NCBI RefSeq assembly: GCF_009811795.1 | Contig: NZ_BLJE01000002.1 | Location: 1,178,001 to 1,242,000, forward strand | DNA length: 64,000 bases | Origin: Litoreibacter roseus | GTDB lineage: Bacteria; Pseudomonadota; Alphaproteobacteria; Rhodobacterales; Rhodobacteraceae | Reading direction: 5' to 3' | Shown: positions 1 through 64,000 of the stretch, in pieces | Position numbering within the stretch: the stretch's first letter is position 1 | Layout: every line of letters begins with the position of its first letter | The notes under the pieces: generated by a model | What the model was told of the DNA's origin: nothing | What the model saw: the letters and a program-made list of their open reading frames with translations, nothing else | The model's database searches: none | Made by a program: the position numbers and the translations under genes

Positions 1-1053
1 CTGATCCGCTTTCAGATAGCCCCGCGTGGCCATCATATCTTCCAGAAAAGCCACTTGGCTTTCATTGATGAAAAGGCCCAATTCACCGGGTTCAGAGAAA
101 TCGACCTGCGAGGCAAGCAGGCTGATCGTGCGAAGCGTATCATCACCGTCCCGCGCCATGGCCGCAGCGGCAATCGCCAGCAACGTGCCCCCCAGACAAT
201 AGCCGACCGCATGCAATCGTTCCGCGCCTCCGGCCTTGATCTTGGTGATCGCCGCGCGGATACCCAAATCGATGTAGTCCTGCATCGACAGGTTTGCGTC
301 CGTATCATCCGGGTTCTTCCATGACAGGATGAAGACTTCGAACCCCTGATCGCGCAAAAACGCCACCAGAGAGCGTTGCGCCGTCAAATCCAGAATATAG
401 TATTTCATGATCCACGCAGGCACGATCAGGATCGGCTCAGGATGCAACTTATCGGTGGTAGGGCGATACCGGATCAACTCGATCAGGTCATTGCGCAAAA
501 TGACATCGCCCGGGGTCGTCGCCAGATCCTCACCTACCCGATAGGCGCTCGGCCGACGCGGGCAGTTTGACAGCAACCGATTGAAATCTTCGAGCCAGTA
601 GCGCGCGCCCCGGATCAGGTTCTGGCCAAGCTCTTCTCGAGTCCGCTCATGCACCTGCGGGTTCGTGACCGCAAAATTGGCAGGCGACAGCATATCCAGC
701 CATTGCCGCGCAGCGAAGTTCACGATCGCTGCGTGCTTCGGATCGACGCCGGGCATGTTCGTCGTGGCCGCGTCCCACCAGTTCTGCGTGGCGATGAACC
801 CTTGCGCGAGGGCCTTGTAAGGGAAGGAAGCCCAAGTCGGATGGGCAAACCGCGGATCGGAGGAAATCTCCGGGGCGGGTTGGTGCGGCAAAGCCAGTTT
901 GCGCAACTCAAGCATCTTGTCTGGGGATCCTGCCAGATGAAGCGCCCAATCCACATAGGCCGTTGCCAAAGCCGCAGGGGACAGCCCGCCTGTCATCTGA
1001 CCCAAAGCCGCGTGCCATGCGGGGTCGATCCGTAGGGGTTCGCGCTCAGTCAC
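1..1053 (-). CDS. phaC: Class I poly(3-hydroxyalkanoate) synthase, 3' part cut by window edge
   Basis: PhaC polymerises (R)-3-hydroxyacyl-CoA into storage polyester at granule surfaces. The gene starts at GTG 1053 and 351 residues are visible. The N-terminal cap region contains WALHLAGSPDKMLELRK and the family-typical FNRLLSNCPRRPSAYRVG. The lipase-like box GYCLGGTLL follows, with the nucleophilic cysteine at about residue 286. The C-terminal part with the catalytic Asp and His lies beyond the left edge. Its start overlaps the stop of the upstream HlyD gene (GTGA), so it may be co-transcribed with the ABC exporter, which is an unusual partner. No phasin or phaZ is visible. The usual class I length is about 580-620 aa, so roughly 60 percent is seen. 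Confidence 0.88.
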   Translation of the reverse strand, partial: MTEREPLRIDPAWHAALGQMTGGLSPAALATAYVDWALHLAGSPDKMLELRKLALPHQPAPEISSDPRFAHPTWASFPYKALAQGFIATQNWWDAATTNMPGVDPKHAAIVNFAARQWLDMLSPANFAVTNPQVHERTREELGQNLIRGARYWLEDFNRLLSNCPRRPSAYRVGEDLATTPGDVILRNDLIELIRYRPTTDKLHPEPILIVPAWIMKYYILDLTAQRSLVAFLRDQGFEVFILSWKNPDDTDANLSMQDYIDLGIRAAITKIKAGGAERLHAVGYCLGGTLLAIAAAAMARDGDDTLRTISLLASQVDFSEPGELGLFINESQVAFLEDMMATRGYLKADQ

Positions 1054-2261
1054 AACTCTGACCTCTCAACCAGATTGACACCGTCAGAAATTGCATCACT
1101 GGGATGGGTCACGACACGCTCGCCCAGCTCGAGGCCCGCCTCGACCTCGGTCCTCTGGCTGTTGCGGCGACCCAATGTGACAGAGCGAAGGGTGGCAACA
1201 CCATCATCCGCCACAAAGACCGCCCAGCTTTCGCCGTCGCGAAACACGGCGCTGAGCGGCACCTGCATGACATCCTCAGCGCGCCACTCCACAATCCTGA
1301 GAAACACGGAGAACCCGTCGCCCAGATGGGGGCGCTCTTCCTGTGGGCTGGTCAGGGTGAAGTATGCGTCTACGCGTTGCTCTTCGATCCCCAAGGCCGA
1401 CACCTTCGTGCGGGCCTTGGGGTCGATCCGATCAAGCTCGGCCTGCAGAACATCAGGCCCGCCCCACCGTTCCACATAGGCCAGCGCACCCGGATTGAGG
1501 CGGACCGCATCGTTTGACAGGATGTCGGCCACAAGCTCCAGATCCTCGGGGTCGCCAATGCTGACGAGCGGCGCCCCGATGGCGACCGGGCGCTGGCTCA
1601 TCGCGGACACCGACAGGATGACCCCGTCGGCAGGCGAAGTCAGTTCTATACAGCATTGCGCCGGCGTCGCGTCTGTTTCGGCCGGATCGATCAGACTTGC
1701 CCGCGCCCGCTCAATGGCGCCATCGGACATCTCAATCCGCGCAAGCGCAGCCTCTACCGCTGCCGTGGCCACCGCAAGTTTCTGGGTGTCGTCTTCCAGC
1801 CGCGTGACCGAAGCCACCCCGCGCGTCACCAAAGCCTTGGTCCGGTCCAGTTGCGTCTTCGCAAAGCTCGCTGTTTCTTCGGCTTGACGCAGATCCGCCT
1901 GCGCCACGTGACGGGCGGCCAGAGCTTCCTGCAGATCAGCCTCGGCCTGAAGGCGGGATCGCGCGTCCAGAAGGGCAGAAGACGAGGGCTGCACGACAGC
2001 CACGACCGTCTCGTGGGCGCGCACAGGATCGCCTTCTTCTACCGGCGATCGCAGGGCCGTTCCCGCAATCGGTGCTGCGACCTCATAAAGGTCACGCACC
2101 TGCGTTTCCCCTTCGGCGTTGATCGTAACTTCGAGCGGCCCGCGCGTGACCTCGACCAGATCGACCGGAACGGGGTCATCGCGGAAGCTGACATAGGCCA
2201 GGCCCGCGACCAGCGCGCCACCAAGCCCCATCAAAACAAGCGTACGTGTCGAATAAGCCAT
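1050..2261 (-). CDS. HlyD/MacA-type periplasmic adaptor (membrane fusion) protein
   Basis: Periplasmic adaptor of a MacAB/DevBCA-like exporter, 403 aa. It has one N-terminal membrane anchor (about residues 9-27, LVLMGLGGALVAGLAYVSF). The split lipoyl/barrel-sandwich halves come next (EVTINAEGETQVRDLYEVAAPIAG near the N-terminus and LTSPADGVILSVSAM after the hairpin). A long helical hairpin rich in Ala/Glu separates the halves, and a beta-barrel domain closes the protein. It lies 4 bp downstream of the permease gene and its stop overlaps the phaC start. It would link the inner-membrane permease to an outer-membrane channel, but no TolC-type gene is visible. The substrate cannot be read from the sequence. 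Confidence 0.85.
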   Translation of the reverse strand: MAYSTRTLVLMGLGGALVAGLAYVSFRDDPVPVDLVEVTRGPLEVTINAEGETQVRDLYEVAAPIAGTALRSPVEEGDPVRAHETVVAVVQPSSSALLDARSRLQAEADLQEALAARHVAQADLRQAEETASFAKTQLDRTKALVTRGVASVTRLEDDTQKLAVATAAVEAALARIEMSDGAIERARASLIDPAETDATPAQCCIELTSPADGVILSVSAMSQRPVAIGAPLVSIGDPEDLELVADILSNDAVRLNPGALAYVERWGGPDVLQAELDRIDPKARTKVSALGIEEQRVDAYFTLTSPQEERPHLGDGFSVFLRIVEWRAEDVMQVPLSAVFRDGESWAVFVADDGVATLRSVTLGRRNSQRTEVEAGLELGERVVTHPSDAISDGVNLVERSEL

Positions 2262-2265
2262 ACCA

Positions 2266-4629
2266 TTATTCCCTTGTTTTCATCACTGCGATCAGATCCA
2301 GCCGATCCAACCGGCGGCGCACGACCATGGCGGACGCGAAGGCCGCGCACAGGACGACAAGACTGCCAACTGTGAAGGTTGCGGGTTTCAACACCAGTGG
2401 GATCGCATAAAGGTCGCTGGTGAACGCGTTGGTCATCGCCTGGGCAATCCACGCGCCGATCAGCCACCCGACAGGCTGCGCGATCACCGCAATCAGCATC
2501 ATTTCCCCCACCAGAATGTAGGACACCTCCCCACGCCCGAACCCAAGGATCCGGAGGCTGGCCAGTTCTCTCGCACGCTCCGACAACTGGATGCGGGCGG
2601 CGTTGTAGGTCACGCCCACCGTGATCAGAACGGCAATCACGATATACATCGTGTTCATGACGACCACGTTCTGCTCGACCGTGTCTTGAAATGCGCGCCT
2701 GTTGTCGTTCATCTCGATGATCCCGCTCAGCTTGGGCAGATCTTTGATCGCGCGGTGCAGTGCGTCCATTTGGTGGTCATCCAGCGTCACGTTGGCCACC
2801 GACAGCTGCGGAATTTGCCGGAAGAGCGTGTTCATGAACTCCAGATCCATATAGGCGCCAAGGCCCAGATGCTGTTCCACAAGCCCTGTGACCGACAGCG
2901 CATAGGTTTCGCGCCGCCCGCTCAGGAATTCGGCTTCAAGTACGTCACCGCTTTCCACGTCCAACTGACGGGCCAGACGCACGGAGAGAACGATGCCGCC
3001 GGGAGGCACGATAAGCGGTTTGCCGTCCGCATCCAGAACCCGACTCAGGTCTGTGTCGGGTGGGCGCGCCTCTATCGCGACCCGCTTGGACAGATGGCCG
3101 TGATGCAGGATAGCCGTATGGTATTGCTGGCTTTCCGCCTGAAGCACTCCGGGCAGATTGCGGACATCTTCCAGCGCGGTCTCGGGGATGTCATCGGAGA
3201 AAAGCAGCATCGCATCCTGCCGGTTGGTCTGGTAGAACGCCAGATCGACAATTTCGTCCAGCGCATCGTTGATGAAGATCGACGCGATCACCGAAGAGAC
3301 GGCCAGCGCCAGCCCCAGAGACGTCATCGCGCTGCGAATGGGCCAGCGCAAAAGGCTGCGCAGGATCATGATCGTCGGTTGCGACAGCTTCAGATGCGCC
3401 ATCGCTTCATCCACGAAAGACCGCTTGAACCGGGGCGGGGCCGGGGGTTGCATCGCGATCGCGGGCGCTAGCCGCGCAGCTTTCAGGGCACTTTGCGCAG
3501 CCCCAAGGCTGGTGGTGGCCAACCCGGCCAGACCGGCCGCCGCGTAAACCCAGTAGGACACGCGGAAAATCACAAAGGGAAAGTTGAAGAACTGCGCGTA
3601 TTGCGCCGCCGTGCTGCGCGCCAGAACCGTCCCGGCACCCCAGCCCAGAAGGACGCCCACAATCGCAATCAACCCCGCAAGCATCAGATAATGCAGGCAA
3701 ATCTCGGTATTCGAATAGCCAATGGCCTTCAGCAGGCCGATCTCGCTGCGCTCTAGCGCAATGATCCGGCCCATGACCATGCTGACCAGAAAGCCGGAAA
3801 TGCCAAAGAAGATCGGCGGCAGGATTGCGGCCATACCCCGCAACTGGCTGATCTCCGCGTCCAGAAAGGCGTCCGATTGGTGCGTTGTGCGGTCGTAGGC
3901 GCCAAGACCGCCGAAAGGCTTCAGCAGATCATCCAGCGCGTCGATGACCGGCTCCGGCGACATGCCCGAGGCAATCGCTACCGAAATCTCATTGAATGCG
4001 CCTGTCATGTCAAAAGCGGCCGCGGCGGCGCGCTCTGACATCCAGATGATCCCGAACGACGAATTGTCAGGCATCAGCGCGCCTGGACCGATGGTGTAGA
4101 CAAACTCAGGCGACAGAGCGGTGCCGACGATGGTCAGTTCGCGCTTTTGGCCCTTCAGGTTAGCGCTGAAGCTGTCACCCGGTCGAAACCCGTTCTCGGC
4201 GGCAAAGGGTGCATTTACGACGACCTCGTCCGTGTGAACCGGGTTTGGAAAGCGCCCCTCAACCAGCAGTGGCACATTCAGCACTGGTGCCGTGTCTTCG
4301 GGATAGGACAAGATACGCCCCACGGCGGGTTTGATCCGGTCCGGGAGATCCAGAATTGCGTCGCCTGCGATACGCGCCTCGACGCTCAGGACGCCGTCGA
4401 TCTGTGCGATCTCGGGCACCAGTGACAGCGGCGCGCGGGTGGTGTGCACAAACACGTCCGCAAACCGGTTCCGCTCGTAATACGCCGCCCGTGTCTCGGA
4501 CAGGGCCGTGTACATGCCCACCGAAGTCAGCAGGATCGCAACGCCGCAGGCCAAGACCAATGCGATGGCAATCGCCTGGATCCAGAGGCGCTTGAAATCC
4601 CGCAACAGCTTTCTGTCAATCGCTTGCAT
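2266..4629 (-). CDS. ABC transporter permease with two FtsX domains
   Basis: Inner-membrane permease of 787 aa. It has an N-terminal anchor helix (about 15-38) and a large periplasmic MacB-like domain. A first FtsX block of three helices lies around 265-385 (GISGFLVSMVMGRIIALERSEIGLLKAIG). A second anchor and periplasmic domain follow, and a C-terminal FtsX block lies around 660-780 (LSERARELASLRILGFGRGEV). This duplicated arrangement fits mechanotransmission ABC transporters with both halves in one chain. It is 6 bp downstream of the ATPase gene and 4 bp upstream of the adaptor gene, so the three form one operon. The substrate is unknown; DevC-like or lipoprotein-type cargo would both fit. 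Confidence 0.85.
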   Translation of the reverse strand: MQAIDRKLLRDFKRLWIQAIAIALVLACGVAILLTSVGMYTALSETRAAYYERNRFADVFVHTTRAPLSLVPEIAQIDGVLSVEARIAGDAILDLPDRIKPAVGRILSYPEDTAPVLNVPLLVEGRFPNPVHTDEVVVNAPFAAENGFRPGDSFSANLKGQKRELTIVGTALSPEFVYTIGPGALMPDNSSFGIIWMSERAAAAAFDMTGAFNEISVAIASGMSPEPVIDALDDLLKPFGGLGAYDRTTHQSDAFLDAEISQLRGMAAILPPIFFGISGFLVSMVMGRIIALERSEIGLLKAIGYSNTEICLHYLMLAGLIAIVGVLLGWGAGTVLARSTAAQYAQFFNFPFVIFRVSYWVYAAAGLAGLATTSLGAAQSALKAARLAPAIAMQPPAPPRFKRSFVDEAMAHLKLSQPTIMILRSLLRWPIRSAMTSLGLALAVSSVIASIFINDALDEIVDLAFYQTNRQDAMLLFSDDIPETALEDVRNLPGVLQAESQQYHTAILHHGHLSKRVAIEARPPDTDLSRVLDADGKPLIVPPGGIVLSVRLARQLDVESGDVLEAEFLSGRRETYALSVTGLVEQHLGLGAYMDLEFMNTLFRQIPQLSVANVTLDDHQMDALHRAIKDLPKLSGIIEMNDNRRAFQDTVEQNVVVMNTMYIVIAVLITVGVTYNAARIQLSERARELASLRILGFGRGEVSYILVGEMMLIAVIAQPVGWLIGAWIAQAMTNAFTSDLYAIPLVLKPATFTVGSLVVLCAAFASAMVVRRRLDRLDLIAVMKTRE

Positions 4630-4635
4630 GCCCGC

Positions 4636-5346
4636 TCACCACACGATCTCGGACGGGGCAAGGCGGTCGCGGTTGACCCGCGTCTCGCTGATCTTTCCGT
4701 CCTGAAAGAATAGCACCCTGTGGGCCATCCGCTGAATTTCAGCGTTGTGAGTTATGACAACGGTGGTCGTACCGAACCGCTCGTTTATGTCGCGCAAGAC
4801 CTCCAGCACCTGCACGCCCGTCGTACTGTCCAGCGCGCCCGTGGGTTCGTCACACAAAAGGATCTGGGGCCGCTTTGCAATGGCGCGCGCGATAGCCACC
4901 CGCTGTTGTTCGCCACCCGACATCTCGGACGGAAAATGATCCATCCGCTTGCCGAGCCCGACCAGATCAAGGGCCTCGGCGGCGGGCATCGGGTTCGGGG
5001 CCACGTCCGTGACAAGCTGCACATTTTCCCGTGCGGTCAGGCTGGGGACGAGGTTGTAGAACTGAAAGACAAAGCCCACGTGATCGCGCCGGTATCGCGT
5101 CAGATCGCGGTCGGACATATCGGTCAGTTCCGTGTCCTCAAACCAGACCTGACCGTCAGTGGCGTGATCGAGGCCCCCCAGAATGTTCAGAAGTGTGGAT
5201 TTCCCGCTGCCGGACGGTCCCAGCAGCACGGTCAACTCGCCCTTGTACAGCTCCAGATCGACGCCGGCCAATGCATAGACTTTCACCTCACCGGTGTCGT
5301 AGACCTTCGTGATGCCTTGGGTTCTGAAGATAATCTCTGACACCAT
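4636..5346 (-). CDS. ABC transporter ATP-binding protein (LolD/MacB family)
   Basis: ATPase subunit of 236 aa. Walker A is GPSGSGKST, the Q-loop region is [16 protein letters not shown], the signature is [15 protein letters not shown], and Walker B plus D-loop is [12 protein letters not shown]. The [12 protein letters not shown] segment is typical of the LolD/MacB/DevA subgroup, which pairs with FtsX-type permeases, and the next gene is exactly that. It is the first gene of the exporter operon. The flavodoxin-like gene lies 55 bp upstream in the same direction, so it may head the transcript. Confidence 0.9.
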
Positions 5347-5401
5347 TGCCTCCTGTCCGGTGAGGCGTACAGCGCAGCGGCGCGTCCGGAATTGATCGAC
5401 C

Positions 5402-5935
5402 TCAATTTGCGATCATTGACCTTTCGGCATTCCCCAAATCGTTAATGAACCGCTCGAGGATCCGATGCTCGGTCTCGGTGCCCTCGAACTCGTTTGGGAA
5501 GGAGGCGACCGCACTGAACGCACGACCCAGATCGGCGGTCCCTGCATCGACCGCCGCCTGGAAATGGGAATGACCGCCACTTGTCAGGCACAGCGCGACA
5601 GCATCCGGCAAGCTCGGATCAGACCGCAGCAGCGCGCGCAGAGGTGTGGCGGGATAGGACGTCCAGACCGGACCACACAGGATTACACGGTCATAGTCGG
5701 ATAGGGGCGTGAAAGTCTGCGGTGGCAATTTGCAGACCTGCCGCACGCTGTCAAAACCTGCGTGCAGATACCCCAGAATAGGGCGCTTATAGGCCGGAGC
5801 GTCGATTTCGATCAACGTTCCGTTCAGCATGTCTGCCAGCCGCTGGGCGACGCGCTTTGAATAGCCAGAGCGCGAATAGAAAACGATCCCGGTTTTCGCA
5901 TGCCTTGTCCGTGCGTGAGTGTCCATCTGGCCCAT
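5402..5935 (-). CDS. Flavodoxin-like (WrbA/HemG-type) protein
   Basis: Predicted FMN-binding protein of 177 aa. The phosphate-binding loop is near the N-terminus ([20 protein letters not shown]), and [23 protein letters not shown] is the flavin-edge region of the flavodoxin fold. The partner and reaction are unknown. The chosen ATG at 5935 is followed by another three codons later, so the first residues are uncertain. A perfect FNR-type box is centred 54 bp upstream of the start, between this gene and the divergent Crp/Fnr gene. Oxygen-dependent control is therefore an inference. The ABC exporter follows in the same direction. Confidence 0.75.
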
Positions 5936-5982
5936 TCCCGTTGCGATTTCAGCAAATCTGGCAGAGCGCGCGGCCTCATTTG

Positions 5983-5996
5983 TTGATAAATATCAA
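5983..5996. promoter_or_regulatory. FNR/FnrL-type binding site
   Basis: TTGATAAATATCAA is a perfect TTGAT-N4-ATCAA palindrome. It lies in the 112-bp divergent interval between the flavodoxin-like gene and the Crp/Fnr-family gene. Its centre is about 58 bp from the Crp ATG and 54 bp from the flavodoxin ATG. FnrL of Rhodobacterales recognises this consensus, so low-oxygen control of one or both units is likely. Confidence 0.7.
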
Positions 5997-6047
5997 ACCA
6001 AGCGGGACCGTCGCGGTGTACCCCAAAGACAAATTGGATGAGGTTCA

Positions 6048-6716
6048 ATGCTCACAAAACCATCATGGCGCGCCGCGTTTCCGGGTCTGGCTGATATTTC
6101 AGGTCAGGTCTCCGCGCAGTTGGACCGGACGGCGCGGTCTGTCCAACTCAAGCGCGGCGCGCAGATTTTTGGCCCCGGCAAGCCTGCGGAAAACCTGTTC
6201 CTGCTGGTCTCCGGCACGGTCCGGGTGCAGCAAGTGTCCGAAGGCGGGCGCGAGATTGTGCTCTACCGCGTCCATTCGGGCGAAAGCTGCGTTCTGACGA
6301 CGGCCTGTCTGCTTGCGTTCGAGGACTACACGGCAGAAGGCATCGCCGAGACCGATATCGAGGCCATCTTGATCCCACGCGACGATTTCGATGCTCTCAT
6401 GGCCATCTCGAAAGCGTTCCGCGCTTTCGTGTTCGAGGCCTATTCCAAACGGATCACGGATCTTTTTCTGGTGATCGAAGAGATTGCGTTCAAACGGATG
6501 GACATACGCCTTGCCCAGAAACTGCTGGACCTTAAGGATGCTGAACACACCCTGCATCTGACCCATCAACAGCTTGCGGTTGAGCTTGGCACCGCGCGCG
6601 AGGTAATCTCGCGCCAACTCAAGGAGTTCGAGCGGCGCGGCTGGCTCAGTCTCAGCCGGGGTGCGATCGAACTGCACGATATGCCCGCAATGCAACGGCT
6701 TGCCCGGACGTTTTGA
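6048..6716 (+). CDS. Crp/Fnr-family transcriptional regulator
   Basis: Regulator of 222 aa. The N-terminal cyclic-nucleotide-like beta-roll covers about 20-130 (ENLFLLVSGTVRVQQVSEGGREI, then RVHSGESCVLTTACLLAF). A long dimerisation helix follows, and the C-terminal winged helix is about 160-215 (LTHQQLAVELGTAREVISRQ as recognition region). The N-terminal four-cysteine cluster of true FNR is absent. Two cysteines in ESCVLTTAC lie in the sensor domain. Together with the downstream DUF2892 and YeeE/YedE genes, this suggests a thiol, persulfide or redox sensor; that is inference. It starts at ATG 6048 after GAGG. Confidence 0.85.
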   Translation: MLTKPSWRAAFPGLADISGQVSAQLDRTARSVQLKRGAQIFGPGKPAENLFLLVSGTVRVQQVSEGGREIVLYRVHSGESCVLTTACLLAFEDYTAEGIAETDIEAILIPRDDFDALMAISKAFRAFVFEAYSKRITDLFLVIEEIAFKRMDIRLAQKLLDLKDAEHTLHLTHQQLAVELGTAREVISRQLKEFERRGWLSLSRGAIELHDMPAMQRLARTF

Positions 6717-6802
6717 ACAGACGTGTGTGACAAACTCACAGACCCGCGTTCGCTGGTCGTCCATGTACCGAGTACGACCATAACCCGAAGGAGGATACCC
6801 AA

Positions 6803-7015
6803 ATGACCGCCAATCTTGGAAACGTAGATCGCCTTGTCAGAATTCTGGTCGGTTTGGCGCTGATCGTAGCGCCTCTGCTCAACACGCCGCCCATCTGGTC
6901 TAGTGCCGTTCTGGCCTATGCCGTGATGGCCGTCGGTTTGATCCTCGCGGCGACGGCCGTGTTCAGCTTCTGCCCGCTCTACCGCATCCTCGGCATCTCG
7001 ACCTGTAAGATCTGA
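6803..7015 (+). CDS. DUF2892 small inner-membrane protein
   Basis: A 70-aa protein that matches the DUF2892 (YgaP membrane part) pattern. It opens with NVDRLVRILVGLALIV, has a second hydrophobic helix (SAVLAYAVMAVGLILAATAVF), and ends with FCPLYRILGISTCKI carrying two cysteines. Such proteins often accompany rhodanese and YeeE/YedE sulfur genes. The start is preceded by a strong AAGGAGG. The YeeE gene follows after 3 bp, so the two are co-transcribed. Confidence 0.85.
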   Translation: MTANLGNVDRLVRILVGLALIVAPLLNTPPIWSSAVLAYAVMAVGLILAATAVFSFCPLYRILGISTCKI

Positions 7016-7018
7016 CCG

Positions 7019-7450
7019 GTGGAGACCTCATTCACACCCTACGCCTCATTGGCCGGTGGCTGTCTGATCGGCCTCGCGGCCGTTTTGCTCATGTTGGTGC
7101 GTGGCCGCATATTTGGCGCGACTGGCATCCTTGCAGGGGCACTCCGGCCCGCCAGCTTCTACGACTGGACATGGCGGATGATGCTCCTTCTGGGCATGGT
7201 CAGCGGACCGTGGGTCTACTTTGCAGGGGCAGGGCAGTTGCCCGCGATTCAGGTGCCAACCTCGCCCGCGTTTTTGGCCATTGGCGGCGTTCTCGTCGGC
7301 ATCGGTGTGACGCTGGGAAGCGGCTGCACATCTGGCCATGGCGTCTGCGGCATGGCACGTCTGTCCCCCCGTTCCATCGCCGCGACGGCGGTGTTCATGC
7401 TGACCACCGGGATCACCGTCTACATAATTCGTCACGTGGCAGGGGTCTAA
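7019..7450 (+). CDS. YeeE/YedE family sulfur-compound transporter, first half
   Basis: Membrane protein of 143 aa with about four hydrophobic helices. The YeeE/YedE signature GVTLGSGCTSGHGVCGMARLSPRSI contains two conserved cysteines. It starts at GTG 7019, just after the DUF2892 stop. Together with the next gene it forms a split pair, each half corresponding to one repeat of the full-length transporter. The family is linked to thiosulfate or sulfur transport; the exact substrate here is unproven. Confidence 0.85.
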   Translation: METSFTPYASLAGGCLIGLAAVLLMLVRGRIFGATGILAGALRPASFYDWTWRMMLLLGMVSGPWVYFAGAGQLPAIQVPTSPAFLAIGGVLVGIGVTLGSGCTSGHGVCGMARLSPRSIAATAVFMLTTGITVYIIRHVAGV

Positions 7451-7453
7451 ACC

Positions 7454-7906
7454 ATGCGCAATGTCCTGACCCTAATTATTGGTGTAATCTTCGGGACCGG
7501 CATCGCCCTGTCCGGTATGGCGAACCCGGCCAAGGTCGTGAACTTCTTCGACGTGGCGGGCACGTGGGACCCAAGTCTGGCATTCGTGATGGGCGGCGCA
7601 CTCTGCGTAACCTTTATCGGCTATCGCTTCGTCCTGAAGCGCCCTGCACCGGTCTACGACCCGACCTTTGACATACCCACGGCCCGGTCGCTGGACGCGC
7701 GGCTTCTGTCGGGCGCCGCGATCTTCGGGATCGGGTGGGGGATCGCCGGGTTCTGTCCGGGTGGGGCCTTGCCCGCCTTGGGAACACTGAACCCGAACGT
7801 GATCCTTTTTGTCGTGGCTTTGATTGTCGGGATGCTGGGAACACGCTTCGCCTTGACCAGAGCGCAAAGTGTTGACCCAACAGGCAACCCAAGAGCTCAG
7901 CACTAA
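7454..7906 (+). CDS. YeeE/YedE family transporter, second half
   Basis: Membrane protein of 150 aa with the second-half signature GIALSGMANPAKVVNFFDVAG and a later GIAGFCPGGALPALG containing the conserved cysteine. It starts 3 bp after the previous stop. The pair, the DUF2892 gene and the Crp-type regulator form a short sulfur-related operon. The C-terminus is slightly longer than the hydrophobic core and ends with a polar tail. Confidence 0.85.
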   Translation: MRNVLTLIIGVIFGTGIALSGMANPAKVVNFFDVAGTWDPSLAFVMGGALCVTFIGYRFVLKRPAPVYDPTFDIPTARSLDARLLSGAAIFGIGWGIAGFCPGGALPALGTLNPNVILFVVALIVGMLGTRFALTRAQSVDPTGNPRAQH

Positions 7907-7994
7907 AACGCCAAAAAACACCGGCAAAAGCCAAGGTCGCATATTTCCGCGCTTGACGCCCAATGGCCTATAAAATAGAGCGTTAAAGCTCTGA

Positions 7995-8068
7995 GCGGGT
8001 ATGGTGAAATGGTATCATAAGAGCCTTCCAAGCTTAAGGTGCGGGTTCGATTCCCGCTACCCGCTCCA
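7995..8068 (+). tRNA. tRNA-Gly (TCC anticodon)
   Basis: The 7-bp acceptor arms GCGGGTA and TACCCGC pair perfectly. The D arm, the anticodon loop CTTCCAA with TCC, the T arm GCGGGTTCGATTCCCGC and an encoded CCA are all present. The length is 74 nt. Confidence 0.95.
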
Positions 8069-8155
8069 GATCACCACACCTCATTGACCTGTGACACGCT
8101 TGCGCTTGCGAGCGGCGGCTGGCTTGGGTAGGAAAGTCCCGTTGCGGAGGGCTTC

Positions 8156-9943
8156 ATGGCACAAATCCAAGGCGGTGAGGCCGAACGGGAAAAATCGAAA
8201 CGCATCGGCGCGCTGAAGGCGCTGTGGCCGTTTGTCAAACCTTACAGTCATCTGATGTTTGCCGCCCTCGCGGCCCTGACGGTCACCGCGGCCGTGTCAC
8301 TGGTGCTGCCCATGGCCGTCCGGCGGGTGGTCGATGGCTTCGGCACGGATCAGGCCGCACTGCTCGATGAATACTTCGGGGCCGCCCTAGGGGTCGCGGC
8401 ACTTCTGGCCGTAGGTACCGGGCTGCGATACTATCTTGTGACGCGGTTGGGTGAACGGGTTGTGGCCGACATTCGCAAGGCGGTGTTCGACCGAACCATC
8501 GGCATGAGCCCCGCGTTTTTCGAGCGCATTATGACCGGCGAGGTCCTCAGCCGGATCACCACCGACACCACGCTTTTGCTGTCGGTCATAGGCTCCTCCG
8601 TGTCCGTGGCGCTGCGCAATGTTCTGATCTTTGTGGGCGGGCTGATCCTGATGCTGCTGACCTCGGCCAAGCTGACCGCAATGGTGCTTTTGGTCGTGCC
8701 TGCAGTGATCGTGCCGATCATCGTTCTGGGCCGTCGCTTGCGCGTGCTCAGCCGGGAAAATCAGGACCAGATTGCTGCCAGTTCCGGCAACGCGTCCGAG
8801 GCCTTGTTGTCGGTCCAGACCGTGCAGGCCTTCACCCACGAGACACCGAGCCGCCGTAACTTCGCTGATTTCACCGAAGCCGCCTTCGTCGCGGCCCGTA
8901 AGCGCATCGGCACGCGCGCCATCATGACGGTCATCGTGATCTTCCTGACCTTCTCCGGCATCGTCGGTGTGCTCTGGGTCGGTGCGCGCGACGTGCGGGC
9001 CGATGTGATGACCGCGGGCGAACTGGTGCAGTTCCTGATCTATGCCATCATGGTGGCGGGCGGCGTCGCGGCCCTGTCCGAGATCTGGGGCGAGCTGCAG
9101 CGCGCGGCGGGTGCCACCGAACGTCTGGTCGAGCTTTTGACTGCAGATGACACCGTTATCGAACCGGATGCACCCCAGCCCGTGGGGCGTTTGACCGGCG
9201 AGGTGACATTCGAGGATGTGACCTTCCACTACCCCGCACGTCCCAGCATCGCTGCGCTGGACGGCGTATCACTCCATGTCAAACCGGGTGAGACCGTGGC
9301 GCTGGTGGGGCCGTCGGGTGCGGGCAAGACAACGATCATCCAACTTCTCTTGCGCTTCTACGACCCCGATGCAGGCCAGATCTGCCTTGATGGAACGCCG
9401 ATTCAGACCATGCTGCGGCAGGACTTCCGACAATCCATCGCGCTGGTCCCGCAGGACCCTGTGATCTTCGCCGCCTCCGCCCGCGAAAACATCCGCTTCG
9501 GACGTCCTGACGCCACAGATGCCGAGGTCGAACAGGCCGCAATCGCCGCCGCCGCGCATGCGTTCCTGACGGCCTTGCCGGATGGCTATGACACATATGT
9601 GGGCGAACGCGGTGTGATGCTGTCGGGTGGCCAGAAGCAGCGCATCGCCATTGCCCGCGCGATCTTGCGCGATGCACCGATCCTGCTTTTGGACGAGGCC
9701 ACAAGCGCCCTGGACGCTGAAAGCGAAGCGGCCGTCCAACAGGCGGTGGAAAGCCTGTCAGAAGGGCGCACCACGCTGGTCGTGGCCCACAGGCTGGCCA
9801 CGGTGAAGAAGGCCGACCGGATCATTGTCTTTGATCAGGGCCGGATCGTTGCCGAAGGCACACATGATGCGCTGGTCGCGCAGGAAGGGCTGTATGCACG
9901 ACTGGCCCGCCTGCAGTTCACCGCGGGGCTGGCGGCGGAATAA
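8156..9943 (+). CDS. ABC exporter, fused membrane and ATPase domains (MsbA-like)
   Basis: Half-transporter of 595 aa that works as a homodimer. Six transmembrane helices span about residues 25-310. The ATPase domain has Walker A GPSGAGKTT, signature LSGGQKQRIAIARAIL, Walker B LLLDEATSALD and the H-loop VVAHRLATV. The highly polar N-terminus ends in a Lys/Arg-rich stretch before the first helix. Lipid A flippase MsbA and generic multidrug exporters share this layout, so the substrate is undecided. No neighbour helps. The gene follows tRNA-Gly and has a GGAGG ribosome site. Confidence 0.88.
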   Translation: MAQIQGGEAEREKSKRIGALKALWPFVKPYSHLMFAALAALTVTAAVSLVLPMAVRRVVDGFGTDQAALLDEYFGAALGVAALLAVGTGLRYYLVTRLGERVVADIRKAVFDRTIGMSPAFFERIMTGEVLSRITTDTTLLLSVIGSSVSVALRNVLIFVGGLILMLLTSAKLTAMVLLVVPAVIVPIIVLGRRLRVLSRENQDQIAASSGNASEALLSVQTVQAFTHETPSRRNFADFTEAAFVAARKRIGTRAIMTVIVIFLTFSGIVGVLWVGARDVRADVMTAGELVQFLIYAIMVAGGVAALSEIWGELQRAAGATERLVELLTADDTVIEPDAPQPVGRLTGEVTFEDVTFHYPARPSIAALDGVSLHVKPGETVALVGPSGAGKTTIIQLLLRFYDPDAGQICLDGTPIQTMLRQDFRQSIALVPQDPVIFAASARENIRFGRPDATDAEVEQAAIAAAAHAFLTALPDGYDTYVGERGVMLSGGQKQRIAIARAILRDAPILLLDEATSALDAESEAAVQQAVESLSEGRTTLVVAHRLATVKKADRIIVFDQGRIVAEGTHDALVAQEGLYARLARLQFTAGLAAE

Positions 9944-10025
9944 GTCCGCAAAATTAGTCCCTTGCCTTTACCGGACGCGCGCGCAATCGTGATCGTGAAC
10001 CGCAACTTTGGGAAGGAGAGGCACC

Positions 10026-10451
10026 ATGGGCCTTTGGAGTTTCGTGAAAGACGCAGGCAAATCATTGTTCGGCGCGGCTGAGGCGGCCGAACCTGATGCC
10101 GATACCTTGAAAAAGGAAGTACAGGATCTGGGCCTCGATGCCTCTGGTCTCGACATCTCCGTGGACGGCGACAAGGTCAAGGTGACCGGCGACGCGGTCA
10201 GCCAGGAGGTTAAGGAAAAGATCATTCTGGCCGTGGGCAATGTCGAAGGCGTGGCTGCCGTCGAGGACGAGGTCACCGGCGGCGATCCCGTGTTCCACAC
10301 GGTGGAAAAGGGCGACACGCTCTGGGCGATCGCCTCCAAGACACTCGGAAACGGCAGCCGCTACACCGACATTTTCGAGGCCAACAAACCCATGCTCAGC
10401 GACCCGGACAAGATCTATCCAGGGCAGGTTTTGCGCATTCCGCAGGACTGA
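10026..10451 (+). CDS. BON plus LysM domain protein (Kbp/YgaU-like)
   Basis: Protein of 141 aa with a BON domain at about 25-80 (VKVTGDAVSQEVKEKIILAVGNVEGVAAVEDEV) followed by a C-terminal LysM at about 90-140 (HTVEKGDTLWAIASKTLGNGSRY and IYPGQVLRIP). This is the architecture of E. coli Kbp, a potassium-binding protein. No signal peptide is visible, as in Kbp. ATG 10026 is used because it follows GGAAGGAGAGG. A strong terminator follows immediately, so it is a single-gene unit. Confidence 0.88.
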   Translation: MGLWSFVKDAGKSLFGAAEAAEPDADTLKKEVQDLGLDASGLDISVDGDKVKVTGDAVSQEVKEKIILAVGNVEGVAAVEDEVTGGDPVFHTVEKGDTLWAIASKTLGNGSRYTDIFEANKPMLSDPDKIYPGQVLRIPQD

Positions 10452-10454
10452 TGC

Positions 10455-10486
10455 GTGAGGGGCCATCTGGCCCCTCACTTGTTTTT
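10455..10486 (+). terminator. Intrinsic terminator after the BON/LysM gene
   Basis: The perfect 10-bp stem GTGAGGGGCC / GGCCCCTCAC with a four-base ATCT loop is followed by TTGTTTTT. It starts 4 bp after the stop codon. Confidence 0.9.
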
Positions 10487-10580
10487 GCGTAGCGTCAACC
10501 TTGCGCGGTCAGTCGATCTGCCCCATTTTTTGCGCTAGGGAGAACGAAGAGCCGCGCGGCGGCCTAAGGGAGGATATTTA

Positions 10581-12461
10581 ATGGGAACCTATGCCGGGCT
10601 CGCAGATCGGAATGCTATAGAGGCAGAGATGCCTTGGACAGATCGGGAGCTTCCCGTAACGCTGCATCAAATGATGGCCGATGTGGCCGGACGGTTTCCA
10701 GATCGCCCCGCATTTTCCTACCAACTGACCTCCGGCCCGACGGACGCCAAGGAAACGCTGACATGGCAGCAGATGCACGAGCAATCGACGCAGGCCGCCA
10801 ACATGTTCCGCGCTTTGGGTATCGGCGAAAAAGATGTGGTCGCTTTCGTCCTGCCCAACGCGACCGAGACCATGTTGACCCTCTTGGGCGGCGCTGTCGC
10901 GGGCATCGTCAACCCGATCAACCCGCTTCTGGACCACGAACAGATTTCCGCAATCCTGCGCGAGACGAACGCCAAGGTGGTCGTGACACTGAAGGCCTTT
11001 CCGAAAACCGATCTGGCCCAGAAGGTCAATGACGCGCTGGCTGATGCGCCCGGCGTGACCACCGTGCTTGAGGTCGATCTGCTGCGTTACCTCACAGGCC
11101 TGAAGAAATTCATCGTTCCGCTGATCCGCCCGAAGAACCCGGTCAAGCACAGCGCCCGCGTGCTCGATTTCATGACCGAAGTGAAAAAGCACAACACCAC
11201 GCTCGATTTCACGGACAGCGGCGAAGATCGCGTGGCGGCCTATTTCCACACTGGCGGGACCACGGGGATGCCCAAGGTCGCCCAGCACAAGTACTCCGGG
11301 ATGGTCTACAACGGCTGGCTCGGCCATCAACTGCTCTTTGACGAGACGGATGTGGTCATGTGCCCGCTGCCGCTCTTCCATGTGTTCGCGGTCCACGTGA
11401 TCGTCATGGCGATGATCCGCTCCGGTGCGCATGTGGTCTTCCCGACCCCGCAGGGCTATCGCGGTGACGGCGTGTTCGACAATTTCTGGAAGCTGATCGA
11501 ACGCTACAAGGTCACGTTTATCATCACGGTGCCGACGGCGATCTCCGCCCTGATGCAACGCAAGGTGGACGCTGACGTATCGTCTGTGAAAACGGCGTTC
11601 TCGGGCTCCTCGCCGCTGCCGGTCGAGTTGTTCAACCGCTTTGTGAAAGCCACCGGCGTGAACATCGTAGAGGGCTACGGTCTGACCGAGGCCACATGCC
11701 TTGTGTCGATCAACCCCATCGACGGCGAAAAGAAAATCGGCTCCATCGGGATCCCATTCCCCTATTGTGATGTCACCATCCGGGACGCCAAAACCGGGGA
11801 CGAGATGCCTACGGACGAGATCGGCGAGATCTGCGTGTCGAACCCCGGCGTCTTCGCAGGCCACACCTATACCGAAGACGACAAGAACAAGGACCTGTTC
11901 TACGAGAACAAGTATCTGCGCACGGGCGATCTGGGACGTCTGGATGAGGACGGTTATCTCTGGATCACCGGACGGGCCAAGGACCTGATCATTCGGGGCG
12001 GTCACAACATCGACCCGGCCGAGATCGAAGAGGCGCTCGCAGGACATGACGATGTGGCCTTTGCCGGTGCCATCGGCCAGCCTGACGCCCATTCCGGCGA
12101 ATTGCCCTGCGTGTACGTGGAGCTTGTCTCGGGCGCCACATCGACCGTGGATGACCTGATGGAATACGCCAAAGAGCATGTGCACGAACGGGCCGCCCAT
12201 CCGAAATATATCGAGATCATGGACGAGCTTCCGAAAACCGCTGTCGGCAAGATCTTCAAGCCCGACCTGCGGCGCGCCGCGATCACACGGATCTATAACA
12301 AGGCGCTGTCTGATGCGGGCATTGCCGCCGAAGTCAGCAGCGTGACCGAAGACAAAAAACGCGGCCTCGTCGCGCAACTGTCCAAGAAGGGCGAAGTCTC
12401 CGAGGAAAAAGTCAGCCATGTTCTGGGCGAATACACCCGCCCATGGGAATGGGCGGCTTAA
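10581..12461 (+). CDS. Acyl-CoA synthetase (AMP-binding family)
   Basis: Adenylate-forming enzyme of 626 aa that activates a carboxylic acid to its CoA thioester. The ATP/AMP motif is FHTGGTTGMPKVAQH near residue 220. YGLTE lies around 360, and the hinge and core motif WITGRAKDLIIRGGHNIDPAEIEEAL near 455-480. A late PKTAVGKIFKP supplies the catalytic lysine. The C-terminus runs about 40 residues past the usual end. The natural substrate (medium-chain or aromatic acid) cannot be fixed. It stands alone after a strong terminator, with the ribosome site GGGAGG. Confidence 0.85.
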   Translation: MGTYAGLADRNAIEAEMPWTDRELPVTLHQMMADVAGRFPDRPAFSYQLTSGPTDAKETLTWQQMHEQSTQAANMFRALGIGEKDVVAFVLPNATETMLTLLGGAVAGIVNPINPLLDHEQISAILRETNAKVVVTLKAFPKTDLAQKVNDALADAPGVTTVLEVDLLRYLTGLKKFIVPLIRPKNPVKHSARVLDFMTEVKKHNTTLDFTDSGEDRVAAYFHTGGTTGMPKVAQHKYSGMVYNGWLGHQLLFDETDVVMCPLPLFHVFAVHVIVMAMIRSGAHVVFPTPQGYRGDGVFDNFWKLIERYKVTFIITVPTAISALMQRKVDADVSSVKTAFSGSSPLPVELFNRFVKATGVNIVEGYGLTEATCLVSINPIDGEKKIGSIGIPFPYCDVTIRDAKTGDEMPTDEIGEICVSNPGVFAGHTYTEDDKNKDLFYENKYLRTGDLGRLDEDGYLWITGRAKDLIIRGGHNIDPAEIEEALAGHDDVAFAGAIGQPDAHSGELPCVYVELVSGATSTVDDLMEYAKEHVHERAAHPKYIEIMDELPKTAVGKIFKPDLRRAAITRIYNKALSDAGIAAEVSSVTEDKKRGLVAQLSKKGEVSEEKVSHVLGEYTRPWEWAA

Positions 12462-12469
12462 GCCAGCCC

Positions 12470-12810
12470 AGAAGGCAAACCGCGCGACCCCTCAACTTGT
12501 CGCTTCGGCGGCACGCAGGGGACGCACGGCAGAGACCGGCCGCACCCTGTCGGCGGGCGCCATGTTGCGCGTGGATCTGACACGGGCGGTGCTTGGTCAA
12601 ACCGAGCTGATTGTGATCGACAACACCCGGTTGAGTGTCGACCTCGCCGCCGCATCTCTGATACAAAAACTGCGCAGACTCACCCACCCAATGGTGCTGA
12701 TCTCCGGGCCGCTAATTTGCCCTGATCTGGCAGACGGATGTATCACTGTGGCGGACAAAACTGGCCGCGACGTGCACCGCTTGGAACCCGCGCAGACCCA
12801 AGGGACCTGA
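12470..12810 (+). pseudogene. Decayed C-terminal fragment of an ABC ATPase
   Basis: The frame is open from inside the preceding gene to TGA 12810. The piece LSAGAMLRVDLTRAVLGQ followed by TELIVIDNTRL aligns with the ABC signature LSGGQxxRxALARALL and the Walker B region, but the signature glycine/glutamine and the catalytic glutamate after Asp are lost. The rest (SLIQKLRRLTHPMVLISG, then LADGCITVADKTGRDV) resembles the H-loop region with the histidine missing. No Walker A precedes it. It ends 4 bp before the sensor kinase ATG. It could still be translated from ATG 12562 as an 82-aa protein, so pseudogene versus degenerate small protein is not settled. Confidence 0.5.
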
Positions 12811-12814
12811 TGCC

Positions 12815-14374
12815 ATGAAGATCATCAATCTCGTCAACCTCTTTGCTGTCCTGATGCTGACGCTTGCCCTTGGCGGTGTCGCGCTGTCGTTTTGGACAAC
12901 AAATCAGGCGGAACGCTACAACGCCCGCATCGCGCTGGCCCATGAATCCTACGAGCGTCATCTGCATCTAACCATAAACACCTACACGCTGTTCAAACAG
13001 TTTGGTGACGCCATGCTGATCGGTGACCAGGATCAGGGCGCGGGCGAAGCGGAATTGATCGCCCGGATCCGGGCTGATGTGGCAGAAATCCGTCGCATCA
13101 TCGGGACCGAGATCGAACTGGTCGGCGAAGAAGAGATTGAAGAGCTTGAGCTTCTGGCCGAAATCGAACGTCTCATCGAAGACCTGATCGTCCGCTTTGA
13201 GGTGTTCAAGCAAGCGGATCAGTCCAGCGAAATGCGCCGCGACTGGGAAAGTCTCTCCAATATTCTGACCGATGAGATCGACCGCGATTTTCAGGTGCTG
13301 ATCGACGAAGCCCTGGCCGAAGAGGAGGAGGAGCTGCGCGAAACCAATGCCGCCGCCGCAGCGCATGCTAAGCTGACCAACCAAATCGCTTGGGGCTTTG
13401 CAACTCTCTCTGTGTTGGTCACCTTGTTGGCGCTCTTGACCTACCGCAGACAAATCTCCACCCCGTTTCAACGTCTGATCGCCGCCGCCCGCGCCTTTGA
13501 GGGCGGATACTTTTCAACACGCGTGCGAGCGGATGGAAACAGCGAGATTTCTGAAGTCGGCAAGGCGCTGGACGACATGGCCGAAAAGGTAGAGATGCGC
13601 ACCCGCGCGCTTCAAAAGCAAAACGACGTTCTTGAAGACGCCGTGGCCGCTCGCACTGCGGATCTTGAGCGTCTGTTGAATGAGGCCGAGGTAAGCGAGG
13701 CCAATCGCCGCCAGCTTCTGGCTGATGTCAGCCACGAATTGCGCACGCCGCTGACCATCATACAGGGTGAGACCGACATGGCCTTGCGCGGTGACATCAA
13801 ATCCACAGCCGAGTACCAAGAGGCGTTGCGCCGCGCCCGCGATACCGCAAGGCACACCACCCGCCTTGTGGATGATCTGCTGTTCATGTCCCGACAAGAG
13901 GCAGGCGAGGTGCGGCTGGAACTTAAAACGACCGATCTGGTGGGGCTTCTGCGTGAAACCCTCGCGACGTTCGATCAGGGAGTGCCACTCACGACGCCTC
14001 TGGATATGTCCCCGCAGCAGATCGACCCGTTGCGGGTGCGCCAATCAGTTCTGGCCCTGTTGCAAAACGCCCGCCGCCACGGGGGCTCCGACATGTCCGT
14101 GCACCTCGAAAACACGCCGGACGGTGTCGGGATCACGGTTCTCGACAATGGCCCGGGTATGCCTGATGCGGAAAAGAAACTGGCTTTTGATCGGTTCTTC
14201 CGCGGCTCGAATGGGTCGGAGAGCTATTCTGAGGGCACGGGGCTGGGTCTGCCCTTGGTGCGATCCATCGCACGCGCCCATGGGGGCACGGCCGTTCTGG
14301 CGGACAGACCCGGCGGCGGGTTAGCGGCGTCCATTGAGTTGCCTGCAAAACCTGCGCTCAGGGCCGTGTCGTAA
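12815..14374 (+). CDS. Membrane sensor histidine kinase
   Basis: Sensor kinase of 519 aa. The first helix is about 6-28 and a second about 190-212, with a helical acidic sensor region between them (VGEEEIEELELLAEIERLIEDL). The HAMP linker follows, then HisKA with DVSHELRTPL (phospho-accepting His at about 307), then the ATPase with DNGPGMPDAEKKLAFDRFFRG and GTGLGLPLV. The catalytic boxes look intact. No response-regulator gene lies beside it, so it is an orphan. It begins 4 bp after the stop of the ABC-ATPase remnant. Confidence 0.88.
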   Translation: MKIINLVNLFAVLMLTLALGGVALSFWTTNQAERYNARIALAHESYERHLHLTINTYTLFKQFGDAMLIGDQDQGAGEAELIARIRADVAEIRRIIGTEIELVGEEEIEELELLAEIERLIEDLIVRFEVFKQADQSSEMRRDWESLSNILTDEIDRDFQVLIDEALAEEEEELRETNAAAAAHAKLTNQIAWGFATLSVLVTLLALLTYRRQISTPFQRLIAAARAFEGGYFSTRVRADGNSEISEVGKALDDMAEKVEMRTRALQKQNDVLEDAVAARTADLERLLNEAEVSEANRRQLLADVSHELRTPLTIIQGETDMALRGDIKSTAEYQEALRRARDTARHTTRLVDDLLFMSRQEAGEVRLELKTTDLVGLLRETLATFDQGVPLTTPLDMSPQQIDPLRVRQSVLALLQNARRHGGSDMSVHLENTPDGVGITVLDNGPGMPDAEKKLAFDRFFRGSNGSESYSEGTGLGLPLVRSIARAHGGTAVLADRPGGGLAASIELPAKPALRAVS

Positions 14375-14711
14375 CATAAGCTCAGGCCTAGCCTGAGTTC
14401 GCTTCCGTGGGCCGCCGAATGAGCGACACTTGCTTAGACCTCTAAGAAGTAGCTCCAGACCGCTAATTAGTTGACCTTTGCGACCGGAATTTCTGTCGAT
14501 AGGGACGCAGCGCCCTCTACTGGGTTGCCCGGGGGATCTCTGCGCAGCGAGACCGATGGCTGTGAGATCAACCTATCTGCAAAGGAACGCGATCGGATCG
14601 CGGTTGTGCGCGGGGTTAGGTACCGCCATGGCTGATCGCTGCCTCTTGTGATCCCCGTGGGTTTGTCCAAGACTGCAGTCGGACACCACGCGCAGGGGTA
14701 GGGCATCAGGA
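14375..14711. other. Intergenic region before the reductive dehalogenase
   Basis: No gene is supported in these 337 bp. CTCAGGC-CTA-GCCTGAG at 14391-14407 is a small perfect hairpin 17 bp after the kinase stop; it lacks a T run, so it is only a weak terminator candidate. The rest should carry the dehalogenase promoter. I looked for a cobalamin-riboswitch core and did not see one. Confidence 0.4.
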
Positions 14712-17700
14712 ATGGGACTTCGGTTTTTCGCTAACACATCGCGTCCCGTCCACCTTGGACCTTACCCACTGGAAAAGTTGAAGCGCATTGCAGGGCAGCC
14801 GGGTATAGCTGCGCCACCGCTGCGCGATCTCAGCTTCCACCGGCCCGAACACCCCGAGAGCATCGTCAACGCGATGGGCGAATTTCAGGCTATGCTCGAT
14901 GCCATCCGGGACGGGCTGGTCAACCCGGCCGTGTCCGACATGACCGACGACCCTACCGAGCGTGCGAACCATCTGAAGGCCTTCGGATACTTCTCCGACG
15001 CCACGATGGTGGGGGTTGGACCGCTGTTGCCGGACGCCATGCTGCCGCAACCCCGGCGCAACCCTGATATCGACCGGCTGGCCGAGGCCCTGAAGACCCG
15101 CCAGACCAAAACCCTTGCCGCCGGCATTGACGTGATCATGGCCGACCTGAAGGACTCGATGGAGGCCGCGCCGCGCGGCATCGACGGACACACCCACGCC
15201 ATCGTCTTTCTCTATGAACACCATCGCGACCCCCGCAAGGGTGAGCCGGGCAGCGACTGGATCCTCGATGCGCAGCACCACCGGGCCTGCTTGCGCGGAG
15301 CCGAAACCGCCGTGGTCATCGCCAACTACATCCGTCTTCTGGGCTATGACGCCCGCGCGCACACTGGCACCTCGACCGATGTGAACCTGAACGCGCTGGC
15401 CGCCGCCGCGGGCCTTGCCACCGTCGAAAACGGCACGCTTCTGGCCCCATGGGTCGGACCGCGCTTCGGGTTGGCGGCGATAACCACCACGCTTGATCTG
15501 GCCCACGATGGCGCTCTTGCACCGCTGGACCAGCAACCATGGTCGCACATGAAAGGTCCCGCGTGGTGGCTGGGTGCGGCCTCTGCCAAGAACGCCTTCA
15601 ACCGCGACCCTTACGCCAATCGCGACTATGTGCTGGGCGCGCACCCGTTCGAGACGCTCAAGCGTGTCGACACGCCGACCACCTATATCGATGCGCCAAA
15701 CGTTGCCCGCGTGCCCAAGCGCGCCGACATGTTCGCCCGCGCTCAGTTCGGCGACATGGGCAAGACCCTTCAAGACAATGCCAAGGGCGGCTACTACGCC
15801 CGCAAAGCCGCCCCCAGCTTTGCCCAACGTCGCGCTCTTGGGGCATTCGTCTTGCTGCAGGACGGTGCCTCAACCGACGTCCCGAAGCCCACGGACGCCC
15901 AACGCAACGGCGCGAACCTGAAGGCGGCCAGCTACTTTCTGGGCGTTGACGCCGTGGGCCTGTCCTCCTGCCCCGATTGGACGTGGTATTCCCATGACGC
16001 CACGGGCACGCCCATCGACCCGCCCCATGATCAGGCCGTCAGCATGATCGTCGATCAAGGCTACGAGACGATGGAGGGTGCCTCGGGCGATGACTGGATC
16101 AGCGTCGCCCAATCCATGCGCGCCTATCTGCGTTTTTCGCTTCTGGGCGGTGTCATCGGCCAGCAGATCCGCAATCTTGGCTACAAGGCGAAGGCGCACA
16201 CCGTCATGGATGGCGAGGTCCTGCAACCGCCCTTGCTGCTCCTCAGCGGGCTGGGCGAGGTCAGCCGCATCGGCGAGGTCATCCTGAACCCTTATCTTGG
16301 TCCCCGCCTGAAATCCGGGGTCGTCACGACCGACATGCCTATGGACCACGACAAGCCCATCGATTTTGGCCTGCAGCGCTTCTGCGAGAGCTGCAACAAA
16401 TGTGCGCGCGAATGTCCCTCGGGAGCGATAACAGCCGGGCCGAAACTGATGTTCAACGGCTACGAAATCTGGAAATCCGACAGCCAGAAATGCGCCACAT
16501 ACCGGATCACCACGGAGGGTGGCGCCATGTGCGGGCGCTGCATGAAGACCTGTCCGTGGAACCTGGAGGGGCTCTTTGCGGAAAAGCCGTTTCGCTGGGC
16601 TGCGATGAACATCCCCGCGGCGGCGCCTGTGCTGGCCAAACTGGATGACGCTGCAGGGCGGGGCGGTCTGAACCCCGCCAAAAAATGGTGGTGGGATTTG
16701 GAACTGCAGCTCGATGGGGCCTATCGGCAGACCGACAAGCCCACCAACCAGCGCGACCTGCAAAGGGATCTGGACCTGAAATACGAGGATCAGACGCTGG
16801 CGGTCTACCCCGCGCCCCTTGCGCCGCATCCGTGGCCTTACCCGTTCCCGATGGATCGCGAGGCGGGCATCGCCGCCTATCAGCAGATGATAACGGCAGA
16901 GGTCTATCAGGCCCGTGCCGCGCGGGGCGAAACGGACATGATCCACAACTACGCGGTCCCGGGCGACGCCCCTGTTATCGCGGTCGAGGTCACCAAGGCC
17001 GAACGCATGACCGATGACGTCACCAAATTCGAGTTTCGCCTGCCAGATGGCGGCGATTTGCCCCCATGGACCGCAGGTGCGCATCTGGACATCGTCGTGG
17101 CACCCGAGTTCCTGCGCCAGTATTCTATGTCCGGCGATCCGGCAGACCGCTCCGTCTATCAGATCGGCGTGCTGCGCGAGGATCACGGGCGCGGCGGATC
17201 CAAACTGCTACACCGCATTTTCAACGAGGGCAGGCGGGTTTTCATCTCGAAACCCATCAACCATTTCGAACTGGTCGAAGATGCCCCCCTCAGCCTTTTG
17301 ATGGGCGGCGGCATCGGCGTGACGCCGATGGTTGCCTTTGCCCACCGGCTGCACGCTTTGGGTAAACCCTTCGCGCTGCACTATTCGGTCAAATCCCGGC
17401 AAACCGCCGGGTATCTGACAGACCTCGAAGCCGTGCCATGGGCCGATCACGTCCATCTGCATGTCAGCGACGAGGATACCCGCGCCGATCTGGACGACAT
17501 CCTTGGTCAGGCGCCCCAAGGTGCCCACGTCTACACCTGCGGCCCGGACCGCTACATGGATGCCGTCATGTCAGCCGCCGAACGGCAGAGCATCCCCGAC
17601 GATGCCCGGCATCTTGAGTATTTCTCGGTCCCCGAACTGCCAGAATACGAGAACCACGATTTCACCTTGAAGCTCGCCCGCTCGGGCAAGACGCTTCATA

Positions 17701-17921
17701 TTCCGGCGGACAAGGTGGCGACGGACGTGCTGGTTGAGAACGGGATTTCCATCGACGTGAAATGCTCGGACGGGATATGCGGCGTCTGCAAATGCGGGCT
17801 GGTCGCAGGCGAGGTCGAGCACCGGGATTTCGTCCTGTCCAAAGCACAGCGCGAAACGGCGGTGATCTTGTGTCAGTCCCGCGCGGCCGAACCGGGCGGC
17901 GTGGTGGAGGTCGACCTCTAG
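14712..17921 (+). CDS. Self-sufficient cobalamin-dependent reductive dehalogenase fused to a ferredoxin reductase
   Basis: Protein of 1069 aa that removes halogen from organohalides using cobalamin, with electrons from NAD(P)H through its own reductase. The N-terminal B12-type domain is at about 1-230. The catalytic RdhA core covers about 400-545 and has two 4Fe-4S motifs: C558-x2-C561-x2-C564-x3-C568-P and C607-x2-C610-x3-C614-P. A flavin-binding barrel follows (LRQYSMSGDP), then a nucleotide-binding part (LLMGGGIGVTPMVAFAHRL), then a C-terminal plant-type 2Fe-2S domain with C1018-x4-C1023-x2-C1026. It resembles BhbA and the Nitratireductor NpRdhA. There is no Tat signal, so it is cytoplasmic and probably aerobic. 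bluB is convergent, overlapping the stop. Confidence 0.88.
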   Translation: MGLRFFANTSRPVHLGPYPLEKLKRIAGQPGIAAPPLRDLSFHRPEHPESIVNAMGEFQAMLDAIRDGLVNPAVSDMTDDPTERANHLKAFGYFSDATMVGVGPLLPDAMLPQPRRNPDIDRLAEALKTRQTKTLAAGIDVIMADLKDSMEAAPRGIDGHTHAIVFLYEHHRDPRKGEPGSDWILDAQHHRACLRGAETAVVIANYIRLLGYDARAHTGTSTDVNLNALAAAAGLATVENGTLLAPWVGPRFGLAAITTTLDLAHDGALAPLDQQPWSHMKGPAWWLGAASAKNAFNRDPYANRDYVLGAHPFETLKRVDTPTTYIDAPNVARVPKRADMFARAQFGDMGKTLQDNAKGGYYARKAAPSFAQRRALGAFVLLQDGASTDVPKPTDAQRNGANLKAASYFLGVDAVGLSSCPDWTWYSHDATGTPIDPPHDQAVSMIVDQGYETMEGASGDDWISVAQSMRAYLRFSLLGGVIGQQIRNLGYKAKAHTVMDGEVLQPPLLLLSGLGEVSRIGEVILNPYLGPRLKSGVVTTDMPMDHDKPIDFGLQRFCESCNKCARECPSGAITAGPKLMFNGYEIWKSDSQKCATYRITTEGGAMCGRCMKTCPWNLEGLFAEKPFRWAAMNIPAAAPVLAKLDDAAGRGGLNPAKKWWWDLELQLDGAYRQTDKPTNQRDLQRDLDLKYEDQTLAVYPAPLAPHPWPYPFPMDREAGIAAYQQMITAEVYQARAARGETDMIHNYAVPGDAPVIAVEVTKAERMTDDVTKFEFRLPDGGDLPPWTAGAHLDIVVAPEFLRQYSMSGDPADRSVYQIGVLREDHGRGGSKLLHRIFNEGRRVFISKPINHFELVEDAPLSLLMGGGIGVTPMVAFAHRLHALGKPFALHYSVKSRQTAGYLTDLEAVPWADHVHLHVSDEDTRADLDDILGQAPQGAHVYTCGPDRYMDAVMSAAERQSIPDDARHLEYFSVPELPEYENHDFTLKLARSGKTLHIPADKVATDVLVENGISIDVKCSDGICGVCKCGLVAGEVEHRDFVLSKAQRETAVILCQSRAAEPGGVVEVDL

Positions 17922-18598
17922 GGCGCGTTGCCCCACGTATCAGCGAAGATGAGATCATTGATGTCAGTCCGCGTGGCCCAGCCCCGCGCCTGTAATTCAG
18001 GTTCCGCGTGCAGCTCCGCCACATGGCCGATACACAGATAGGCCACAGGCACCACATGATCTGGCAGCTTCAGGATCGCCCGCAGATCCGCATCATTAAA
18101 GATACTGACCCAACCCACACCGATCCCCTCGGCCCGCGCGGCCAGCCAAAGGTTCTGCACCGCGCAGACCGTCGAATAGAGGTCAGTGTCCCTGTTATGG
18201 GTCCGCCCCAAAACGACAGGCCCGCCCCGGTCCCGGTCGCAGGTAATGCACAGATTAATTGGCGCTTCCGTGATCCCCTCCAGCTTGATGTCCGAATAAA
18301 GCGCGCGCCGTGCGTCGGGGAACTGCGCTGCAGCCTCTTCATTCGCACCGGTGAACGCGGCCTTGATCTGGCCCCGAACGCCGGGATCAGTGATCACAAG
18401 GAAATTCCAGGGCTGCATGAACCCTACCGAGGGCGCATGGTGCGCGGCCATCAAAAGCCGGTCGAAGATGTCAGGGGCGATTGGGTCCGGCAAGAACTGA
18501 CTGCGAACATCCCGCCGCGTGGTGATCGCGCGATACACCGCGTCCCGATCCGCGTTGGAAAAAGGCCCTACTGGAACAAGAGATGTTTCATCTGTCAT
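17918..18598 (-). CDS. bluB: 5,6-dimethylbenzimidazole synthase
   Basis: BluB cleaves reduced FMN with oxygen to make the lower ligand of cobalamin. The protein has 226 aa and the nitroreductase fold. Evidence includes YRAITTRRDVRSQFLP near the N-terminus, the BluB-typical APSVGFMQPWNFLVI, and GVGWVSIFNDADLRAIL. ATG 18598 is chosen because the in-frame extension upstream is tRNA-Phe DNA. The end overlaps the end of the reductive dehalogenase gene by 4 bp on the opposite strand, which puts a cobalamin-making step beside a cobalamin-using enzyme. Confidence 0.9.
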   Translation of the reverse strand: MTDETSLVPVGPFSNADRDAVYRAITTRRDVRSQFLPDPIAPDIFDRLLMAAHHAPSVGFMQPWNFLVITDPGVRGQIKAAFTGANEEAAAQFPDARRALYSDIKLEGITEAPINLCITCDRDRGGPVVLGRTHNRDTDLYSTVCAVQNLWLAARAEGIGVGWVSIFNDADLRAILKLPDHVVPVAYLCIGHVAELHAEPELQARGWATRTDINDLIFADTWGNAP

Positions 18599-18753
18599 AT
18601 CACTGCTCGGCCACCGTTCTCTGAGACCACCCTGCCCAAGATCGCGCAGAACATTCAACCCGCGAACGGTCCGACGGAAGTCCGATAAAAGTCCGAAGCT
18701 TTTCCGAAAGCCAGATACGATGAGTGATGACCAGAGCAGGAGGGGGTATGAGA

Positions 18754-18828
18754 TGGTGCCCAGGGGTAGAATTGAACTACCGACACGAGGATTTTCAATC
18801 CACTGCTCTACCACTGAGCTACCCGGGC
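18754..18828 (-). tRNA. tRNA-Phe (GAA anticodon)
   Basis: Reading the minus strand, the acceptor GCCCGGG pairs with CCTGGGC (one G-T). TA and the D arm GCTCAGTGGTAGAGC come next, then the anticodon loop TTGAAAA with GAA, the T arm GGTAGTTCAATTCTACC and an encoded CCA. The length is 75 nt. Confidence 0.95.
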
Positions 18829-18919
18829 ACCGGGGTTCGGCTTTTGCGAACCAGCGCGTTTTAGGACAGGCGCCGGGGGCTGTCCAGACCGGAAATTCGA
18901 AAAAATCGAGCGGCTGGCT

Positions 18920-19102
18920 TCAGTGCAGTTTCTTTGCTTCTTCTTCAAGCGCTTCGGCGAGTTCTTCTGTCTCGTCAGGGTCTTGGCTTGGAACCGCGTA
19001 TTTGTCAGTCATCCATTTGCCAAGGTCAATGTCAGCGCACCGGCGGGAGCAAAACGGGCGGTATTTTTCGACGGGATCTTTTGAACAAATCGGGCAGCTC
19101 AT
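18920..19102 (-). CDS. yacG: DNA gyrase inhibitor / zinc-binding protein YacG
   Basis: Protein of 60 aa with the zinc motif CPIC near the N-terminus and [15 protein letters not shown], the YacG signature. The C-terminal tail is acidic ([15 protein letters not shown]). YacG of E. coli binds gyrase B. The ATG overlaps the upstream RNase stop (ATGA), so translation is coupled. It is the last gene of the infA-maf-rng-yacG run. Confidence 0.92.
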
Positions 19103-20124
19103 GACACAAGACCTTTTGGCAGGGGCAAGCGTTCGCGTTTTCTCTGTAGTTCAAAATGGGAAAGGGGTGTCCAGCCTACAAGGGCCGTTTCCACTGGATC
19201 GGCCTTGAAAGCCGCCCGCAGGGTCTGCTCGAACTGCCGTCGGTCCTTCTTAGCCATCGGCGCCAGATCCAGCGTGATTTGCCCACCCAGCCCACGCAAG
19301 CGCAACTGGCGCGGTAGGGCACGGGCGCAGGCCAGGTTTGCCTTCAGGCCCGCCGCCGGGGAAAAATCGCCGCCAGTGTTCACGTCCACGGCGATCAGCG
19401 CCCGGGTTGGCTCAAGAAACAGTGAGCCGTCCTTGAGATCAACTTGAATGCTATCAAGGGCTGGCAAGGCATCAAGAACACCGTGATCTTCGAAACCGTG
19501 AACGGTTTCGGCTGTGGGCCAGTCCCGCCATGCCAGTTCATGGGGATCAGGTGCATCCACAAGAAGCTCGGGCTCGCGGTCTTTATCCGCCAAAACAGCA
19601 TCGGCCAGATCAAGCAGTTGAGCGGTCTCTTCCGCGATGTCTTCGTCGTCGTGGTCGACCGCAGCGGAGCGGACAATGAGACCGTGGGCGGCGCTCTCGA
19701 TGCGGCTCATGTGTACCGCATCCATTAGTCGGACCCGTGCCTCTTCATCTTTGATTTGGCGAGAGATATTTACGCCGGACGCACCGGGCGTAACGATCAC
19801 GCTGCGGCCTTTGAAAATCAGCCTGTCTGTGACCGGAACAGCCTTTTGCGGCTCTGCATAGCTTGTGACCTGAACAAGCATGGCTTGGCCAGCAGCCAAG
19901 CCCTTGGCGTTGCGAAACAGGGCTGTTTGACCGTCGGGCAGCCGCAAAATCATCCCGCCCTGACCCTTAAGCGGCCGGTCCGCGATCGCACGATATATCG
20001 CACCGGGCGCGGGGGGCGCATCATCCGCTGGCGCGATCAGAAAATCATCGAGAACGCCGTCTTTCAGGAACGCAGCGGCTTTCCGGCCTGCAATTTCGTC
20101 CAGAACGATCAACGGGCCCTTCAT
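19099..20124 (-). CDS. Ribonuclease G/E family endoribonuclease, short form
   Basis: Protein of 341 aa, shorter than RNase G (about 490). The catalytic region holds [18 protein letters not shown] and [10 protein letters not shown], which carry the two metal-binding aspartates of the DNase-I-like subdomain. The arginine-rich C-terminus ends soon after them, and no CPxC zinc-link is seen. Compact RNase E/G homologues at this position between maf and yacG are known in Rhodobacterales. It starts 1 bp into the maf stop region. Confidence 0.85.
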
Positions 20125-20720
20125 TAGGACCAGACCGGAATGCCAGCGGCGCGCAGCAGGGTACTTGTCTCAGCAACAGGCAGCCCAACAACGGCGGAAA
20201 AAGATCCTTGTATCCACGGGATGAACGCACCGGCGGGGCCTTGGATGGCATAGCCACCTGCCTTGCCTTGCCAGTCCTGTGTCGCAAGATAGCCGTTCAC
20301 CTCCCCATCGGACAGTGACTTCATCCGAACGGAGGTCACAACATCCCGCTGCCACAATGTCTCGCCCCGTTTCACAGCAACAGCAGTGATGACCCGGTGC
20401 CTGCGGCCGGACAGGGCGTACAGAAACTCCGCCGCTTCGCCCTCGTTTTCAGGTTTTCCAAGGATGCGGCGCCCCAAGGCAACGGTCGTGTCCGCGCATA
20501 GCGCGACCTCATCTGCGGCCAGCTTCATCGCGTTCGCCTTCGCTAGGGCGATCCGACTGCAATAGGCGCGTGGCACTTCGCCCTTCACAGGTGTCTCGTC
20601 AATGTCGGGGGGTCTGATCTCGTCAGGTGTCAGCCCAAGCTGCGCCAGCAGTTCACGTCTGCGGGGTGACCCGGACCCAAGCACCAATCGAAGTGCCGGG
20701 TCCACGGGAAATGTCGTCAC
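20124..20720 (-). CDS. maf: Maf-family nucleoside triphosphate pyrophosphatase
   Basis: House-cleaning NTP pyrophosphatase of 198 aa. The N-terminal [18 protein letters not shown] is the Maf signature. [18 protein letters not shown] and a later [18 protein letters not shown] contain the conserved catalytic and substrate residues. The start codon overlaps the infA stop (ATGA). Confidence 0.92.
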
Positions 20721-20935
20721 TTGAAGCGATAGTTGATCCGACCTTTTGTCAGATCATAGGGGGTCATCTCAACCTGCACCTTGTCGCCTGCCAGAACTCG
20801 GATGCGGTTCTTGCGCATCTTGCCTGCCGTGTGTGCGATGATCTCATGGCCGTTTTCCAGCTCGACCCGAAATGTCGCATTAGGCAGGAGTTCCTTCACG
20901 ACGCCGGGGAATTCGAGCAGTTCTTCCTTGGCCAT
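20717..20935 (-). CDS. infA: Translation initiation factor IF-1
   Basis: Protein of 72 aa with the single OB fold typical of IF-1. It opens with [20 protein letters not shown] and ends with [13 protein letters not shown]. It is the first gene of the leftward infA-maf-rng-yacG operon. The upstream 259-bp interval probably carries its promoter; I could not place -10 and -35 boxes with confidence. Confidence 0.97.
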
Positions 20936-21194
20936 GTTTACTCCATATATAATTAACCCGTCTTGCGGGCCGTGGCACTAGATGCGCCGGGATAGGGGAT
21001 AATTCAAGAGCAAAGGCCTGCATGGCGCTGTTAATCAACAGAATGGGACCCTGACGTTCCGTCTCGTTCCAACAATCAAACCAGGCTCTCCGGAATTGAT
21101 GTCCCGTCTGCACCCGAATTATCCCGCATCTCGAAACAGTAGAATGACATAGCTTAACATGTCAGGCGGGTTGAAACCGGTCGTCACCACCCCG

Positions 21195-21641
21195 TCAGTC
21201 GCCGAAACGTTCCTTGATCCGCGTCCGGATCTGGTCGCGCGCCTGTCTGTAGGAGTTCAGCTTTTCTTCCCGACCTTCGCCTAAACCAGTTGGATCAAGA
21301 ATGGGCCAGTATTCCACGTCAAGATGATAAAAACGGGTAAGTTCCAGTGCCATCCTCTGGCTTGCGGGGCTCAGGGCTATCACCAAGTCGAAACCGGACA
21401 AGTCATCGCCCCACTCCTGCATCTCCTCGAAGGATCGTGTGCGATGCCGTGACAATTCCACCCCGATCTCGTCGCAGACCGCTATGGAAAACCCGTCGAT
21501 CTCCATGTCATTTCTTACACCCGCCGACTGAACATAGATATCAGTGCCATAATATTTCTTCATCAGTCCTTCTGCCATCGGCGAGCGAACGGCATTGTGG
21601 TCGCAGCAGAAAAGAACCGATGTGGGAGGGTCTGCTGACAC
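21195..21641 (-). CDS. Low-molecular-weight tyrosine phosphatase family protein
   Basis: Protein of 148 aa with the CX5R phosphate loop near the N-terminus (FCCDHNAVRSPMAEG) and the DP loop DPTGLGEGREE. These are the catalytic Cys/Arg and Asp of LMW phosphatases and the related arsenate reductases. It starts at GTG 21641, 5 bp after the UPF0262 stop, and belongs to the leftward hisD-UPF0262 run. Tyrosine phosphatase and arsenate reductase roles cannot be separated here; the fixed place beside hisD in Rhodobacterales speaks against an arsenic operon. Confidence 0.85.
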   Translation of the reverse strand: MSADPPTSVLFCCDHNAVRSPMAEGLMKKYYGTDIYVQSAGVRNDMEIDGFSIAVCDEIGVELSRHRTRSFEEMQEWGDDLSGFDLVIALSPASQRMALELTRFYHLDVEYWPILDPTGLGEGREEKLNSYRQARDQIRTRIKERFGD

Positions 21642-21646
21642 GGGCG

Positions 21647-22114
21647 TCAGGCTCCGAAATGCAGCACGCAGATCAGCGTGAACAGCCTGCGGGATGTGTC
21701 GATGTCGATCTCCACCTTGCCGTCCAAACGTTCTTTGAGGATTCGAGCACCCTCATTGTGGATGCCACGACGCGCCATGTCGATGGCTTCGATCTGGCTT
21801 GGGGGCAGCTTCTTTACGGCGTCGAAATAGCTTTCACAGATCTGAAAGTAGTCTTTCACCACTTGGCGGAAGGGGCTGAGGGACAAATGAAACTCGGCGG
21901 CCGGGCTTGTCTGCTCTGTCTTGACGTCAAAGACGATCCGCCTGTCCCGAATGGCCAGAAACAGGTGGTAGGGACCCACGGCATCCGCTCTTGGCAGGAC
22001 GAAAGAGTTATCTTCCAGAAGATCGAAAATCGCGACTTTGCGTTCCTGCTCGATCTCTGGCGTAGGCGTAGGCAGCCCAGCGTCGTCAATGGCGATATGC
22101 GTCAGGTGGCTCAT
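21647..22114 (-). CDS. UPF0262 family protein
   Basis: Protein of 155 aa whose sequence fits the UPF0262 family of alphaproteobacteria (YHLFLAIRDRRIVFDV, LSLSPFRQVVKDYFQICESY, GIHNEGARILKERL). Its function is unknown. ATG 22114 overlaps the hisD stop (ATGA), so it is translated with hisD. The longer frame upstream is only hisD antiphase sequence. Confidence 0.88.
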   Translation of the reverse strand: MSHLTHIAIDDAGLPTPTPEIEQERKVAIFDLLEDNSFVLPRADAVGPYHLFLAIRDRRIVFDVKTEQTSPAAEFHLSLSPFRQVVKDYFQICESYFDAVKKLPPSQIEAIDMARRGIHNEGARILKERLDGKVEIDIDTSRRLFTLICVLHFGA

Positions 22115-23418
22115 GAGTTCAGCTTGTCCAACCGGGCACGAACGCTCAACCCATGCGCTTCCAGTCCCTCCGACTGGGCAAGACGTTCTGCGGCAGGTCC
22201 AATGGCGCGCAGGGCCTCCGGTGTCATTCGTGCAAGTGTCGTGCGTTTGATGAAATCCATGACAGACAATCCGGAGGAAAAACGGGCAGAGCGCGCCGTT
22301 GGCAACACATGGTTTGGTCCGCCGATGTAGTCGCCTATGGCCTCGGGCGTCCAAGCCCCGATAAAAATTGCACCGGCATGGTGTACCCGTGCTGCCAAAC
22401 CTTCCGCATCTGCGCACGCGATTTCCAAGTGCTCAGGCGCGATCCGGTCGCTGAGCACCAAGGCTTCATCCATATCCTGTACAACGATCACAGCACCGAA
22501 ATCCCGCCAGCTAGCCGATGCGATGCTGCGCCGATCCAACGTCTCAAGGTAACGTTCCACAGCCTTCGCCACCTCGTTCCCAAAGTCCTGATCATCGGTT
22601 ATCAGAATGGATTGTGCGCTTTCATCATGCTCGGCCTGACTGAGCAGATCGACAGCAATCCAGTCGGGATCGTTGTCCTTGTCCGCGATAACCAGAATTT
22701 CCGACGGCCCTGCGATCATGTCGATGCCGACCTTGCCAAACACCCGACGCTTGGCCGCGGCAACATAAGCGTTTCCAGGACCCGTGATTTTGTCGACGGG
22801 CGAGATGGTCTCGGTCCCGTAAGCCATCGCAGCAATCGCTTGGGCACCACCAATCCGATAGACTGTGTCGATGCCCGAAAGGCGCGCGGCCAATAAAACC
22901 AGAGGGTTTGACACACCATCGGGGGTTGGTGCGCATATCACCAAGCGCTCCACCCCTGCCACCTGAGCAGGGATCGCGTTCATCAGAACGGATGACGGGT
23001 AGCTTGCCAGACCGCCGGGAACATAGAGCCCCGCTGCACCAACCGGCGTCCAGCGCCAGCCCAGTGTTGCACCGTAGGCGTCCTGCCACTGTGCATCCTC
23101 GGGCATCTGGCGGTCATGGTATGCGCGGATACGCTGCGCAGCCAGCTCAAGAGCGGCGCGATCGTCGTCGGATACTTTCGCAATTTCTGCGTCCATTTCT
23201 TCAGCCGAGAACGACAACGTCGCGGGCGTGAGGTCCAATCGGTCGAACCGTGATGTCAGTTCGATGACGGCCTGATCCCCCCTATCGCGCACATCCGCGA
23301 TGATCTCGGCGACTGCATCGTCGACATCGGGGCTGTCTTCCCGCTTCATGGACAGAAGCGCTGTGAAGGCGGCTTCAAAGTCGGGGGATATGCTGTTTAA
23401 GAACTGCGCCATCGGCAT
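22111..23418 (-). CDS. hisD: Histidinol dehydrogenase
   Basis: Zinc and NAD dependent enzyme for the last two steps of histidine synthesis, 435 aa, normal length. It contains GLYVPGGLASYPSSVLMNAIPA, DKITGPGNAYVAAAKRRVFG, DMIAGPSEILVIAD and LSQAEHDESAQSILIT, covering the NAD and zinc sites. APEHLEI and the late histidine of GGPNHVLPT complete the active site. Its stop overlaps UPF0262, and other his genes are not adjacent. Confidence 0.95.
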   Translation of the reverse strand: MPMAQFLNSISPDFEAAFTALLSMKREDSPDVDDAVAEIIADVRDRGDQAVIELTSRFDRLDLTPATLSFSAEEMDAEIAKVSDDDRAALELAAQRIRAYHDRQMPEDAQWQDAYGATLGWRWTPVGAAGLYVPGGLASYPSSVLMNAIPAQVAGVERLVICAPTPDGVSNPLVLLAARLSGIDTVYRIGGAQAIAAMAYGTETISPVDKITGPGNAYVAAAKRRVFGKVGIDMIAGPSEILVIADKDNDPDWIAVDLLSQAEHDESAQSILITDDQDFGNEVAKAVERYLETLDRRSIASASWRDFGAVIVVQDMDEALVLSDRIAPEHLEIACADAEGLAARVHHAGAIFIGAWTPEAIGDYIGGPNHVLPTARSARFSSGLSVMDFIKRTTLARMTPEALRAIGPAAERLAQSEGLEAHGLSVRARLDKLNS

Positions 23419-23495
23419 CCCTTAGCGGCGCAGGCATCAAGGCTCAAGACGGCTACAGATATCTGTCACATTCCGTCGCAGGGATGTCGCTCTTT

Positions 23496-23987
23496 TTAGC
23501 GGTCCAGAAAGCGGACAAAGAAATGATCATCCTCGAAAACTCCGTCCTCCAACACGATCCGTGGATTTGTGCCGAACCTCTGAAATCCCATTTTTTCGTA
23601 GAACGAAATGGCGCGGGGATTGCTGGCGGCCGCCTGTAATTCAAGTTGCAATATACCTGAAGTGTTCGCGTGATCGACAAGCGCATCGATCATCATTTGC
23701 GCCCCACCTTGGCCCTGATGCGTGGGACGGACATAAAATGCCACGATTTCCGCACGGTGCTGAATGCGCGCGCCAGAGTGCCGGATAAAAACAGCCGATC
23801 CAACGAGATCATCCGAGTTGAACAGCCCGAGGGTGTTTCCTTCGGCTAAGCGTGCTCGTAGTGCCTCATCGGGTTCCGCCATGAAATCATCGTAGGTCGT
23901 CAGGAATGCCTTTGGATATAAACGCAAGGCCTCGCCACGCAGATCACGCCACTGCGCCAGATCATCCGGCCCAAGCCAGCGGATCAT
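23496..23987 (-). CDS. GNAT-family N-acetyltransferase
   Basis: Protein of 163 aa with the GNAT acetyl-CoA motif in AEIVAFYVRPTHQGQGGAQM, followed by LELQAAASNPRAISFYEKMG, the usual motif B. The start ATG 23987 overlaps the DUF2948 stop; the longer frame is DUF2948 antiphase sequence. The substrate is unknown. Confidence 0.85.
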   Translation of the reverse strand: MIRWLGPDDLAQWRDLRGEALRLYPKAFLTTYDDFMAEPDEALRARLAEGNTLGLFNSDDLVGSAVFIRHSGARIQHRAEIVAFYVRPTHQGQGGAQMMIDALVDHANTSGILQLELQAAASNPRAISFYEKMGFQRFGTNPRIVLEDGVFEDDHFFVRFLDR

Positions 23988-24463
23988 TCCGGGTGCTCTG
24001 GTGCTTTTCCGGAGGGTGCCACATAGGGCCGGGTCACGTCCTGAAGCGTGACGTTCACACATTCCACATCCAGCGCGATGGCTCCGTCTCCTGCGAGGGT
24101 CAGTACAAGCTGGCCAACGCCATCTTCTCGCGCTTCCCACCCGATAGACAGGAGCGAAAACACAGTTTCCGGATCGTCGCGCTGAATTCCTTGGGAACTG
24201 ACACCGGCCACGTCCTCGAACATCAGGATTGAGCGAACCCGTTCATAGGCGCGTCTGCGTTGGGCAGCGCGCGACTGATCTTCCCACCGGAAGCGGTTTA
24301 ACAGCAGGACAAAGCGGCGTTTGGATGGCTCGTATTTCATTTCCGACGCAGGGAGGACGGCATCCTGCACCAACGCAGAAATCACCTGCAGATCCTCGGT
24401 ATCTGCCGCAATCAGCTTCAGCGGGCGGTCATCCCCGTCTTCAAACTTTGCGTCTTCGGTCAT
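23984..24463 (-). CDS. DUF2948 family protein
   Basis: Protein of 159 aa found next to murA and hisD in alphaproteobacteria. Recognisable parts are [31 protein letters not shown] and [15 protein letters not shown]. Its function is unknown. It overlaps the murA stop at its start and the GNAT start at its end, so the three are translated from one message. Confidence 0.82.
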
Positions 24464-25725
24464 TCAGGCACCCGCTCAATATGCGCCCCGCAGGCGCTTA
24501 GTTTTTCTTCGACGCGCTCATAACCACGGTCCAGGTGATAGACGCGGCTGACGACTGTTTCACCCTCCGCTGCCATCCCGGCAAGTATCAGCGAAACCGA
24601 CGCGCGCAGATCGGTCGCCATGACCGGCGCGCCCTTCAGGTGATCGACCCCTTTAACCGTCGCGGTGCCGCCGTGAACCTCGATATCCGCACCCATACGG
24701 ATAAGCTCTGGCGCATGCATGAACCTGTTTTCAAATATCTTTTCTTCGAGAACCGATGTTCCCTCCGCCGTGCAAAGCAGCGCCATCATTTGGGCCTGCA
24801 GGTCGGTGGGAAAGCCCGGGAAAGGCTCTGTTTCTACGTTAACCGCCGTGACGCGATTGTTGGTGCGTTTGACTTTCAGCCCAGTGGGCGTTTCTTCGAT
24901 CGACACGCCAGCTTCTTCCAGCTTGTCGCAGAATGCTCCGACCAGCGCGCGGGTGCCGCCGAGACATTCGACCTCTCCACCCGTGATGACCGGAGCCAGC
25001 ATGTAGGTCCCCAACTCGATCCGGTCTGTGACAACGGGATGGGTCGCCCCATGCAGCCGATCAACGCCTTGGATCGTAATGGTCGACGTTCCATGTCCTT
25101 CGATCTGCGCGCCCATCTTGATCAGGCATTCAGCAAGATCAACGATCTCTGGTTCGCGTGCGGCGTTCTTTAGAACAGTTGTTCCCTTCGCCAGCGTTGC
25201 AGCCATCAAGGCGTTTTCCGTAGCGCCGACGGATACGAACGGAAATTCGAACGTGGTACCCTTCAGCCCACCCCGCGCTTCCGCATGGACGTAGCCTTCC
25301 TTCAACTCGAGGGAGGCACCCATTGCCTCAAGCGCCTTGAGGTGCAGATCGACAGGCCGCGCCCCGATGGCGCACCCGCCCGGAAGTGACACCGTCGCAT
25401 GACCGTCGCGGGCCAGCATCGGGCCCAGCACAAGGATGGAGGCCCGCATTTTTCGCACGATGTCATATTCGGCGGTGTGGTTGTGGATATCATGGCTCGA
25501 CATGGCCAGAACCTGACCGTCCTGAAGCGACGAGACCTCGGCGCCCAAGGACTGAAGCAGGGTTGTCATAGTCTGGATGTCAGAAAGGCGCGGCGCGTTT
25601 GTCAGGGTCAGCGGTTCTTCGGACAGCAGCGTCGCCGGCATCAGCGTCAGGCAAGCGTTCTTGGCCCCTGCAATTGGAATTTGGCCGTTCAGAGCCCCGT
25701 TGCCCCGCACAATGATTTTATCCAT
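24460..25725 (-). CDS. murA: UDP-N-acetylglucosamine 1-carboxyvinyltransferase
   Basis: MurA catalyses the first committed step of peptidoglycan synthesis. The protein has 421 aa, the usual length. Motifs are [34 protein letters not shown] with the catalytic cysteine of the PEP site in GGCAIG, and [13 protein letters not shown]. It leads the leftward murA-DUF2948-GNAT-hisD run, with a 57-aa gene 3 bp upstream. Confidence 0.95.
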
Positions 25726-25728
25726 GCC

Positions 25729-25902
25729 TTACTGCCCCTCGTTTTCTGACGATGTATTATTTGCCTCTGCCGCTTGGCGCGCGCGTGTTTGTGCCTTGCG
25801 TCGACCCATATTTGCCTTCAGCGCAGCCTTCAACCGATCTTCCCGGGAGGACGCGGTTTTCTTCCGCGTGGCTGGCGTTTGCGGCTCTTGTTTTTTGGTC
25901 AT
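25729..25902 (-). CDS. Small basic hypothetical protein upstream of murA
   Basis: A 57-residue highly charged protein (EDRLKAALKANMGRRKAQTRARQA in the middle) that I cannot assign to a family. ATG 25902 is chosen because GAGGGG precedes it at a good distance; the frame stays open farther upstream without a better site. It ends 3 bp before murA, which supports a real co-transcribed gene. Confidence 0.6.
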   Translation of the reverse strand: MTKKQEPQTPATRKKTASSREDRLKAALKANMGRRKAQTRARQAAEANNTSSENEGQ

Positions 25903-25996
25903 GTCCCCTCTTATCGCAGGGGCGCAATCCGGTCCAGATAGGGCTTGCGTCAGAACCGCTTTGATCGTATCCACCCGCCCACGCGAAGACGCGGAT

Positions 25997-26071
25997 GCTG
26001 TGGTAGCTCAGTGGTAGAGCACACCCTTGGTAAGGGTGAGGTCGAGAGTTCAATCCTCTCTCACAGCACCA
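25997..26071 (+). tRNA. tRNA-Thr (GGT anticodon), island insertion site
   Basis: The acceptor GCTGTGG pairs with TCACAGC (one G-T). The D arm GCTCAGTGGTAGAGC, the anticodon loop CTTGGTA with GGT, the T arm GAGAGTTCAATCCTCTC and an encoded CCA are present. The 3' end overlaps the stop codon of the leftward serine recombinase gene. Backbone genes end and accessory DNA begins here. Confidence 0.95.
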
Positions 26072-27608
26072 TCTCACATTTTTCGTTATTAATTCCGCCT
26101 AAGACCTTGAAAGGTAAGGTTGTTTCGACAGTTCCATACACGCCTTCGTGGGAATAGGTCAGCGGCTTGGAAAAAACCAGCCTGAGCACCGTTTGACGAA
26201 CGGCGTAGCTGCCATTTTTGTATATTTCCCAAGGCCTTGAGAGAACCTTGAGGGAGAGTTCAATACATTCTTCGAACCTCGCCTCATTCGGAAGGGGGGC
26301 ACCGGCCTTTTCCGCGAGGCGGATCTTCTCTCTTTCCAGCTTTTCGATCCGGCTTTCGTAGGCTGAGATCACGCTATCGCTTCTGGCCTCAACGATACGA
26401 TCCAGCAGATCTTCGATCTTACCGTTCACGGCTTTGAGTTCTACGCGCCACCTATCTTGCTCTGCATGCGTTTGTTCAAGACGCTTATCCCAAGCATCTT
26501 TGAACATGGCCTTGATTAGCCCGAACAACTGTGTTGTCGGCTGAAGACTTTTCAGGACGTCTTCGAACGCATCCTCTAGTTTCGCACGGGGCACAGATTT
26601 GCTCTGCAAGGAGCACCCGCGCGTCACACACCGGTAGTAAGCGTAGTGACGACGACAGCCCTTAGACCACGCACCTGTCATGGCTTTGCCGCACGAACTG
26701 CAGAGAACGTGGCCACGCAGTGGAAAATCAGGGTTGTAGTCCTTCCTGGCCGCAGGCCGGGCACCGGCGTCAAGATTGTGGAGAATACGTTCATGCGTTG
26801 CAAAACTGATCAGCGCCTCATGATGGCCACGCCGCAGCGGAACATCCCAAAGCTTGGCTTGCACATAGCCTGCATAGAGAGGGTTGCGCAGGATCTTCGT
26901 GATCTTCCACGCTCTGATCTTGCCATTGGGGAGGTCTTTTGGGAATTTCGCGCAGCTCTCAAGGTACCGCTGGACCTCCGCCTGGGACCGAAACCGACCG
27001 TCGGCATAACCGTTCAGTGCTTCCCGAAGGTATTCCGCAATGGGCTCATCCGGCACGAGGAATTTGCCGTGGACACGGTCCGTGGCGTATTTGAGACCCA
27101 CAGGCGCATGGAAGACCCAATAACCTTTCTCAACCCGTGCGATCATCTTCTGTTTGACCTGCCGCCGGTTCTGCTCCCGCTCCAGTTCACCCTGAGCGGC
27201 GATCACGGTTTCTATGAACTTCCCTTCAGCAGAATTCTCAAAATTGAAGTTGAGGCACTCGATGGTCGCTCCGCGTTCCGCGAACTCTCGGCGGAGCTTG
27301 AAATGGAACTCCGTGTCCCGCGCCATCCGCTTGAGGTCATCGAATACGATTGTGTAGGGCTTCCCCTTCTGGGCGTCGAGATAGGCGAGCATTGCCCGCA
27401 TGCCCGGACGGTTCATGAAGTCACCCCCGCCTGACGCGTCGTCAGGAAAGACCATTTCTACATGGTAGCCCTTGTTCTCCGCATATTGTCGGCACCTGTG
27501 CTCTTGGCTTTCCAAGCCCGAACCTTGAGTTTTTTGCTGGGTCGTGGAAACCCTGCAATAGATCAGAGCAGTCGTTTCCGTTTCGGTTTGCATGCGTTGT
27601 AGGACCAT
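26061..27608 (-). CDS. Large serine recombinase (integrase)
   Basis: Site-specific recombinase of about 515 aa. The N-terminal resolvase domain begins ALIYCRVSTTQQK with the nucleophilic serine, followed by DDLKRMARD. The recombinase domain and a zinc ribbon (CSSCGKAMTGAW and YYRCVTRGC) come next, then a coiled-coil region (about 380-440, rich in Glu/Lys/Arg). ATG 27608 avoids overlap with the upstream gene; in-frame ATGs at 27665 and 27593 are alternatives. The last three codons and the stop lie at and in the 3' end of tRNA-Thr. It most likely integrated the island; serine enzymes using tRNA sites are less usual than tyrosine integrases. Confidence 0.9.
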   Translation of the reverse strand: MVLQRMQTETETTALIYCRVSTTQQKTQGSGLESQEHRCRQYAENKGYHVEMVFPDDASGGGDFMNRPGMRAMLAYLDAQKGKPYTIVFDDLKRMARDTEFHFKLRREFAERGATIECLNFNFENSAEGKFIETVIAAQGELEREQNRRQVKQKMIARVEKGYWVFHAPVGLKYATDRVHGKFLVPDEPIAEYLREALNGYADGRFRSQAEVQRYLESCAKFPKDLPNGKIRAWKITKILRNPLYAGYVQAKLWDVPLRRGHHEALISFATHERILHNLDAGARPAARKDYNPDFPLRGHVLCSSCGKAMTGAWSKGCRRHYAYYRCVTRGCSLQSKSVPRAKLEDAFEDVLKSLQPTTQLFGLIKAMFKDAWDKRLEQTHAEQDRWRVELKAVNGKIEDLLDRIVEARSDSVISAYESRIEKLEREKIRLAEKAGAPLPNEARFEECIELSLKVLSRPWEIYKNGSYAVRQTVLRLVFSKPLTYSHEGVYGTVETTLPFKVLGGINNEKCEMVL

Positions 27609-27633
27609 AGGGTATCTCTTTCTCGCACCGGCC

Positions 27634-27957
27634 TCAGGGAGCCGGAACGTCTGTTTTTTCTTCATCTTTGTGTTGATCCGATTGTACCTCAGTCGAGTCG
27701 GAATTTCCGTCGCGATCAAGAGAATTCTCTACTTTTCCACAAGCAGCCTGCTGCGCGGGATGGACCTCAAACCCGAGTTCGACGAAGCCGGAGACGATGG
27801 TCCAAAGAGCCTTCAAAACCTCCGCCCGCTCGGACGCAGTCAGGGATGCGTCCTCTAAATACGCATCGTACCGTTTCGTATCAATTTCGATGCTGCGAAA
27901 AGATCTGCGTTGAACGATCTTCTCTACGGCATCAGTGCCTTCGGTAACTTCATCCAT
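27634..27957 (-). CDS. Hypothetical protein upstream of the recombinase
   Basis: Acidic protein of 107 aa with a predicted helical middle part (SLTASERAEVLKALWTIVSGFVELGFEV) and a disordered charged tail. No family is recognised. It lies just upstream of the recombinase in the same direction, so a role as excision factor or accessory gene is conceivable but unproven. The 209 bp between it and the next gene to the right hold nothing I can name. Confidence 0.6.
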   Translation of the reverse strand: MDEVTEGTDAVEKIVQRRSFRSIEIDTKRYDAYLEDASLTASERAEVLKALWTIVSGFVELGFEVHPAQQAACGKVENSLDRDGNSDSTEVQSDQHKDEEKTDVPAP

Positions 27958-28166
27958 GGCGCAAAACCTCCTTTCCGATACAGACCATCTGCATCGACTG
28001 AACAGCTTCGCCGTTTGGCAAATAGGCGATGAGATCAGTTCTTCTGATCTTCATGCGCAACCACCAAGGGCTGCATCTTCGCCTTATCTACAATTGTAGC
28101 ACGCAATCGCGCTCAAAGCCAAATTCAGCGTGGCTTTGCGGTCCGATTGCGGACCCAAACGACCTT

Positions 28167-28445
28167 TCATCTTTCTCTGTCAAAACTTGTTCTTGCGTGC
28201 CCAAAGAGACGCGCAAAGCTGTGCTGGACCTCCAAATCTTGTTGAGCCGCCGTCAGTCCATTGCGCAGATCGGCGATGCGGCGGTCTTGCTCCGCGCTGC
28301 GCTCAGCAGCTAGGTTTTGAGCACTTCGTGGTGGTGTCAGAGCGTGGTCAGCTTCTGGTGCCTGTCGGTCTCTCAGACGCTGCAGCAGTTCGGCTTGGGA
28401 TTTGATCGCTGGTGGCTCAGCCCCCAGCCGCCGAAACTCGCTCAC
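28167..28445 (-). CDS. Hypothetical protein, helical, in the coupling-protein operon
   Basis: Protein of 92 aa, charged and probably coiled-coil (AELLQRLRDRQAPEADHAL, AERSAEQDRRIADLRNGL). The ATG overlaps the stop of the upstream 81-aa gene (ATGA), which places it as third gene after the T4CP gene. I do not recognise the family; genes of this type accompany conjugation genes in integrative elements. Confidence 0.6.
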   Translation of the reverse strand: MSEFRRLGAEPPAIKSQAELLQRLRDRQAPEADHALTPPRSAQNLAAERSAEQDRRIADLRNGLTAAQQDLEVQHSFARLFGHARTSFDRER

Positions 28446-28687
28446 CGGTCCCGATCACTTCGTTGCCGCCGTGGCTTGTCGTCCTTGCGGTTTTCCTCAA
28501 GGCGTTCACGGGGTGTGCGAAGGACAATGCGGTTGTCTATTGGCAAAGCTTTTAGGTCAATCGTATGCCCTTGCTGGTCTTTGTGTTCGAATGATGCACC
28601 GATTTTGGTGAAGTAAGACTTGTCGTCCTTACCTTCGGTAACGGTGAAGGCATCAAAGCTCGGCAGTTTGGGATCTTTATCGCTCAT
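28442..28687 (-). CDS. Small conserved-type protein after the coupling protein gene
   Basis: Protein of 81 aa (SFDAFTVTEGKDDKSYFTKI, DLKALPIDNRIVLRTPRE) with a basic C-terminal tail. It resembles small proteins found beside conjugation genes; I cannot name the family. ATG 28687 overlaps the T4CP stop (ATGA). The longer open frame upstream is antiphase T4CP sequence. Confidence 0.6.
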   Translation of the reverse strand: MSDKDPKLPSFDAFTVTEGKDDKSYFTKIGASFEHKDQQGHTIDLKALPIDNRIVLRTPRERLEENRKDDKPRRQRSDRDR

Positions 28688-30309
28688 CTGTTGCTCCTGA
28701 TTTTGGGGCGATAGCCCTCGATGTATGACCACGTACCGAAAGCATACTGCGGCAGGTGGGCGAACTCGGGGGGAACGGCCTCGGTGATCACGCGTGCTGA
28801 TCGCTTGAACACATTTCCAGCAACTGGAATCCGATCCAGAGGCGGATGGAACGGATTTGGCAGGTAGGACCCAGCATAGCCGCACCGCTGGTAATATGGA
28901 ATTTTTTGAGCATAGATCGGACGTAAGTTCTTACCCGAAATGAACAGGATCTGCCGATCTTCAGGCATGGCAAGTATTTCGTCTGGGCTCATCAAGGCCC
29001 GCTGCTGCTTCGTGCGGTGTGTCTCTCCGAAGCGGTGGGATCGCAAATCGTTGAGAGTAGAAAACGCATCCTCCCCGTTTAAGAACGCCATGGCGGCTTT
29101 CGTCTTCAGCCTTCGTGCGACTTCCTGGCGCAAGGTGTCGTCAAATTCCAGAGTTTCGTTGCCGAGCATCTCGGAAATCATCTGTGCGGTTTGATAATCT
29201 CGAACGCCGAAGAATTGACGCATCGCCGACGAACCGATGAAGCTCTGCAATGCAGGTTGGCCGAAATTACGGACAATCTGCCCAACGTCCTGATAAAGCG
29301 CCCATGCCTGGACACCTGCACCTCTTCCAAATGTAAACGCACGAAGAAGGGCATCAAAATGTCCTAGCTGCCCAGCCTCATCAACAACCATCGTGATGCG
29401 CGGCGCGGATGGTGCGCGGGACTTGTACAAGAGCTGCACGGTGAACATAACCCGCAGCAAAGGGCCCCACACGGATACATATTCGATTGGAACCACGATG
29501 AAGACCGATGCTGGCAGCTTTGGATCGCAGATATCTTCGAACGAGAAGTCTGGGGTCTCGAGCGCTGTTTGGAGTACAGCGTCGTCAAGGAAACTCATGT
29601 GGGCATATAGTTCACCTACAATGCCGCCAAATTCCCGTTCGCTGTCCTGTTGCTTTGCCAACATCTCCCCGGCGGTGCGGCGTGCGCCTTCAAAGCGAGA
29701 ACTCAGCATAAATTCGAGGAGATCTGCCCATGCTTGAGGGTTCCCTTCGATTGTGCTGATCGCCCGCCACAGGCTGGGGAAGGAAACCGATCCGTCTCGC
29801 TCCACAAGGGCCTTCATGATGTTCTCGCACCATTCACACGCGCGCAACTCAAAATACCGCCCGTTTGAAGACTGATTTACCGGTATCAGACTTTGAGCGA
29901 TAAATTTGCAATCTGCGTGGAACGTCGCCGTATCGAGGCGCAGTATATCCAGAGGCTGGACCCGATGCTTGGCGAGCGCATGCATCCCGGTCGGGTTCCA
30001 AGTCCAAACCGGAACAGCTGCAGCCGCGAAGGCCGGAAGTGTCACGCTTGAAATCTCACCGCGCGGATCAAGAACAAACCTGCGTTGAGTGGGGTTGGAC
30101 AAAATCGTTCCCGCGAGAAGATCGCGCATTTTACCTGATCCTGCGCCCGCTATCGTTAAGAGCGGTGCGTCAGTTTGAAGGCAGAGATCTTGCCGTTCAA
30201 AAGAACCGATGCGATGCCCCAGTCCGTTCAGCATTTCAGCGGCTCTAAGCTCGAAGCCCGTACTCCAAGATGCTGATCCGAACCGCTGGTCCTCGTGGTC
30301 AAAGTGCAT
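28684..30309 (-). CDS. Type IV secretion coupling protein (VirD4/TraG family)
   Basis: Conjugative ATPase of 541 aa. Walker A is TIAGAGSGKMRDLLAG near residue 55 and Walker B is ITMVVDEAGQLGHFDALL near 310. FGRGAGVQAWALYQDVGQI fits the TraG/VirD4 C-terminal core. No N-terminal membrane helices are seen, so it is a soluble or truncated type. The ribosome site GGGAGG lies before ATG 30309. No relaxase, VirB or mating-pair gene is present in the window, and an IS remnant lies 235 bp upstream, so this looks like a stranded piece of a conjugative module. Confidence 0.85.
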   Translation of the reverse strand: MHFDHEDQRFGSASWSTGFELRAAEMLNGLGHRIGSFERQDLCLQTDAPLLTIAGAGSGKMRDLLAGTILSNPTQRRFVLDPRGEISSVTLPAFAAAAVPVWTWNPTGMHALAKHRVQPLDILRLDTATFHADCKFIAQSLIPVNQSSNGRYFELRACEWCENIMKALVERDGSVSFPSLWRAISTIEGNPQAWADLLEFMLSSRFEGARRTAGEMLAKQQDSEREFGGIVGELYAHMSFLDDAVLQTALETPDFSFEDICDPKLPASVFIVVPIEYVSVWGPLLRVMFTVQLLYKSRAPSAPRITMVVDEAGQLGHFDALLRAFTFGRGAGVQAWALYQDVGQIVRNFGQPALQSFIGSSAMRQFFGVRDYQTAQMISEMLGNETLEFDDTLRQEVARRLKTKAAMAFLNGEDAFSTLNDLRSHRFGETHRTKQQRALMSPDEILAMPEDRQILFISGKNLRPIYAQKIPYYQRCGYAGSYLPNPFHPPLDRIPVAGNVFKRSARVITEAVPPEFAHLPQYAFGTWSYIEGYRPKIRSNR

Positions 30310-30544
30310 GAAGCCTCCCTTTATTGCAGGTCTTCAAAGAGGCAGCACGGCGCGCTCAAGCTTTGTGTCGTCGAATGGCTCGCTCATCGCGACCGCCACG
30401 TTTCAGAAAAGCTCTGCCGGGAAAACCTCTGGGTTCATGAGCACTCTAGCGGAGACATATGGCCTGCTTGGGGGGAAGCTGCGGTGAGCATCTGTGACAC
30501 GTTTGCTCTCCCCGCTTCACTGCAGGGCGTGCGGAGGGTCAGCC

Positions 30545-30770
30545 AGGTTTGGCCTTCTTGACCCACTCGTTCACAGGGTCTGCGGCGCGCAACCGATCTT
30601 CGAGGAAATCGACAGGATCGCCGCCCAACGGCTCTCATGCTGCCCGGGGTTATCCAGAACCAGGCGAACGGCACGCTCGCGCACTTCGGGGGAATACTTG
30701 TTCGTCGTCTTGCTCACGATGTTCCATCCTACTCAGGAGTTGGAGCCTCCGGCAAACCCGGTGCGGTTCA
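30545..30770 (-). mobile_element. IS3-family remnant: left end plus 5' part of orfA
   Basis: On the minus strand the end sequence TGAACCGCACCGGGTTTGCC begins at 30770, followed by AGGATGGAACATC and a GTG start at 30717. The decoded protein begins [20 protein letters not shown], the typical IS3-group OrfA HTH start. After GCAPQTL the frame breaks; NEWVKKAKPG continues in another frame, and then similarity ends. orfB and the right end are missing, so it is a dead fragment. The 235 bp between it and the T4CP start show no gene. Confidence 0.8.
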
Positions 30771-30873
30771 CCTGATCTTGTTCGTAGCAAAAGAAGCAGC
30801 GATTGCATTGACAGCATGAGTGACTGAAGGCAAGTCTTACGCTAAGGTGTATATAGTGATTGTTGGATAAGTT

Positions 30874-31812
30874 GTGATCAAGTTTGTAGTTGCCTTTAAC
30901 AAGTGGCTGAATGCCCAAAATGGTTGGTTTAGAGCGGTACTCATTCCTTTCGTCTTGGGATCACTCAGTTTGCTCATCTTACTTTTTTGGAGAGACTTGG
31001 GGGCAATTTCTGGCGGCCTATTGCTAGCTACATATTTTATTGTGCTATTTTTTTCTTTTCTTGTGAACTTTGAGAACACAAAGTTTGTTGAAACCATTTA
31101 TATAGAGAGGAAAATAGCCAGCAATAGAACAACGAATGTTGATGAGTTTGTTCAGGAAAAAATTCGGCGCATGTCTTTGGCCTTATCACAGAAAGACGAG
31201 CTATCAAACTTAAAGCTATCGAAAAAGATTAGGTCAGCAATTGAGTTACGTAAGACGGTAAATACACTCAATAGAGTTCTCTTTAGGCACCTAGACTTCT
31301 ATCTTAGCGAGAGACTAGGGTCAGAGCGTGGTAATCTTTACCTATCACTACTTTGCCAAAATAATCAGTGCTTCGAACTACTTGGATCGCCTCAACACAG
31401 TCCTGCATCTAAGCGACACACAGGTGCATCAGATTCAATAAAAGTCTCTGATATGAGGGCGATGATCTCTCAGCTACATGCAGATACTGGTTTAAAGTAT
31501 TCGGGTGCGTCTGACACTTTCAAGGCAGCCGAAGCAGGAAAATTCTATTTCTTTCATCCATCCCAAAAAGAAACTCTTAAATCGATCTTTATATATAAGA
31601 TTACAAGCGAATTGCATGATTTACCAATGGGCTACTGGTGTTTGGAGTCTGATCGAGTTGGTGACTTACCATCTCCCGCCAACATAGCTGAGGATTCATC
31701 ACTGGTCGAAATATTCTCTAGCTTTTCATCTCGTATTCAATTAGAATTTCTTTATAATGATGCATTATGTATTGCAGATAATATTTTTTTTAAAGGAAAT
31801 AGCAATGAGTAA
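30874..31812 (+). CDS. Two-helix membrane protein with cytoplasmic GAF-like part
   Basis: Protein of 312 aa coded by AT-rich DNA unlike the backbone. Two hydrophobic helices lie at about 18-62 (AVLIPFVLGSLSLLILLFW; GLLLATYFIVLFFSFLVNF). A charged helical linker and a C-terminal domain of about 150 residues follow. In that domain, SIFIYKITSELHDLPMGYWCLESDR resembles a GAF or PAS-like sensor strand pattern; this is a weak resemblance. The start is GTG 30874; no in-frame ATG comes before the helices. An 8-bp overlap couples it to the next small gene. The function is unknown. Confidence 0.7.
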   Translation: MIKFVVAFNKWLNAQNGWFRAVLIPFVLGSLSLLILLFWRDLGAISGGLLLATYFIVLFFSFLVNFENTKFVETIYIERKIASNRTTNVDEFVQEKIRRMSLALSQKDELSNLKLSKKIRSAIELRKTVNTLNRVLFRHLDFYLSERLGSERGNLYLSLLCQNNQCFELLGSPQHSPASKRHTGASDSIKVSDMRAMISQLHADTGLKYSGASDTFKAAEAGKFYFFHPSQKETLKSIFIYKITSELHDLPMGYWCLESDRVGDLPSPANIAEDSSLVEIFSSFSSRIQLEFLYNDALCIADNIFFKGNSNE

Positions 31813-31981
31813 TTTTGATGAAGCCATCTCTACTGATAGTACCGAGAGTGTTTCAAAGGCTGCCGACAGGGCGTTTGCGGCCAAGGATGAGAAAATCAGA
31901 GAAGCAATAGCAGCCGAAATGCGCCGGGATATTCATTCTGTGTTGCGCGGTCCTCTTAAGTTTTTGCGTCCGTTATTTTGA
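31805..31981 (+). CDS. Small hypothetical protein coupled to the membrane protein
   Basis: Protein of 58 aa, charged and helical (ESVSKAADRAFAAKDEKIRE). It overlaps the previous gene by 8 bp and has its own ribosome site inside it (AAAGGAAAT). No family is recognised. It is likely a partner of the membrane protein. Confidence 0.55.
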   Translation: MSNFDEAISTDSTESVSKAADRAFAAKDEKIREAIAAEMRRDIHSVLRGPLKFLRPLF

Positions 31982-32130
31982 ACTAGTAGTGACCTGCTTG
32001 AAGCGAGATCGTGAGGAAATTAGTTGTCGGCTGATCGATGTGCAGCGAATGAAAGTCCGGCCTATCAAAATCTACCCATCCAACTTCGCCTATGGTGATC
32101 GCTGCCGGTTAGCGTATCTACGTGCATGAC

Positions 32131-32160
32131 AAAAGAGGGCGCAGCATTGCGCCCTCTTTT
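32131..32160. terminator. Bidirectional intrinsic terminator
   Basis: The perfect 13-bp inverted repeat AAAAGAGGGCGCA / TGCGCCCTCTTTT with a four-base GCAT loop has A and T runs on the two sides, so it works in both directions. It separates the rightward membrane-protein pair from the leftward genes at 32177-33276. Confidence 0.92.
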
Positions 32161-32176
32161 CTAATTGGTCAGTTGC

Positions 32177-32395
32177 TTACTTATAGGCGCTGTGGTTGTA
32201 GTCCTTGGTGGTTCGAACTTTTACGCCGACGATGACGAGAACAAGCGCGCCCAATCCGAACCAAAAACCGACATACGGGTCTCCCGCTGAGAAGTTGGCC
32301 CAACAGATGACGCCGGACAGAAGGCCCATGCCGATCAGGCAAGACTGCAACCGCTGTTTCTTGGGGTCTTTGATTTTCCCTGGAACATGAGGCAT
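32177..32395 (-). CDS. Small two-helix membrane protein
   Basis: Protein of 72 aa with two hydrophobic segments (LIGMGLLSGVICWANF and FGLGALVLVIVGVKV) and polar ends. It lies 12 bp downstream of another small membrane protein gene and ends just before the bidirectional terminator. The family is not recognised. Confidence 0.6.
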   Translation of the reverse strand: MPHVPGKIKDPKKQRLQSCLIGMGLLSGVICWANFSAGDPYVGFWFGLGALVLVIVGVKVRTTKDYNHSAYK

Positions 32396-32407
32396 GTGAG
32401 TATCCTT

Positions 32408-32698
32408 TCAGAAGATTGGGGTTTTGGAGAGAATGAGGACAAAGCCCATCACGAGCGTGGAACTCCATCCGAAGCGGGCCACAGAGATCGACATCCAACA
32501 AATCAGGCCAAACGAGGCCAGCACCAGCAATTCGCCGAGATCGTAGCCCCATTGTGGCAAGAAAATCTTCCGGCCCAGCCACTGGCTGAAGATCCAAAGC
32601 TGTGGCGAGACCATGAGTGTGGTGAGAATTCCCGCCGCCAATGCGAAACCATTAATCGCATCGTTGCGCTTGCTCGGCCCATTTCCGTGATCGGACAT
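32408..32698 (-). CDS. Small membrane protein
   Basis: Protein of 96 aa with three hydrophobic stretches (INGFALAAGILTTLMVSP, GELLVLASFGLICWMSISVA, STLVMGFVLILS). It is probably co-transcribed with the 72-aa gene that follows. No family is recognised. Confidence 0.6.
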   Translation of the reverse strand: MSDHGNGPSKRNDAINGFALAAGILTTLMVSPQLWIFSQWLGRKIFLPQWGYDLGELLVLASFGLICWMSISVARFGWSSTLVMGFVLILSKTPIF

Positions 32699-32793
32699 AC
32701 ATCATCTCCCTTGCGGTTCTGCGAAGACGAGTCGTCTTCTGTGGAGAGGCTAGCCGACCTAATCACCGCTCCCGGGGGAAACGGCGATCTGGA

Positions 32794-33276
32794 TCAGTTT
32801 GCGGCAGATAAACATAGCTCACTTTGAAACCGGTTTTCGTTCGCGACATCCAATTGCCAGGTGAAGGTGCGGATAGGGTATTTTGCCCTCAACAAGGTCG
32901 CGAGAATACGGGCACGTTCCCATGCTGCTTCCCGCACAAAGGGCTTCGCACCTTCGGCACAGGGCGTGTTGCAGAAGTCTCGGTACCACTCCGCGTGAGG
33001 TGGCTCGGAGCCTTCGAGCCCCTCTTCGTATTCCAATGCGTCGGTTTTGAGTTCGACGACCTCGTCTCTGCCATCGACAAAGACGCCTTTATAGTCTCGC
33101 AGGATGTCGGCCAGATGATCTGGCCAAGCCCGGCGGGGTATGTTTTCGTGGTATGCCATCCAGCGGACGCTACAAATAAATTCCGGGTTGGAGAGCTCAG
33201 CGTCCGTAGCAATCCGTGTCCGAATACGACTACAGTAGCCCAGTAAATTACAGAGCTCGCATTTCAATTCCGTCAT
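32794..33276 (-). CDS. Hypothetical protein with nuclease-like acidic motif
   Basis: Protein of 160 aa starting MTELKCELCNLLGYCSRIRTR. It has GVFVDGRDEVVELKTDALEY in the middle, which recalls the D/E-x-K core of PD-(D/E)XK nucleases, and a C-terminal region ILATLLRAKYPIRTFTWQLD. The nuclease idea is weak. It is divergent from the membrane-bound HTH gene across a 193-bp interval. The family is not recognised. Confidence 0.6.
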   Translation of the reverse strand: MTELKCELCNLLGYCSRIRTRIATDAELSNPEFICSVRWMAYHENIPRRAWPDHLADILRDYKGVFVDGRDEVVELKTDALEYEEGLEGSEPPHAEWYRDFCNTPCAEGAKPFVREAAWERARILATLLRAKYPIRTFTWQLDVANENRFQSELCLSAAN

Positions 33277-33422
33277 GTTTCATCCTTCCAGATACGCTTG
33301 TTTTCCAAGGTCGCCTGAAGGATCAGCGCTGATCTTCCATGTGCCGCGCCCGGTGTTTCTTCATAAGAATCACGTGCTCGACACCATTTATATTTTCATG
33401 AAATCAGTAGCTTGGCGTGTAT

Positions 33423-33453
33423 CAACTTGTTCCAGTCGGTTGCAACTTGTTCC
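33423..33453 (+). promoter_or_regulatory. Direct-repeat operator candidate before the membrane HTH gene
   Basis: CAACTTGTTCCA occurs twice in direct orientation (33423-33434 and 33442-33453), 19 bp from start to start, about two helical turns. The second copy ends 16 bp before the ATG of the HTH gene. An autoregulatory operator is the simplest reading. Confidence 0.5.
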
Positions 33454-33469
33454 AAAGAGGGCCGTTTGA

Positions 33470-35287
33470 ATGAGTGAAAACAAGGAAGATCGTAGCGAGG
33501 GGGTACTACTCGGCGCTTACATCGAAAAGCGAATCGAAGAGTTCGGATTAAGCCAAGGACAACTTGCAAAACGAACTGGGATCAGCCGAAGCACAATTTC
33601 CCGCTATTGCCGGGGCGAAACGACGACACCCGAAGCGGACCAAAAGATCCGAATTCTCAAATTTCTCGATGGGTCCGAAGACTACATGAAGGGTTTTCGG
33701 GCATTCTGTCGCGAAGAATCCGGGGAGGACGTCGGGGACGACGCCACAGAAAAAAGCGACGCTCCGGAACACGGCGCGCAGCATTCGGAAACGCCGATCA
33801 AACCGGCGCGACCCCATCGACTTTGGCCTCTCTATTCCGCAGTGGCTCTGATTGCCCTGTGGGTGGTGGTCCAGTTTGGTGTCGAAGCGTATTGGTTATG
33901 GCATTCCGCCGCGGAAGAGACCGCATATCAGGAAGACGCCGTTCAACTGCAAGAGTTTGCGCAAGAGCTGGCAACACCCGCTGATCGAAGCCCCACTCAG
34001 AACGCAGAACACGATTTCACAAAGGAAGATTTGGCAAGCCATCTATCCATGTGGTGGAGCGGCGGACTGCTTACCTTCCGGTTTGACGTGCCCGCAGAAG
34101 TGCCATTACGGGCGCACATTTCGCTCAGGGTTGGGCAGAACGAACCCAAGATAGCCAGCGGTGTCCAGCAATACGTACCGGGAGACGTCGTACGTGTCTC
34201 CTTGGAAGATAGAGACAACAACATATTGGCTGGGCCGTTTGATATAACCGCCGAGGTGGAGATTGCTGTACAAGAGGCGATTTCGTTCGCGCTCGTGGAC
34301 CGCAGGGAGCCAATCTTATGTGCAGCTGGAGGCTGCGAGATCCGCATCGGAGACCTGTGTGAAGGCAATTGGGCCAGCTTGAAACTCGGACGAGAAAAGG
34401 GCCTTTCGGAATTTACGCGAGACCTGTCGAGCTGCTCTGCAGAGACCTCATCAAGGAGGGAATGTTTTGCCGCGCCAGCTCGCTTTTTTCCAATCGGACC
34501 TGGTGAACAGATATTTGGGGTCCTTGAGCACAAAAGTGGCGCATCGTTCGCCTTTGAGACCGCCGCGCAAGATCTCCGCCTGGATAGTTCCCGGGCCGCA
34601 AGATCGTTCACCCAATTGCAACCTACAGACCCGTCTGCGGATATTCCCTATGCGCTTGCGTGGTATGAACCACCCAGTGTGACGACGCGGCGCCCCTTTC
34701 GGGTAGAGCTCACAGCGGGCGATTGTTTGGGGAACGGGGCATCACTAAATCGCAATTTCAAGAACATCTATTTTGATGTGGACGGCAAAGGGAACGTTCA
34801 AGGCCAATTGGACAATTTTCTAATCCCCGAGCCCGCGCGTGAGACCGTCGAGATCCTACTCACGGGCTTGGACGGTGAAGTTTACGGACCCTACATCTAC
34901 AGGTTCGACGCAGCGGCTGTCATTGAGGCCGCGATCAAGAATGCTGAAAAGCCGGATAGTATCTCCTGCGGCAAGGAGGTTGCGTATCGTCTCGAGCTGG
35001 AAAATATCACTCACGCCTGCGACGTTCAGAAAGACCATCGGACATTGTTGTCATGGGGGCATGTAGACGAAGTGAGGCTCGGACCCTCTTTGGAGCAAAT
35101 GGGCCAAGTCTTCCAAATCAATCTCGACCCCGCAACCATTATTGATCTATCCCAATATCGAGACCTGCATCCGTTCGATCCGCTGTTCAGTTTCCCGGTG
35201 CCTAACGACTGGCCTGAGGTTTTCTTCGAGATCCTGTATCGTGACGGCACGACATCGGTCACGCAGCGCATAAAACTGCCGCTCTAG
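33470..35287 (+). CDS. Membrane-anchored HTH (XRE) protein with large extracytoplasmic domain
   Basis: Protein of 605 aa. The N-terminal XRE-type HTH is at about 25-70 (LSQGQLAKRTGISRSTISRY). An acidic linker and one membrane helix at about 118-140 (SAVALIALWVVVQFGV) follow, then about 450 residues that would be periplasmic. This part has paired-cysteine strings (ILCAAGGCEIRIGDLC) and repeated beta-rich stretches. The layout matches one-component membrane regulators of the ToxR/CadC idea, but with an XRE domain. No family is recognised for the outer part. The convergent neighbour starts 11 bp after its end. Confidence 0.75.
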   Translation: MSENKEDRSEGVLLGAYIEKRIEEFGLSQGQLAKRTGISRSTISRYCRGETTTPEADQKIRILKFLDGSEDYMKGFRAFCREESGEDVGDDATEKSDAPEHGAQHSETPIKPARPHRLWPLYSAVALIALWVVVQFGVEAYWLWHSAAEETAYQEDAVQLQEFAQELATPADRSPTQNAEHDFTKEDLASHLSMWWSGGLLTFRFDVPAEVPLRAHISLRVGQNEPKIASGVQQYVPGDVVRVSLEDRDNNILAGPFDITAEVEIAVQEAISFALVDRREPILCAAGGCEIRIGDLCEGNWASLKLGREKGLSEFTRDLSSCSAETSSRRECFAAPARFFPIGPGEQIFGVLEHKSGASFAFETAAQDLRLDSSRAARSFTQLQPTDPSADIPYALAWYEPPSVTTRRPFRVELTAGDCLGNGASLNRNFKNIYFDVDGKGNVQGQLDNFLIPEPARETVEILLTGLDGEVYGPYIYRFDAAAVIEAAIKNAEKPDSISCGKEVAYRLELENITHACDVQKDHRTLLSWGHVDEVRLGPSLEQMGQVFQINLDPATIIDLSQYRDLHPFDPLFSFPVPNDWPEVFFEILYRDGTTSVTQRIKLPL

Positions 35288-35297
35288 AGCACGCGCA

Positions 35298-35792
35298 TCA
35301 AAGGTCAGATGACGGAAACCGAAAATCGGATCGAAGCGCAGGTTCGGGGGCGCTTCCCAATAGCCTCTTGCAATACTTTCTGAGCGCGTTGGAAACCTCG
35401 TTGGCGGGCTGCGTGCAAACACCGCCTATGATTGTTGCAGCTGCTTCGGTCGGATCGCCGTTCATATCCAGGGGAAGGGTGAGTATTGATGAGTCGTCGT
35501 GGTGCTCGTCGCCATCTAAAGTCCAGTTTACGTCTTCGACTTCGACCAAACCTCTTGAGCTTATCTCTACGAATAAGATCTGCCCGGTCGCCATATCTTC
35601 CTTTTCTCGTTGAACACGAATCTTAAACGTCCGAGACCCGAACAGTCCATCCCATTCATCTGATTCATTTGCCAGATGGGCGCCTTCGGGCGCGGACAGA
35701 AGCTCGTCGAAAACAATTCCAAGCTGTTCCGCGACGGCTTCGACAAATTGAACGTTTCTGGAAAATGCCAAAAATGGCTCACTCGTATTCAC
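35298..35792 (-). CDS. Hypothetical protein, acidic
   Basis: Protein of 164 aa, acidic, with no signal peptide or helices of membrane type. Segments such as FKIRVQREKEDMATGQILFVEISSR suggest an alpha/beta fold. It is convergent with the membrane HTH gene. The family is not recognised. Confidence 0.6.
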   Translation of the reverse strand: MNTSEPFLAFSRNVQFVEAVAEQLGIVFDELLSAPEGAHLANESDEWDGLFGSRTFKIRVQREKEDMATGQILFVEISSRGLVEVEDVNWTLDGDEHHDDSSILTLPLDMNGDPTEAAATIIGGVCTQPANEVSNALRKYCKRLLGSAPEPALRSDFRFPSSDL

Positions 35793-35849
35793 TATACTAT
35801 CCTAGCAAAAATCGAGAAAATTTCCAAATTTTGATCTGGATTCATTGGC

Positions 35850-36320
35850 TTAGGCCGCTATCCGGGGCCTTCCGGGAAAGCGCCCTTCCTTCGCGGCTTC
35901 GGCCATGCCTGCCAGTGTGCGTTCCCGGATGATCTCCCGCTCCAACTGGGCAACCGCCCCGAGAATGTGAAATACGAACTCTCCCATTGCGGTCGACGTG
36001 TCGATTTTCTCGGTTACGCTTTCGAAGAACGCTCCCTTTGCCTGTAGATCGGCGTTCAGATCGATTAGGTGGCGCAGGGATCGCCCCAAACGATCCAGAC
36101 GCCAGACAATCAGCGTGTCGCCGGATTGTAGCGCTGCCAGAGCCTGATCCAGCGCCGGACGGCAAGACAGCGCGCCGGAAACCCCTGCGTCTTCGTAGAT
36201 ATGGTCGCACCCGGCGGCTTCTAGCGCCGAGATCTGCAATGCAAGATTTTGCTCTGCGGTGCTCACCCGCGCATAGCCAATTTTACGAGTCCCAACGTCT
36301 CGTATCGTGTTTTCCGTCAT
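35850..36320 (-). CDS. Pin/Hin-type serine DNA invertase or resolvase lacking the C-terminal HTH
   Basis: Small serine recombinase of 156 aa. It contains IGYARVSTAEQNLALQ with the nucleophilic serine, DTLIVWRLDRLGRSLRHLI, and the E-helix AQLEREIIRERTLAGMAEA. It stops at GRFPGRPRIAA, just where the DNA-binding HTH of about 40 residues normally begins, so target binding may be lost or supplied elsewhere. ATG 36320 is chosen; the longer frame lacks family similarity. Two crossover-like inverted sites lie upstream. Confidence 0.85.
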   Translation of the reverse strand: MTENTIRDVGTRKIGYARVSTAEQNLALQISALEAAGCDHIYEDAGVSGALSCRPALDQALAALQSGDTLIVWRLDRLGRSLRHLIDLNADLQAKGAFFESVTEKIDTSTAMGEFVFHILGAVAQLEREIIRERTLAGMAEAAKEGRFPGRPRIAA

Positions 36321-36405
36321 CGGACCGTCCTTTCGAAAGTCTGTTGTATATGACTTCGACCCCCGGCAACCGCGCCAGCGCTCTGCAACACACCCTCTCA
36401 AGATA

Positions 36406-36552
36406 GAAAACGACCCTTTTTCGGATTTGGCTCTTCGGCCTGTTTCCCGGATCTTTTTTGCCCGTTAAATGCACCGTATTTCAGTGCCTTAACTTCTAAA
36501 ACGAAACGTACCACAAAATTCATGCCCCTTGCAAGAAAAAGGGTCCTTTTTC
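36406..36552. repeat. Inverted crossover-like sites flanking a 112-bp segment
   Basis: GAAAAAGGGTCCTTTTTC at 36535-36552 is an 8-bp palindrome with a central GT. GAAAACGACCCTTTTTC at 36406-36422 is a near copy in inverted orientation, with an exact 11-bp inverted match GACCCTTTTTC / GAAAAAGGGTC. A 2-bp centre between inverted arms is what small serine recombinases cut. The sites lie between the invertase and the divergent secreted-protein gene. The arms could alternatively be simple hairpins. Confidence 0.45.
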
Positions 36553-36617
36553 AACGCGTTATCAACAGGTTATAGAAACCTAACGCCTTGCCCGCAAACG
36601 AAGAAGGAGCAAGGCGC

Positions 36618-37157
36618 ATGGCGCTTGAACCACTCAAAAATACATTCGCAGGACGCGCCTTTGGGGCGGGTTTGGCTGGCCTTGTGGCACTTATGCCCGT
36701 GGCGGCGACGGCGCAGGATGCTCATAGCGCGGCTGCTACTGGCTATGATTGTGGATTAATGAACGATGAGCTCTGCGAGTTCTCTCGACAGGCAAATGCG
36801 GCGCGCCAGTATGCGGCGAAAAATCAGAGTGTTGCGGTCCTTTTCCATATTGGTGACGATGTGCTCACGCGCGAGGATACTGAGGCGTTGATGGGGCGCG
36901 TGCAAACACACTTCGAGCAACAGTTTGCGGGTTTGGGAATTGAGGCGGCGACTTTTCCATCAAAGAATCCGGGGACAGCGGCAACTGGTCTGACTTTCCA
37001 CTACGGCCACCTTGTGTTCCAGGGCACCGAAGGGCAAATAAACCTCAATCTCCAAGAGGGTATGGATGCCATCCCACAAGTTGCAGCGCAGCTTGATATC
37101 TTGCGCCAAACCCAACGGGCTAGCCTTGATGCGCCAGCTCCGTCGGATGGCAGTTAA
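36618..37157 (+). CDS. Hypothetical exported protein
   Basis: Protein of 179 aa with a Sec-type signal peptide (GRAFGAGLAGLVALMPVAATAQ, cleavage after ATAQ). A mature domain with two early cysteines (YDCGLMNDELCEF) and an acidic C-terminus follow. ATG 36618 follows GGAGCAAGG. No family is recognised. It is the first gene after the inverted sites and would be the natural target of a switching promoter. Its stop overlaps the convergent gene end. Confidence 0.65.
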   Translation: MALEPLKNTFAGRAFGAGLAGLVALMPVAATAQDAHSAAATGYDCGLMNDELCEFSRQANAARQYAAKNQSVAVLFHIGDDVLTREDTEALMGRVQTHFEQQFAGLGIEAATFPSKNPGTAATGLTFHYGHLVFQGTEGQINLNLQEGMDAIPQVAAQLDILRQTQRASLDAPAPSDGS

Positions 37158-38053
37158 GAGAACATGTTCAACGCTGTGTTATTCGCAGCAACATCGGCAG
37201 TCGTGCCTAAATCAACTTCTCGCCCTAGTTCGCGATCATCTTCCAGCGCAACATAAAGTGCTTGATCATCACTTTCAGCAGCCGCAGCGGCGGCAAATTC
37301 AACTTTCAGCCCGCCATCCATAACACCTTCGGCACGGAGCTTGGCCTCAGCTTGCGGCACAGTCATTCCGGATGCCCGCGCCGCTTCGATTTGCGGCATA
37401 ACAGAGCCCAATATGCGTTGATACTCGTACTCACCTTGGAAAAAGTTTCCTATCGCGCTGTCTGCGTACTCGGGCAGCAGTTTCCCTTCATCATCTGTGA
37501 TGGCTTCAAGGACGTCCTTACCAACGCGCTTAATGTATTCAGCATCTGTTTCGCTGGGTAGCTTTGCCGCTACCTCCGGCCCAAGAATATCTCCCGCCCA
37601 CTGTTCAAGAGACATACCCGTTTCTTCTTCTAATCGGCGGCTAAAATCTAGGGCTTCCTCATCGCTCATCCCTTCAAAATACTTTCCAGCTATAAAACTA
37701 CCAACCCCACCTTCGGCAAGTAGAAGCACGTAGAAAGCGCTATCTGCCGCGCGGCGGTCTTCGCGTTCCGACTGTGCGATTTTCCCACCTCTAGCGTCAG
37801 CGACACGCTCAGCGATCCCGCCGCGAATGCCGTCTTTGCTGCCAGAAATCACGCCATGATGTGTATCGAGCGCTTGCGCTTTATTCTGTGCTGTTTGGAT
37901 TTTTGCGTAGTCATTCAACGCCGCCGGGTTGTGCCCGTCTAAAGTTGGGTCGGTGAGAGAGGTCGCGTTATCGAGAAAAAGGGATACAGGACCGAGTTGC
38001 CCTATATCACTCATATTTTCCCTGAACAGCTCGATTGCCGCTTCGTTTTTCAT
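37154..38053 (-). CDS. Hypothetical protein, helical and charged
   Basis: Protein of 299 aa without signal peptide or membrane helix. Recognisable stretches are SREREDR-like charged helices, EEALDFSRRLEEETGMSLEQ and YEYQRILGSVMPQIEAARA, ending in an Ala-rich and acidic tail. No family is recognised. It converges on the exported-protein gene with a 4-bp overlap. The next 214 bp upstream hold no clear gene. Confidence 0.6.
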   Translation of the reverse strand: MKNEAAIELFRENMSDIGQLGPVSLFLDNATSLTDPTLDGHNPAALNDYAKIQTAQNKAQALDTHHGVISGSKDGIRGGIAERVADARGGKIAQSEREDRRAADSAFYVLLLAEGGVGSFIAGKYFEGMSDEEALDFSRRLEEETGMSLEQWAGDILGPEVAAKLPSETDAEYIKRVGKDVLEAITDDEGKLLPEYADSAIGNFFQGEYEYQRILGSVMPQIEAARASGMTVPQAEAKLRAEGVMDGGLKVEFAAAAAAESDDQALYVALEDDRELGREVDLGTTADVAANNTALNMFS

Positions 38054-38267
38054 TTTCCTTCTTCGGCCACATACGCCCGAAGTCCCTATGTCGTTTTGGT
38101 TTGGACACCCTCGATTGCCGTTCGTTTGTCCATTTGACGCATGGGTTTTGGTTCTCTAAATCGGAACACATTTGCATGCGTCTGAAGAAAGACTACAGAA
38201 GTATGTTTAATAATTATGAAAAATTGCGTTGCATTTTATTCAAATGCTCTGGGAAATTTACTGATCG

Positions 38268-39035
38268 TTAAGAATTGCGGTCTGGCAGCTCCGCGTACCG
38301 TTCGAGGAGATAGTTCCAATGGGCACGTTCAGCAGACCGAAGCTTTCCCCAATACCATCCCATCGCAGTTGTCGCTCGGAAGCCCGTAGGTGAGTCTGTG
38401 AGGCTCTTGAGCAAGTTTCTGGGGCTGACTAATGTGCGTCTGACTTCGCGATGCAGAAGATTGTAGCGCTGCTCTGTGATTTCAACGTATTCAATCCCTC
38501 CGACAAATTTGCGAATCTTATTCTTTAAAGGTTGGCGTGCGCGCGGCGGTTCTATCGTGTCCAAAGACAAATCTGGCGTAGTCGAAGAATTTGCCTGGTC
38601 CAGCGTTCGGTTGGACATTTCTTGAAAGAACGTCCACGCTTCGCGGGATATCGACTTGTTCCGCCCGCTCAAGATATGCGCTATTTTCACAGGAGTTAGA
38701 TCAGGTGACGCCTTTCTCAGATAGTTTGATGGAGCCACAGCATGTATCTTTGCCAGCTTTGATCGCATCGCGTTTGTGATGCGAACTCGCGACTTCGCAC
38801 CATTGATCGGCTTGTTTGGGCCACCTGCGCCATCTGGCAGAGCCCTATAGGCCTGCAGAACAAACTCCAAATGCTCTCTTTGCGCCGTTCTGGTTCGCCC
38901 ACTAATCCAGCCATCGATTATCGCACCACTCAATCGTTCGGGAACGGATTGCGTAGATTTGAGCAAGGTGATCGAGCCAGATTGAGTCCTGTGCTTTTCC
39001 GCGCGCAACTGCGATTTCAGTTCTATCGTCAGCAT
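38268..39035 (-). CDS. Protein with three HTH-like repeats
   Basis: Protein of 255 aa made of three related units of about 60 residues. Unit one ends SGRTRTAQREHLEFVLQAYRALPD, unit two has LSGRNKSISREAWTFFQEM, and unit three ends GKLRSAERAHWNYLLERYAELPD. Each unit has a proline-led central helix, a glycine turn, then a helix with Trp or His and, in units one and three, LPD. This looks like a DNA-binding helical repeat. ATG 39035 follows GAGGGG. No known family comes to mind. Confidence 0.65.
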   Translation of the reverse strand: MLTIELKSQLRAEKHRTQSGSITLLKSTQSVPERLSGAIIDGWISGRTRTAQREHLEFVLQAYRALPDGAGGPNKPINGAKSRVRITNAMRSKLAKIHAVAPSNYLRKASPDLTPVKIAHILSGRNKSISREAWTFFQEMSNRTLDQANSSTTPDLSLDTIEPPRARQPLKNKIRKFVGGIEYVEITEQRYNLLHREVRRTLVSPRNLLKSLTDSPTGFRATTAMGWYWGKLRSAERAHWNYLLERYAELPDRNS

Positions 39036-39068
39036 GATGCGCCCCTCATTGTTCTTTGTGCTTTTCAT

Positions 39069-40034
39069 AGGAGCCAGTGTAGCAATTTGCGCTCATGGGA
39101 CGGGCGCACAGAATGTGAAAATGAAAACTACCCACAGGTGACATTATACTGATTGCTGCGCTGCAACTTTTTCTACGTGGTTTTACGTTATCTCTCTTCC
39201 GCAAGATGTGCGGGGTAGTACCCCGCATCTTGGCAAGGGAGCCCGCTGCGCGCTCCCGTTGCATCCCTCCGGCCATGGCTCTTCCAGGGTCTTGAACCCA
39301 TCCAGAGCCAGCAGACCGTATCGCCGGTCAATCACTCGCAGGAGACTTCGCTCTCCCTGCGCCCATCGATCCTTTCAGGAAGATCAGGGGCTATCGCGCC
39401 CCCTTGAAACCCACTCGCAAGGAGACTTCGCTCTCCCTGCACCCATCGACTTGGCAGGCGTTCCTGCCCCCAAGACCCCTGACCACTTCATGGAGCCGAT
39501 TTCATCGAGAGAAAAGGCCATCGTCGCGCCCTTGTGTAATCCCGAACAACACCGGGGCTTTTCCATCACCATCCGCCGGCGCAAAATCATCTGCTAGTCT
39601 ATTGCCTGTGTATGCCAATAACCGGCACCGTGGATCACTTTGGTATCTTCGCATTGCCGATGCCTTCGTGAAAGCATGAGTAAGTAAAACAATACCTTGG
39701 TTTTCCTACCGACCGCCGCTGAAGCATTTTATCAACTTTTGTAATGATCGCGCAAAGAGTAGGGCGACAATAGTCATCAAATACGTACATTGTCGCGAAA
39801 TAAAGATCAAAAACCGGCGGTCATTAAATTACTTAGACTAACTAAGCCAAAAATGCTTCGAAACCATTTGCCTTCAAATTTCAAATCCTAGAAGGATAAA
39901 TTCAAGAACTAGTGGGCGCATGGCAGCGTTCGGAAGCAAATATGTGTCAGAACAAGCTGGGTCCGGTATTCCTTACCTTTAATGTGCTTTGGAAAGAGTT
40001 AAAGTCTCGCGAGAACAAGGACATAGGCAGCTAA
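39069..40034. other. Long non-coding stretch with tandem structured repeats
   Basis: No convincing gene is seen in these 966 bp. The first half is GC-rich with hairpin-forming sequence (see the repeat entry), for example GGCAGG-CGTT-CCTGCC near 39453. The second half, from about 39600, is AT-rich and without visible structure, apart from the promoter region expected for the RTX operon. The short frames through it have no family features. Confidence 0.5.
39333..39450. repeat. Two direct copies of a hairpin-forming 38-bp unit
   Basis: Copies at 39333-39370 and 39412-39450 share CACTCGCA, then GGAGACTTCGCTCTCCCTGC, then CCATCGA, differing at a few bases. Each can fold into a GGAGA/TCTCC stem around a CTTCGC loop. 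The period is 79 bp. A REP-like or structured RNA element is possible. Confidence 0.6.
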
Positions 40035-40547
40035 ATGCTAACTTTTAAGGTGGTTTCTAATTTATCAGATTTGCTGAAGCTTGACGCAATTACTAGCGAA
40101 GCCCTTAGCGAGAGTAGGTTCAGGTATTTCGATTTTGCGCCCGAAAAATTTGAGAAGATGGCGCGAGAAATTTCTAAAGATTCCAAGCGAAATGGTGTAC
40201 TGGTTTGCTATTCTGGCTCCACAGCTGTGGGATTTGTATTCTGTAATATTAGCGAACTCGCAATCGCTAGGGGTGCGTTAATCACAACGGTCACTATGTT
40301 TTTTGTACCTCAGAAATATCGGGACACACTTCTTGGCGGAAAGATATCTAACGGCTTACTTAGCGGTTTGGAGAATTGGACTAGAACGCGGGGCGGCCTA
40401 GAAATACTTTTTCATGCAAATTTCGGATCTGTTTCTGAGCGTGTTCATCGCTTTGTTAAAAGACGCGGCTTTGAAACGGTTGGCGGCACCTATGCAAAGA
40501 CACTTGGAGCCAAGACGGAAGGTGAGCAAAAAAGGATAAAACTATGA
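40035..40547 (+). CDS. GNAT-like acetyltransferase heading the RTX operon
   Basis: Protein of 170 aa with a GNAT pattern. It has ALITTVTMFFVPQKYRDTLL, then GGKISNGLLSGLENW in the acetyl-CoA position, and FVKRRGFETVGGTYAKTL at the end, as usual for the last strands. It overlaps the next gene by 4 bp. RTX toxins are sometimes activated by HlyC-type acyltransferases, which share the fold, but the sequence does not look like HlyC, so activation of the RTX protein is only a hypothesis. Confidence 0.65.
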   Translation: MLTFKVVSNLSDLLKLDAITSEALSESRFRYFDFAPEKFEKMAREISKDSKRNGVLVCYSGSTAVGFVFCNISELAIARGALITTVTMFFVPQKYRDTLLGGKISNGLLSGLENWTRTRGGLEILFHANFGSVSERVHRFVKRRGFETVGGTYAKTLGAKTEGEQKRIKL

Positions 40548-41140
40548 ATAGCGCAACCTTTATGCTGGAATTGGTACGTAAGTATTTCAGCATTTGCATT
40601 CTATGGTCGGCTATACTCTCTTTTAATATTTGGATGTCCGCGGGCGCTAGTGCAGAAGAGAATATTTCAATAGGAAAAAAAATTGTCCCAGGATTTAAGG
40701 TCGAAGATGAAGTTTCACAGGAATACATATATTCTGTTCTAACAACATATCAAATTCTCAATTCGAAATTAATATCTGAAGTTTATGGCCGTGTCGACGG
40801 CGGGCGGTTCAACTTTATATTCACGTCTGGTAGGGATTTTATAAAAGATCAAAGAGTATCTCGAGATGCCGTTGCAATACTGACGTCCGAAGCTCAGGAA
40901 AAAATCTTAAACCTTCCCACAAATACCGATGAATGCTATATTCAGACGTTCAATTTTTCAAATGCTGATCGGCTTTTCTTGGGAGTTCATAACGAACCCG
41001 AAGACTCTCCGGAACGAGTCTTTCAGTGCTTTGCTGTTACCTTGTGGTACTTTACGTTTGAAAGCCTCGATGGCGTCGATGCTGCTGATTGGCGTAAATC
41101 GATCTCAGAAATTTTCTCCAGCCTAATCGAAAAGAGATAA
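40544..41140 (+). CDS. Exported protein, distantly DUF2927-like
   Basis: Protein of 198 aa with an N-terminal hydrophobic signal (ICILWSAILSFNIWMSAGASA). The mature part has two distant cysteines (DECYIQTFNFS and RVFQCFAVTLW). Spacing and strand pattern resemble the exported protein at 60503-61486, and both recall DUF2927; this resemblance is weak. It sits between the GNAT gene and the RTX gene, 6 bp before the latter, so it may be a co-secreted or chaperone partner. Confidence 0.6.
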   Translation: MNSATFMLELVRKYFSICILWSAILSFNIWMSAGASAEENISIGKKIVPGFKVEDEVSQEYIYSVLTTYQILNSKLISEVYGRVDGGRFNFIFTSGRDFIKDQRVSRDAVAILTSEAQEKILNLPTNTDECYIQTFNFSNADRLFLGVHNEPEDSPERVFQCFAVTLWYFTFESLDGVDAADWRKSISEIFSSLIEKR

Positions 41141-41146
41141 CGAAAT

Positions 41147-43327
41147 ATGAGCGACTCAACGAACTCTAAAAGCGTAGACTTTCATGTAAATAGTACAGGC
41201 GGGTATGTCGAGCCACCTGAGTATGAGGATACGATTGATCATATTGGCTCTATTTCAAGACATACAAGTCTTGGAGTTCCGGGAGTAACTACTTCTGTTA
41301 CAACTAGCATTAATCTGGAAACAAATGAGATAACTACATCACAGTCAATCGACGTAGATTTTAAACGTGTTGAAGTTTCATTTGAAAAGGACTCGGCGGG
41401 GATTGACGTTGTACCAGGCGCTGTGGACATTGGTCTTACTACCACCGGCGATGTAACAATAGGCGTAAGCGGGGAACTTCAAGATGGCACTACTGCCGGA
41501 GTTCATACATCTTTTGATGTACCCGGAATAGGTAGAAATATCTCTCTTCTTGGTGAATATACTGGCAAAGTCGTAGCAACATACCTTGGTGCATTAGATT
41601 CATTTCTCAATGGCGCATTGAAGCAAGGAGTAAGCCCGTTTAAGGCCGAGTCGTACTTCCAAGCGAACACTGGTGCAGAAGGGCAAGCGGCTCGAGCAGC
41701 GGAAAAGAATAGCTTTTCCTCGGATGTAAGCGCCGCGGAAAGCGCCGTTGAATCGTTGGTCGAAGGTGCGACCAACGCCGGTCAAGCGATCGTTGACGGC
41801 TTCACCTCAGGTGGTAACAAAATCGCAAATGGAAATATCATAGGCGGTATTGCAGACATCGGCAGAGGAATTGGAGAAGCCGTAGTCGAAGTGGCTAAGG
41901 GTATTGGGAACGCAATTGCTGACGTCGGCCGTGGGATAAGCAATGCTATTTCTTCCGTATTTGGACAACGTGATGATAATGACAACAAAGGGTCAGATAG
42001 AGGTAAACCTATCATCTTGGATATGGATGGCGACGGAATTGAGGTGCTAGTCGAAGGCGTGATTGATTTTGACATGGACGATGACGGGTTTCTTGAAAGA
42101 ACATCATGGGTTGATAAAGACGACGCTTTTCTTGTTTTAGATCTCAACGCCGACGGCACAAGAGGGCAAGGTGACGGGGTAATCGACCAGACTAAAGAGT
42201 TGGTACTTGCTAAATGGCTCGGATGGGACGGTGCGACAGACCTCCAAGCTTTGGCACTCTTTGACCAGTCAGCAGATATGGGTGGAAACAATGATGGACT
42301 ACTTACTTCAGCGGACAGTGTGTGGTCGGAACTCAGAGTTTGGCAGGATTCGAATTCTAACGGTGTTTCTGACTCTGGGGAGCTCCGTTCGCTAAACGAA
42401 TTAGGCTTCGAAAGTATCAATTTGACTTATGATGACGGATCCGATTTTGCTGACCTCAGTAATGATATTACAGTTTACAATAATAAAATTCTGGGGACGG
42501 CTTCATATACACGGAATGGTGTAGTTCAAGAAGGTGGAGTCGGGGACGTTGCTCTTTCGTATCTTGCTGAAGGTTACCAGAAATCGACTTCCGGAGTGGA
42601 GCAAACAATTGCCTATGAAGTAGGAAGCTCTAGAAAACTTTACGATATACAAAGTAGCTCTTCAGCTGCAGTTGATCTAGCCGGCGGTGATTTTGATGGA
42701 GCAATTGGTGACGGGAGAGAAAACAGAATTGATGCTTCTGGAAGCACTATAGGCGTCGAATTATACGGCCATGGAGGTAATGACCACATCACTGGCAGTT
42801 CCTTTGACGACGAGATCGTCGGTGGATCTTATAACGATACCATAAACGGAGGAGACGGTTGGGATATTCTCGTGGGTTCAGAGGGGCACGATGTTATTCG
42901 TGGAGGTAGAAACGGTGACACAATATATGGGGACGGTGGGCATGATCGACTTTCTGGAGAGGACGGTTGGGACACCATCCACGGAGGTCGTGGAGATGAT
43001 TGGATTTGGGGCTCAACCGGACAAGATACAATTCGAGGTGGGGCTGGATTTGATCGGTTGAATGGAGGCGCAAACGCAGATGTCTTCGAGTTCTTCTGGA
43101 TTGATCCCGATACTGGCTATGGAGATGGTTATGACATCGTGCAAGACTTTAACATTTCTCTCGATACTGTCCGTTTCATGAACAGTATTGGAAATACAAT
43201 GCAAAACCTATCGTTCTCTCAAGAAGGAAACGATTTACGGGTTGCCTATGGTGATGACGACGACGTGATTCTATTTCGAAACCTTTCAGAAACCCAATTC
43301 ACTGCGTCAAATATTGAGTTCGTTTAG
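41147..43327 (+). CDS. RTX-type calcium-binding protein, probably type I secreted
   Basis: Protein of 726 aa without signal peptide. The N-terminal half is acidic and Gly/Ala-rich, with low-complexity repeats (NAIADVGRGISNAIS). Calcium motifs follow (ILDMDGDGIEV, DFDMDDDGFLERT, LDLNADGTRGQGDG). From about 530 to 650 there are RTX nonapeptides (GGNDHITGS, GGDGWDILVG, GGRGDDWIWG, GGAGFDRLNGG), then a C-terminal secretion-type region. There is no type I ABC/HlyD pair in the window. The operon starts with the GNAT and exported-protein genes. Adhesin, toxin or enzyme roles are all open. Confidence 0.8.
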   Translation: MSDSTNSKSVDFHVNSTGGYVEPPEYEDTIDHIGSISRHTSLGVPGVTTSVTTSINLETNEITTSQSIDVDFKRVEVSFEKDSAGIDVVPGAVDIGLTTTGDVTIGVSGELQDGTTAGVHTSFDVPGIGRNISLLGEYTGKVVATYLGALDSFLNGALKQGVSPFKAESYFQANTGAEGQAARAAEKNSFSSDVSAAESAVESLVEGATNAGQAIVDGFTSGGNKIANGNIIGGIADIGRGIGEAVVEVAKGIGNAIADVGRGISNAISSVFGQRDDNDNKGSDRGKPIILDMDGDGIEVLVEGVIDFDMDDDGFLERTSWVDKDDAFLVLDLNADGTRGQGDGVIDQTKELVLAKWLGWDGATDLQALALFDQSADMGGNNDGLLTSADSVWSELRVWQDSNSNGVSDSGELRSLNELGFESINLTYDDGSDFADLSNDITVYNNKILGTASYTRNGVVQEGGVGDVALSYLAEGYQKSTSGVEQTIAYEVGSSRKLYDIQSSSSAAVDLAGGDFDGAIGDGRENRIDASGSTIGVELYGHGGNDHITGSSFDDEIVGGSYNDTINGGDGWDILVGSEGHDVIRGGRNGDTIYGDGGHDRLSGEDGWDTIHGGRGDDWIWGSTGQDTIRGGAGFDRLNGGANADVFEFFWIDPDTGYGDGYDIVQDFNISLDTVRFMNSIGNTMQNLSFSQEGNDLRVAYGDDDDVILFRNLSETQFTASNIEFV

Positions 43328-43343
43328 AAGTCTTTAGATTAAT

Positions 43344-43377
43344 ATCGGCATCCACATTATTTTGGGTGGGTGCCGAT
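43344..43377 (+). terminator. Hairpin after the RTX gene
   Basis: ATCGGCATCCAC and GTGGGTGCCGAT pair over 12 bp with one T-G wobble and a 10-base loop, 16 bp after the stop codon. No T run follows, so termination would be weak or factor-assisted. Confidence 0.55.
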
Positions 43378-43764
43378 CCGGCAGTAGCTTGCTGCTAAAA
43401 TTTACTAACTCTAGGTCAGAAGCTCTCAGCGCTCTTCTTAGAATAAGACTTGAAAATAAGAGAAATCTAATCAAAAACTTGGACCACTTAGCTCTTTTCC
43501 GTTAACATACTCTATTTTAAATAAATCCAATTTGATGATACATTTAGCTTGGTGGAGTCTTCAAGACTCCTTCATTCTTATCAGTCTTCCTACTCATACT
43601 TTGAACGATATAGCTGGACTAATATACGTCAACATAATGAATCTAAGGGCCAAATCCTATTTTAGATCAATTCTAAAATTGTACAGAGATTAAGCAAATT
43701 CATTGCCAAATGGAATGAGTGCATCTACAAGAAATAAGCTAGAATAGTAGATGCATGGTTCAAC
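43378..43764. other. AT-rich spacer
   Basis: No gene or repeat is visible in this stretch. It is strongly AT-rich and precedes the glycosyltransferase-like gene, so it should hold its promoter. Confidence 0.4.
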
Positions 43765-44733
43765 ATGGAAATAACTAAAGATATCTCAGAGCTGCCAAAT
43801 TCTGACGGAATTGTTATTCATTCGTCGTTTCTTTGGTTCGAGCGCTTGCAAGCCGGAAAATCCATGTTTTTCGCTAAGCTTGAAGAACGAGCCGCGCTGG
43901 AACAGGTTCCCATTTTCTTGGTCGATGCTGAGAACACAACATCTCAAAGATTGCGAGACTTAGATCACGTTCACTTATACCTCAGATATCGCAATCCATA
44001 TATAAATAAAGGTTTTCATATTGCAACTGGATATATTAGAGGTTTTTGGTATTGTGATCCAAAAGGGGTTAACTGGAACTCATCTATTGTCAATATGGAA
44101 TTTGATCCGAAAGAAATAGAATTTGATGCTGCGCGACGAACTTATTATGGTATTCGCGGGTTTGTACTCCCGCGAAATACATCTAGGCATTCACAACCTA
44201 TTGTAAAAGGAGATCCATTGCCTCCGGCGGCCGCAACTATCTACTTACAGGACTTGGAGAACAAGAAATACTCGCCTCATTTTTTACGCTCAGAGGAGAT
44301 GATTAAAACGGCTGCAGAATGTATTGACGGTAGGGTTTACGTAAAATTTCACCCATTGCAGACTATGAAAGTTCGGGAGTATATTACCGAGTTATGTGCT
44401 GAATACAAGAGTGTTGAGATAGTTGATCGGTCTATTCATGAGTTAAATGAAATATCTGATCTCATCATTACGCAAAACTCAGCCGCTGCCTTTGAAGCGC
44501 TTTTTCACAAGAAACCAATAATTACTTGTGGAAAGTCAGATTTTCATCACGCGAGTATTGTAGCCCGAACAATTTCTGAGCTGGAGCGTGGCATAGGTAC
44601 CGCTGCAAGAAGATTAGTGGACTTTCAATATGCAAAGTACTTTCATTGGTTTTTAGCCGAGCAACTTTTAGAAGTTGAAAAACCTGAATTTGCCGACCGT
44701 CTATGGGCACGGATTATGACGCGAAATCCATAA
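43765..44733 (+). CDS. Capsule polysaccharide (KpsS/KpsC-type) glycosyltransferase-like protein
   Basis: Protein of 322 aa whose C-terminal half carries VYVKFHPLQTMKVREYI and LIITQNSAAAFEALFHKKPIITCGKSDF, the pattern of the Capsule_synth family (KDO transferase-like, bacterial capsule linker synthesis). The N-terminal half resembles the other lobe of a GT-B fold. It stands alone in AT-rich DNA with no capsule gene nearby and is bounded on the right by the dispersed repeat. A partial or stranded capsule function is likely. Confidence 0.7.
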   Translation: MEITKDISELPNSDGIVIHSSFLWFERLQAGKSMFFAKLEERAALEQVPIFLVDAENTTSQRLRDLDHVHLYLRYRNPYINKGFHIATGYIRGFWYCDPKGVNWNSSIVNMEFDPKEIEFDAARRTYYGIRGFVLPRNTSRHSQPIVKGDPLPPAAATIYLQDLENKKYSPHFLRSEEMIKTAAECIDGRVYVKFHPLQTMKVREYITELCAEYKSVEIVDRSIHELNEISDLIITQNSAAAFEALFHKKPIITCGKSDFHHASIVARTISELERGIGTAARRLVDFQYAKYFHWFLAEQLLEVEKPEFADRLWARIMTRNP

Positions 44734-44841
44734 GCCACCTGCTGATCAAAACCATTTTACCAAATGACTTAGCGCGTCTCTTCAAGACTGGGCTCGCGTG
44801 CGTGCACCAAGCCGCTTAGAGGTGTCTTGGCCCGCTAGGCT

Positions 44842-45013
44842 TTGATTGCTCGCGTAAGTCTTGGGGCTTCGCCCCCGGCGCGGTTCACGCAAAACAGATC
44901 GAAGAGATCCTTGCTTTAAGGGTTTCCCAAACGGGAGCCTCCCACAAAGACAGAGTATCTTTCGCCGGTTTTCCCTTCCCATTGCACCCCCACTGTTCGC
45001 CACGAGGCAAGGT
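44842..45013. repeat. Dispersed repeat copy A (upstream of the methyltransferase)
   Basis: About 170 bp shared with 62812-62973. The best-conserved parts are CTTTGAT...CGCG, CAAAACAGATCGAAGAGATC followed by CTTGCTTTA, and CGCCGGTTTTCCC, ending CACGAGGCAAG. It fills the 318-bp gap between the glycosyltransferase gene and the methyltransferase ATG. It may be leader DNA of a mobile module. Confidence 0.65.
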
Positions 45014-45051
45014 TGCAAGCGCAACCCTAGACCCAAGGAAGGACAAGTAAG

Positions 45052-45732
45052 ATGCAAAGGAACCAAATTATTCACGGAGAGGCGGCACAAGAGCTGATGA
45101 AGATGGCGGACGGATCGGTTGATCTAGTCGTGACCGATCCACCCTATCTGGTGAACTACAAAGACAGAACCGGGCGGTCATTGCTAAACGACGATAACGC
45201 GGCGGGCGTTTTGCCAGTGTTTGAGCCATTGGCGCGCGTTCTCAAAAACAATGCCTATTGCATCAGCTTTTGCGGCTGGTCAGCACTGCCGAGCTTTACC
45301 GCAGCATGGGAGAACGCCGGGCTACAGATCGTGAGTCAGATCGTATGGAAGAAGAAATATGCGTCCCGAACGGGATATACGCAGTATCGGCACGAGACAG
45401 CTTATGTTTTGGCGAAGGGGAACCCTGCCAAGCCTGCGCGCCCTATCGCAGATGTGCAGGACTGGGTTTACTCTGGCAATAAGCGGCACCCCACAGAGAA
45501 AGCCGTGGAGGTGATCTCCCCCTTGATCCGTTGTTTTTCCAATCCGGGTGATACGGTGCTGGACCCGTTTTCAGGATCGGGGTCAACGTCCGTTGCGGCT
45601 GTTTTGAATGATCGAGAGTTCATCGGCATTGAGTTGGAGAAAGCCCATTGTGAAACGGCACGCGCAAGAGTGGCTGGGGCACAAGCGTTCAAGACTCGGC
45701 AAAATGGTGTTGCGCGCGAGGTGGCAGCATGA
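45052..45732 (+). CDS. Beta-class DNA adenine/cytosine-N4 methyltransferase
   Basis: Protein of 226 aa. The catalytic motif VTDPPYLVNYKDRTG is near residue 30, followed by motif VLDPFSGSGSTSVAA near 180 for AdoMet binding. DPPY before FxGxG is the beta-class order. No restriction endonuclease is adjacent, so it is an orphan, as is common in plasmids and integrative elements of Rhodobacterales. The next gene overlaps its stop (ATGA). Target sequence unknown. Confidence 0.9.
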   Translation: MQRNQIIHGEAAQELMKMADGSVDLVVTDPPYLVNYKDRTGRSLLNDDNAAGVLPVFEPLARVLKNNAYCISFCGWSALPSFTAAWENAGLQIVSQIVWKKKYASRTGYTQYRHETAYVLAKGNPAKPARPIADVQDWVYSGNKRHPTEKAVEVISPLIRCFSNPGDTVLDPFSGSGSTSVAAVLNDREFIGIELEKAHCETARARVAGAQAFKTRQNGVAREVAA

Positions 45733-46370
45733 GCATGTATTCCGAGCAGCTAAGGTTTACCGCGCTGCTGGACACGGCAGCGCAAGACAACAAAGCACGT
45801 AGCTTCGCGAAAGAAGCAGCACATTTGCCATCCGACTGGTGCGAGGCACGCGCCTTGCACCCTATCCAAATCAGAAACCATCACGCAGCGATGATGGAGA
45901 ATGACTTTGACACCGCATTGCGCATACGCGCGGACGCCCACTTGCTCGCGAAAAAGCTGAATGGCGGCCAACCGGGCATCTTGGCTGGCAGGGACGCGCC
46001 CGGTTGCGTTCTTGCGCGTGCTGCCGCCGCTCCACGCGGATCTGAGCCGCTTTGGGGGCAGGATGGCCGGTTCATGGCGCGCGCTGCTGGCACGACGCTG
46101 GATGTCGAAGCCAAAGGTATGTTCGGAATAGGCGCAATCGCGATGCCCTACATTGGATTCTCCGTTCGGGCCGTCGATCCCACCACGCCATTTATCAGCG
46201 AAACCGGATATAGAAGTTTCTTGGGGGTGTCAGTTGCCCCACAGCCGGGCATTACGACAGGGGATTTTGTGCAAGAGGTGATCGAGACCTATATTGCACA
46301 AGAATTGAAGGGAAAGCTCTTGCGGATCAAAACTGACAGTCTGGCGGGGGCGACCTGGAACAGACCTTGA
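45729..46370 (+). CDS. Hypothetical protein coupled to the methyltransferase
   Basis: Protein of 213 aa. It begins MSMYSEQLRFTALLDTAAQD with a helical N-terminal part and has glycine-rich beta segments later (GMFGIGAIAMPYIGFSVRAVD). The ATG overlaps the methyltransferase stop. No family is recognised. Its pairing with the methyltransferase suggests a common accessory module rather than a restriction enzyme, since no nuclease motif is visible. Confidence 0.6.
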   Translation: MSMYSEQLRFTALLDTAAQDNKARSFAKEAAHLPSDWCEARALHPIQIRNHHAAMMENDFDTALRIRADAHLLAKKLNGGQPGILAGRDAPGCVLARAAAAPRGSEPLWGQDGRFMARAAGTTLDVEAKGMFGIGAIAMPYIGFSVRAVDPTTPFISETGYRSFLGVSVAPQPGITTGDFVQEVIETYIAQELKGKLLRIKTDSLAGATWNRP

Positions 46371-46383
46371 CCACAGCCTCTTC

Positions 46384-46417
46384 AAAAAAATGCGACGAAC
46401 CGTGCGGTTCGTCGCAT
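46384..46417 (-). terminator. Intrinsic terminator of the H-NS gene
   Basis: ATGCGACGAACCG-TG-CGGTTCGTCGCAT is a perfect 13-bp stem. On the minus strand it is followed by a run of T, so it ends transcripts coming from the leftward H-NS gene. It also lies just past the rightward gene end. A decayed second copy is at 53181. Confidence 0.85.
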
Positions 46418-46618
46418 AGAGACCAATAGGCCTGGAAGACGAGAAGTCGGCTCGGCCTTGATGTTTTAGAAGAATGTCATGCATTCAACCATAGAGATCA
46501 GTCTGCAAATCCCATTTTCCAAAGACCGCTATGAAAGCCTAAGTTACCGTCCACGAAACCCGCGACGGCCCGGATACAGAAGCTCTGTTTTAAAGCATGG
46601 CAATATCTTGAGGCCCGA

Positions 46619-46963
46619 CTAAATCGCGAAATCATCTATAGACTTGCCTGCTTCTAAAGCCTCCTTGAGCCATTTCGGCCTTGGGCCTCTACCTGACCAA
46701 GTGAGGGCGGGGTTTTCTGGATGGCGGAACTTTGGAGCGCTGTCCGCTTTGGCGCGCGTTCTCTTTCTCTCCGATTTTTCTGGAGCTAAGCCCAGCTCTT
46801 CCAATTCGAACCCGGACTCTTTGATCAATTGCATGACGTCACGTTTTGTTGCCATGAGTGCTTCATGGCGAAGCTCTTGTTTGATCAATTGCAGATCAGC
46901 TTCATGCTGTTGAAGCTCTTGATAGGTCATCTTCTTCAAATCAGATTTCGTTGGTTTAGCCAT
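46619..46963 (-). CDS. H-NS family histone-like protein
   Basis: Protein of 114 aa. The N-terminal coiled coil is for oligomerisation (ELQQHEADLQLIKQELRHEAL). The C-terminal DNA-binding motif is NPALTWSGRGPRPKWLKEALE, typical of H-NS/HvrA proteins. ATG 46963 is used since AGGAGAAG precedes it. Such xenogeneic silencers often accompany AT-rich horizontally acquired DNA, which this island contains. Its own terminator is about 200 bp downstream. Confidence 0.92.
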   Translation of the reverse strand: MAKPTKSDLKKMTYQELQQHEADLQLIKQELRHEALMATKRDVMQLIKESGFELEELGLAPEKSERKRTRAKADSAPKFRHPENPALTWSGRGPRPKWLKEALEAGKSIDDFAI

Positions 46964-47660
46964 TGCAGTTCTTCTCCTTGGTAGAGACTGACAGTGTGGG
47001 AACAACAGACTGCAGTCAATGAGGATGACAACTCAATCAGCCGAAGAGCGCGCAAATCTGTTATTTGCAACTGTATCGGCACCAAGTGTCGAAAGTTACT
47101 GAGAATTGACCCATATAGGCGTTGCTCTGACTTTTTAATTGGCCGTGTATGCAATGATTGAGGCGTGATTTCCGAGTACTCTCGACTTTGGGAAGAACCC
47201 CCAGGCGGGATGTTTCAATCGGGCATAGGAAGAAGTTCGATACGTTCGTAACTGACCTCAAACGTATGCTGCGACTGGGGCGACTCACACTATGGGACCC
47301 ATGCGGTGCAAATGACGAATTCCTCTCCGCCACCACAGGTTAAAACCTCCGCAAACTAAACAAGATCTTTCCCGCACGGCAGCATCCGTGAAAAGCGTAA
47401 TCAGGAAAGCGCTTTCGAATATTCCGAGCCGCCACTTTCTAAATCTGCAACACATTGTTTTTCCATAGAAATGGGCGGGAATTAGAACTTCACTGCATGC
47501 TCAAGATTTCGCCGTCAATACCGACAAAGCAGACATCCTCGCATATCGTATCAGTTGTTTATTTCTGAACTCAAACAACCCATGACAGACTCACTAATGC
47601 CGTGTACACCACTCATTAGGTAAGTAGAATCCGCCCATTAGAACTATCTGGATTATTGTT
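46964..47660. other. Non-coding interval between H-NS and AIPR genes
   Basis: No supported gene is seen in these 697 bp. Frames here are short, lack ribosome sites and show no family pattern. The interval must hold the divergent promoters of the H-NS gene and the AIPR gene. Confidence 0.4.
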
Positions 47661-49352
47661 ATGGATGACCCAATTCTCAGCTCATACCTGAAAGAATTTA
47701 CGAAAAACTTTGATCTTGAAGGGCAAAAGGAAGCAGACGTCTTTGAGTTCTTCTCGGCTTATAGTGTTTTGCATCGTGATTTTTCGGAGCATACCAACTT
47801 AGCGGATGTAGTCGTCGCAGGTGGGCTTGACACCGGTATTGACGCGATTGGTATGTATCTAAACGACATACCTGTCGTCAGCACCATGCAAGTAGACGAA
47901 GTTTCAGCGAAGCAGAAGATAGATGCAGATTTTTGCTTTATACAGTCAAAAACATCACGCAATCTGAATTCGGCGGAGATAGGAAATTTCGTTCAAGGAG
48001 TAAAAGAATTCTTTGGTCGAAGGTACATGCCTGCAAATGATAGCATTGCGGATAAACGTGAATTGTCTGACCACATTTTTTCTAATAGCGTCAAGATGCG
48101 AGCTAAGCCAAGATTGCATCTCTACTATTGTTACAGCGGTTCGTTCAAAGGTGATCCTGCTATCGAAGCACGAGTGGCTGCGGGAAAGGCGGAACTCATG
48201 GAGTTCAACTTATTCTCTGAAGTAAATTTTTTGTTTGTTGATGCTGATAAGCTGCAAGCTCGATACCAAGAAGTAAACCTTCGGGTGGAGCGCGAAGTAC
48301 AAATAAACGAATATGCCGCGCTTCCCCCGATCAACGGTATTAGGCAAGCCTACATCGGTGTGTTGCCATGCAAAGAATTGATTTCGCTTTTATCTAATTC
48401 AGAAGGAAAGCTGCACAAAGCGCTCTTCAATGAAAACGTTCGAGATTTTCTCAGTAGCAACCCAGTTAACAATGAAATCAAAGCCACGTTGCTATCAGTT
48501 GATAATCAGAGCCGACTTGCCGCATTGAACAATGGCATCACAATTGTCGCGAAGCGCATTCAGATCGTTGGCAAGAGGTTTGCACTTGGAGACTTTCAAA
48601 TTGTCAATGGTTGTCAAACGAGCCATATTGTTTTCGCAAATCAGCACCTTCTGACCGAAGACACCTCGCTTCCGGTAAAGCTGATTGAAGCTGAAGATCG
48701 AGATCTTGTGAATGAGATTGTTCGTGCGACGAATAGGCAAACGGAAGTCAAGGATGAAGCGTTCGTAGTGCTTGGAGAGTTCCACAAGCGGTTAGAACGC
48801 TTCTTCATGAGCGTGGATGATTTACCAGCAAATAAGATCGTTTATGAGCGGCGTAAAAGACAGTATTCTGACACGGCATACACGGCTCAGAACGTCGTCA
48901 CACTCACGTTTCTGACAAACAGCTTTGTAAGCTGTTGTCTTGAAAATCCTGTAGACGCGATAGACTATTATGGCGTTCTTCTAAAAAAATATGAAAAAAC
49001 AATGTTTGTCGAAGGTCACTCACTTTGGCCTTATCTTTTGTCAGCAAAAATTCTAAAGGAAGTCGAAAAACTCTGTGTTGGGAAGGCTCGCCCATCACTT
49101 TGGAAGTTTCGGTTTTTAATTTCTACTATGGTCCGACGTAGTTTTGGCGACTTTCCCAAGCTCACGAACGACAGAGATCAAGCTGCATACGCAAAGGCGG
49201 CCTTGAAACAGATCAATAACAAGAAAGAATTCGAAAAAAGAGTTAGAAAAGCAGAGAAGAGCATTGCTGCTGCTATGACTGAAAAGGGACGTGCATTCGA
49301 CAAAAGGAATGCTCATCAGGACCGTAAGTTCATTGCGGGCCTTCTTCAGTAA
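47661..49352 (+). CDS. AIPR family abortive-infection/phage-resistance protein
   Basis: Protein of 563 aa with the AIPR signature region: LAALNNGITIVAKRIQIVG, FQIVNGCQTSHIVFANQHLL, IVRATNRQTEVKDEAFVVLG and KIVYERRKRQYSD. These are the conserved parts of the AIPR domain found in Abi-type phage defence. It is a single gene, with no partner in the same direction. The mechanism of the family is not well known. It sits in the island with CRISPR-Cas and the methyltransferase, which supports a defence role. Confidence 0.82.
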   Translation: MDDPILSSYLKEFTKNFDLEGQKEADVFEFFSAYSVLHRDFSEHTNLADVVVAGGLDTGIDAIGMYLNDIPVVSTMQVDEVSAKQKIDADFCFIQSKTSRNLNSAEIGNFVQGVKEFFGRRYMPANDSIADKRELSDHIFSNSVKMRAKPRLHLYYCYSGSFKGDPAIEARVAAGKAELMEFNLFSEVNFLFVDADKLQARYQEVNLRVEREVQINEYAALPPINGIRQAYIGVLPCKELISLLSNSEGKLHKALFNENVRDFLSSNPVNNEIKATLLSVDNQSRLAALNNGITIVAKRIQIVGKRFALGDFQIVNGCQTSHIVFANQHLLTEDTSLPVKLIEAEDRDLVNEIVRATNRQTEVKDEAFVVLGEFHKRLERFFMSVDDLPANKIVYERRKRQYSDTAYTAQNVVTLTFLTNSFVSCCLENPVDAIDYYGVLLKKYEKTMFVEGHSLWPYLLSAKILKEVEKLCVGKARPSLWKFRFLISTMVRRSFGDFPKLTNDRDQAAYAKAALKQINNKKEFEKRVRKAEKSIAAAMTEKGRAFDKRNAHQDRKFIAGLLQ

Positions 49353-49483
49353 AGTTCAGCGCGCTAGTCTTTACCGGTAAACTTCTGGATGCTTGAGGCC
49401 GGAATGACTACTTTGGCGAAGCTGCACTGCGGCATCGACCGACCACATCAATGGCCGGATTGGGCCGAACCAAACGGTTTTCT

Positions 49484-50440
49484 CTAAAGGGGGGCGAAAT
49501 CAGGCCAGTCTTCGCGCCAATATCTAGAGTTCTGTGGGTCGCGTCGAGCTTCACCAACGGCCTCAAAGCGATAGTGCTCCATGCTGTGGTGTTGTTGAAA
49601 ATTCTTCAGTGCTAAGCCAAATAGCCAAGACCCGAAAAACTGCAGTTCCAACCCATCAGACTCATCGAATTCGGCGCCACTACACGTGAACTGCCTTGCA
49701 TAGTTTTCGAAACCCAACATGCGTGGCGGGCAATGTGCGACAATGTCTAAGTGTCGACGAGTCGCAAAAATGCGGGAGGTCTCTATCAAGCTGGATAGCT
49801 TCCCAACTCTTGGGGAACCGAATATGTAGCAATCGTTGATTGGAACCTGAAATTGCATCTGATTCAGCAAAGCGGCGATGGCGCCACCCAGTGAGTGCCC
49901 CGATAGATAGATTGCACAATCAGATTTTGAAATTCTGTCTGCCATTTTACTGCTTAAACAGTCTCGAATAGCTGAGGCTAGTTCCTCAGCCTCGTTCAGA
50001 AAGCCTCGGTGGATTCGGCCGCCGAAGCTAGAATTGGATTTAAACGCGTTTAAATTAACCAGCCAATCGTACGCGAATTGGGTGCCACGCACTGCGACAA
50101 AGATGAATGTACGAGCCGGGATTAGCACCGCAACTGATCGTCTGGTGCGAATAACATGCACGCCTTGAAAGTCGAGGCTTTCGAGCGCGTCTGCAAAGTC
50201 GAATTCTTCGCCAATGACAAGCCTTTGAAACATCTCGCAAGGCACCAATTTTGCCCGCGAATGATTGTTCCGCTCTTCTTCTCCAATCGCGCAATAGGCC
50301 AAATGTGCCAAAATACTAGATGCCGCATTTCTTGTTACTTTAAATTGGCCCCGCTCTCTCGACCAATGAGACTGATTAATTAACAGCCAAAGTGGTCCAC
50401 CTACTTGTCTAACTTCTTCTCGCGATGCTGGTTGTAACAT
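49484..50440 (-). CDS. Lipase class 3 family protein
   Basis: Alpha/beta hydrolase of 318 aa. It has the nucleophile elbow IYLSGHSLGGAIAALLNQM, then the Asp-bearing FGSPRVGK and DIVAHCPPRM. The oxyanion-side motif VAVRGTQFAYDWLVNL is family-typical. There is no signal peptide, so it is cytoplasmic or secreted by another path. It could be a phospholipase-like effector or defence enzyme; nothing in the sequence decides. The 131 bp to the AIPR stop show no gene. Confidence 0.82.
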   Translation of the reverse strand: MLQPASREEVRQVGGPLWLLINQSHWSRERGQFKVTRNAASSILAHLAYCAIGEEERNNHSRAKLVPCEMFQRLVIGEEFDFADALESLDFQGVHVIRTRRSVAVLIPARTFIFVAVRGTQFAYDWLVNLNAFKSNSSFGGRIHRGFLNEAEELASAIRDCLSSKMADRISKSDCAIYLSGHSLGGAIAALLNQMQFQVPINDCYIFGSPRVGKLSSLIETSRIFATRRHLDIVAHCPPRMLGFENYARQFTCSGAEFDESDGLELQFFGSWLFGLALKNFQQHHSMEHYRFEAVGEARRDPQNSRYWREDWPDFAPL

Positions 50441-50840
50441 CCTTTTGTCTCCTTCGAAATTAATTCAAAAAAATAGGAAAATGTGAGGTGGATCGGCACT
50501 CAGCATAACGATGAAATCAGTTGGCTCCAGATTATCACACTGCACATATTCTCTAGGACAACAGAACGGATAGAGTCAAAATTATTCGTATTGGCGGTCA
50601 AGGCGGCTCCGACGAAGCTCTGCAAAGATGTGCCGCGTCGCAGCAATAATGCTGAGATTTAAGATCGGCTTAGGCCGTTCGTTTCGATATTTTCTGGGCC
50701 GAGCCCCTATGATGCTGTGGACCGGAGAACGGCAGGAATGGGCCCAGAATGACAGATGCTGCGAGCTGCACCAATATCGGCTTTGTCGGAAACTGACCGT
50801 ACAAATGAATTCGCCTTGAGATCGATTTTCCTGAGAAGCG
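50441..50840. other. Non-coding interval
   Basis: No gene is convincing here. It holds the lipase promoter and the end of the leftward exported-protein gene. Confidence 0.35.
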
Positions 50841-51227
50841 TTAAAGCCCACAATGCTCCACTTCACGGCATTCTCGTGCCTGTAGGTTACCGAGGGAAAA
50901 GTGTCCGTATCCTGAAACTATTGATCCACGGGCAGTAGCACCCGGAGCCACTAAAACAAAAGGACAAAACGGCATCGTGATCAATCGGCCTAAATGTTCT
51001 CCGTTCCTCAGAATTTGTTGATTCACCACCGCGCAAGTGTCGCAATTGTTCGTTATGTCCCAATTGTAAGAAATTCTAGGATTTTGCGGAGTGCCCGTAT
51101 TACTACCCACCGGCGCGTTACGAACCTGAAAACAGGATGGATCTATAGAGGTGTCCGCCTGGATGGGCCTTGGCGAGATGAGGAGGAGTGCTATAAAAAT
51201 AGGGGCTAATCTTCTTTCACTATTCAT
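50841..51227 (-). CDS. Small exported protein, cysteine-rich
   Basis: Protein of 128 aa with a signal peptide (APIFIALLLISPRPIQA, cleavage after IQA). The mature part is rich in Cys (DPSCFQVRN, NNCDTCAVVN, PFCPFVL, ECREVEHC) in pairs that suit disulfides. It follows the beta-propeller-like exported gene after a 20-bp gap in the same direction. No family is recognised. Confidence 0.65.
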   Translation of the reverse strand: MNSERRLAPIFIALLLISPRPIQADTSIDPSCFQVRNAPVGSNTGTPQNPRISYNWDITNNCDTCAVVNQQILRNGEHLGRLITMPFCPFVLVAPGATARGSIVSGYGHFSLGNLQARECREVEHCGL

Positions 51228-51247
51228 GTCTTGTCCTTGACTGGGAT

Positions 51248-52774
51248 TTACCGACTTAAAGTCACTGGAGGGCGGCCTAAGAGTTCATCGATTTGACGAG
51301 ATGCCTCTTGAAAGAGTGGTAACAGATTTCCGTCGGTAGCGATTTGGCGAATGTAGGACAGCACCTCTAGTGCTGCCTCATAATCACCGTTTTTCGCATA
51401 TTTTTCTGCGGATAAAAAAAGTGAAAGCCCGTCAACACTGGCTAAGGTCCGTTCAAGATCACGTTCACGTTCGCAGCGTGCGGCCATTGGTGCTCCAGGA
51501 ATGCGGTCATCCAGTAGGCCTACTCGTGCGCAGTCTTCAGAACTCAATGCAGAAGCACGCTCGGCTTCATCATTCCATATTTCTGGTTCTTGCGGGTTCT
51601 GGATTATAAAGCGGCTTGTTGCATCACCCTGATAAGCAGGCCAGCTACTAGGTCCTATACTAACGCTAGAGCTGCCTTCTGATACAATGACGCCACCACC
51701 ATTTGGAGTGAATTGAGCACCAACCCATCGACCGCCGTATTCACCCACAGGATCACGAAAAAACTCGCTTTTATATATACGAAATCCCAGACCTGAGGAA
51801 AGATCAACCGGTGTAACATAAACATCCACTCGCGCTTGGCGTGCGCGACCCTCGTTACGAACTGTGCGAACAATTACAAGTAGGCTGCGCCCACTAGGGG
51901 AAATAGAAGCAGCGGTGAATGATCGGACGCAATTATACTTTGGAGGATAAAGTGTTGTAATCTGCCGGCTACGGAACCAGCGTTCATCTTCTTCGGGTAC
52001 AGATGCCGAAAGTGAATAACGTGAAATGACGGAGGCTTGTGGATTGAGCGGATTCCCTGGGGCTCGAACCAGGAGCACATCACCGAACAAAACTGTTAAA
52101 ATGCGGATGCCTTCAGGCGTAACAGAATATGTTAAGGCACGCTCAGCGAATGGTCGTCCATCTGAGTGAGAGCGATAAAACCCATTGGCTATGCGACAGT
52201 GGGTCACGATTTCCTCATCGCGGTTGAAGCGAAGCGCGTTTATTGAAGAAGAGTTTGGCTCGTCACCTTCGTATCCATAATCGACAGGATTCCACCTCGA
52301 AACAGCTTCAGCGCCAGTTATAAGCTTACCCAATGGACCTCGTCTTAAGAGGCCACGTTGAGGTGCAATGATGCGCTCGATCACGGTCCCATCGAGCGTG
52401 ACGGAGACATGTTGACCTTCTCTAAGCAAAAGCAGGCTTGGAAATCGAGGGTCGAAAGGTTGTGGACCTATAGGAGGCGTCGCTTTAAGTGCCTGTGTAC
52501 CGCGCGGGTTACGCTGCCATTCTCTCACGCCCGGGATGTGAAAACCCTCCAACATTGCAATCTGGTTTAAAGTGCCCCTGGAGAGAGTTGAGACTCTCAC
52601 ACCGTTGGATTCTCGCGTGGCTACAAGTGTTCCATCCCCACTGATGGCGAAGCGCTCGGTGGGGAAAGGGAAGCTTTGGATCGCATTGTCCTGAGCAATG
52701 GCGCGCCCATCTAAAAGTGTAGCAGTGACCAATATGGCGAAAAATACTGCTATAAAATAATTGGATTTTCCCAT
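51248..52774 (-). CDS. Exported beta-propeller-like protein
   Basis: Protein of 508 aa from ATG 52774. The signal peptide is NYFIAVFFAILVTATLLDGRAIA. The mature part has repeated beta strands (ERFAISGDGTLVATRESNGVRVS, SFTAASISPSGRSLLVIVRT) like WD/propeller blades. The C-terminal 80 residues are helical (LFLSAEKYAKNGDYEAALEV), TPR-like. Two starts upstream are weaker. It forms a pair with the small cysteine-rich exported gene. The function is unknown. Confidence 0.65.
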   Translation of the reverse strand: MGKSNYFIAVFFAILVTATLLDGRAIAQDNAIQSFPFPTERFAISGDGTLVATRESNGVRVSTLSRGTLNQIAMLEGFHIPGVREWQRNPRGTQALKATPPIGPQPFDPRFPSLLLLREGQHVSVTLDGTVIERIIAPQRGLLRRGPLGKLITGAEAVSRWNPVDYGYEGDEPNSSSINALRFNRDEEIVTHCRIANGFYRSHSDGRPFAERALTYSVTPEGIRILTVLFGDVLLVRAPGNPLNPQASVISRYSLSASVPEEDERWFRSRQITTLYPPKYNCVRSFTAASISPSGRSLLVIVRTVRNEGRARQARVDVYVTPVDLSSGLGFRIYKSEFFRDPVGEYGGRWVGAQFTPNGGGVIVSEGSSSVSIGPSSWPAYQGDATSRFIIQNPQEPEIWNDEAERASALSSEDCARVGLLDDRIPGAPMAARCERERDLERTLASVDGLSLFLSAEKYAKNGDYEAALEVLSYIRQIATDGNLLPLFQEASRQIDELLGRPPVTLSR

Positions 52775-53178
52775 GACAAGATCAACCCCCGTTACCTGAA
52801 ACAATGATAGCCTAGCACCAAGATTCTAAGTGTGTCTCGAAAAAATCCTTAGCAAGAGCAGATCTTGATGTGTCGCGAAGCGAAACTCCGCTTTGTCCCG
52901 CAAATTGCCAGTTCGATCCGTTTCAGATTTGCAGTTGCAGCAAAGGTCAGCGAAGTGTGCTGCGACCGAAGCATCTAATGAATCTGGCTAAGATCGATTT
53001 CGGACCGCGAGCGATTCAGAATCCTCTTCTCACTCGCGCCACAACTGGGAGCGATCAAGAAAATTTGTATGTGACATAATCAAAACTATGTAGGACAGGA
53101 TTAAAAAGAAGAGCTTTTGTTGGACACATCCGACGGTTGTGCGGGATGATCTGAACAGACCACGAGCACAACAGCAGA

Positions 53179-53290
53179 AAAATGCGACGGACCGGATAGT
53201 TCGCCGCATCAAGGTCTATCGGGCAGGACGACGATAGGCCAGTTCGGCTTTGATGTTTTTCAAAGACTGCCGTGCATTCCGGCGCGCAAC
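53179..53290. repeat. Decayed second copy of the H-NS-side terminator repeat
   Basis: AATGCGACGGACCGG...TTCGCCGCAT, then GCCAGTTCGGCTTTGATGTT, then TGCATTCC correspond to 46389-46474 around the H-NS terminator. Read leftward, both copies share the coded stretch NIKAE. The hairpin here has lost perfect pairing. The surrounding gap 52775-53661 holds no other supported gene. Confidence 0.55.
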
Positions 53291-53623
53291 GGAATCTTTA
53301 GGTGCTACTGAAGCTGTCAGAGCAGCTTCTCGAAAAAGACCCCGCAGTGCTGCGGGCGGCAGCTTCAAATTGAGTAACAAGTTTCATGTGATCCTCCATC
53401 TCTTGGGAGGCCCCGAACCACTCAGGGCCTTTCGGCCCGACCCACATCAGAGGCTCTGATTGGATCGGTGGACGTCTTGGAGATCTGGAATCACGTGACT
53501 GACAAAGATACTTATTGAAGCTACCGCGAAGTGCGCGAACGAGTTTGAAACAATATATATGCTCCTTCAGTCTATGTGATAACTTATAGATACCCTGTTT
53601 GCATTATATAGGTCATTGATATA

Positions 53624-53648
53624 TACTCTTTAGTAAATTGAAAGAGTA
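53624..53648 (+). promoter_or_regulatory. Operator candidate before the HTH/Fic pair
   Basis: The 8-bp inverted repeat TACTCTTT / AAAGAGTA with a 9-nt spacer lies 14 bp before the ATG of the HTH-containing mobile mystery A gene. It would suit autoregulation by that protein. Confidence 0.45.
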
Positions 53649-53661
53649 GGTATTTATACCC

Positions 53662-54129
53662 ATGTCCAGCGTGAAAGATACAGCAATTCGACAATATGCG
53701 CGTCAGCTTGATGACGCGGCAAGGCAGTGTGCCGGTCTGACCCCACCAAAAGAAGGTTGGATCACAACCATGCGCAAAGCACTTGAGATGTCCGCACCAG
53801 AACTGGCGCGCCGTCTGGGCGTGACCAAGCCCGCGATCTATCAGGCAGAGCGCAAGGAGCGCATAGGTGGTATCACTCTCCAGCATATGGAAAGACTTGC
53901 GGAAGCCATGGGCGGAGAATTTGTCTACGCAATCGTACCCAACGCGAGCGTGCGCGACGTTCTCTATTCGCAAGCCCGGGAAAAGGCGAAGCAAACGGTA
54001 AAGCGTGCCAGCGCCCATATGGCTTTGGAGCAGCAGTCTTTAACGCCGCAGCAGCTCAACCAGGAAATCGAGCGACTTGCCGAAGAGCTCTTGCGCGACC
54101 GACCGTCTGATTTTTGGGAGGCATCTTGA
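53662..54129 (+). CDS. Mobile mystery protein A (XRE-type HTH)
   Basis: Protein of 155 aa. The HTH at about 40-80 reads MSAPELARRLGVTKPAIYQAE, followed by GITLQHMERLAEAMGGEFVY and a helical tail. This is the mobile mystery A pattern, always paired with a Fic protein on mobile elements. It likely acts as antitoxin and autorepressor, by analogy to HTH-Fic pairs. Its stop overlaps the TTG start of the next gene. Confidence 0.85.
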   Translation: MSSVKDTAIRQYARQLDDAARQCAGLTPPKEGWITTMRKALEMSAPELARRLGVTKPAIYQAERKERIGGITLQHMERLAEAMGGEFVYAIVPNASVRDVLYSQAREKAKQTVKRASAHMALEQQSLTPQQLNQEIERLAEELLRDRPSDFWEAS

Positions 54130-54728
54130 TATTCGAAGAGCCTGAAGGTGCGACACCGTTAGATCCCGATGAGATTGAAGGGCTCAGGTTCAGGCATGTG
54201 GTGACGCGTGGAGAACTGGACGAGCTAGAGCAAGCCAACATCACCCAAGGTCTGCAATGGCTCGGACGCCGCCGGGGCGGTGATATTTTAACTGACGAAT
54301 TTGTCCGCCGCTTGCATGAGCGGTTGTTTGGAGATGTCTGGGATTGGGCAGGTACCTATCGTCTTCGCGAAAAAAACATCGGCATCGATCCGTTTCAGGT
54401 TCCGATGCAACTTCGTATGTTGCTCGGTGATGCGCGATACTGGGTGGAGCATAACGTATACCCGCCACTGGAAGCCGCGGCGCGGTTTCACCATCGCATG
54501 GTGCAAATCCATCCGTTTCCAAACGGCAATGGACGTCACGCCCGCATCGCGGCAGATGTACTTCTTGCCGATCACTACAATCACCCCGCTATCGAATGGG
54601 CCAGCGGGTTCGATCTACAAGCCGACAATCAGCGGCGTATAGAATATATCAAAGCGCTCCGGGCTGCTGACAAAGGAGAGATAGAGTTGATGCTGGCGTT
54701 TGTTGGAGGAACAAAGCCCAAAGGGTGA
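54126..54728 (+). CDS. Mobile mystery protein B (Fic domain)
   Basis: Protein of 200 aa. The Fic core is VQIHPFPNGNGRHARI with the catalytic histidine at about residue 129, and the loop LFGDVWDWAGTYR is typical of Fic folds. Fic enzymes transfer AMP to target proteins. It starts at TTG 54126, preceded by GGGAGG; an ATG is not available. No inhibitory helix is seen inside, so inhibition would be by protein A. It lies directly before the CRISPR-Cas locus. Confidence 0.88.
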   Translation: MIFEEPEGATPLDPDEIEGLRFRHVVTRGELDELEQANITQGLQWLGRRRGGDILTDEFVRRLHERLFGDVWDWAGTYRLREKNIGIDPFQVPMQLRMLLGDARYWVEHNVYPPLEAAARFHHRMVQIHPFPNGNGRHARIAADVLLADHYNHPAIEWASGFDLQADNQRRIEYIKALRAADKGEIELMLAFVGGTKPKG

Positions 54729-54824
54729 GCAACTCCAACGATGGGAAAAACCGGCTGCGGCAGTTTCGATATAAACGGCAATACGCGGAAAGCGTCCCCT
54801 CCAATCAAACTACAAGGAAGACAA

Positions 54825-54915
54825 AGGTCAAAATAAGAAAGCGCAGGCCGTAGCCTGCGCTTTAATGTGGTGCAATCGAATGCTTGTTAACGGCTCGACC
54901 GCGAATTTTGAACAA
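54825..54915 (-). ncRNA. tracrRNA for the type II-C system
   Basis: Read on the minus strand, the RNA starts near 54914 with TGTTCAAAATTCGCGGTC. It pairs with the crRNA repeat over 54886-54914: 17 perfect bp ACCGCGAATTTTGAACA, then CGGCT and GTT with one mismatch and one bulge. A short single-stranded part follows, then the perfect 11-bp hairpin AAAGCGCAGGC-CGTA-GCCTGCGCTTT (54838-54863, given on the plus strand) and a T-rich end. It is divergent from cas9, whose ATG is 100 bp away. The exact 5' end needs mapping. Confidence 0.85.
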
Positions 54916-54920
54916 GACGA

Positions 54921-54948
54921 TATTTACAGAGAACTAAATCTTCTTCAA
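54921..54948 (-). promoter_or_regulatory. Predicted promoter of the tracrRNA
   Basis: On the minus strand TTGAAG (54948-54943) and TAAATA (54926-54921) are 16 bp apart. The predicted start point, 7 nt later, falls exactly at the beginning of the anti-repeat. The match to -35/-10 consensus is moderate. Confidence 0.55.
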
Positions 54949-55012
54949 GCGCTTTTCGGTTGATTTGACGCAGACAAGAAACCAAAATTGCTCGAATTTT
55001 AGGAGTGTGTTT

Positions 55013-58000
55013 ATGCGTCTTGGTCTTGATATTGGGACAAATTCGATAGGTTGGTGGCTCTATGCCACTGAACGCGGCCAGATAACTGAAGTCGTAGATG
55101 GCGGGGTGCGAATATTTTCGGACGGGCGCGACCCGAAATCTAAGGCATCGCTCGCCGTGGACCGTCGGGCGGCTCGAGCGCAGCGCCGCCGTCGCGATAG
55201 ATATCTGCGCCGCAAGGCTGCTCTGATGAAGCGTATGGCAGAAGCCGGGTTGATGCCAGCCGAACCAAGTGAGGCGAAAAAACTTGAGGCACTCGATCCG
55301 TATGCGCTCCGAGCCGAGGGATTGGATAAAGAACTGCCGCTCACTCATTTTGGGCGTGCCCTATTTCATCTGAACCAAAGGCGCGGTTTCAAATCTAATC
55401 GCAAGACCGATCGCGGTGATAATGAAAGCGGTAAGATAAAGAATGCGACTGCGCGGCTGGACCAAGCGATGATCATCAAAGGCGCACGAACCTATGGTGA
55501 GTTTCTGCACATGCGTCGCAGCACAGTCAGTGATCCGAAGCAAGTGCCATCCGTTCGTACCAGACTATCAGTCGCACGATGGGAAGACGCCGAAAAGGAG
55601 GAGGCGGGTTATGATTTTTATCCCGACCGCCGCCACCTGTCGGAAGAGTTCGCTAAGCTTTGGATGGCGCAGGCCATGTTTCATCCTAATGTCTTGACTG
55701 ATAACTTGCGTGATGAGATTGCTCTCGTCATCTTTCACCAGCGACCTTTAAAAACACCAGAGGTGGGGCTTTGCCTCTTCACCGAAGAAAAACGTATCCC
55801 CAGTGCGCATCCATTGAACCAGCGGCGCATTCTGGTCGAGACCGTAAATGCTCTGCGCATCGCAACACCCGGCGAACCGGTAACTGGTCTGACCACAGAA
55901 CAGCGCGATCAGATCATCCATGCATTGGACAACAAAAAACATACAAAAACACTGTCTGGCATGTCTATGACGCTCAAGGCGCTCGGCAAAATAATACGTT
56001 TGAGGCCGGATCAGTATTTTACACTCGAGACCGCGAACCGTGATGCCATTTCATGCGATCCAGTCCGCGCGAGCTTATCCGATCCTCGCCGATTCGGGCC
56101 CAACTGGTCTTCACTTTCTTCCGATGCACAATGGGACGTGATAAGTCGCATCCGCGACGTTCAAAGTGAGGCAGAGCATGAAGCGCTCATAAATTGGCTC
56201 ACATCCTTTAACGATCTTGACCGAGATCATGCCGTAGAAGTGGCACGTGCGCCTTTACCCGAGGGCTACGGGAGATTGGGTTTGACGGCGACCACCCGCG
56301 TATTTGCCAAGCTCGACGCGGATGTTATCCCATATAGTGAAGCAGTCGCACGGTGTGGCTGGCACCATTCGGATGATCGGACCGGCGAGGTGCTGACTGA
56401 GTTGCCTTACTACGGCGAAATCCTGACGCGTCATGTCATCCCTGGAAGCTATGACATAGAGGATGATGACATCAAACGCTATGGTCGCGTTACAAATCCT
56501 ACCGTTCATATCGGGCTCAATCAATTGCGCCGTCTGTTGAACCGGATCATCACAGTTCACGGTAAACCGGAAGAGATCGTCGTGGAATTGGCTCGCGATC
56601 TGAAGTTATCTGAAGACCAAAAACGAGACGTTCAGCGCGGCATCAAAAAAAATACCGAAGCTGCAATCCAGCGCGGGAAGAAGCTAGAAGAATTGGGTGT
56701 ACCCAATACCGGCGCCAATCGCATGGTTTTGCGCTTGTGGGAGGATCTCGGAGATGATGTCATGGTCCGAAACTGCCCTTATTCCGGCCAACGGATCAGC
56801 GCAGCGATGCTGTTTGACGGCTCCTGCGACGTGGATCATATCCTGCCATATTCCCGAACTCTGGATGACAGTTTCTCCAATCGGACGCTATGTTTGAAGG
56901 AGTTCAATCGAGAAAAGACTAATAAAACCCCTTGGGAAGCTTGGGGCAATATGGATCAGTGGGACGCGATCGCCGCTAATCTCAAGAACCTACCCAAGAA
57001 TAAGGCTTGGCGATTTGCCTCCGACGCCATGGAACGATTTGAAGGTGAAAACGATTTCTCAGCTCGAGCGCTTAAGGACACCCAGTATCTATCTCGCATC
57101 GCTCGCGCCTATCTGAATGCTTTGTATGATGGTGGAGACCAAGAATCGCATGTTTGGGTGGTACCCGGTCGACTCACGGAAATGTTGCGTCGACATTGGG
57201 GTTTAAACAGCCTTTTGTCCGATAAAAACGGCGCGGTTAAGACCAAAAACCGGACAGACCATCGTCACCATGCGATCGACGCTGCCGTGGTCGCGGCTAC
57301 GGATCGCTCTCTCATCCAACGTATAAGTAAAATAGCCAGTCGCGACGAACTTGTTGGTGCAGAACAGGTCGCTCGATCTGTCGCACCTCCATGGGAGGAT
57401 TTTCAAAAGGACGTAGCTTCCCAATTGCGGCGTATAATAGTCAGCCATCGCGCTGATCACGGTCGCATAGACCCCGTTGCCCGTAAGTCCGGAAACGACA
57501 GCACTTCCGGACAGCTTCACAACGATACAGCATATGGGTTAGCTCATGACGGAAAGGTGGTCAGTCGCAAGCCACTCATGTCACTTGGCGCAGGTGATAT
57601 CGCGATCAGCAAGCGCGGCGCGAATATCCGCGACGCAGATTTGCAACGTCATCTGGCGCGTGTGACACGTGGACTTGATGGAAAAGACTTGGAGAAAGCG
57701 CTATCGAATTTCGCAAATGCACCCAAATTACCTGATCAGTCTGACAACCCATACTTCCGAGTGCGCCGTGTGCGGATGGAAGACACATTGCAGAAAAGCG
57801 CTCAAGTTCAGGTTGCTGACAGGGATGGGAAGGTATTCAAAGCTTACAAAGGTGACAGCAATCATTGCTATGAGATTTGGCAACTTCCGAAAGGCAAGAT
57901 CAAATCGCAGGTGATTACAACCTTCGAGGCACATCAAACAGGCTTGGATAGAAAGCCGCACCCCGCAGCTAAGCGGCTATTGAGGGTTTTTAAACGTGAC

Positions 58001-58237
58001 ATGGTCGCTATTGAGCGGGATGGAGAAACGATCATTGGCTACATTCAGAAACTTGACGCCGCCAATGGACTCTTCATTGCGCCACATGCCGAGGCGAATG
58101 CCGATGCTCGCAATCGTGATAAGATCGATCCGTTTAAGCTTATTCAAATGAGTGCAGGCCCCCTTATCAAAGCGAATATCCGACGGGTTTATGTTGATGA
58201 AATGGGCCGTTTGCGAGATCCGAGACAACCTAAATGA
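55013..58237 (+). CDS. cas9: CRISPR-associated endonuclease Cas9, type II-C
   Basis: RNA-guided nuclease of 1074 aa, compact as in II-C. RuvC-I is GLDIGTNSIGWW with Asp6. The arginine-rich bridge helix is AARAQRRRRDRYLRRKAA. RuvC-II is EEIVVELARDLKLSEDQK with Glu525. HNH is CDVDHILPYSRTLDDSFSNR with Asp608, His609 and Asn632. RuvC-III is TDHRHHAIDAAVVAA with His752/His753 and Asp756. All catalytic residues are present, so it should be active. ATG 55013 follows TAGGAG; the upstream 16 in-frame codons are not needed. The PAM is unknown. Confidence 0.96.
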   Translation: MRLGLDIGTNSIGWWLYATERGQITEVVDGGVRIFSDGRDPKSKASLAVDRRAARAQRRRRDRYLRRKAALMKRMAEAGLMPAEPSEAKKLEALDPYALRAEGLDKELPLTHFGRALFHLNQRRGFKSNRKTDRGDNESGKIKNATARLDQAMIIKGARTYGEFLHMRRSTVSDPKQVPSVRTRLSVARWEDAEKEEAGYDFYPDRRHLSEEFAKLWMAQAMFHPNVLTDNLRDEIALVIFHQRPLKTPEVGLCLFTEEKRIPSAHPLNQRRILVETVNALRIATPGEPVTGLTTEQRDQIIHALDNKKHTKTLSGMSMTLKALGKIIRLRPDQYFTLETANRDAISCDPVRASLSDPRRFGPNWSSLSSDAQWDVISRIRDVQSEAEHEALINWLTSFNDLDRDHAVEVARAPLPEGYGRLGLTATTRVFAKLDADVIPYSEAVARCGWHHSDDRTGEVLTELPYYGEILTRHVIPGSYDIEDDDIKRYGRVTNPTVHIGLNQLRRLLNRIITVHGKPEEIVVELARDLKLSEDQKRDVQRGIKKNTEAAIQRGKKLEELGVPNTGANRMVLRLWEDLGDDVMVRNCPYSGQRISAAMLFDGSCDVDHILPYSRTLDDSFSNRTLCLKEFNREKTNKTPWEAWGNMDQWDAIAANLKNLPKNKAWRFASDAMERFEGENDFSARALKDTQYLSRIARAYLNALYDGGDQESHVWVVPGRLTEMLRRHWGLNSLLSDKNGAVKTKNRTDHRHHAIDAAVVAATDRSLIQRISKIASRDELVGAEQVARSVAPPWEDFQKDVASQLRRIIVSHRADHGRIDPVARKSGNDSTSGQLHNDTAYGLAHDGKVVSRKPLMSLGAGDIAISKRGANIRDADLQRHLARVTRGLDGKDLEKALSNFANAPKLPDQSDNPYFRVRRVRMEDTLQKSAQVQVADRDGKVFKAYKGDSNHCYEIWQLPKGKIKSQVITTFEAHQTGLDRKPHPAAKRLLRVFKRDMVAIERDGETIIGYIQKLDAANGLFIAPHAEANADARNRDKIDPFKLIQMSAGPLIKANIRRVYVDEMGRLRDPRQPK

Positions 58238-58315
58238 TCTAAGATTTGGTGGAAACTCAAGAAAGCAATACAATTAGTGCCTTAGCGATTCGTGTTTAAT
58301 TAGTGTGGTGATGTA

Positions 58316-59227
58316 TTGGATCAGATTATTGATATTGCGACGGACGGTCGGCATTTGTCACGCGACCGTGGATTTCTGAAAGTAACTGAAGACGGGGCCG
58401 AGATTGGCCGTACTCCGCTTGATCAGATCGCAGGAGTTATTGTACATGCACATGGTACAACGTGGTCCTCCTCTCTCTTGGTGGAGTTGGCTGAACGTGG
58501 TGCGCCGGTGGTCCTTTGTGCGGCAAACCACGCCCCAAAATCCGTGCTCATGCCTTTGGAAGGACATCATACGCAAGGCGCTCGGATGCGAGCGCAATGG
58601 CAAGCGAAAACACCTTTGATCAAGCAAGCTTGGAAACAGGTTGTCTCCAACAAGATAAAAATGCAGGCCGCTGCTCTCGGTGCTTTTGGTGAAGCACATG
58701 CACCTTTGGAGATGATGATCCGAAAGGTGACCTCTGGCGACAGTACGAATATTGAAGCGCAGGCCGCCCGATATTACTGGCCCCGCATGATGGGTTTAGA
58801 GTTTCGGCGCGACACCTCGGCCGACCAACAAAACGCGCTTCTTAATTATGGCTACACAGTCTTGCGCGCAGCGACTGCCCGCGCCGTTGTCGCCGCGGGT
58901 CTGAATCCGACAATTGGTCTGTTCCACGCGAACCGTGGCAATGCTTTTGCCTTGGCCGACGACCTCATGGAACCGTTTCGACCGTTGGTCGACTGCACCG
59001 TCAGGGCAATTGTGAAGGAACGTGGAACAGAGGTTGATATGGAAGCTAAACAGGTTCTTGCGGGACTAATCGCAACCGATCTGCCCTTGGGCAATGGCAT
59101 AACGCCAGTCTCGGTAGCGGTGATGAAACTTGCAACCTCTCTCGGACAAAGCTTCGAAACTGGCAAGCTCATCCTCGCCTTGCCGGAACCGCCAGACCCT
59201 CTCGTGATGGCGGGCTTGGGAAAATGA
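58316..59227 (+). CDS. cas1: CRISPR adaptation integrase Cas1
   Basis: Protein of 303 aa. The metal-binding residues are in NIEAQAARYYW (Glu), GLFHANRGNAF (His) and DDLMEPFRPLVDC (Glu/Asp), all intact. It starts at TTG 58316; the nearby ATG is out of frame. No cas4 or csn2 is present, as defines subtype II-C. It overlaps cas2 by 4 bp. Its role is to insert new spacers with Cas2. Confidence 0.95.
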   Translation: MDQIIDIATDGRHLSRDRGFLKVTEDGAEIGRTPLDQIAGVIVHAHGTTWSSSLLVELAERGAPVVLCAANHAPKSVLMPLEGHHTQGARMRAQWQAKTPLIKQAWKQVVSNKIKMQAAALGAFGEAHAPLEMMIRKVTSGDSTNIEAQAARYYWPRMMGLEFRRDTSADQQNALLNYGYTVLRAATARAVVAAGLNPTIGLFHANRGNAFALADDLMEPFRPLVDCTVRAIVKERGTEVDMEAKQVLAGLIATDLPLGNGITPVSVAVMKLATSLGQSFETGKLILALPEPPDPLVMAGLGK

Positions 59228-59568
59228 CAGCGACTGTCACACAATTATCAGGATATCGTCTTATGTGGATTCTTGTGATGTTTGATCTACCGACGGATAC
59301 CACGAAACAACGAAAGGATGCCGGCACTTTTCGCAACTTTCTGTTGGACGAAGGGTTCGAACGCAGCCAGTTTTCTGTTTATGCACGTTTCGTGAACGGG
59401 AAAGAGGCGTTTTCCACCCGGGTTAACCGTATCGAACGCAACTTGCCCGAGTCCGGTGATGTACAAATCCTCAATTTTACCGACCGACAATATCGTGATA
59501 TTGTGCATTTCTCCGATCAAGGTCGTCGTGAGGCTCGTGAAAATCCAAAACAGTTGGTAATGTTTTGA
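59224..59568 (+). CDS. cas2: CRISPR adaptation protein Cas2
   Basis: Protein of 114 aa with the ferredoxin-like start MWILVMFDLPTDTTKQRKD (catalytic-site Asp) and SQFSVYARFVNGKEA in the middle. ATG 59224 overlaps the cas1 stop; an alternative ATG at 59263 would give a protein starting right at the fold. It ends 73 bp before the first CRISPR repeat. Confidence 0.94.
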   Translation: MTATVTQLSGYRLMWILVMFDLPTDTTKQRKDAGTFRNFLLDEGFERSQFSVYARFVNGKEAFSTRVNRIERNLPESGDVQILNFTDRQYRDIVHFSDQGRREARENPKQLVMF

Positions 59569-59597
59569 TGCGGTTCGTACAGAAATCACACACAAGC

Positions 59598-59637
59598 ATC
59601 CAAATAAAGCCCTTCAGTTTCAGGACCTTATTTGGAT
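59598..59637. repeat. Inverted repeat beside the first CRISPR repeat
   Basis: ATCCAAATAA (59598-59607) and TTATTTGGAT (59628-59637) are perfect 10-bp arms with a 20-nt spacer. They end 4 bp before the first CRISPR repeat. It could terminate cas2 or crRNA transcripts, or anchor the adaptation complex at the leader. Confidence 0.6.
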
Positions 59638-59641
59638 ATCA

Positions 59642-60468
59642 AGTGTAGCTGTTCAAAATTCGCGGTCCAGCCGCAACTGGCCTTCAGATCATCCTTCAGC
59701 CAGTTCCAGTGTAGCTGTTCAAAATTCGCGGTCCAGCCGCAACTGATCCACACACGATTGACCGCCAATCCAAAGTGTAGCTGTTCAAAATTCGCGGTCC
59801 AGCCGCAACACCGGCAGCCGCCTTTCCGCTGGTGCGACAAGTGTAGCTGTTCAAAATTCGCGGTCCAGCCGCAACGAGAACGAAGCGTGGTGGCGCGAGA
59901 ACTGCAGTGTAGCTGTTCAAAATTCGCGGTCCAGCCGCAACGAACTGGCCAGCCAAAGGGTTACTTGGCGCAGTGTAGCTGTTCAAAATTCGCGGTCCAG
60001 CCGCAACTGTTACACTCTCTCCGCTCATGCGGTAAGAAGTGTAGCTGTTCAAAATTCGCGGTCCAGCCGCAACTCACCGCCTGACGAACACTAGGGTGTG
60101 ATAGTGTAGCTGTTCAAAATTCGCGGTCCAGCCGCAACTGCCCTTGGCCTCCGCTGGCTGGATCTGGCAGTGTAGCTGTTCAAAATTCGCGGTCCAGCCG
60201 CAACAAAGGACAGACATATCCGGTCGCGTCGCCGAGTGTAGCTGTTCAAAATTCGCGGTCCAGCCGCAACAGCGAGGCCCAACCGGTCAAAAACGCTCAT
60301 AGTGTAGCTGTTCAAAATTCGCGGTCCAGCCGCAACTAGGCAGCGGCGGCAGTCATCGGTCCGATGAGTGTAGCTGTTCAAAATTCGCGGTCCAGCCGCA
60401 ACCGAATGGCAAGCCGACATCTTGAAGGCCGCAGTGTAGCTGTTCAAAATTCGCGGTCCAACCGCAAC
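59642..60468. CRISPR. Type II-C CRISPR array: 13 repeats of 36 bp, 12 spacers
   Basis: Repeats begin AGTGTAGCTGTTCAAAATTC and end GGTCCAGCCGCAAC on the plus strand. All are identical except the last (60433-60468), where G29 becomes A. Spacers are 30 bp, except the seventh (60074-60102), which is 29 bp. The degenerate repeat marks the end far from cas2. The complement begins GTTGCGGCTGG and ends GCTACACT, the usual crRNA-sense form of II-C repeats, so crRNAs come from the minus strand. No spacer matches another place in this window by eye. Confidence 0.98.
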
Positions 60469-60502
60469 CGGGTGGCAACGGCCTAAGCCGCTCTATACCT
60501 CA

Positions 60503-61486
60503 ATGGAAAGGGATTCCGTACTTACCAACCTCAAAGGAGACGCTAAGATTTTATATGTAGGAAATTTCGGGCTTGTTGGGGCAGCAGTGCGATCATTATT
60601 TCTGACTTTTTTTTTAGCAGCCATGCTGCTAGATACCTCGCATTCATCGGCACAAAGTTTTGACGTTGAAAAACTGGCGGAGCGTCTACCCCCACAAGTT
60701 CTGGAAAAATTTCAGTTCGAAGATAATGGCGAATTGATCTCTGGGCCTGTACGCGCTCGCGGGGAACCAATCGATTACTCGGAACTCCTTGATGTCGAAC
60801 TTTTGAAGAGTGGTTTCTTAGATAGCATTTACAGCTGCGTCGAAGGCATTCACTACTGCGATCAAACTATATTCCGGCAAAGCTCAAAATCACTACCTCT
60901 AAAAGTAATTTCTGAGGACGGTATATTTGACCTTGATGCAGCAGAATTGGTGCATGAGGCTATCTTGCGCACGCTCGCGACACTCGGCTTTGAAGTTCCA
61001 GCAGAGGCTGACGAAAATAAATCCAGAATTACACTATATATTGGTTCCATAGATTACTTGCAAGATAAAACGAAGGCGCAAAGTGACAGATACGGCTTTG
61101 AACACTTCGAAAGGCTTCAAAAGAACCGTCCAATATCTTTAGTTGGGCAACTTCTAGATCGATTTCAGATAGAAGAACCAGATGACTACCGCTCGTGCTA
61201 CGTATCTACCCGCGAACGCGCAGAACTTGATCGGATTACGATTTATCTTGAGCCAAATGACTTAGATATCTGTCTTGCCCATAGCTTAATGTACTCACTG
61301 GGCTTTGGTGCAACAGGAGCCAACCTACCGACGGTGACAAATGTATCTGGTCGATTTCAAGCTGCGACTCTCTTAGACTTTATGTTCGTCGAATGGCTTT
61401 ATGATGAGGAGTTCCCGACTTCTAGCGGTATAGTTCCAATTAAAGAATTCCTAGAACATTCCCAATCTTCGGTGAATCGAAATTGA
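60503..61486 (+). CDS. Exported DUF2927-like protein after the CRISPR array
   Basis: Protein of 327 aa. After a polar start the signal-like segment is LFLTFFLAAMLLDTSHSSAQS. The mature part has cysteines in SIYSCVEGIHYC, RSCYVSTRE and NDLDICLAHS, and the late region LAHSLMYSLGFGATGANLP, which recalls DUF2927. Codon use is AT-rich. The ATG is only 34 bp after the last repeat, so its promoter must lie in or next to the array. A related pattern is seen in the protein at 40544-41140. Confidence 0.65.
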   Translation: MERDSVLTNLKGDAKILYVGNFGLVGAAVRSLFLTFFLAAMLLDTSHSSAQSFDVEKLAERLPPQVLEKFQFEDNGELISGPVRARGEPIDYSELLDVELLKSGFLDSIYSCVEGIHYCDQTIFRQSSKSLPLKVISEDGIFDLDAAELVHEAILRTLATLGFEVPAEADENKSRITLYIGSIDYLQDKTKAQSDRYGFEHFERLQKNRPISLVGQLLDRFQIEEPDDYRSCYVSTRERAELDRITIYLEPNDLDICLAHSLMYSLGFGATGANLPTVTNVSGRFQAATLLDFMFVEWLYDEEFPTSSGIVPIKEFLEHSQSSVNRN

Positions 61487-61595
61487 GGGCAGGCTTGAAG
61501 TTTGAAGATCATATAAACTCGACAAAATCCGCGTAAATAAATCTTTGTGCTTGTTAAATTTGCATATGCGACTTGGTAGCAAGACGTAGAAATTC

Positions 61596-61814
61596 TTAAT
61601 CGAGTGTAAACTTTAAAGAGCCTTCAGAAGTAACAAGCGCGCCATTTTCTATCTCCATATCAGCGGTTACATGAACATTAGGCATTACTACAGCAGAGAC
61701 TGGAATGTGTACCCCATCGTCGATTTCGGCGTCTACGGACACCATACCACCCTTAGATCCGTCCGGATTGGCATGGCTATACCAATCCAACCTAGCTTTT
61801 GAAAATAGTCCCAT
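61596..61814 (-). CDS. Small hypothetical protein
   Basis: Protein of 72 aa, mainly beta (GGMVSVDAEIDDGVHIPVSA, ENGALVTSEGSLKFTLD). It is the third gene of a leftward AT-rich run, 2 bp after the previous stop. No family is recognised. Confidence 0.6.
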   Translation of the reverse strand: MGLFSKARLDWYSHANPDGSKGGMVSVDAEIDDGVHIPVSAVVMPNVHVTADMEIENGALVTSEGSLKFTLD

Positions 61815-61816
61815 AT

Positions 61817-62275
61817 CTAGCCACCTACCACAACATTTTGTAGAAAGAGTAACACATTACTACGACTTATAGAAACAGAAAATATTCCTATCACCAATGG
61901 GGCAATGCCTTCCACCGCAAAAGCTACCTGCGACCAAAAAACATAGAAATCAGCGTATCTTTCAAGTGGTCTTTGTGGGGCGATACCTTTAGATGAAAAA
62001 TTCACTTCGCTACTCGGTTCCTCTTTAGCATATGCTTCGTTATCGCTGATTGCAGTGCTAAAGAAATCCCGTATGAGGTAGCAAATTGCTGCGGCTAGAA
62101 TTAGAATTAAGGCAATTGCAAAAGCTCCTGCCAAAATATCTTTGTTGTTTTCGTCAATCTCGATCTCAGCTATCTTAATTGATTTTATGGGAAGGAACTG
62201 CAGCACTATAATGAAGAAAGAGAAGGTGTAGATCTTGGAATGCAACCCCTTAAATTCTGAGGAAAGAATAATCAT
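61817..62275 (-). CDS. Hypothetical membrane protein
   Basis: Protein of 152 aa with helices at about 15-30 (TFSFFIIVLQFLPI), 50-68 (AGAFAIALILILAAAICYLI) and 120-140 (FAVEGIAPLVIGIFSV). The ATG overlaps the stop of the upstream gene (ATGA). No family is recognised. Confidence 0.6.
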   Translation of the reverse strand: MIILSSEFKGLHSKIYTFSFFIIVLQFLPIKSIKIAEIEIDENNKDILAGAFAIALILILAAAICYLIRDFFSTAISDNEAYAKEEPSSEVNFSSKGIAPQRPLERYADFYVFWSQVAFAVEGIAPLVIGIFSVSISRSNVLLFLQNVVVGG

Positions 62276-62586
62276 TTAATAATCTTTCTATCCACCCTCT
62301 TCCAGATAAGGATACTCATTCCCAATTTTCCATCATCCCGTATCCTTCTAACTCTAAGTGTGAGCTTTCTTTTCCCGAGCGGCGTGACCCAAGCCTTTAG
62401 ATTATATACGAAATTTGTCGTTTGACGCGACGGTGATTTCCAAGTACTCCAGAAAAGCTCGACGACTTCATTCTTATGAGCTGAATGTACTTTTCCCTCC
62501 GCGTAGTCCAAAGCACATTTAAAAGTGGCAGCCGAAGTATCTTCAACATAAGCGGTATCCATTAACTCGGGAACAACGACATCCAT
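62272..62586 (-). CDS. Hypothetical protein
   Basis: Protein of 104 aa with a basic C-terminal half (GKRKLTLRVRRIRDDGKLGM). It is first of the three-gene leftward run at 61596-62586. No family is recognised. The 375 bp to its right are taken by dispersed repeat copy B and unassigned DNA. Confidence 0.6.
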   Translation of the reverse strand: MDVVVPELMDTAYVEDTSAATFKCALDYAEGKVHSAHKNEVVELFWSTWKSPSRQTTNFVYNLKAWVTPLGKRKLTLRVRRIRDDGKLGMSILIWKRVDRKIIK

Positions 62587-62811
62587 AAACGACCCAATCT
62601 ATTTTAATATATTCTAACAAGCATTTTTTCGCCGACAAGAGCCTTAGTGCGGGGATATGATAAAATTTCTTGCTTGTTTTTTAGCCCGTTCCGAACCTTG
62701 GTTTCAGATATCCTCTCAAATTAAACCTAATTTACGGCTGCGTATCTCTACAAGATCGAGCTCACGTGAACCAGGCGGATGAGTACTGTCGTGGCCCTCC
62801 GGGCTTTGATC

Positions 62812-62973
62812 TCCCGCGTGGAGCTTGGACGTAGCCTCGGGCGCAGTTCAAGCAAAACAGATCGAACAGATCCTTGCTTTACGGATAGCTTCAACTGGAA
62901 ACTCCCATAAAGGCATATGATCTTCCGCCGGTTTCCCTTTCCCTTGCCCCCCCACTATTCGTCACGAGGCAAG
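62812..62973. repeat. Dispersed repeat copy B, joined to the broken helicase gene
   Basis: Counterpart of 44842-45013. CTTTGAT...CGCG, AGCAAAACAGATCGAACAGA and CTTGCTTTA are conserved, then CGCCGGTTTCCC, ending CACGAGGCAAG. The shared sequence stops at 62973, exactly where the UvrD-like coding similarity begins, so this end marks a junction. Confidence 0.65.
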
Positions 62974-63282
62974 ACAGACACTTGTTTTACCTGATGCTGC
63001 ACTGGCCAAGACCAATATTTCGTCTTCTTCTGAGACAACGGCTAAACGCTGCTCTAGCGTGAGAAGGTTGGAGTCGATTCCATCGAAGAACTCCTTCATT
63101 TCATCGAGCTCACTGGCGATAAATCGCTCGGCAGCGTCTTTACGCATACTCCGGGCATTTTCTTGGAATGCGATAGCTTTATTCAAGAGCTGGCGTTTTT
63201 TGTATGCAATGGCATCGCCAGGAATGGCCGCAGATAGTTCCTCCATGATGTTGGACGCGCGTTCGAAGAAGGGCTGCAACAA
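62962..63282 (-). pseudogene. UvrD/Rep-type helicase fragment
   Basis: A fragment of 106 aa with the Q motif and Walker A of superfamily 1 helicases: LLTLEQRLAVVSEEDEILVL then ASAASGKTSV, with Ala for Gly in the loop. After SGKTSV the frame runs into the dispersed repeat and stops. Helicase domains 1B and 2 are missing. The N-terminal helical part (AERFIASELDEMKEFFDGI) suggests a longer UvrD-type protein. It was truncated by the junction with the repeat at 62973. Confidence 0.75.
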
Positions 63283-63339
63283 GTACTTAGATGGATATCA
63301 CCGAGGGTTCTCAAGGCGTTCAGTGGCGTTTGCTGGCTT

Positions 63340-63606
63340 CTAAAACCCCGTTTCAAAATGATCGATCTTGTTCCCGAAATAGCGCCGGATCGTATCGTGT
63401 GCGGTGTTGGTAAATCGCGCAGCGTCATCACGTCGAATGCCGATCACGCTCGTCTCCAAGCCGTTCTTCAGCGCAAATGTCGCGGCCTGACAACCGAGGG
63501 CCTTCTTTGTATTTGGCAGGACGGCCAAGTCGGAGAAGTGAAACTGCTTTCCAGCTTTGCGCAAGACCGAGAACCCGTCACCGGTGTTTTCTACCCCAAC
63601 AGCCAT
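63340..63606 (-). CDS. Hypothetical protein fragment
   Basis: An open frame of 88 aa (FHFSDLAVLPNTKKALGCQA, DDAARFTNTAHDTIRRYFG) in the same direction as the helicase fragment. The opposite strand is also open for 124 codons, so the coding strand is uncertain. No family is recognised. Confidence 0.3.
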   Translation of the reverse strand: MAVGVENTGDGFSVLRKAGKQFHFSDLAVLPNTKKALGCQAATFALKNGLETSVIGIRRDDAARFTNTAHDTIRRYFGNKIDHFETGF

Positions 63607-64000
63607 GACCTAGTGAACGCAGCAGCACACCTGCAAGCTGGTTTCGTCTCACCCGCTGTGGTTTTTCGGTCGCCATCACTCAATTTTCGACCCTTCCAAT
63701 GCAGCCTCGCCAAACTGCCTGGAGTGAAATAATTACCAATATAACAATATGTTAAGGTAAACGGCAGTGATTGGACGCCCATATTCACTGTTGCGAACGC
63801 CCCCTTGCGGGCCGGGCTGTCGTGAACCTAGCCAGTCTGTGCCTGTCTCGGCCCTGCGGCTTCCATCCCTTGCGCAGCTATAGCCAGCCGTCAACGGCTG
63901 ACACTTCTTCCTTTGATTGGGGCCTTGCAGGCCCGTCCTCCGTCAAGGCCAAGCCCTTCGCTATGACTTCGGGCGCAGCCAGCGGTCTCCCCGTCCTTCC
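63607..64000. other. Non-coding end of window
   Basis: No gene is supported here. From 63790 the DNA becomes GC-rich, with small inverted motifs (AGCCGTCAACGGCT near 63883) and style like the leader regions at 39200 and 44850, so another mobile module may begin beyond the window. Confidence 0.4.

Follow-up and report, generated by a model that had tools for sequence, protein, structure and literature searches.

A type II-C dual-RNA Cas9 locus with a predicted divergent tracrRNA in Litoreibacter roseus, and candidate natural single guides in related loci

In a 64,000-nucleotide stretch of the Litoreibacter roseus genome (hereafter the window) we observed a locus that, judged by its sequence, is real, complete and of the ordinary type II-C kind, and we consider it almost certain that it represents a dual-RNA Cas9 system. 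The reading of the interval beside cas9 as a tracrRNA gene is supported by its predicted pairing and structure, by covariation and by co-occurrence with Cas9 (Table 1). We propose that a minus-strand promoter beside cas9 would drive transcription of a tracrRNA starting at the anti-repeat, whose predicted length lies near the approximately 90 nt given in a preliminary description of this DNA. This RNA would pair with each crRNA repeat, and the duplex, once processed, would be gripped by Cas9 through the nexus and terminator hairpins. The spacers would then direct Cas9 to invading DNA, presumably with PAM-dependent cleavage, and Cas1-Cas2 would insert new spacers.

Table 1. Features of the window and of related loci, with positions counted within the respective stretch of DNA
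Feature	Position	Strand	Basis or remark
Predicted tracrRNA, ~84 nt	54830..54913	-	Start near 54913 and end in the T-rich tail, both predicted
Anti-repeat	54886..54914	-	Cofold with repeat
Nexus-like 3-bp hairpin GCA..UGC	54872..54883	-	Fold, 16-locus alignment, pair counts
Terminator hairpin, 11 bp	54838..54863	-	Pair changes across 16 loci
-35-like TTGAAG	54943..54948	-	By eye and column conservation; absent from consensus scan
Weak -10-like AAATAT	54920..54925	-	By eye; spaced 17 nt from the -35; agrees with consensus at 3 of 6 letters
cas9, 1074 aa	55013..58237	+	ATG start; in-frame TTG at 54965
cas1, 303 aa	58316..59227	+	TTG start; profile match
cas2, 114 aa	59224..59568	+	Profile match
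CRISPR array	59642..60468	crRNA strand taken as -	13 repeats of 36 nt, 12 spacers
L120 candidate single guide	8714-8753 and 8506-8526	+	Guide match
L035 candidate single guide	9315-9357 and 9102-9122	+	Guide match
L132 candidate single guide	1450-1486 and 1319-1336	+	Guide match
Hairpin, loop GTCCA(C/A)N	L120:8585-8601 and 8660-8676; L035:9253-9271; L132:1396-1411; L127:1357-1373; L028:6879-6892		
Looser form of the GTCCA(C/A)N hairpin	L128:954-969		

The minus strand of positions 54830-54914 carries, in order, the anti-repeat, a short nexus hairpin and the 11-bp terminator. These elements are divergent from cas9, with some 100 nt separating them from its ATG, in agreement with the placement directly upstream of cas9 described earlier. 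The anti-repeat lies outside the array and is complementary to the crRNA repeat, the cofold consisting of an 18-bp uninterrupted block, a G.G mismatch, 5 bp, a 1-nt bulge on the tracrRNA side and a further 4 bp. The preliminary description had a duplex with a 17-bp perfect block and one bulge; the pairing and the bulge stand, while the block is 18 bp long and the G.G mismatch comes in addition. This mismatch places a G at 54896 opposite a G of the crRNA repeat, an arrangement kept in 18 of 23 loci, and may correspond to the bulge that other systems are known to have. Of 8,406 45-nt stretches drawn from both strands of the window with the array removed, the anti-repeat is the lowest-energy partner of the repeat (-46.7 kcal/mol against a mean of -17.9, sd 4.4). 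The first two ranks are held by two overlapping stretches of it (-46.7 and -42.4 kcal/mol) and the next site elsewhere reaches -35.3 kcal/mol; none of these stretches thus offers a better anti-repeat than the one named in the preliminary description. Allowing at most one mismatch, the 16-nt core of the anti-repeat recurs at 14 places genome-wide, namely the 13 in the array and the tracrRNA site itself. Folded alone, the predicted tracrRNA pairs its anti-repeat with the nexus region instead of leaving it open.

The anti-repeat is followed by the nexus and 3' hairpins, the nexus being just 3 bp long with letters for its third pair in only 2 of 16 alignment rows. The terminator (54863-54838) has 11 pairs, 7 of them G-C, and a 4-nt loop followed by CTTATTTTGA, which bears out the perfect 11-bp hairpin with a T-rich tail reported previously. 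The predicted fold of 54913-54830 has an energy of -32.2 kcal/mol (z -5.5), equalled by 0 of 200 shuffles. Three tRNAs are the only Rfam families to reach the gathering score in the window, and the three matches within 54700-55050 all fall far under it (lowest E 0.69).

The two hairpins are retained in relatives. In an alignment of 16 loci (that of the window, twelve taken from a set of 198 family genomes and three from named records), 98.6% of 210 cells are paired, as against 33-59% in control alignments slid by 1-3 columns. Ten of the 14 hairpin pairs change on both sides, and within the terminator 9 of 11 do so. The anti-repeat and the repeat also change together in relatives: across 23 of 26 loci (L029, L041 and L123 being dropped) each repeat agrees with its own anti-repeat at 446 of 506 positions, and none of 5000 shuffles reaches this figure (mean 406.5, maximum 425).

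We then examined the distribution of the RNA with a covariance model for the tracrRNA of this clade (R1), itself a product of the analysis; the window RNA has no Rfam match at gathering score. At E 1e-6 this model recovers the tracrRNA in 23 of 394 family genomes, a Cas9 protein search at E 1e-30 recovers Cas9 in 28 of the 394, and both are present in 22. Thirteen of these 22, the window's own included, supplied rows to the model; the other nine RNA genomes supplied none, and all nine have Cas9. Those nine first appear in the 394-genome scan, and Cas9 occurs in 11 of such newly appearing genomes. The six Cas9 genomes lacking an RNA match comprise a fragment (G075) and five with Cas9s at 34-41% identity (G082, G108, G195, G285 and G330). 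The sole RNA match without a Cas9 match (G078, 70.7 bits) is a tracrRNA-like RNA at L058:226-313 (contig C9), near a contig end with only 225 bases upstream, in a genome rated 83% complete; this upstream sequence begins, by eye, with an apparent tRNA 3' end, and ARAGORN reports no tRNA in it. At the looser threshold of E 0.01, 31 of 198 genomes match the model, 14 at 70 bits or more and the other 17 at 24-33 bits.

A class-level scan with the same model (E 1e-5) yielded 15 of 385 genomes, including that of the window. In 13 of the 14 others the RNA is divergent from a cas9 start (31-77% identity) and less than 0.6 kb from it. The fourteenth (L131) was considered as an orphan tracrRNA and rejected, since by eye cas1, cas2 and a pair of repeat-like stretches lie next to it. 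G171, the one further species from the window's genus in the set, has neither the RNA nor Cas9, and for this reason the system looks accessory. One cas9 locus (G054) contains two tracrRNA-like copies 344 nt apart, at C19:12120-12209 and 12464-12553 (58.4 and 76.9 bits).

The case for the promoter rests on conservation and is weak by consensus: a consensus promoter scan of 54600-55200 reported none, and the -35/-10 pair is accordingly weak taken alone. In a gapless alignment of the 16 loci at the anti-repeat, T, T, G and A at positions -36 to -33 are kept in 13, 12, 11 and 13 loci respectively, and A at -12 is kept in 13, while in columns -32 to -14 the commonest letter occurs in just 4 to 9. 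Within the -10-like box the second-position A is found in 13 of 16 loci and the sixth-position T in 10 of 16. In ten further loci conservation of the -35 is weaker, at 6, 6, 7 and 5 of 10. Of the earlier proposal of a -35/-10 pair with a start exactly at the anti-repeat, the boxes stand through their conservation, though weak by consensus; the start at 54913, a G before the anti-repeat, is the one that the promoter geometry would predict. A clade-wide origin of these promoters from CRISPR repeats was considered and rejected, as identity to the repeat outside the -35/-10 is 112 of 462 positions (24%) in register against 18-31% when shifted, counted over 21 loci that show no overt degenerate repeat, L041 and L130 being left aside. 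Two individual loci do have a promoter that overlies a degenerate repeat, namely L132, with agreement at 20 of the 22 non-core positions, and, by eye, L127.

The products of the cas genes match their models over cut-off: Cas9 matches TIGR01865 (545 bits), Cas1 the type II model Cas1_NMENI (235 bits) and Cas2 its model at 71 bits. The Cas9 motifs GLDIG, ELAR, VDH(I/V)(L/I)PYSR and HHA(I/V)DAA correspond in alignment to those of the solved chain closest by sequence (9ar4), so that the RuvC and HNH motifs align; the match is confined to two stretches (87.7 and 131.1 bits). We take these motifs to contain the catalytic residues, and on that assumption the catalytic residues are intact, as had been stated. 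Among seven proteins in 47661-61483 (excluding those at 49484-52804), none matches a csn2 model, and the sole cas4 match is that of the Cas4g/Cas1g fusion model to Cas1 through its Cas1 part (71 bits against a cut-off of 560); the cas complement is thus cas9, cas1 and cas2 without csn2 or cas4. The array lies downstream of the cas genes and on the opposite strand, the minus strand being taken as that of the crRNA, since it is the repeat read from this strand that pairs with the tracrRNA. Twelve of its repeats are identical and that at 60433-60468 has one change; eleven spacers are of 30 nt and one is of 29 nt. At their 3' end the repeats carry TACACT, a -10-like box, and as each repeat thus has a box of its own the crRNAs may start one by one. 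With three Cas proteins over cut-off, 13 repeats and a predicted tracrRNA, the earlier account of a complete II-C system holds at the level of sequence, and the label "editor-type" attached to it is an extrapolation.

Precedents in print for type II-C, as far as the excerpts available of them go, indicate that the window locus is of a known kind. The system of Dinoroseobacter shibae encodes a Cas9 of 1079, a Cas1 of 303 and a Cas2 of 114 aa, so its three cas genes nearly equal those of the window in size, and the repeats are equal at 33 of 36 positions (PMC4607530, in excerpt); two related loci (L037 and L038) have the exact D. shibae repeat. The same excerpt describes II-C repeats with a promoter box at the 3' end and arrays antisense to the cas genes, and a portion of a second source describes II-C as an operon of three cas genes (PMC3936727). 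From these partial texts (PMC4607530, PMC3936727), the window resembles the Neisseria and Campylobacter II-C loci in its cas9-cas1-cas2 order, opposite-strand array, repeat-end promoter box and separate tracrRNA gene, and the placement of the tracrRNA varies within II-C, that of the window being divergent and directly upstream of cas9. A survey found tracrRNAs near cas9 for 79 Cas9s through anti-repeat and terminator, much as here (PMC7606464, in part). Our literature search returned no paper on a type II-C tracrRNA in Rhodobacteraceae, and none of the papers on Roseobacter tracrRNA or Cas9, judged by title, concerns such a locus. The window adds to these precedents a well-supported yet ordinary II-C dual-RNA system.

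The spacers of the window array gave no recognised protospacers: the array has no match in phages, and none of the four spacers (of 12; 20 nt of each) searched against viral contigs was matched. Against plasmids 43 records match, and the one examined, a Pseudosulfitobacter plasmid, contains a small array remnant. The arrays of three relatives (L031, L027 and L038) likewise have no phage match, and that of L030 has four weak records (84-89% over 35-38 nt). The missing protospacers, together with the weak -10 and the existence of decayed relatives, such as L041 with a broken cas9 and an intact tracrRNA and L075 with a split cas1, could be taken to mean that the tracrRNA is silent or decaying, its sequence intact and the system inactive. 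We regard this as improbable, given that cas9, cas1 and cas2 are all open, 12 of the 13 repeats are identical and the anti-repeat matches the repeat.

We also measured the DNA between the tracrRNA and cas9 in 26 loci, the window included. Two of these (L041 and L130) give no fair gap because cas9 is broken or incomplete. The distance from anti-repeat to cas9 is 74-141 nt in 19 loci and 274-446 nt in five (L028, L035, L120, L127 and L128), and four of the five long gaps contain a degenerate repeat in crRNA orientation, with z, against simple shuffles of the gap, of 11.6 in L127, 8.1 in L120 and 3.9 in both L035 and L128. In L028 a degenerate repeat is seen only when the 60 nt preceding the anti-repeat are compared with their dinucleotide shuffles (z 2.96, 3 of 300), and in L125 (gap 141) a repeat-like match lies in the other orientation (z 3.6). 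Fifteen additional loci, 14 from the class scan and one from a plasmid, brought the related loci examined to 40 (L131 having no cas9 in its stretch), and among the fifteen a degenerate repeat was found in L132 only (z 5.0, gap 206).

In three of the 40 related loci (L120, L035 and L132) the 9-12 nt before the degenerate repeat match DNA upstream of the locus's own cas9, oriented as a Cas9 target would be. The matches of 11, 12 and 9 nt end 20, 16 and 25 nt from the ATG respectively, the matched DNA lying 16-33 nt upstream of it. None of the three guides has a longer suffix match within its own locus, the L120 guide having one suffix match of at least 9 nt in 10 kb, the L035 guide one of at least 8 nt in 11 kb and the L132 guide one of at least 8 nt in 3.1 kb. 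The L132 match is just 9 nt and was first detected with shifts of up to 3 nt allowed, and the control-window fraction for L120 (0.075 of 80) is not clean, since self-matches may fall in the control windows (maximum 30 in some loci). No guide match to the cas9 upstream region was found in L127, L128 or L028, and by eye the PAM-side flanks of the three targets have no clear common motif. In one-strand folds of L120, L035 and L132 the degenerate repeat pairs with the anti-repeat of the same RNA; the L120 fold also pairs the 11-nt guide, an arrangement unfavourable to free guiding unless Cas9 were to open it. A further shared element is the string GGGTCCA(A/C)(A/G/C)CC, usually in a hairpin, which occurs at nine distinct places in 145 loci, seven in long gaps and two elsewhere. 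Within the gaps the string is present three times in L120 (once on the other strand) and in L035, L132, L127 and L028, and in none of L120, L127, L128, L035 and L028 does the long-gap hairpin match an Rfam family at gathering score.

This arrangement recalls tracr-L of the II-A system of S. pyogenes, a natural single guide (PMC8616872, PMC11417352, both in excerpt) whose match to its promoter is 11 nt and which a 2021 review, in the portion available, describes as not found in other subtypes (PMC8616872). The likeness, against those excerpts, holds for L120, L035 and L132 only, in which guide, degenerate repeat and tracrRNA lie on one strand with a match upstream of cas9; these loci differ in being II-C where tracr-L is II-A, and the window has no such element. 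Neisseria has a different II-C scaRNA (PMC13431127, in part), and the literature as available in excerpt yielded no II-C case resembling tracr-L. We tentatively posit, with the balance tipping slightly against us, that the gap in this II-C clade is a regulatory slot, in which the candidate single guides of L120, L035 and L132 would lead Cas9 to bind its own gene and repress it without cleavage, the slot of the window being empty. If the guides in these relatives do repress cas9, RNA-guided self-control by Cas9 would extend beyond the II-A tracr-L; the guide and target pairs are testable by mutation and carry more weight than the window locus itself. That the window interval also yields a long form guiding Cas9 to repress cas9, in the manner of tracr-L, is very unlikely: such a layout occurs in 3 of 40 related loci, but the window gap of about 100 nt contains no degenerate repeat (z -0.47), the stretches before the 13 array repeats match the cas9 upstream region over at most 6 nt, and no tracr-L type single guide was found there.

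The window array, scanned against the family with a limit of E 1, matched 176 of 198 genomes, most of the matches listed being weak. A repeat-like stretch occurs in a genome without a Cas9 match (G123:C1:2371044-2371089), and a small second repeat cluster lies apart from the main locus in another (G081:C3:20580-20683). Such stray repeats away from arrays are what could be cited for a chance hairpin beside an inverted stray repeat with no RNA gene in the window, a reading that is scarcely credible, being already disfavoured by the covariation and the co-occurrence with Cas9.

Regarding the wider neighborhood of the ordinary II-C locus, genes for mobile mystery proteins A and B (HTH and Fic) lie directly behind the tracrRNA terminator (53662-54728) and were not found in 21 other loci searched, some with short flanks. 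An AbiU-like defence protein (47661-49352; PADLOC E 5.6e-112) is encoded about 5.5 kb from the tracrRNA. Related systems also occur on plasmids, Pseudosulfitobacter pseudonitzschiae accounting for 37 of the 58 plasmid records that match Cas9. On one plasmid of this species (NZ_CP086948.1; L075, L145) a cas9 at 61% identity lies 97 nt from the tracrRNA, and an IS66 transposase gene lies between the two parts of a divided cas1.
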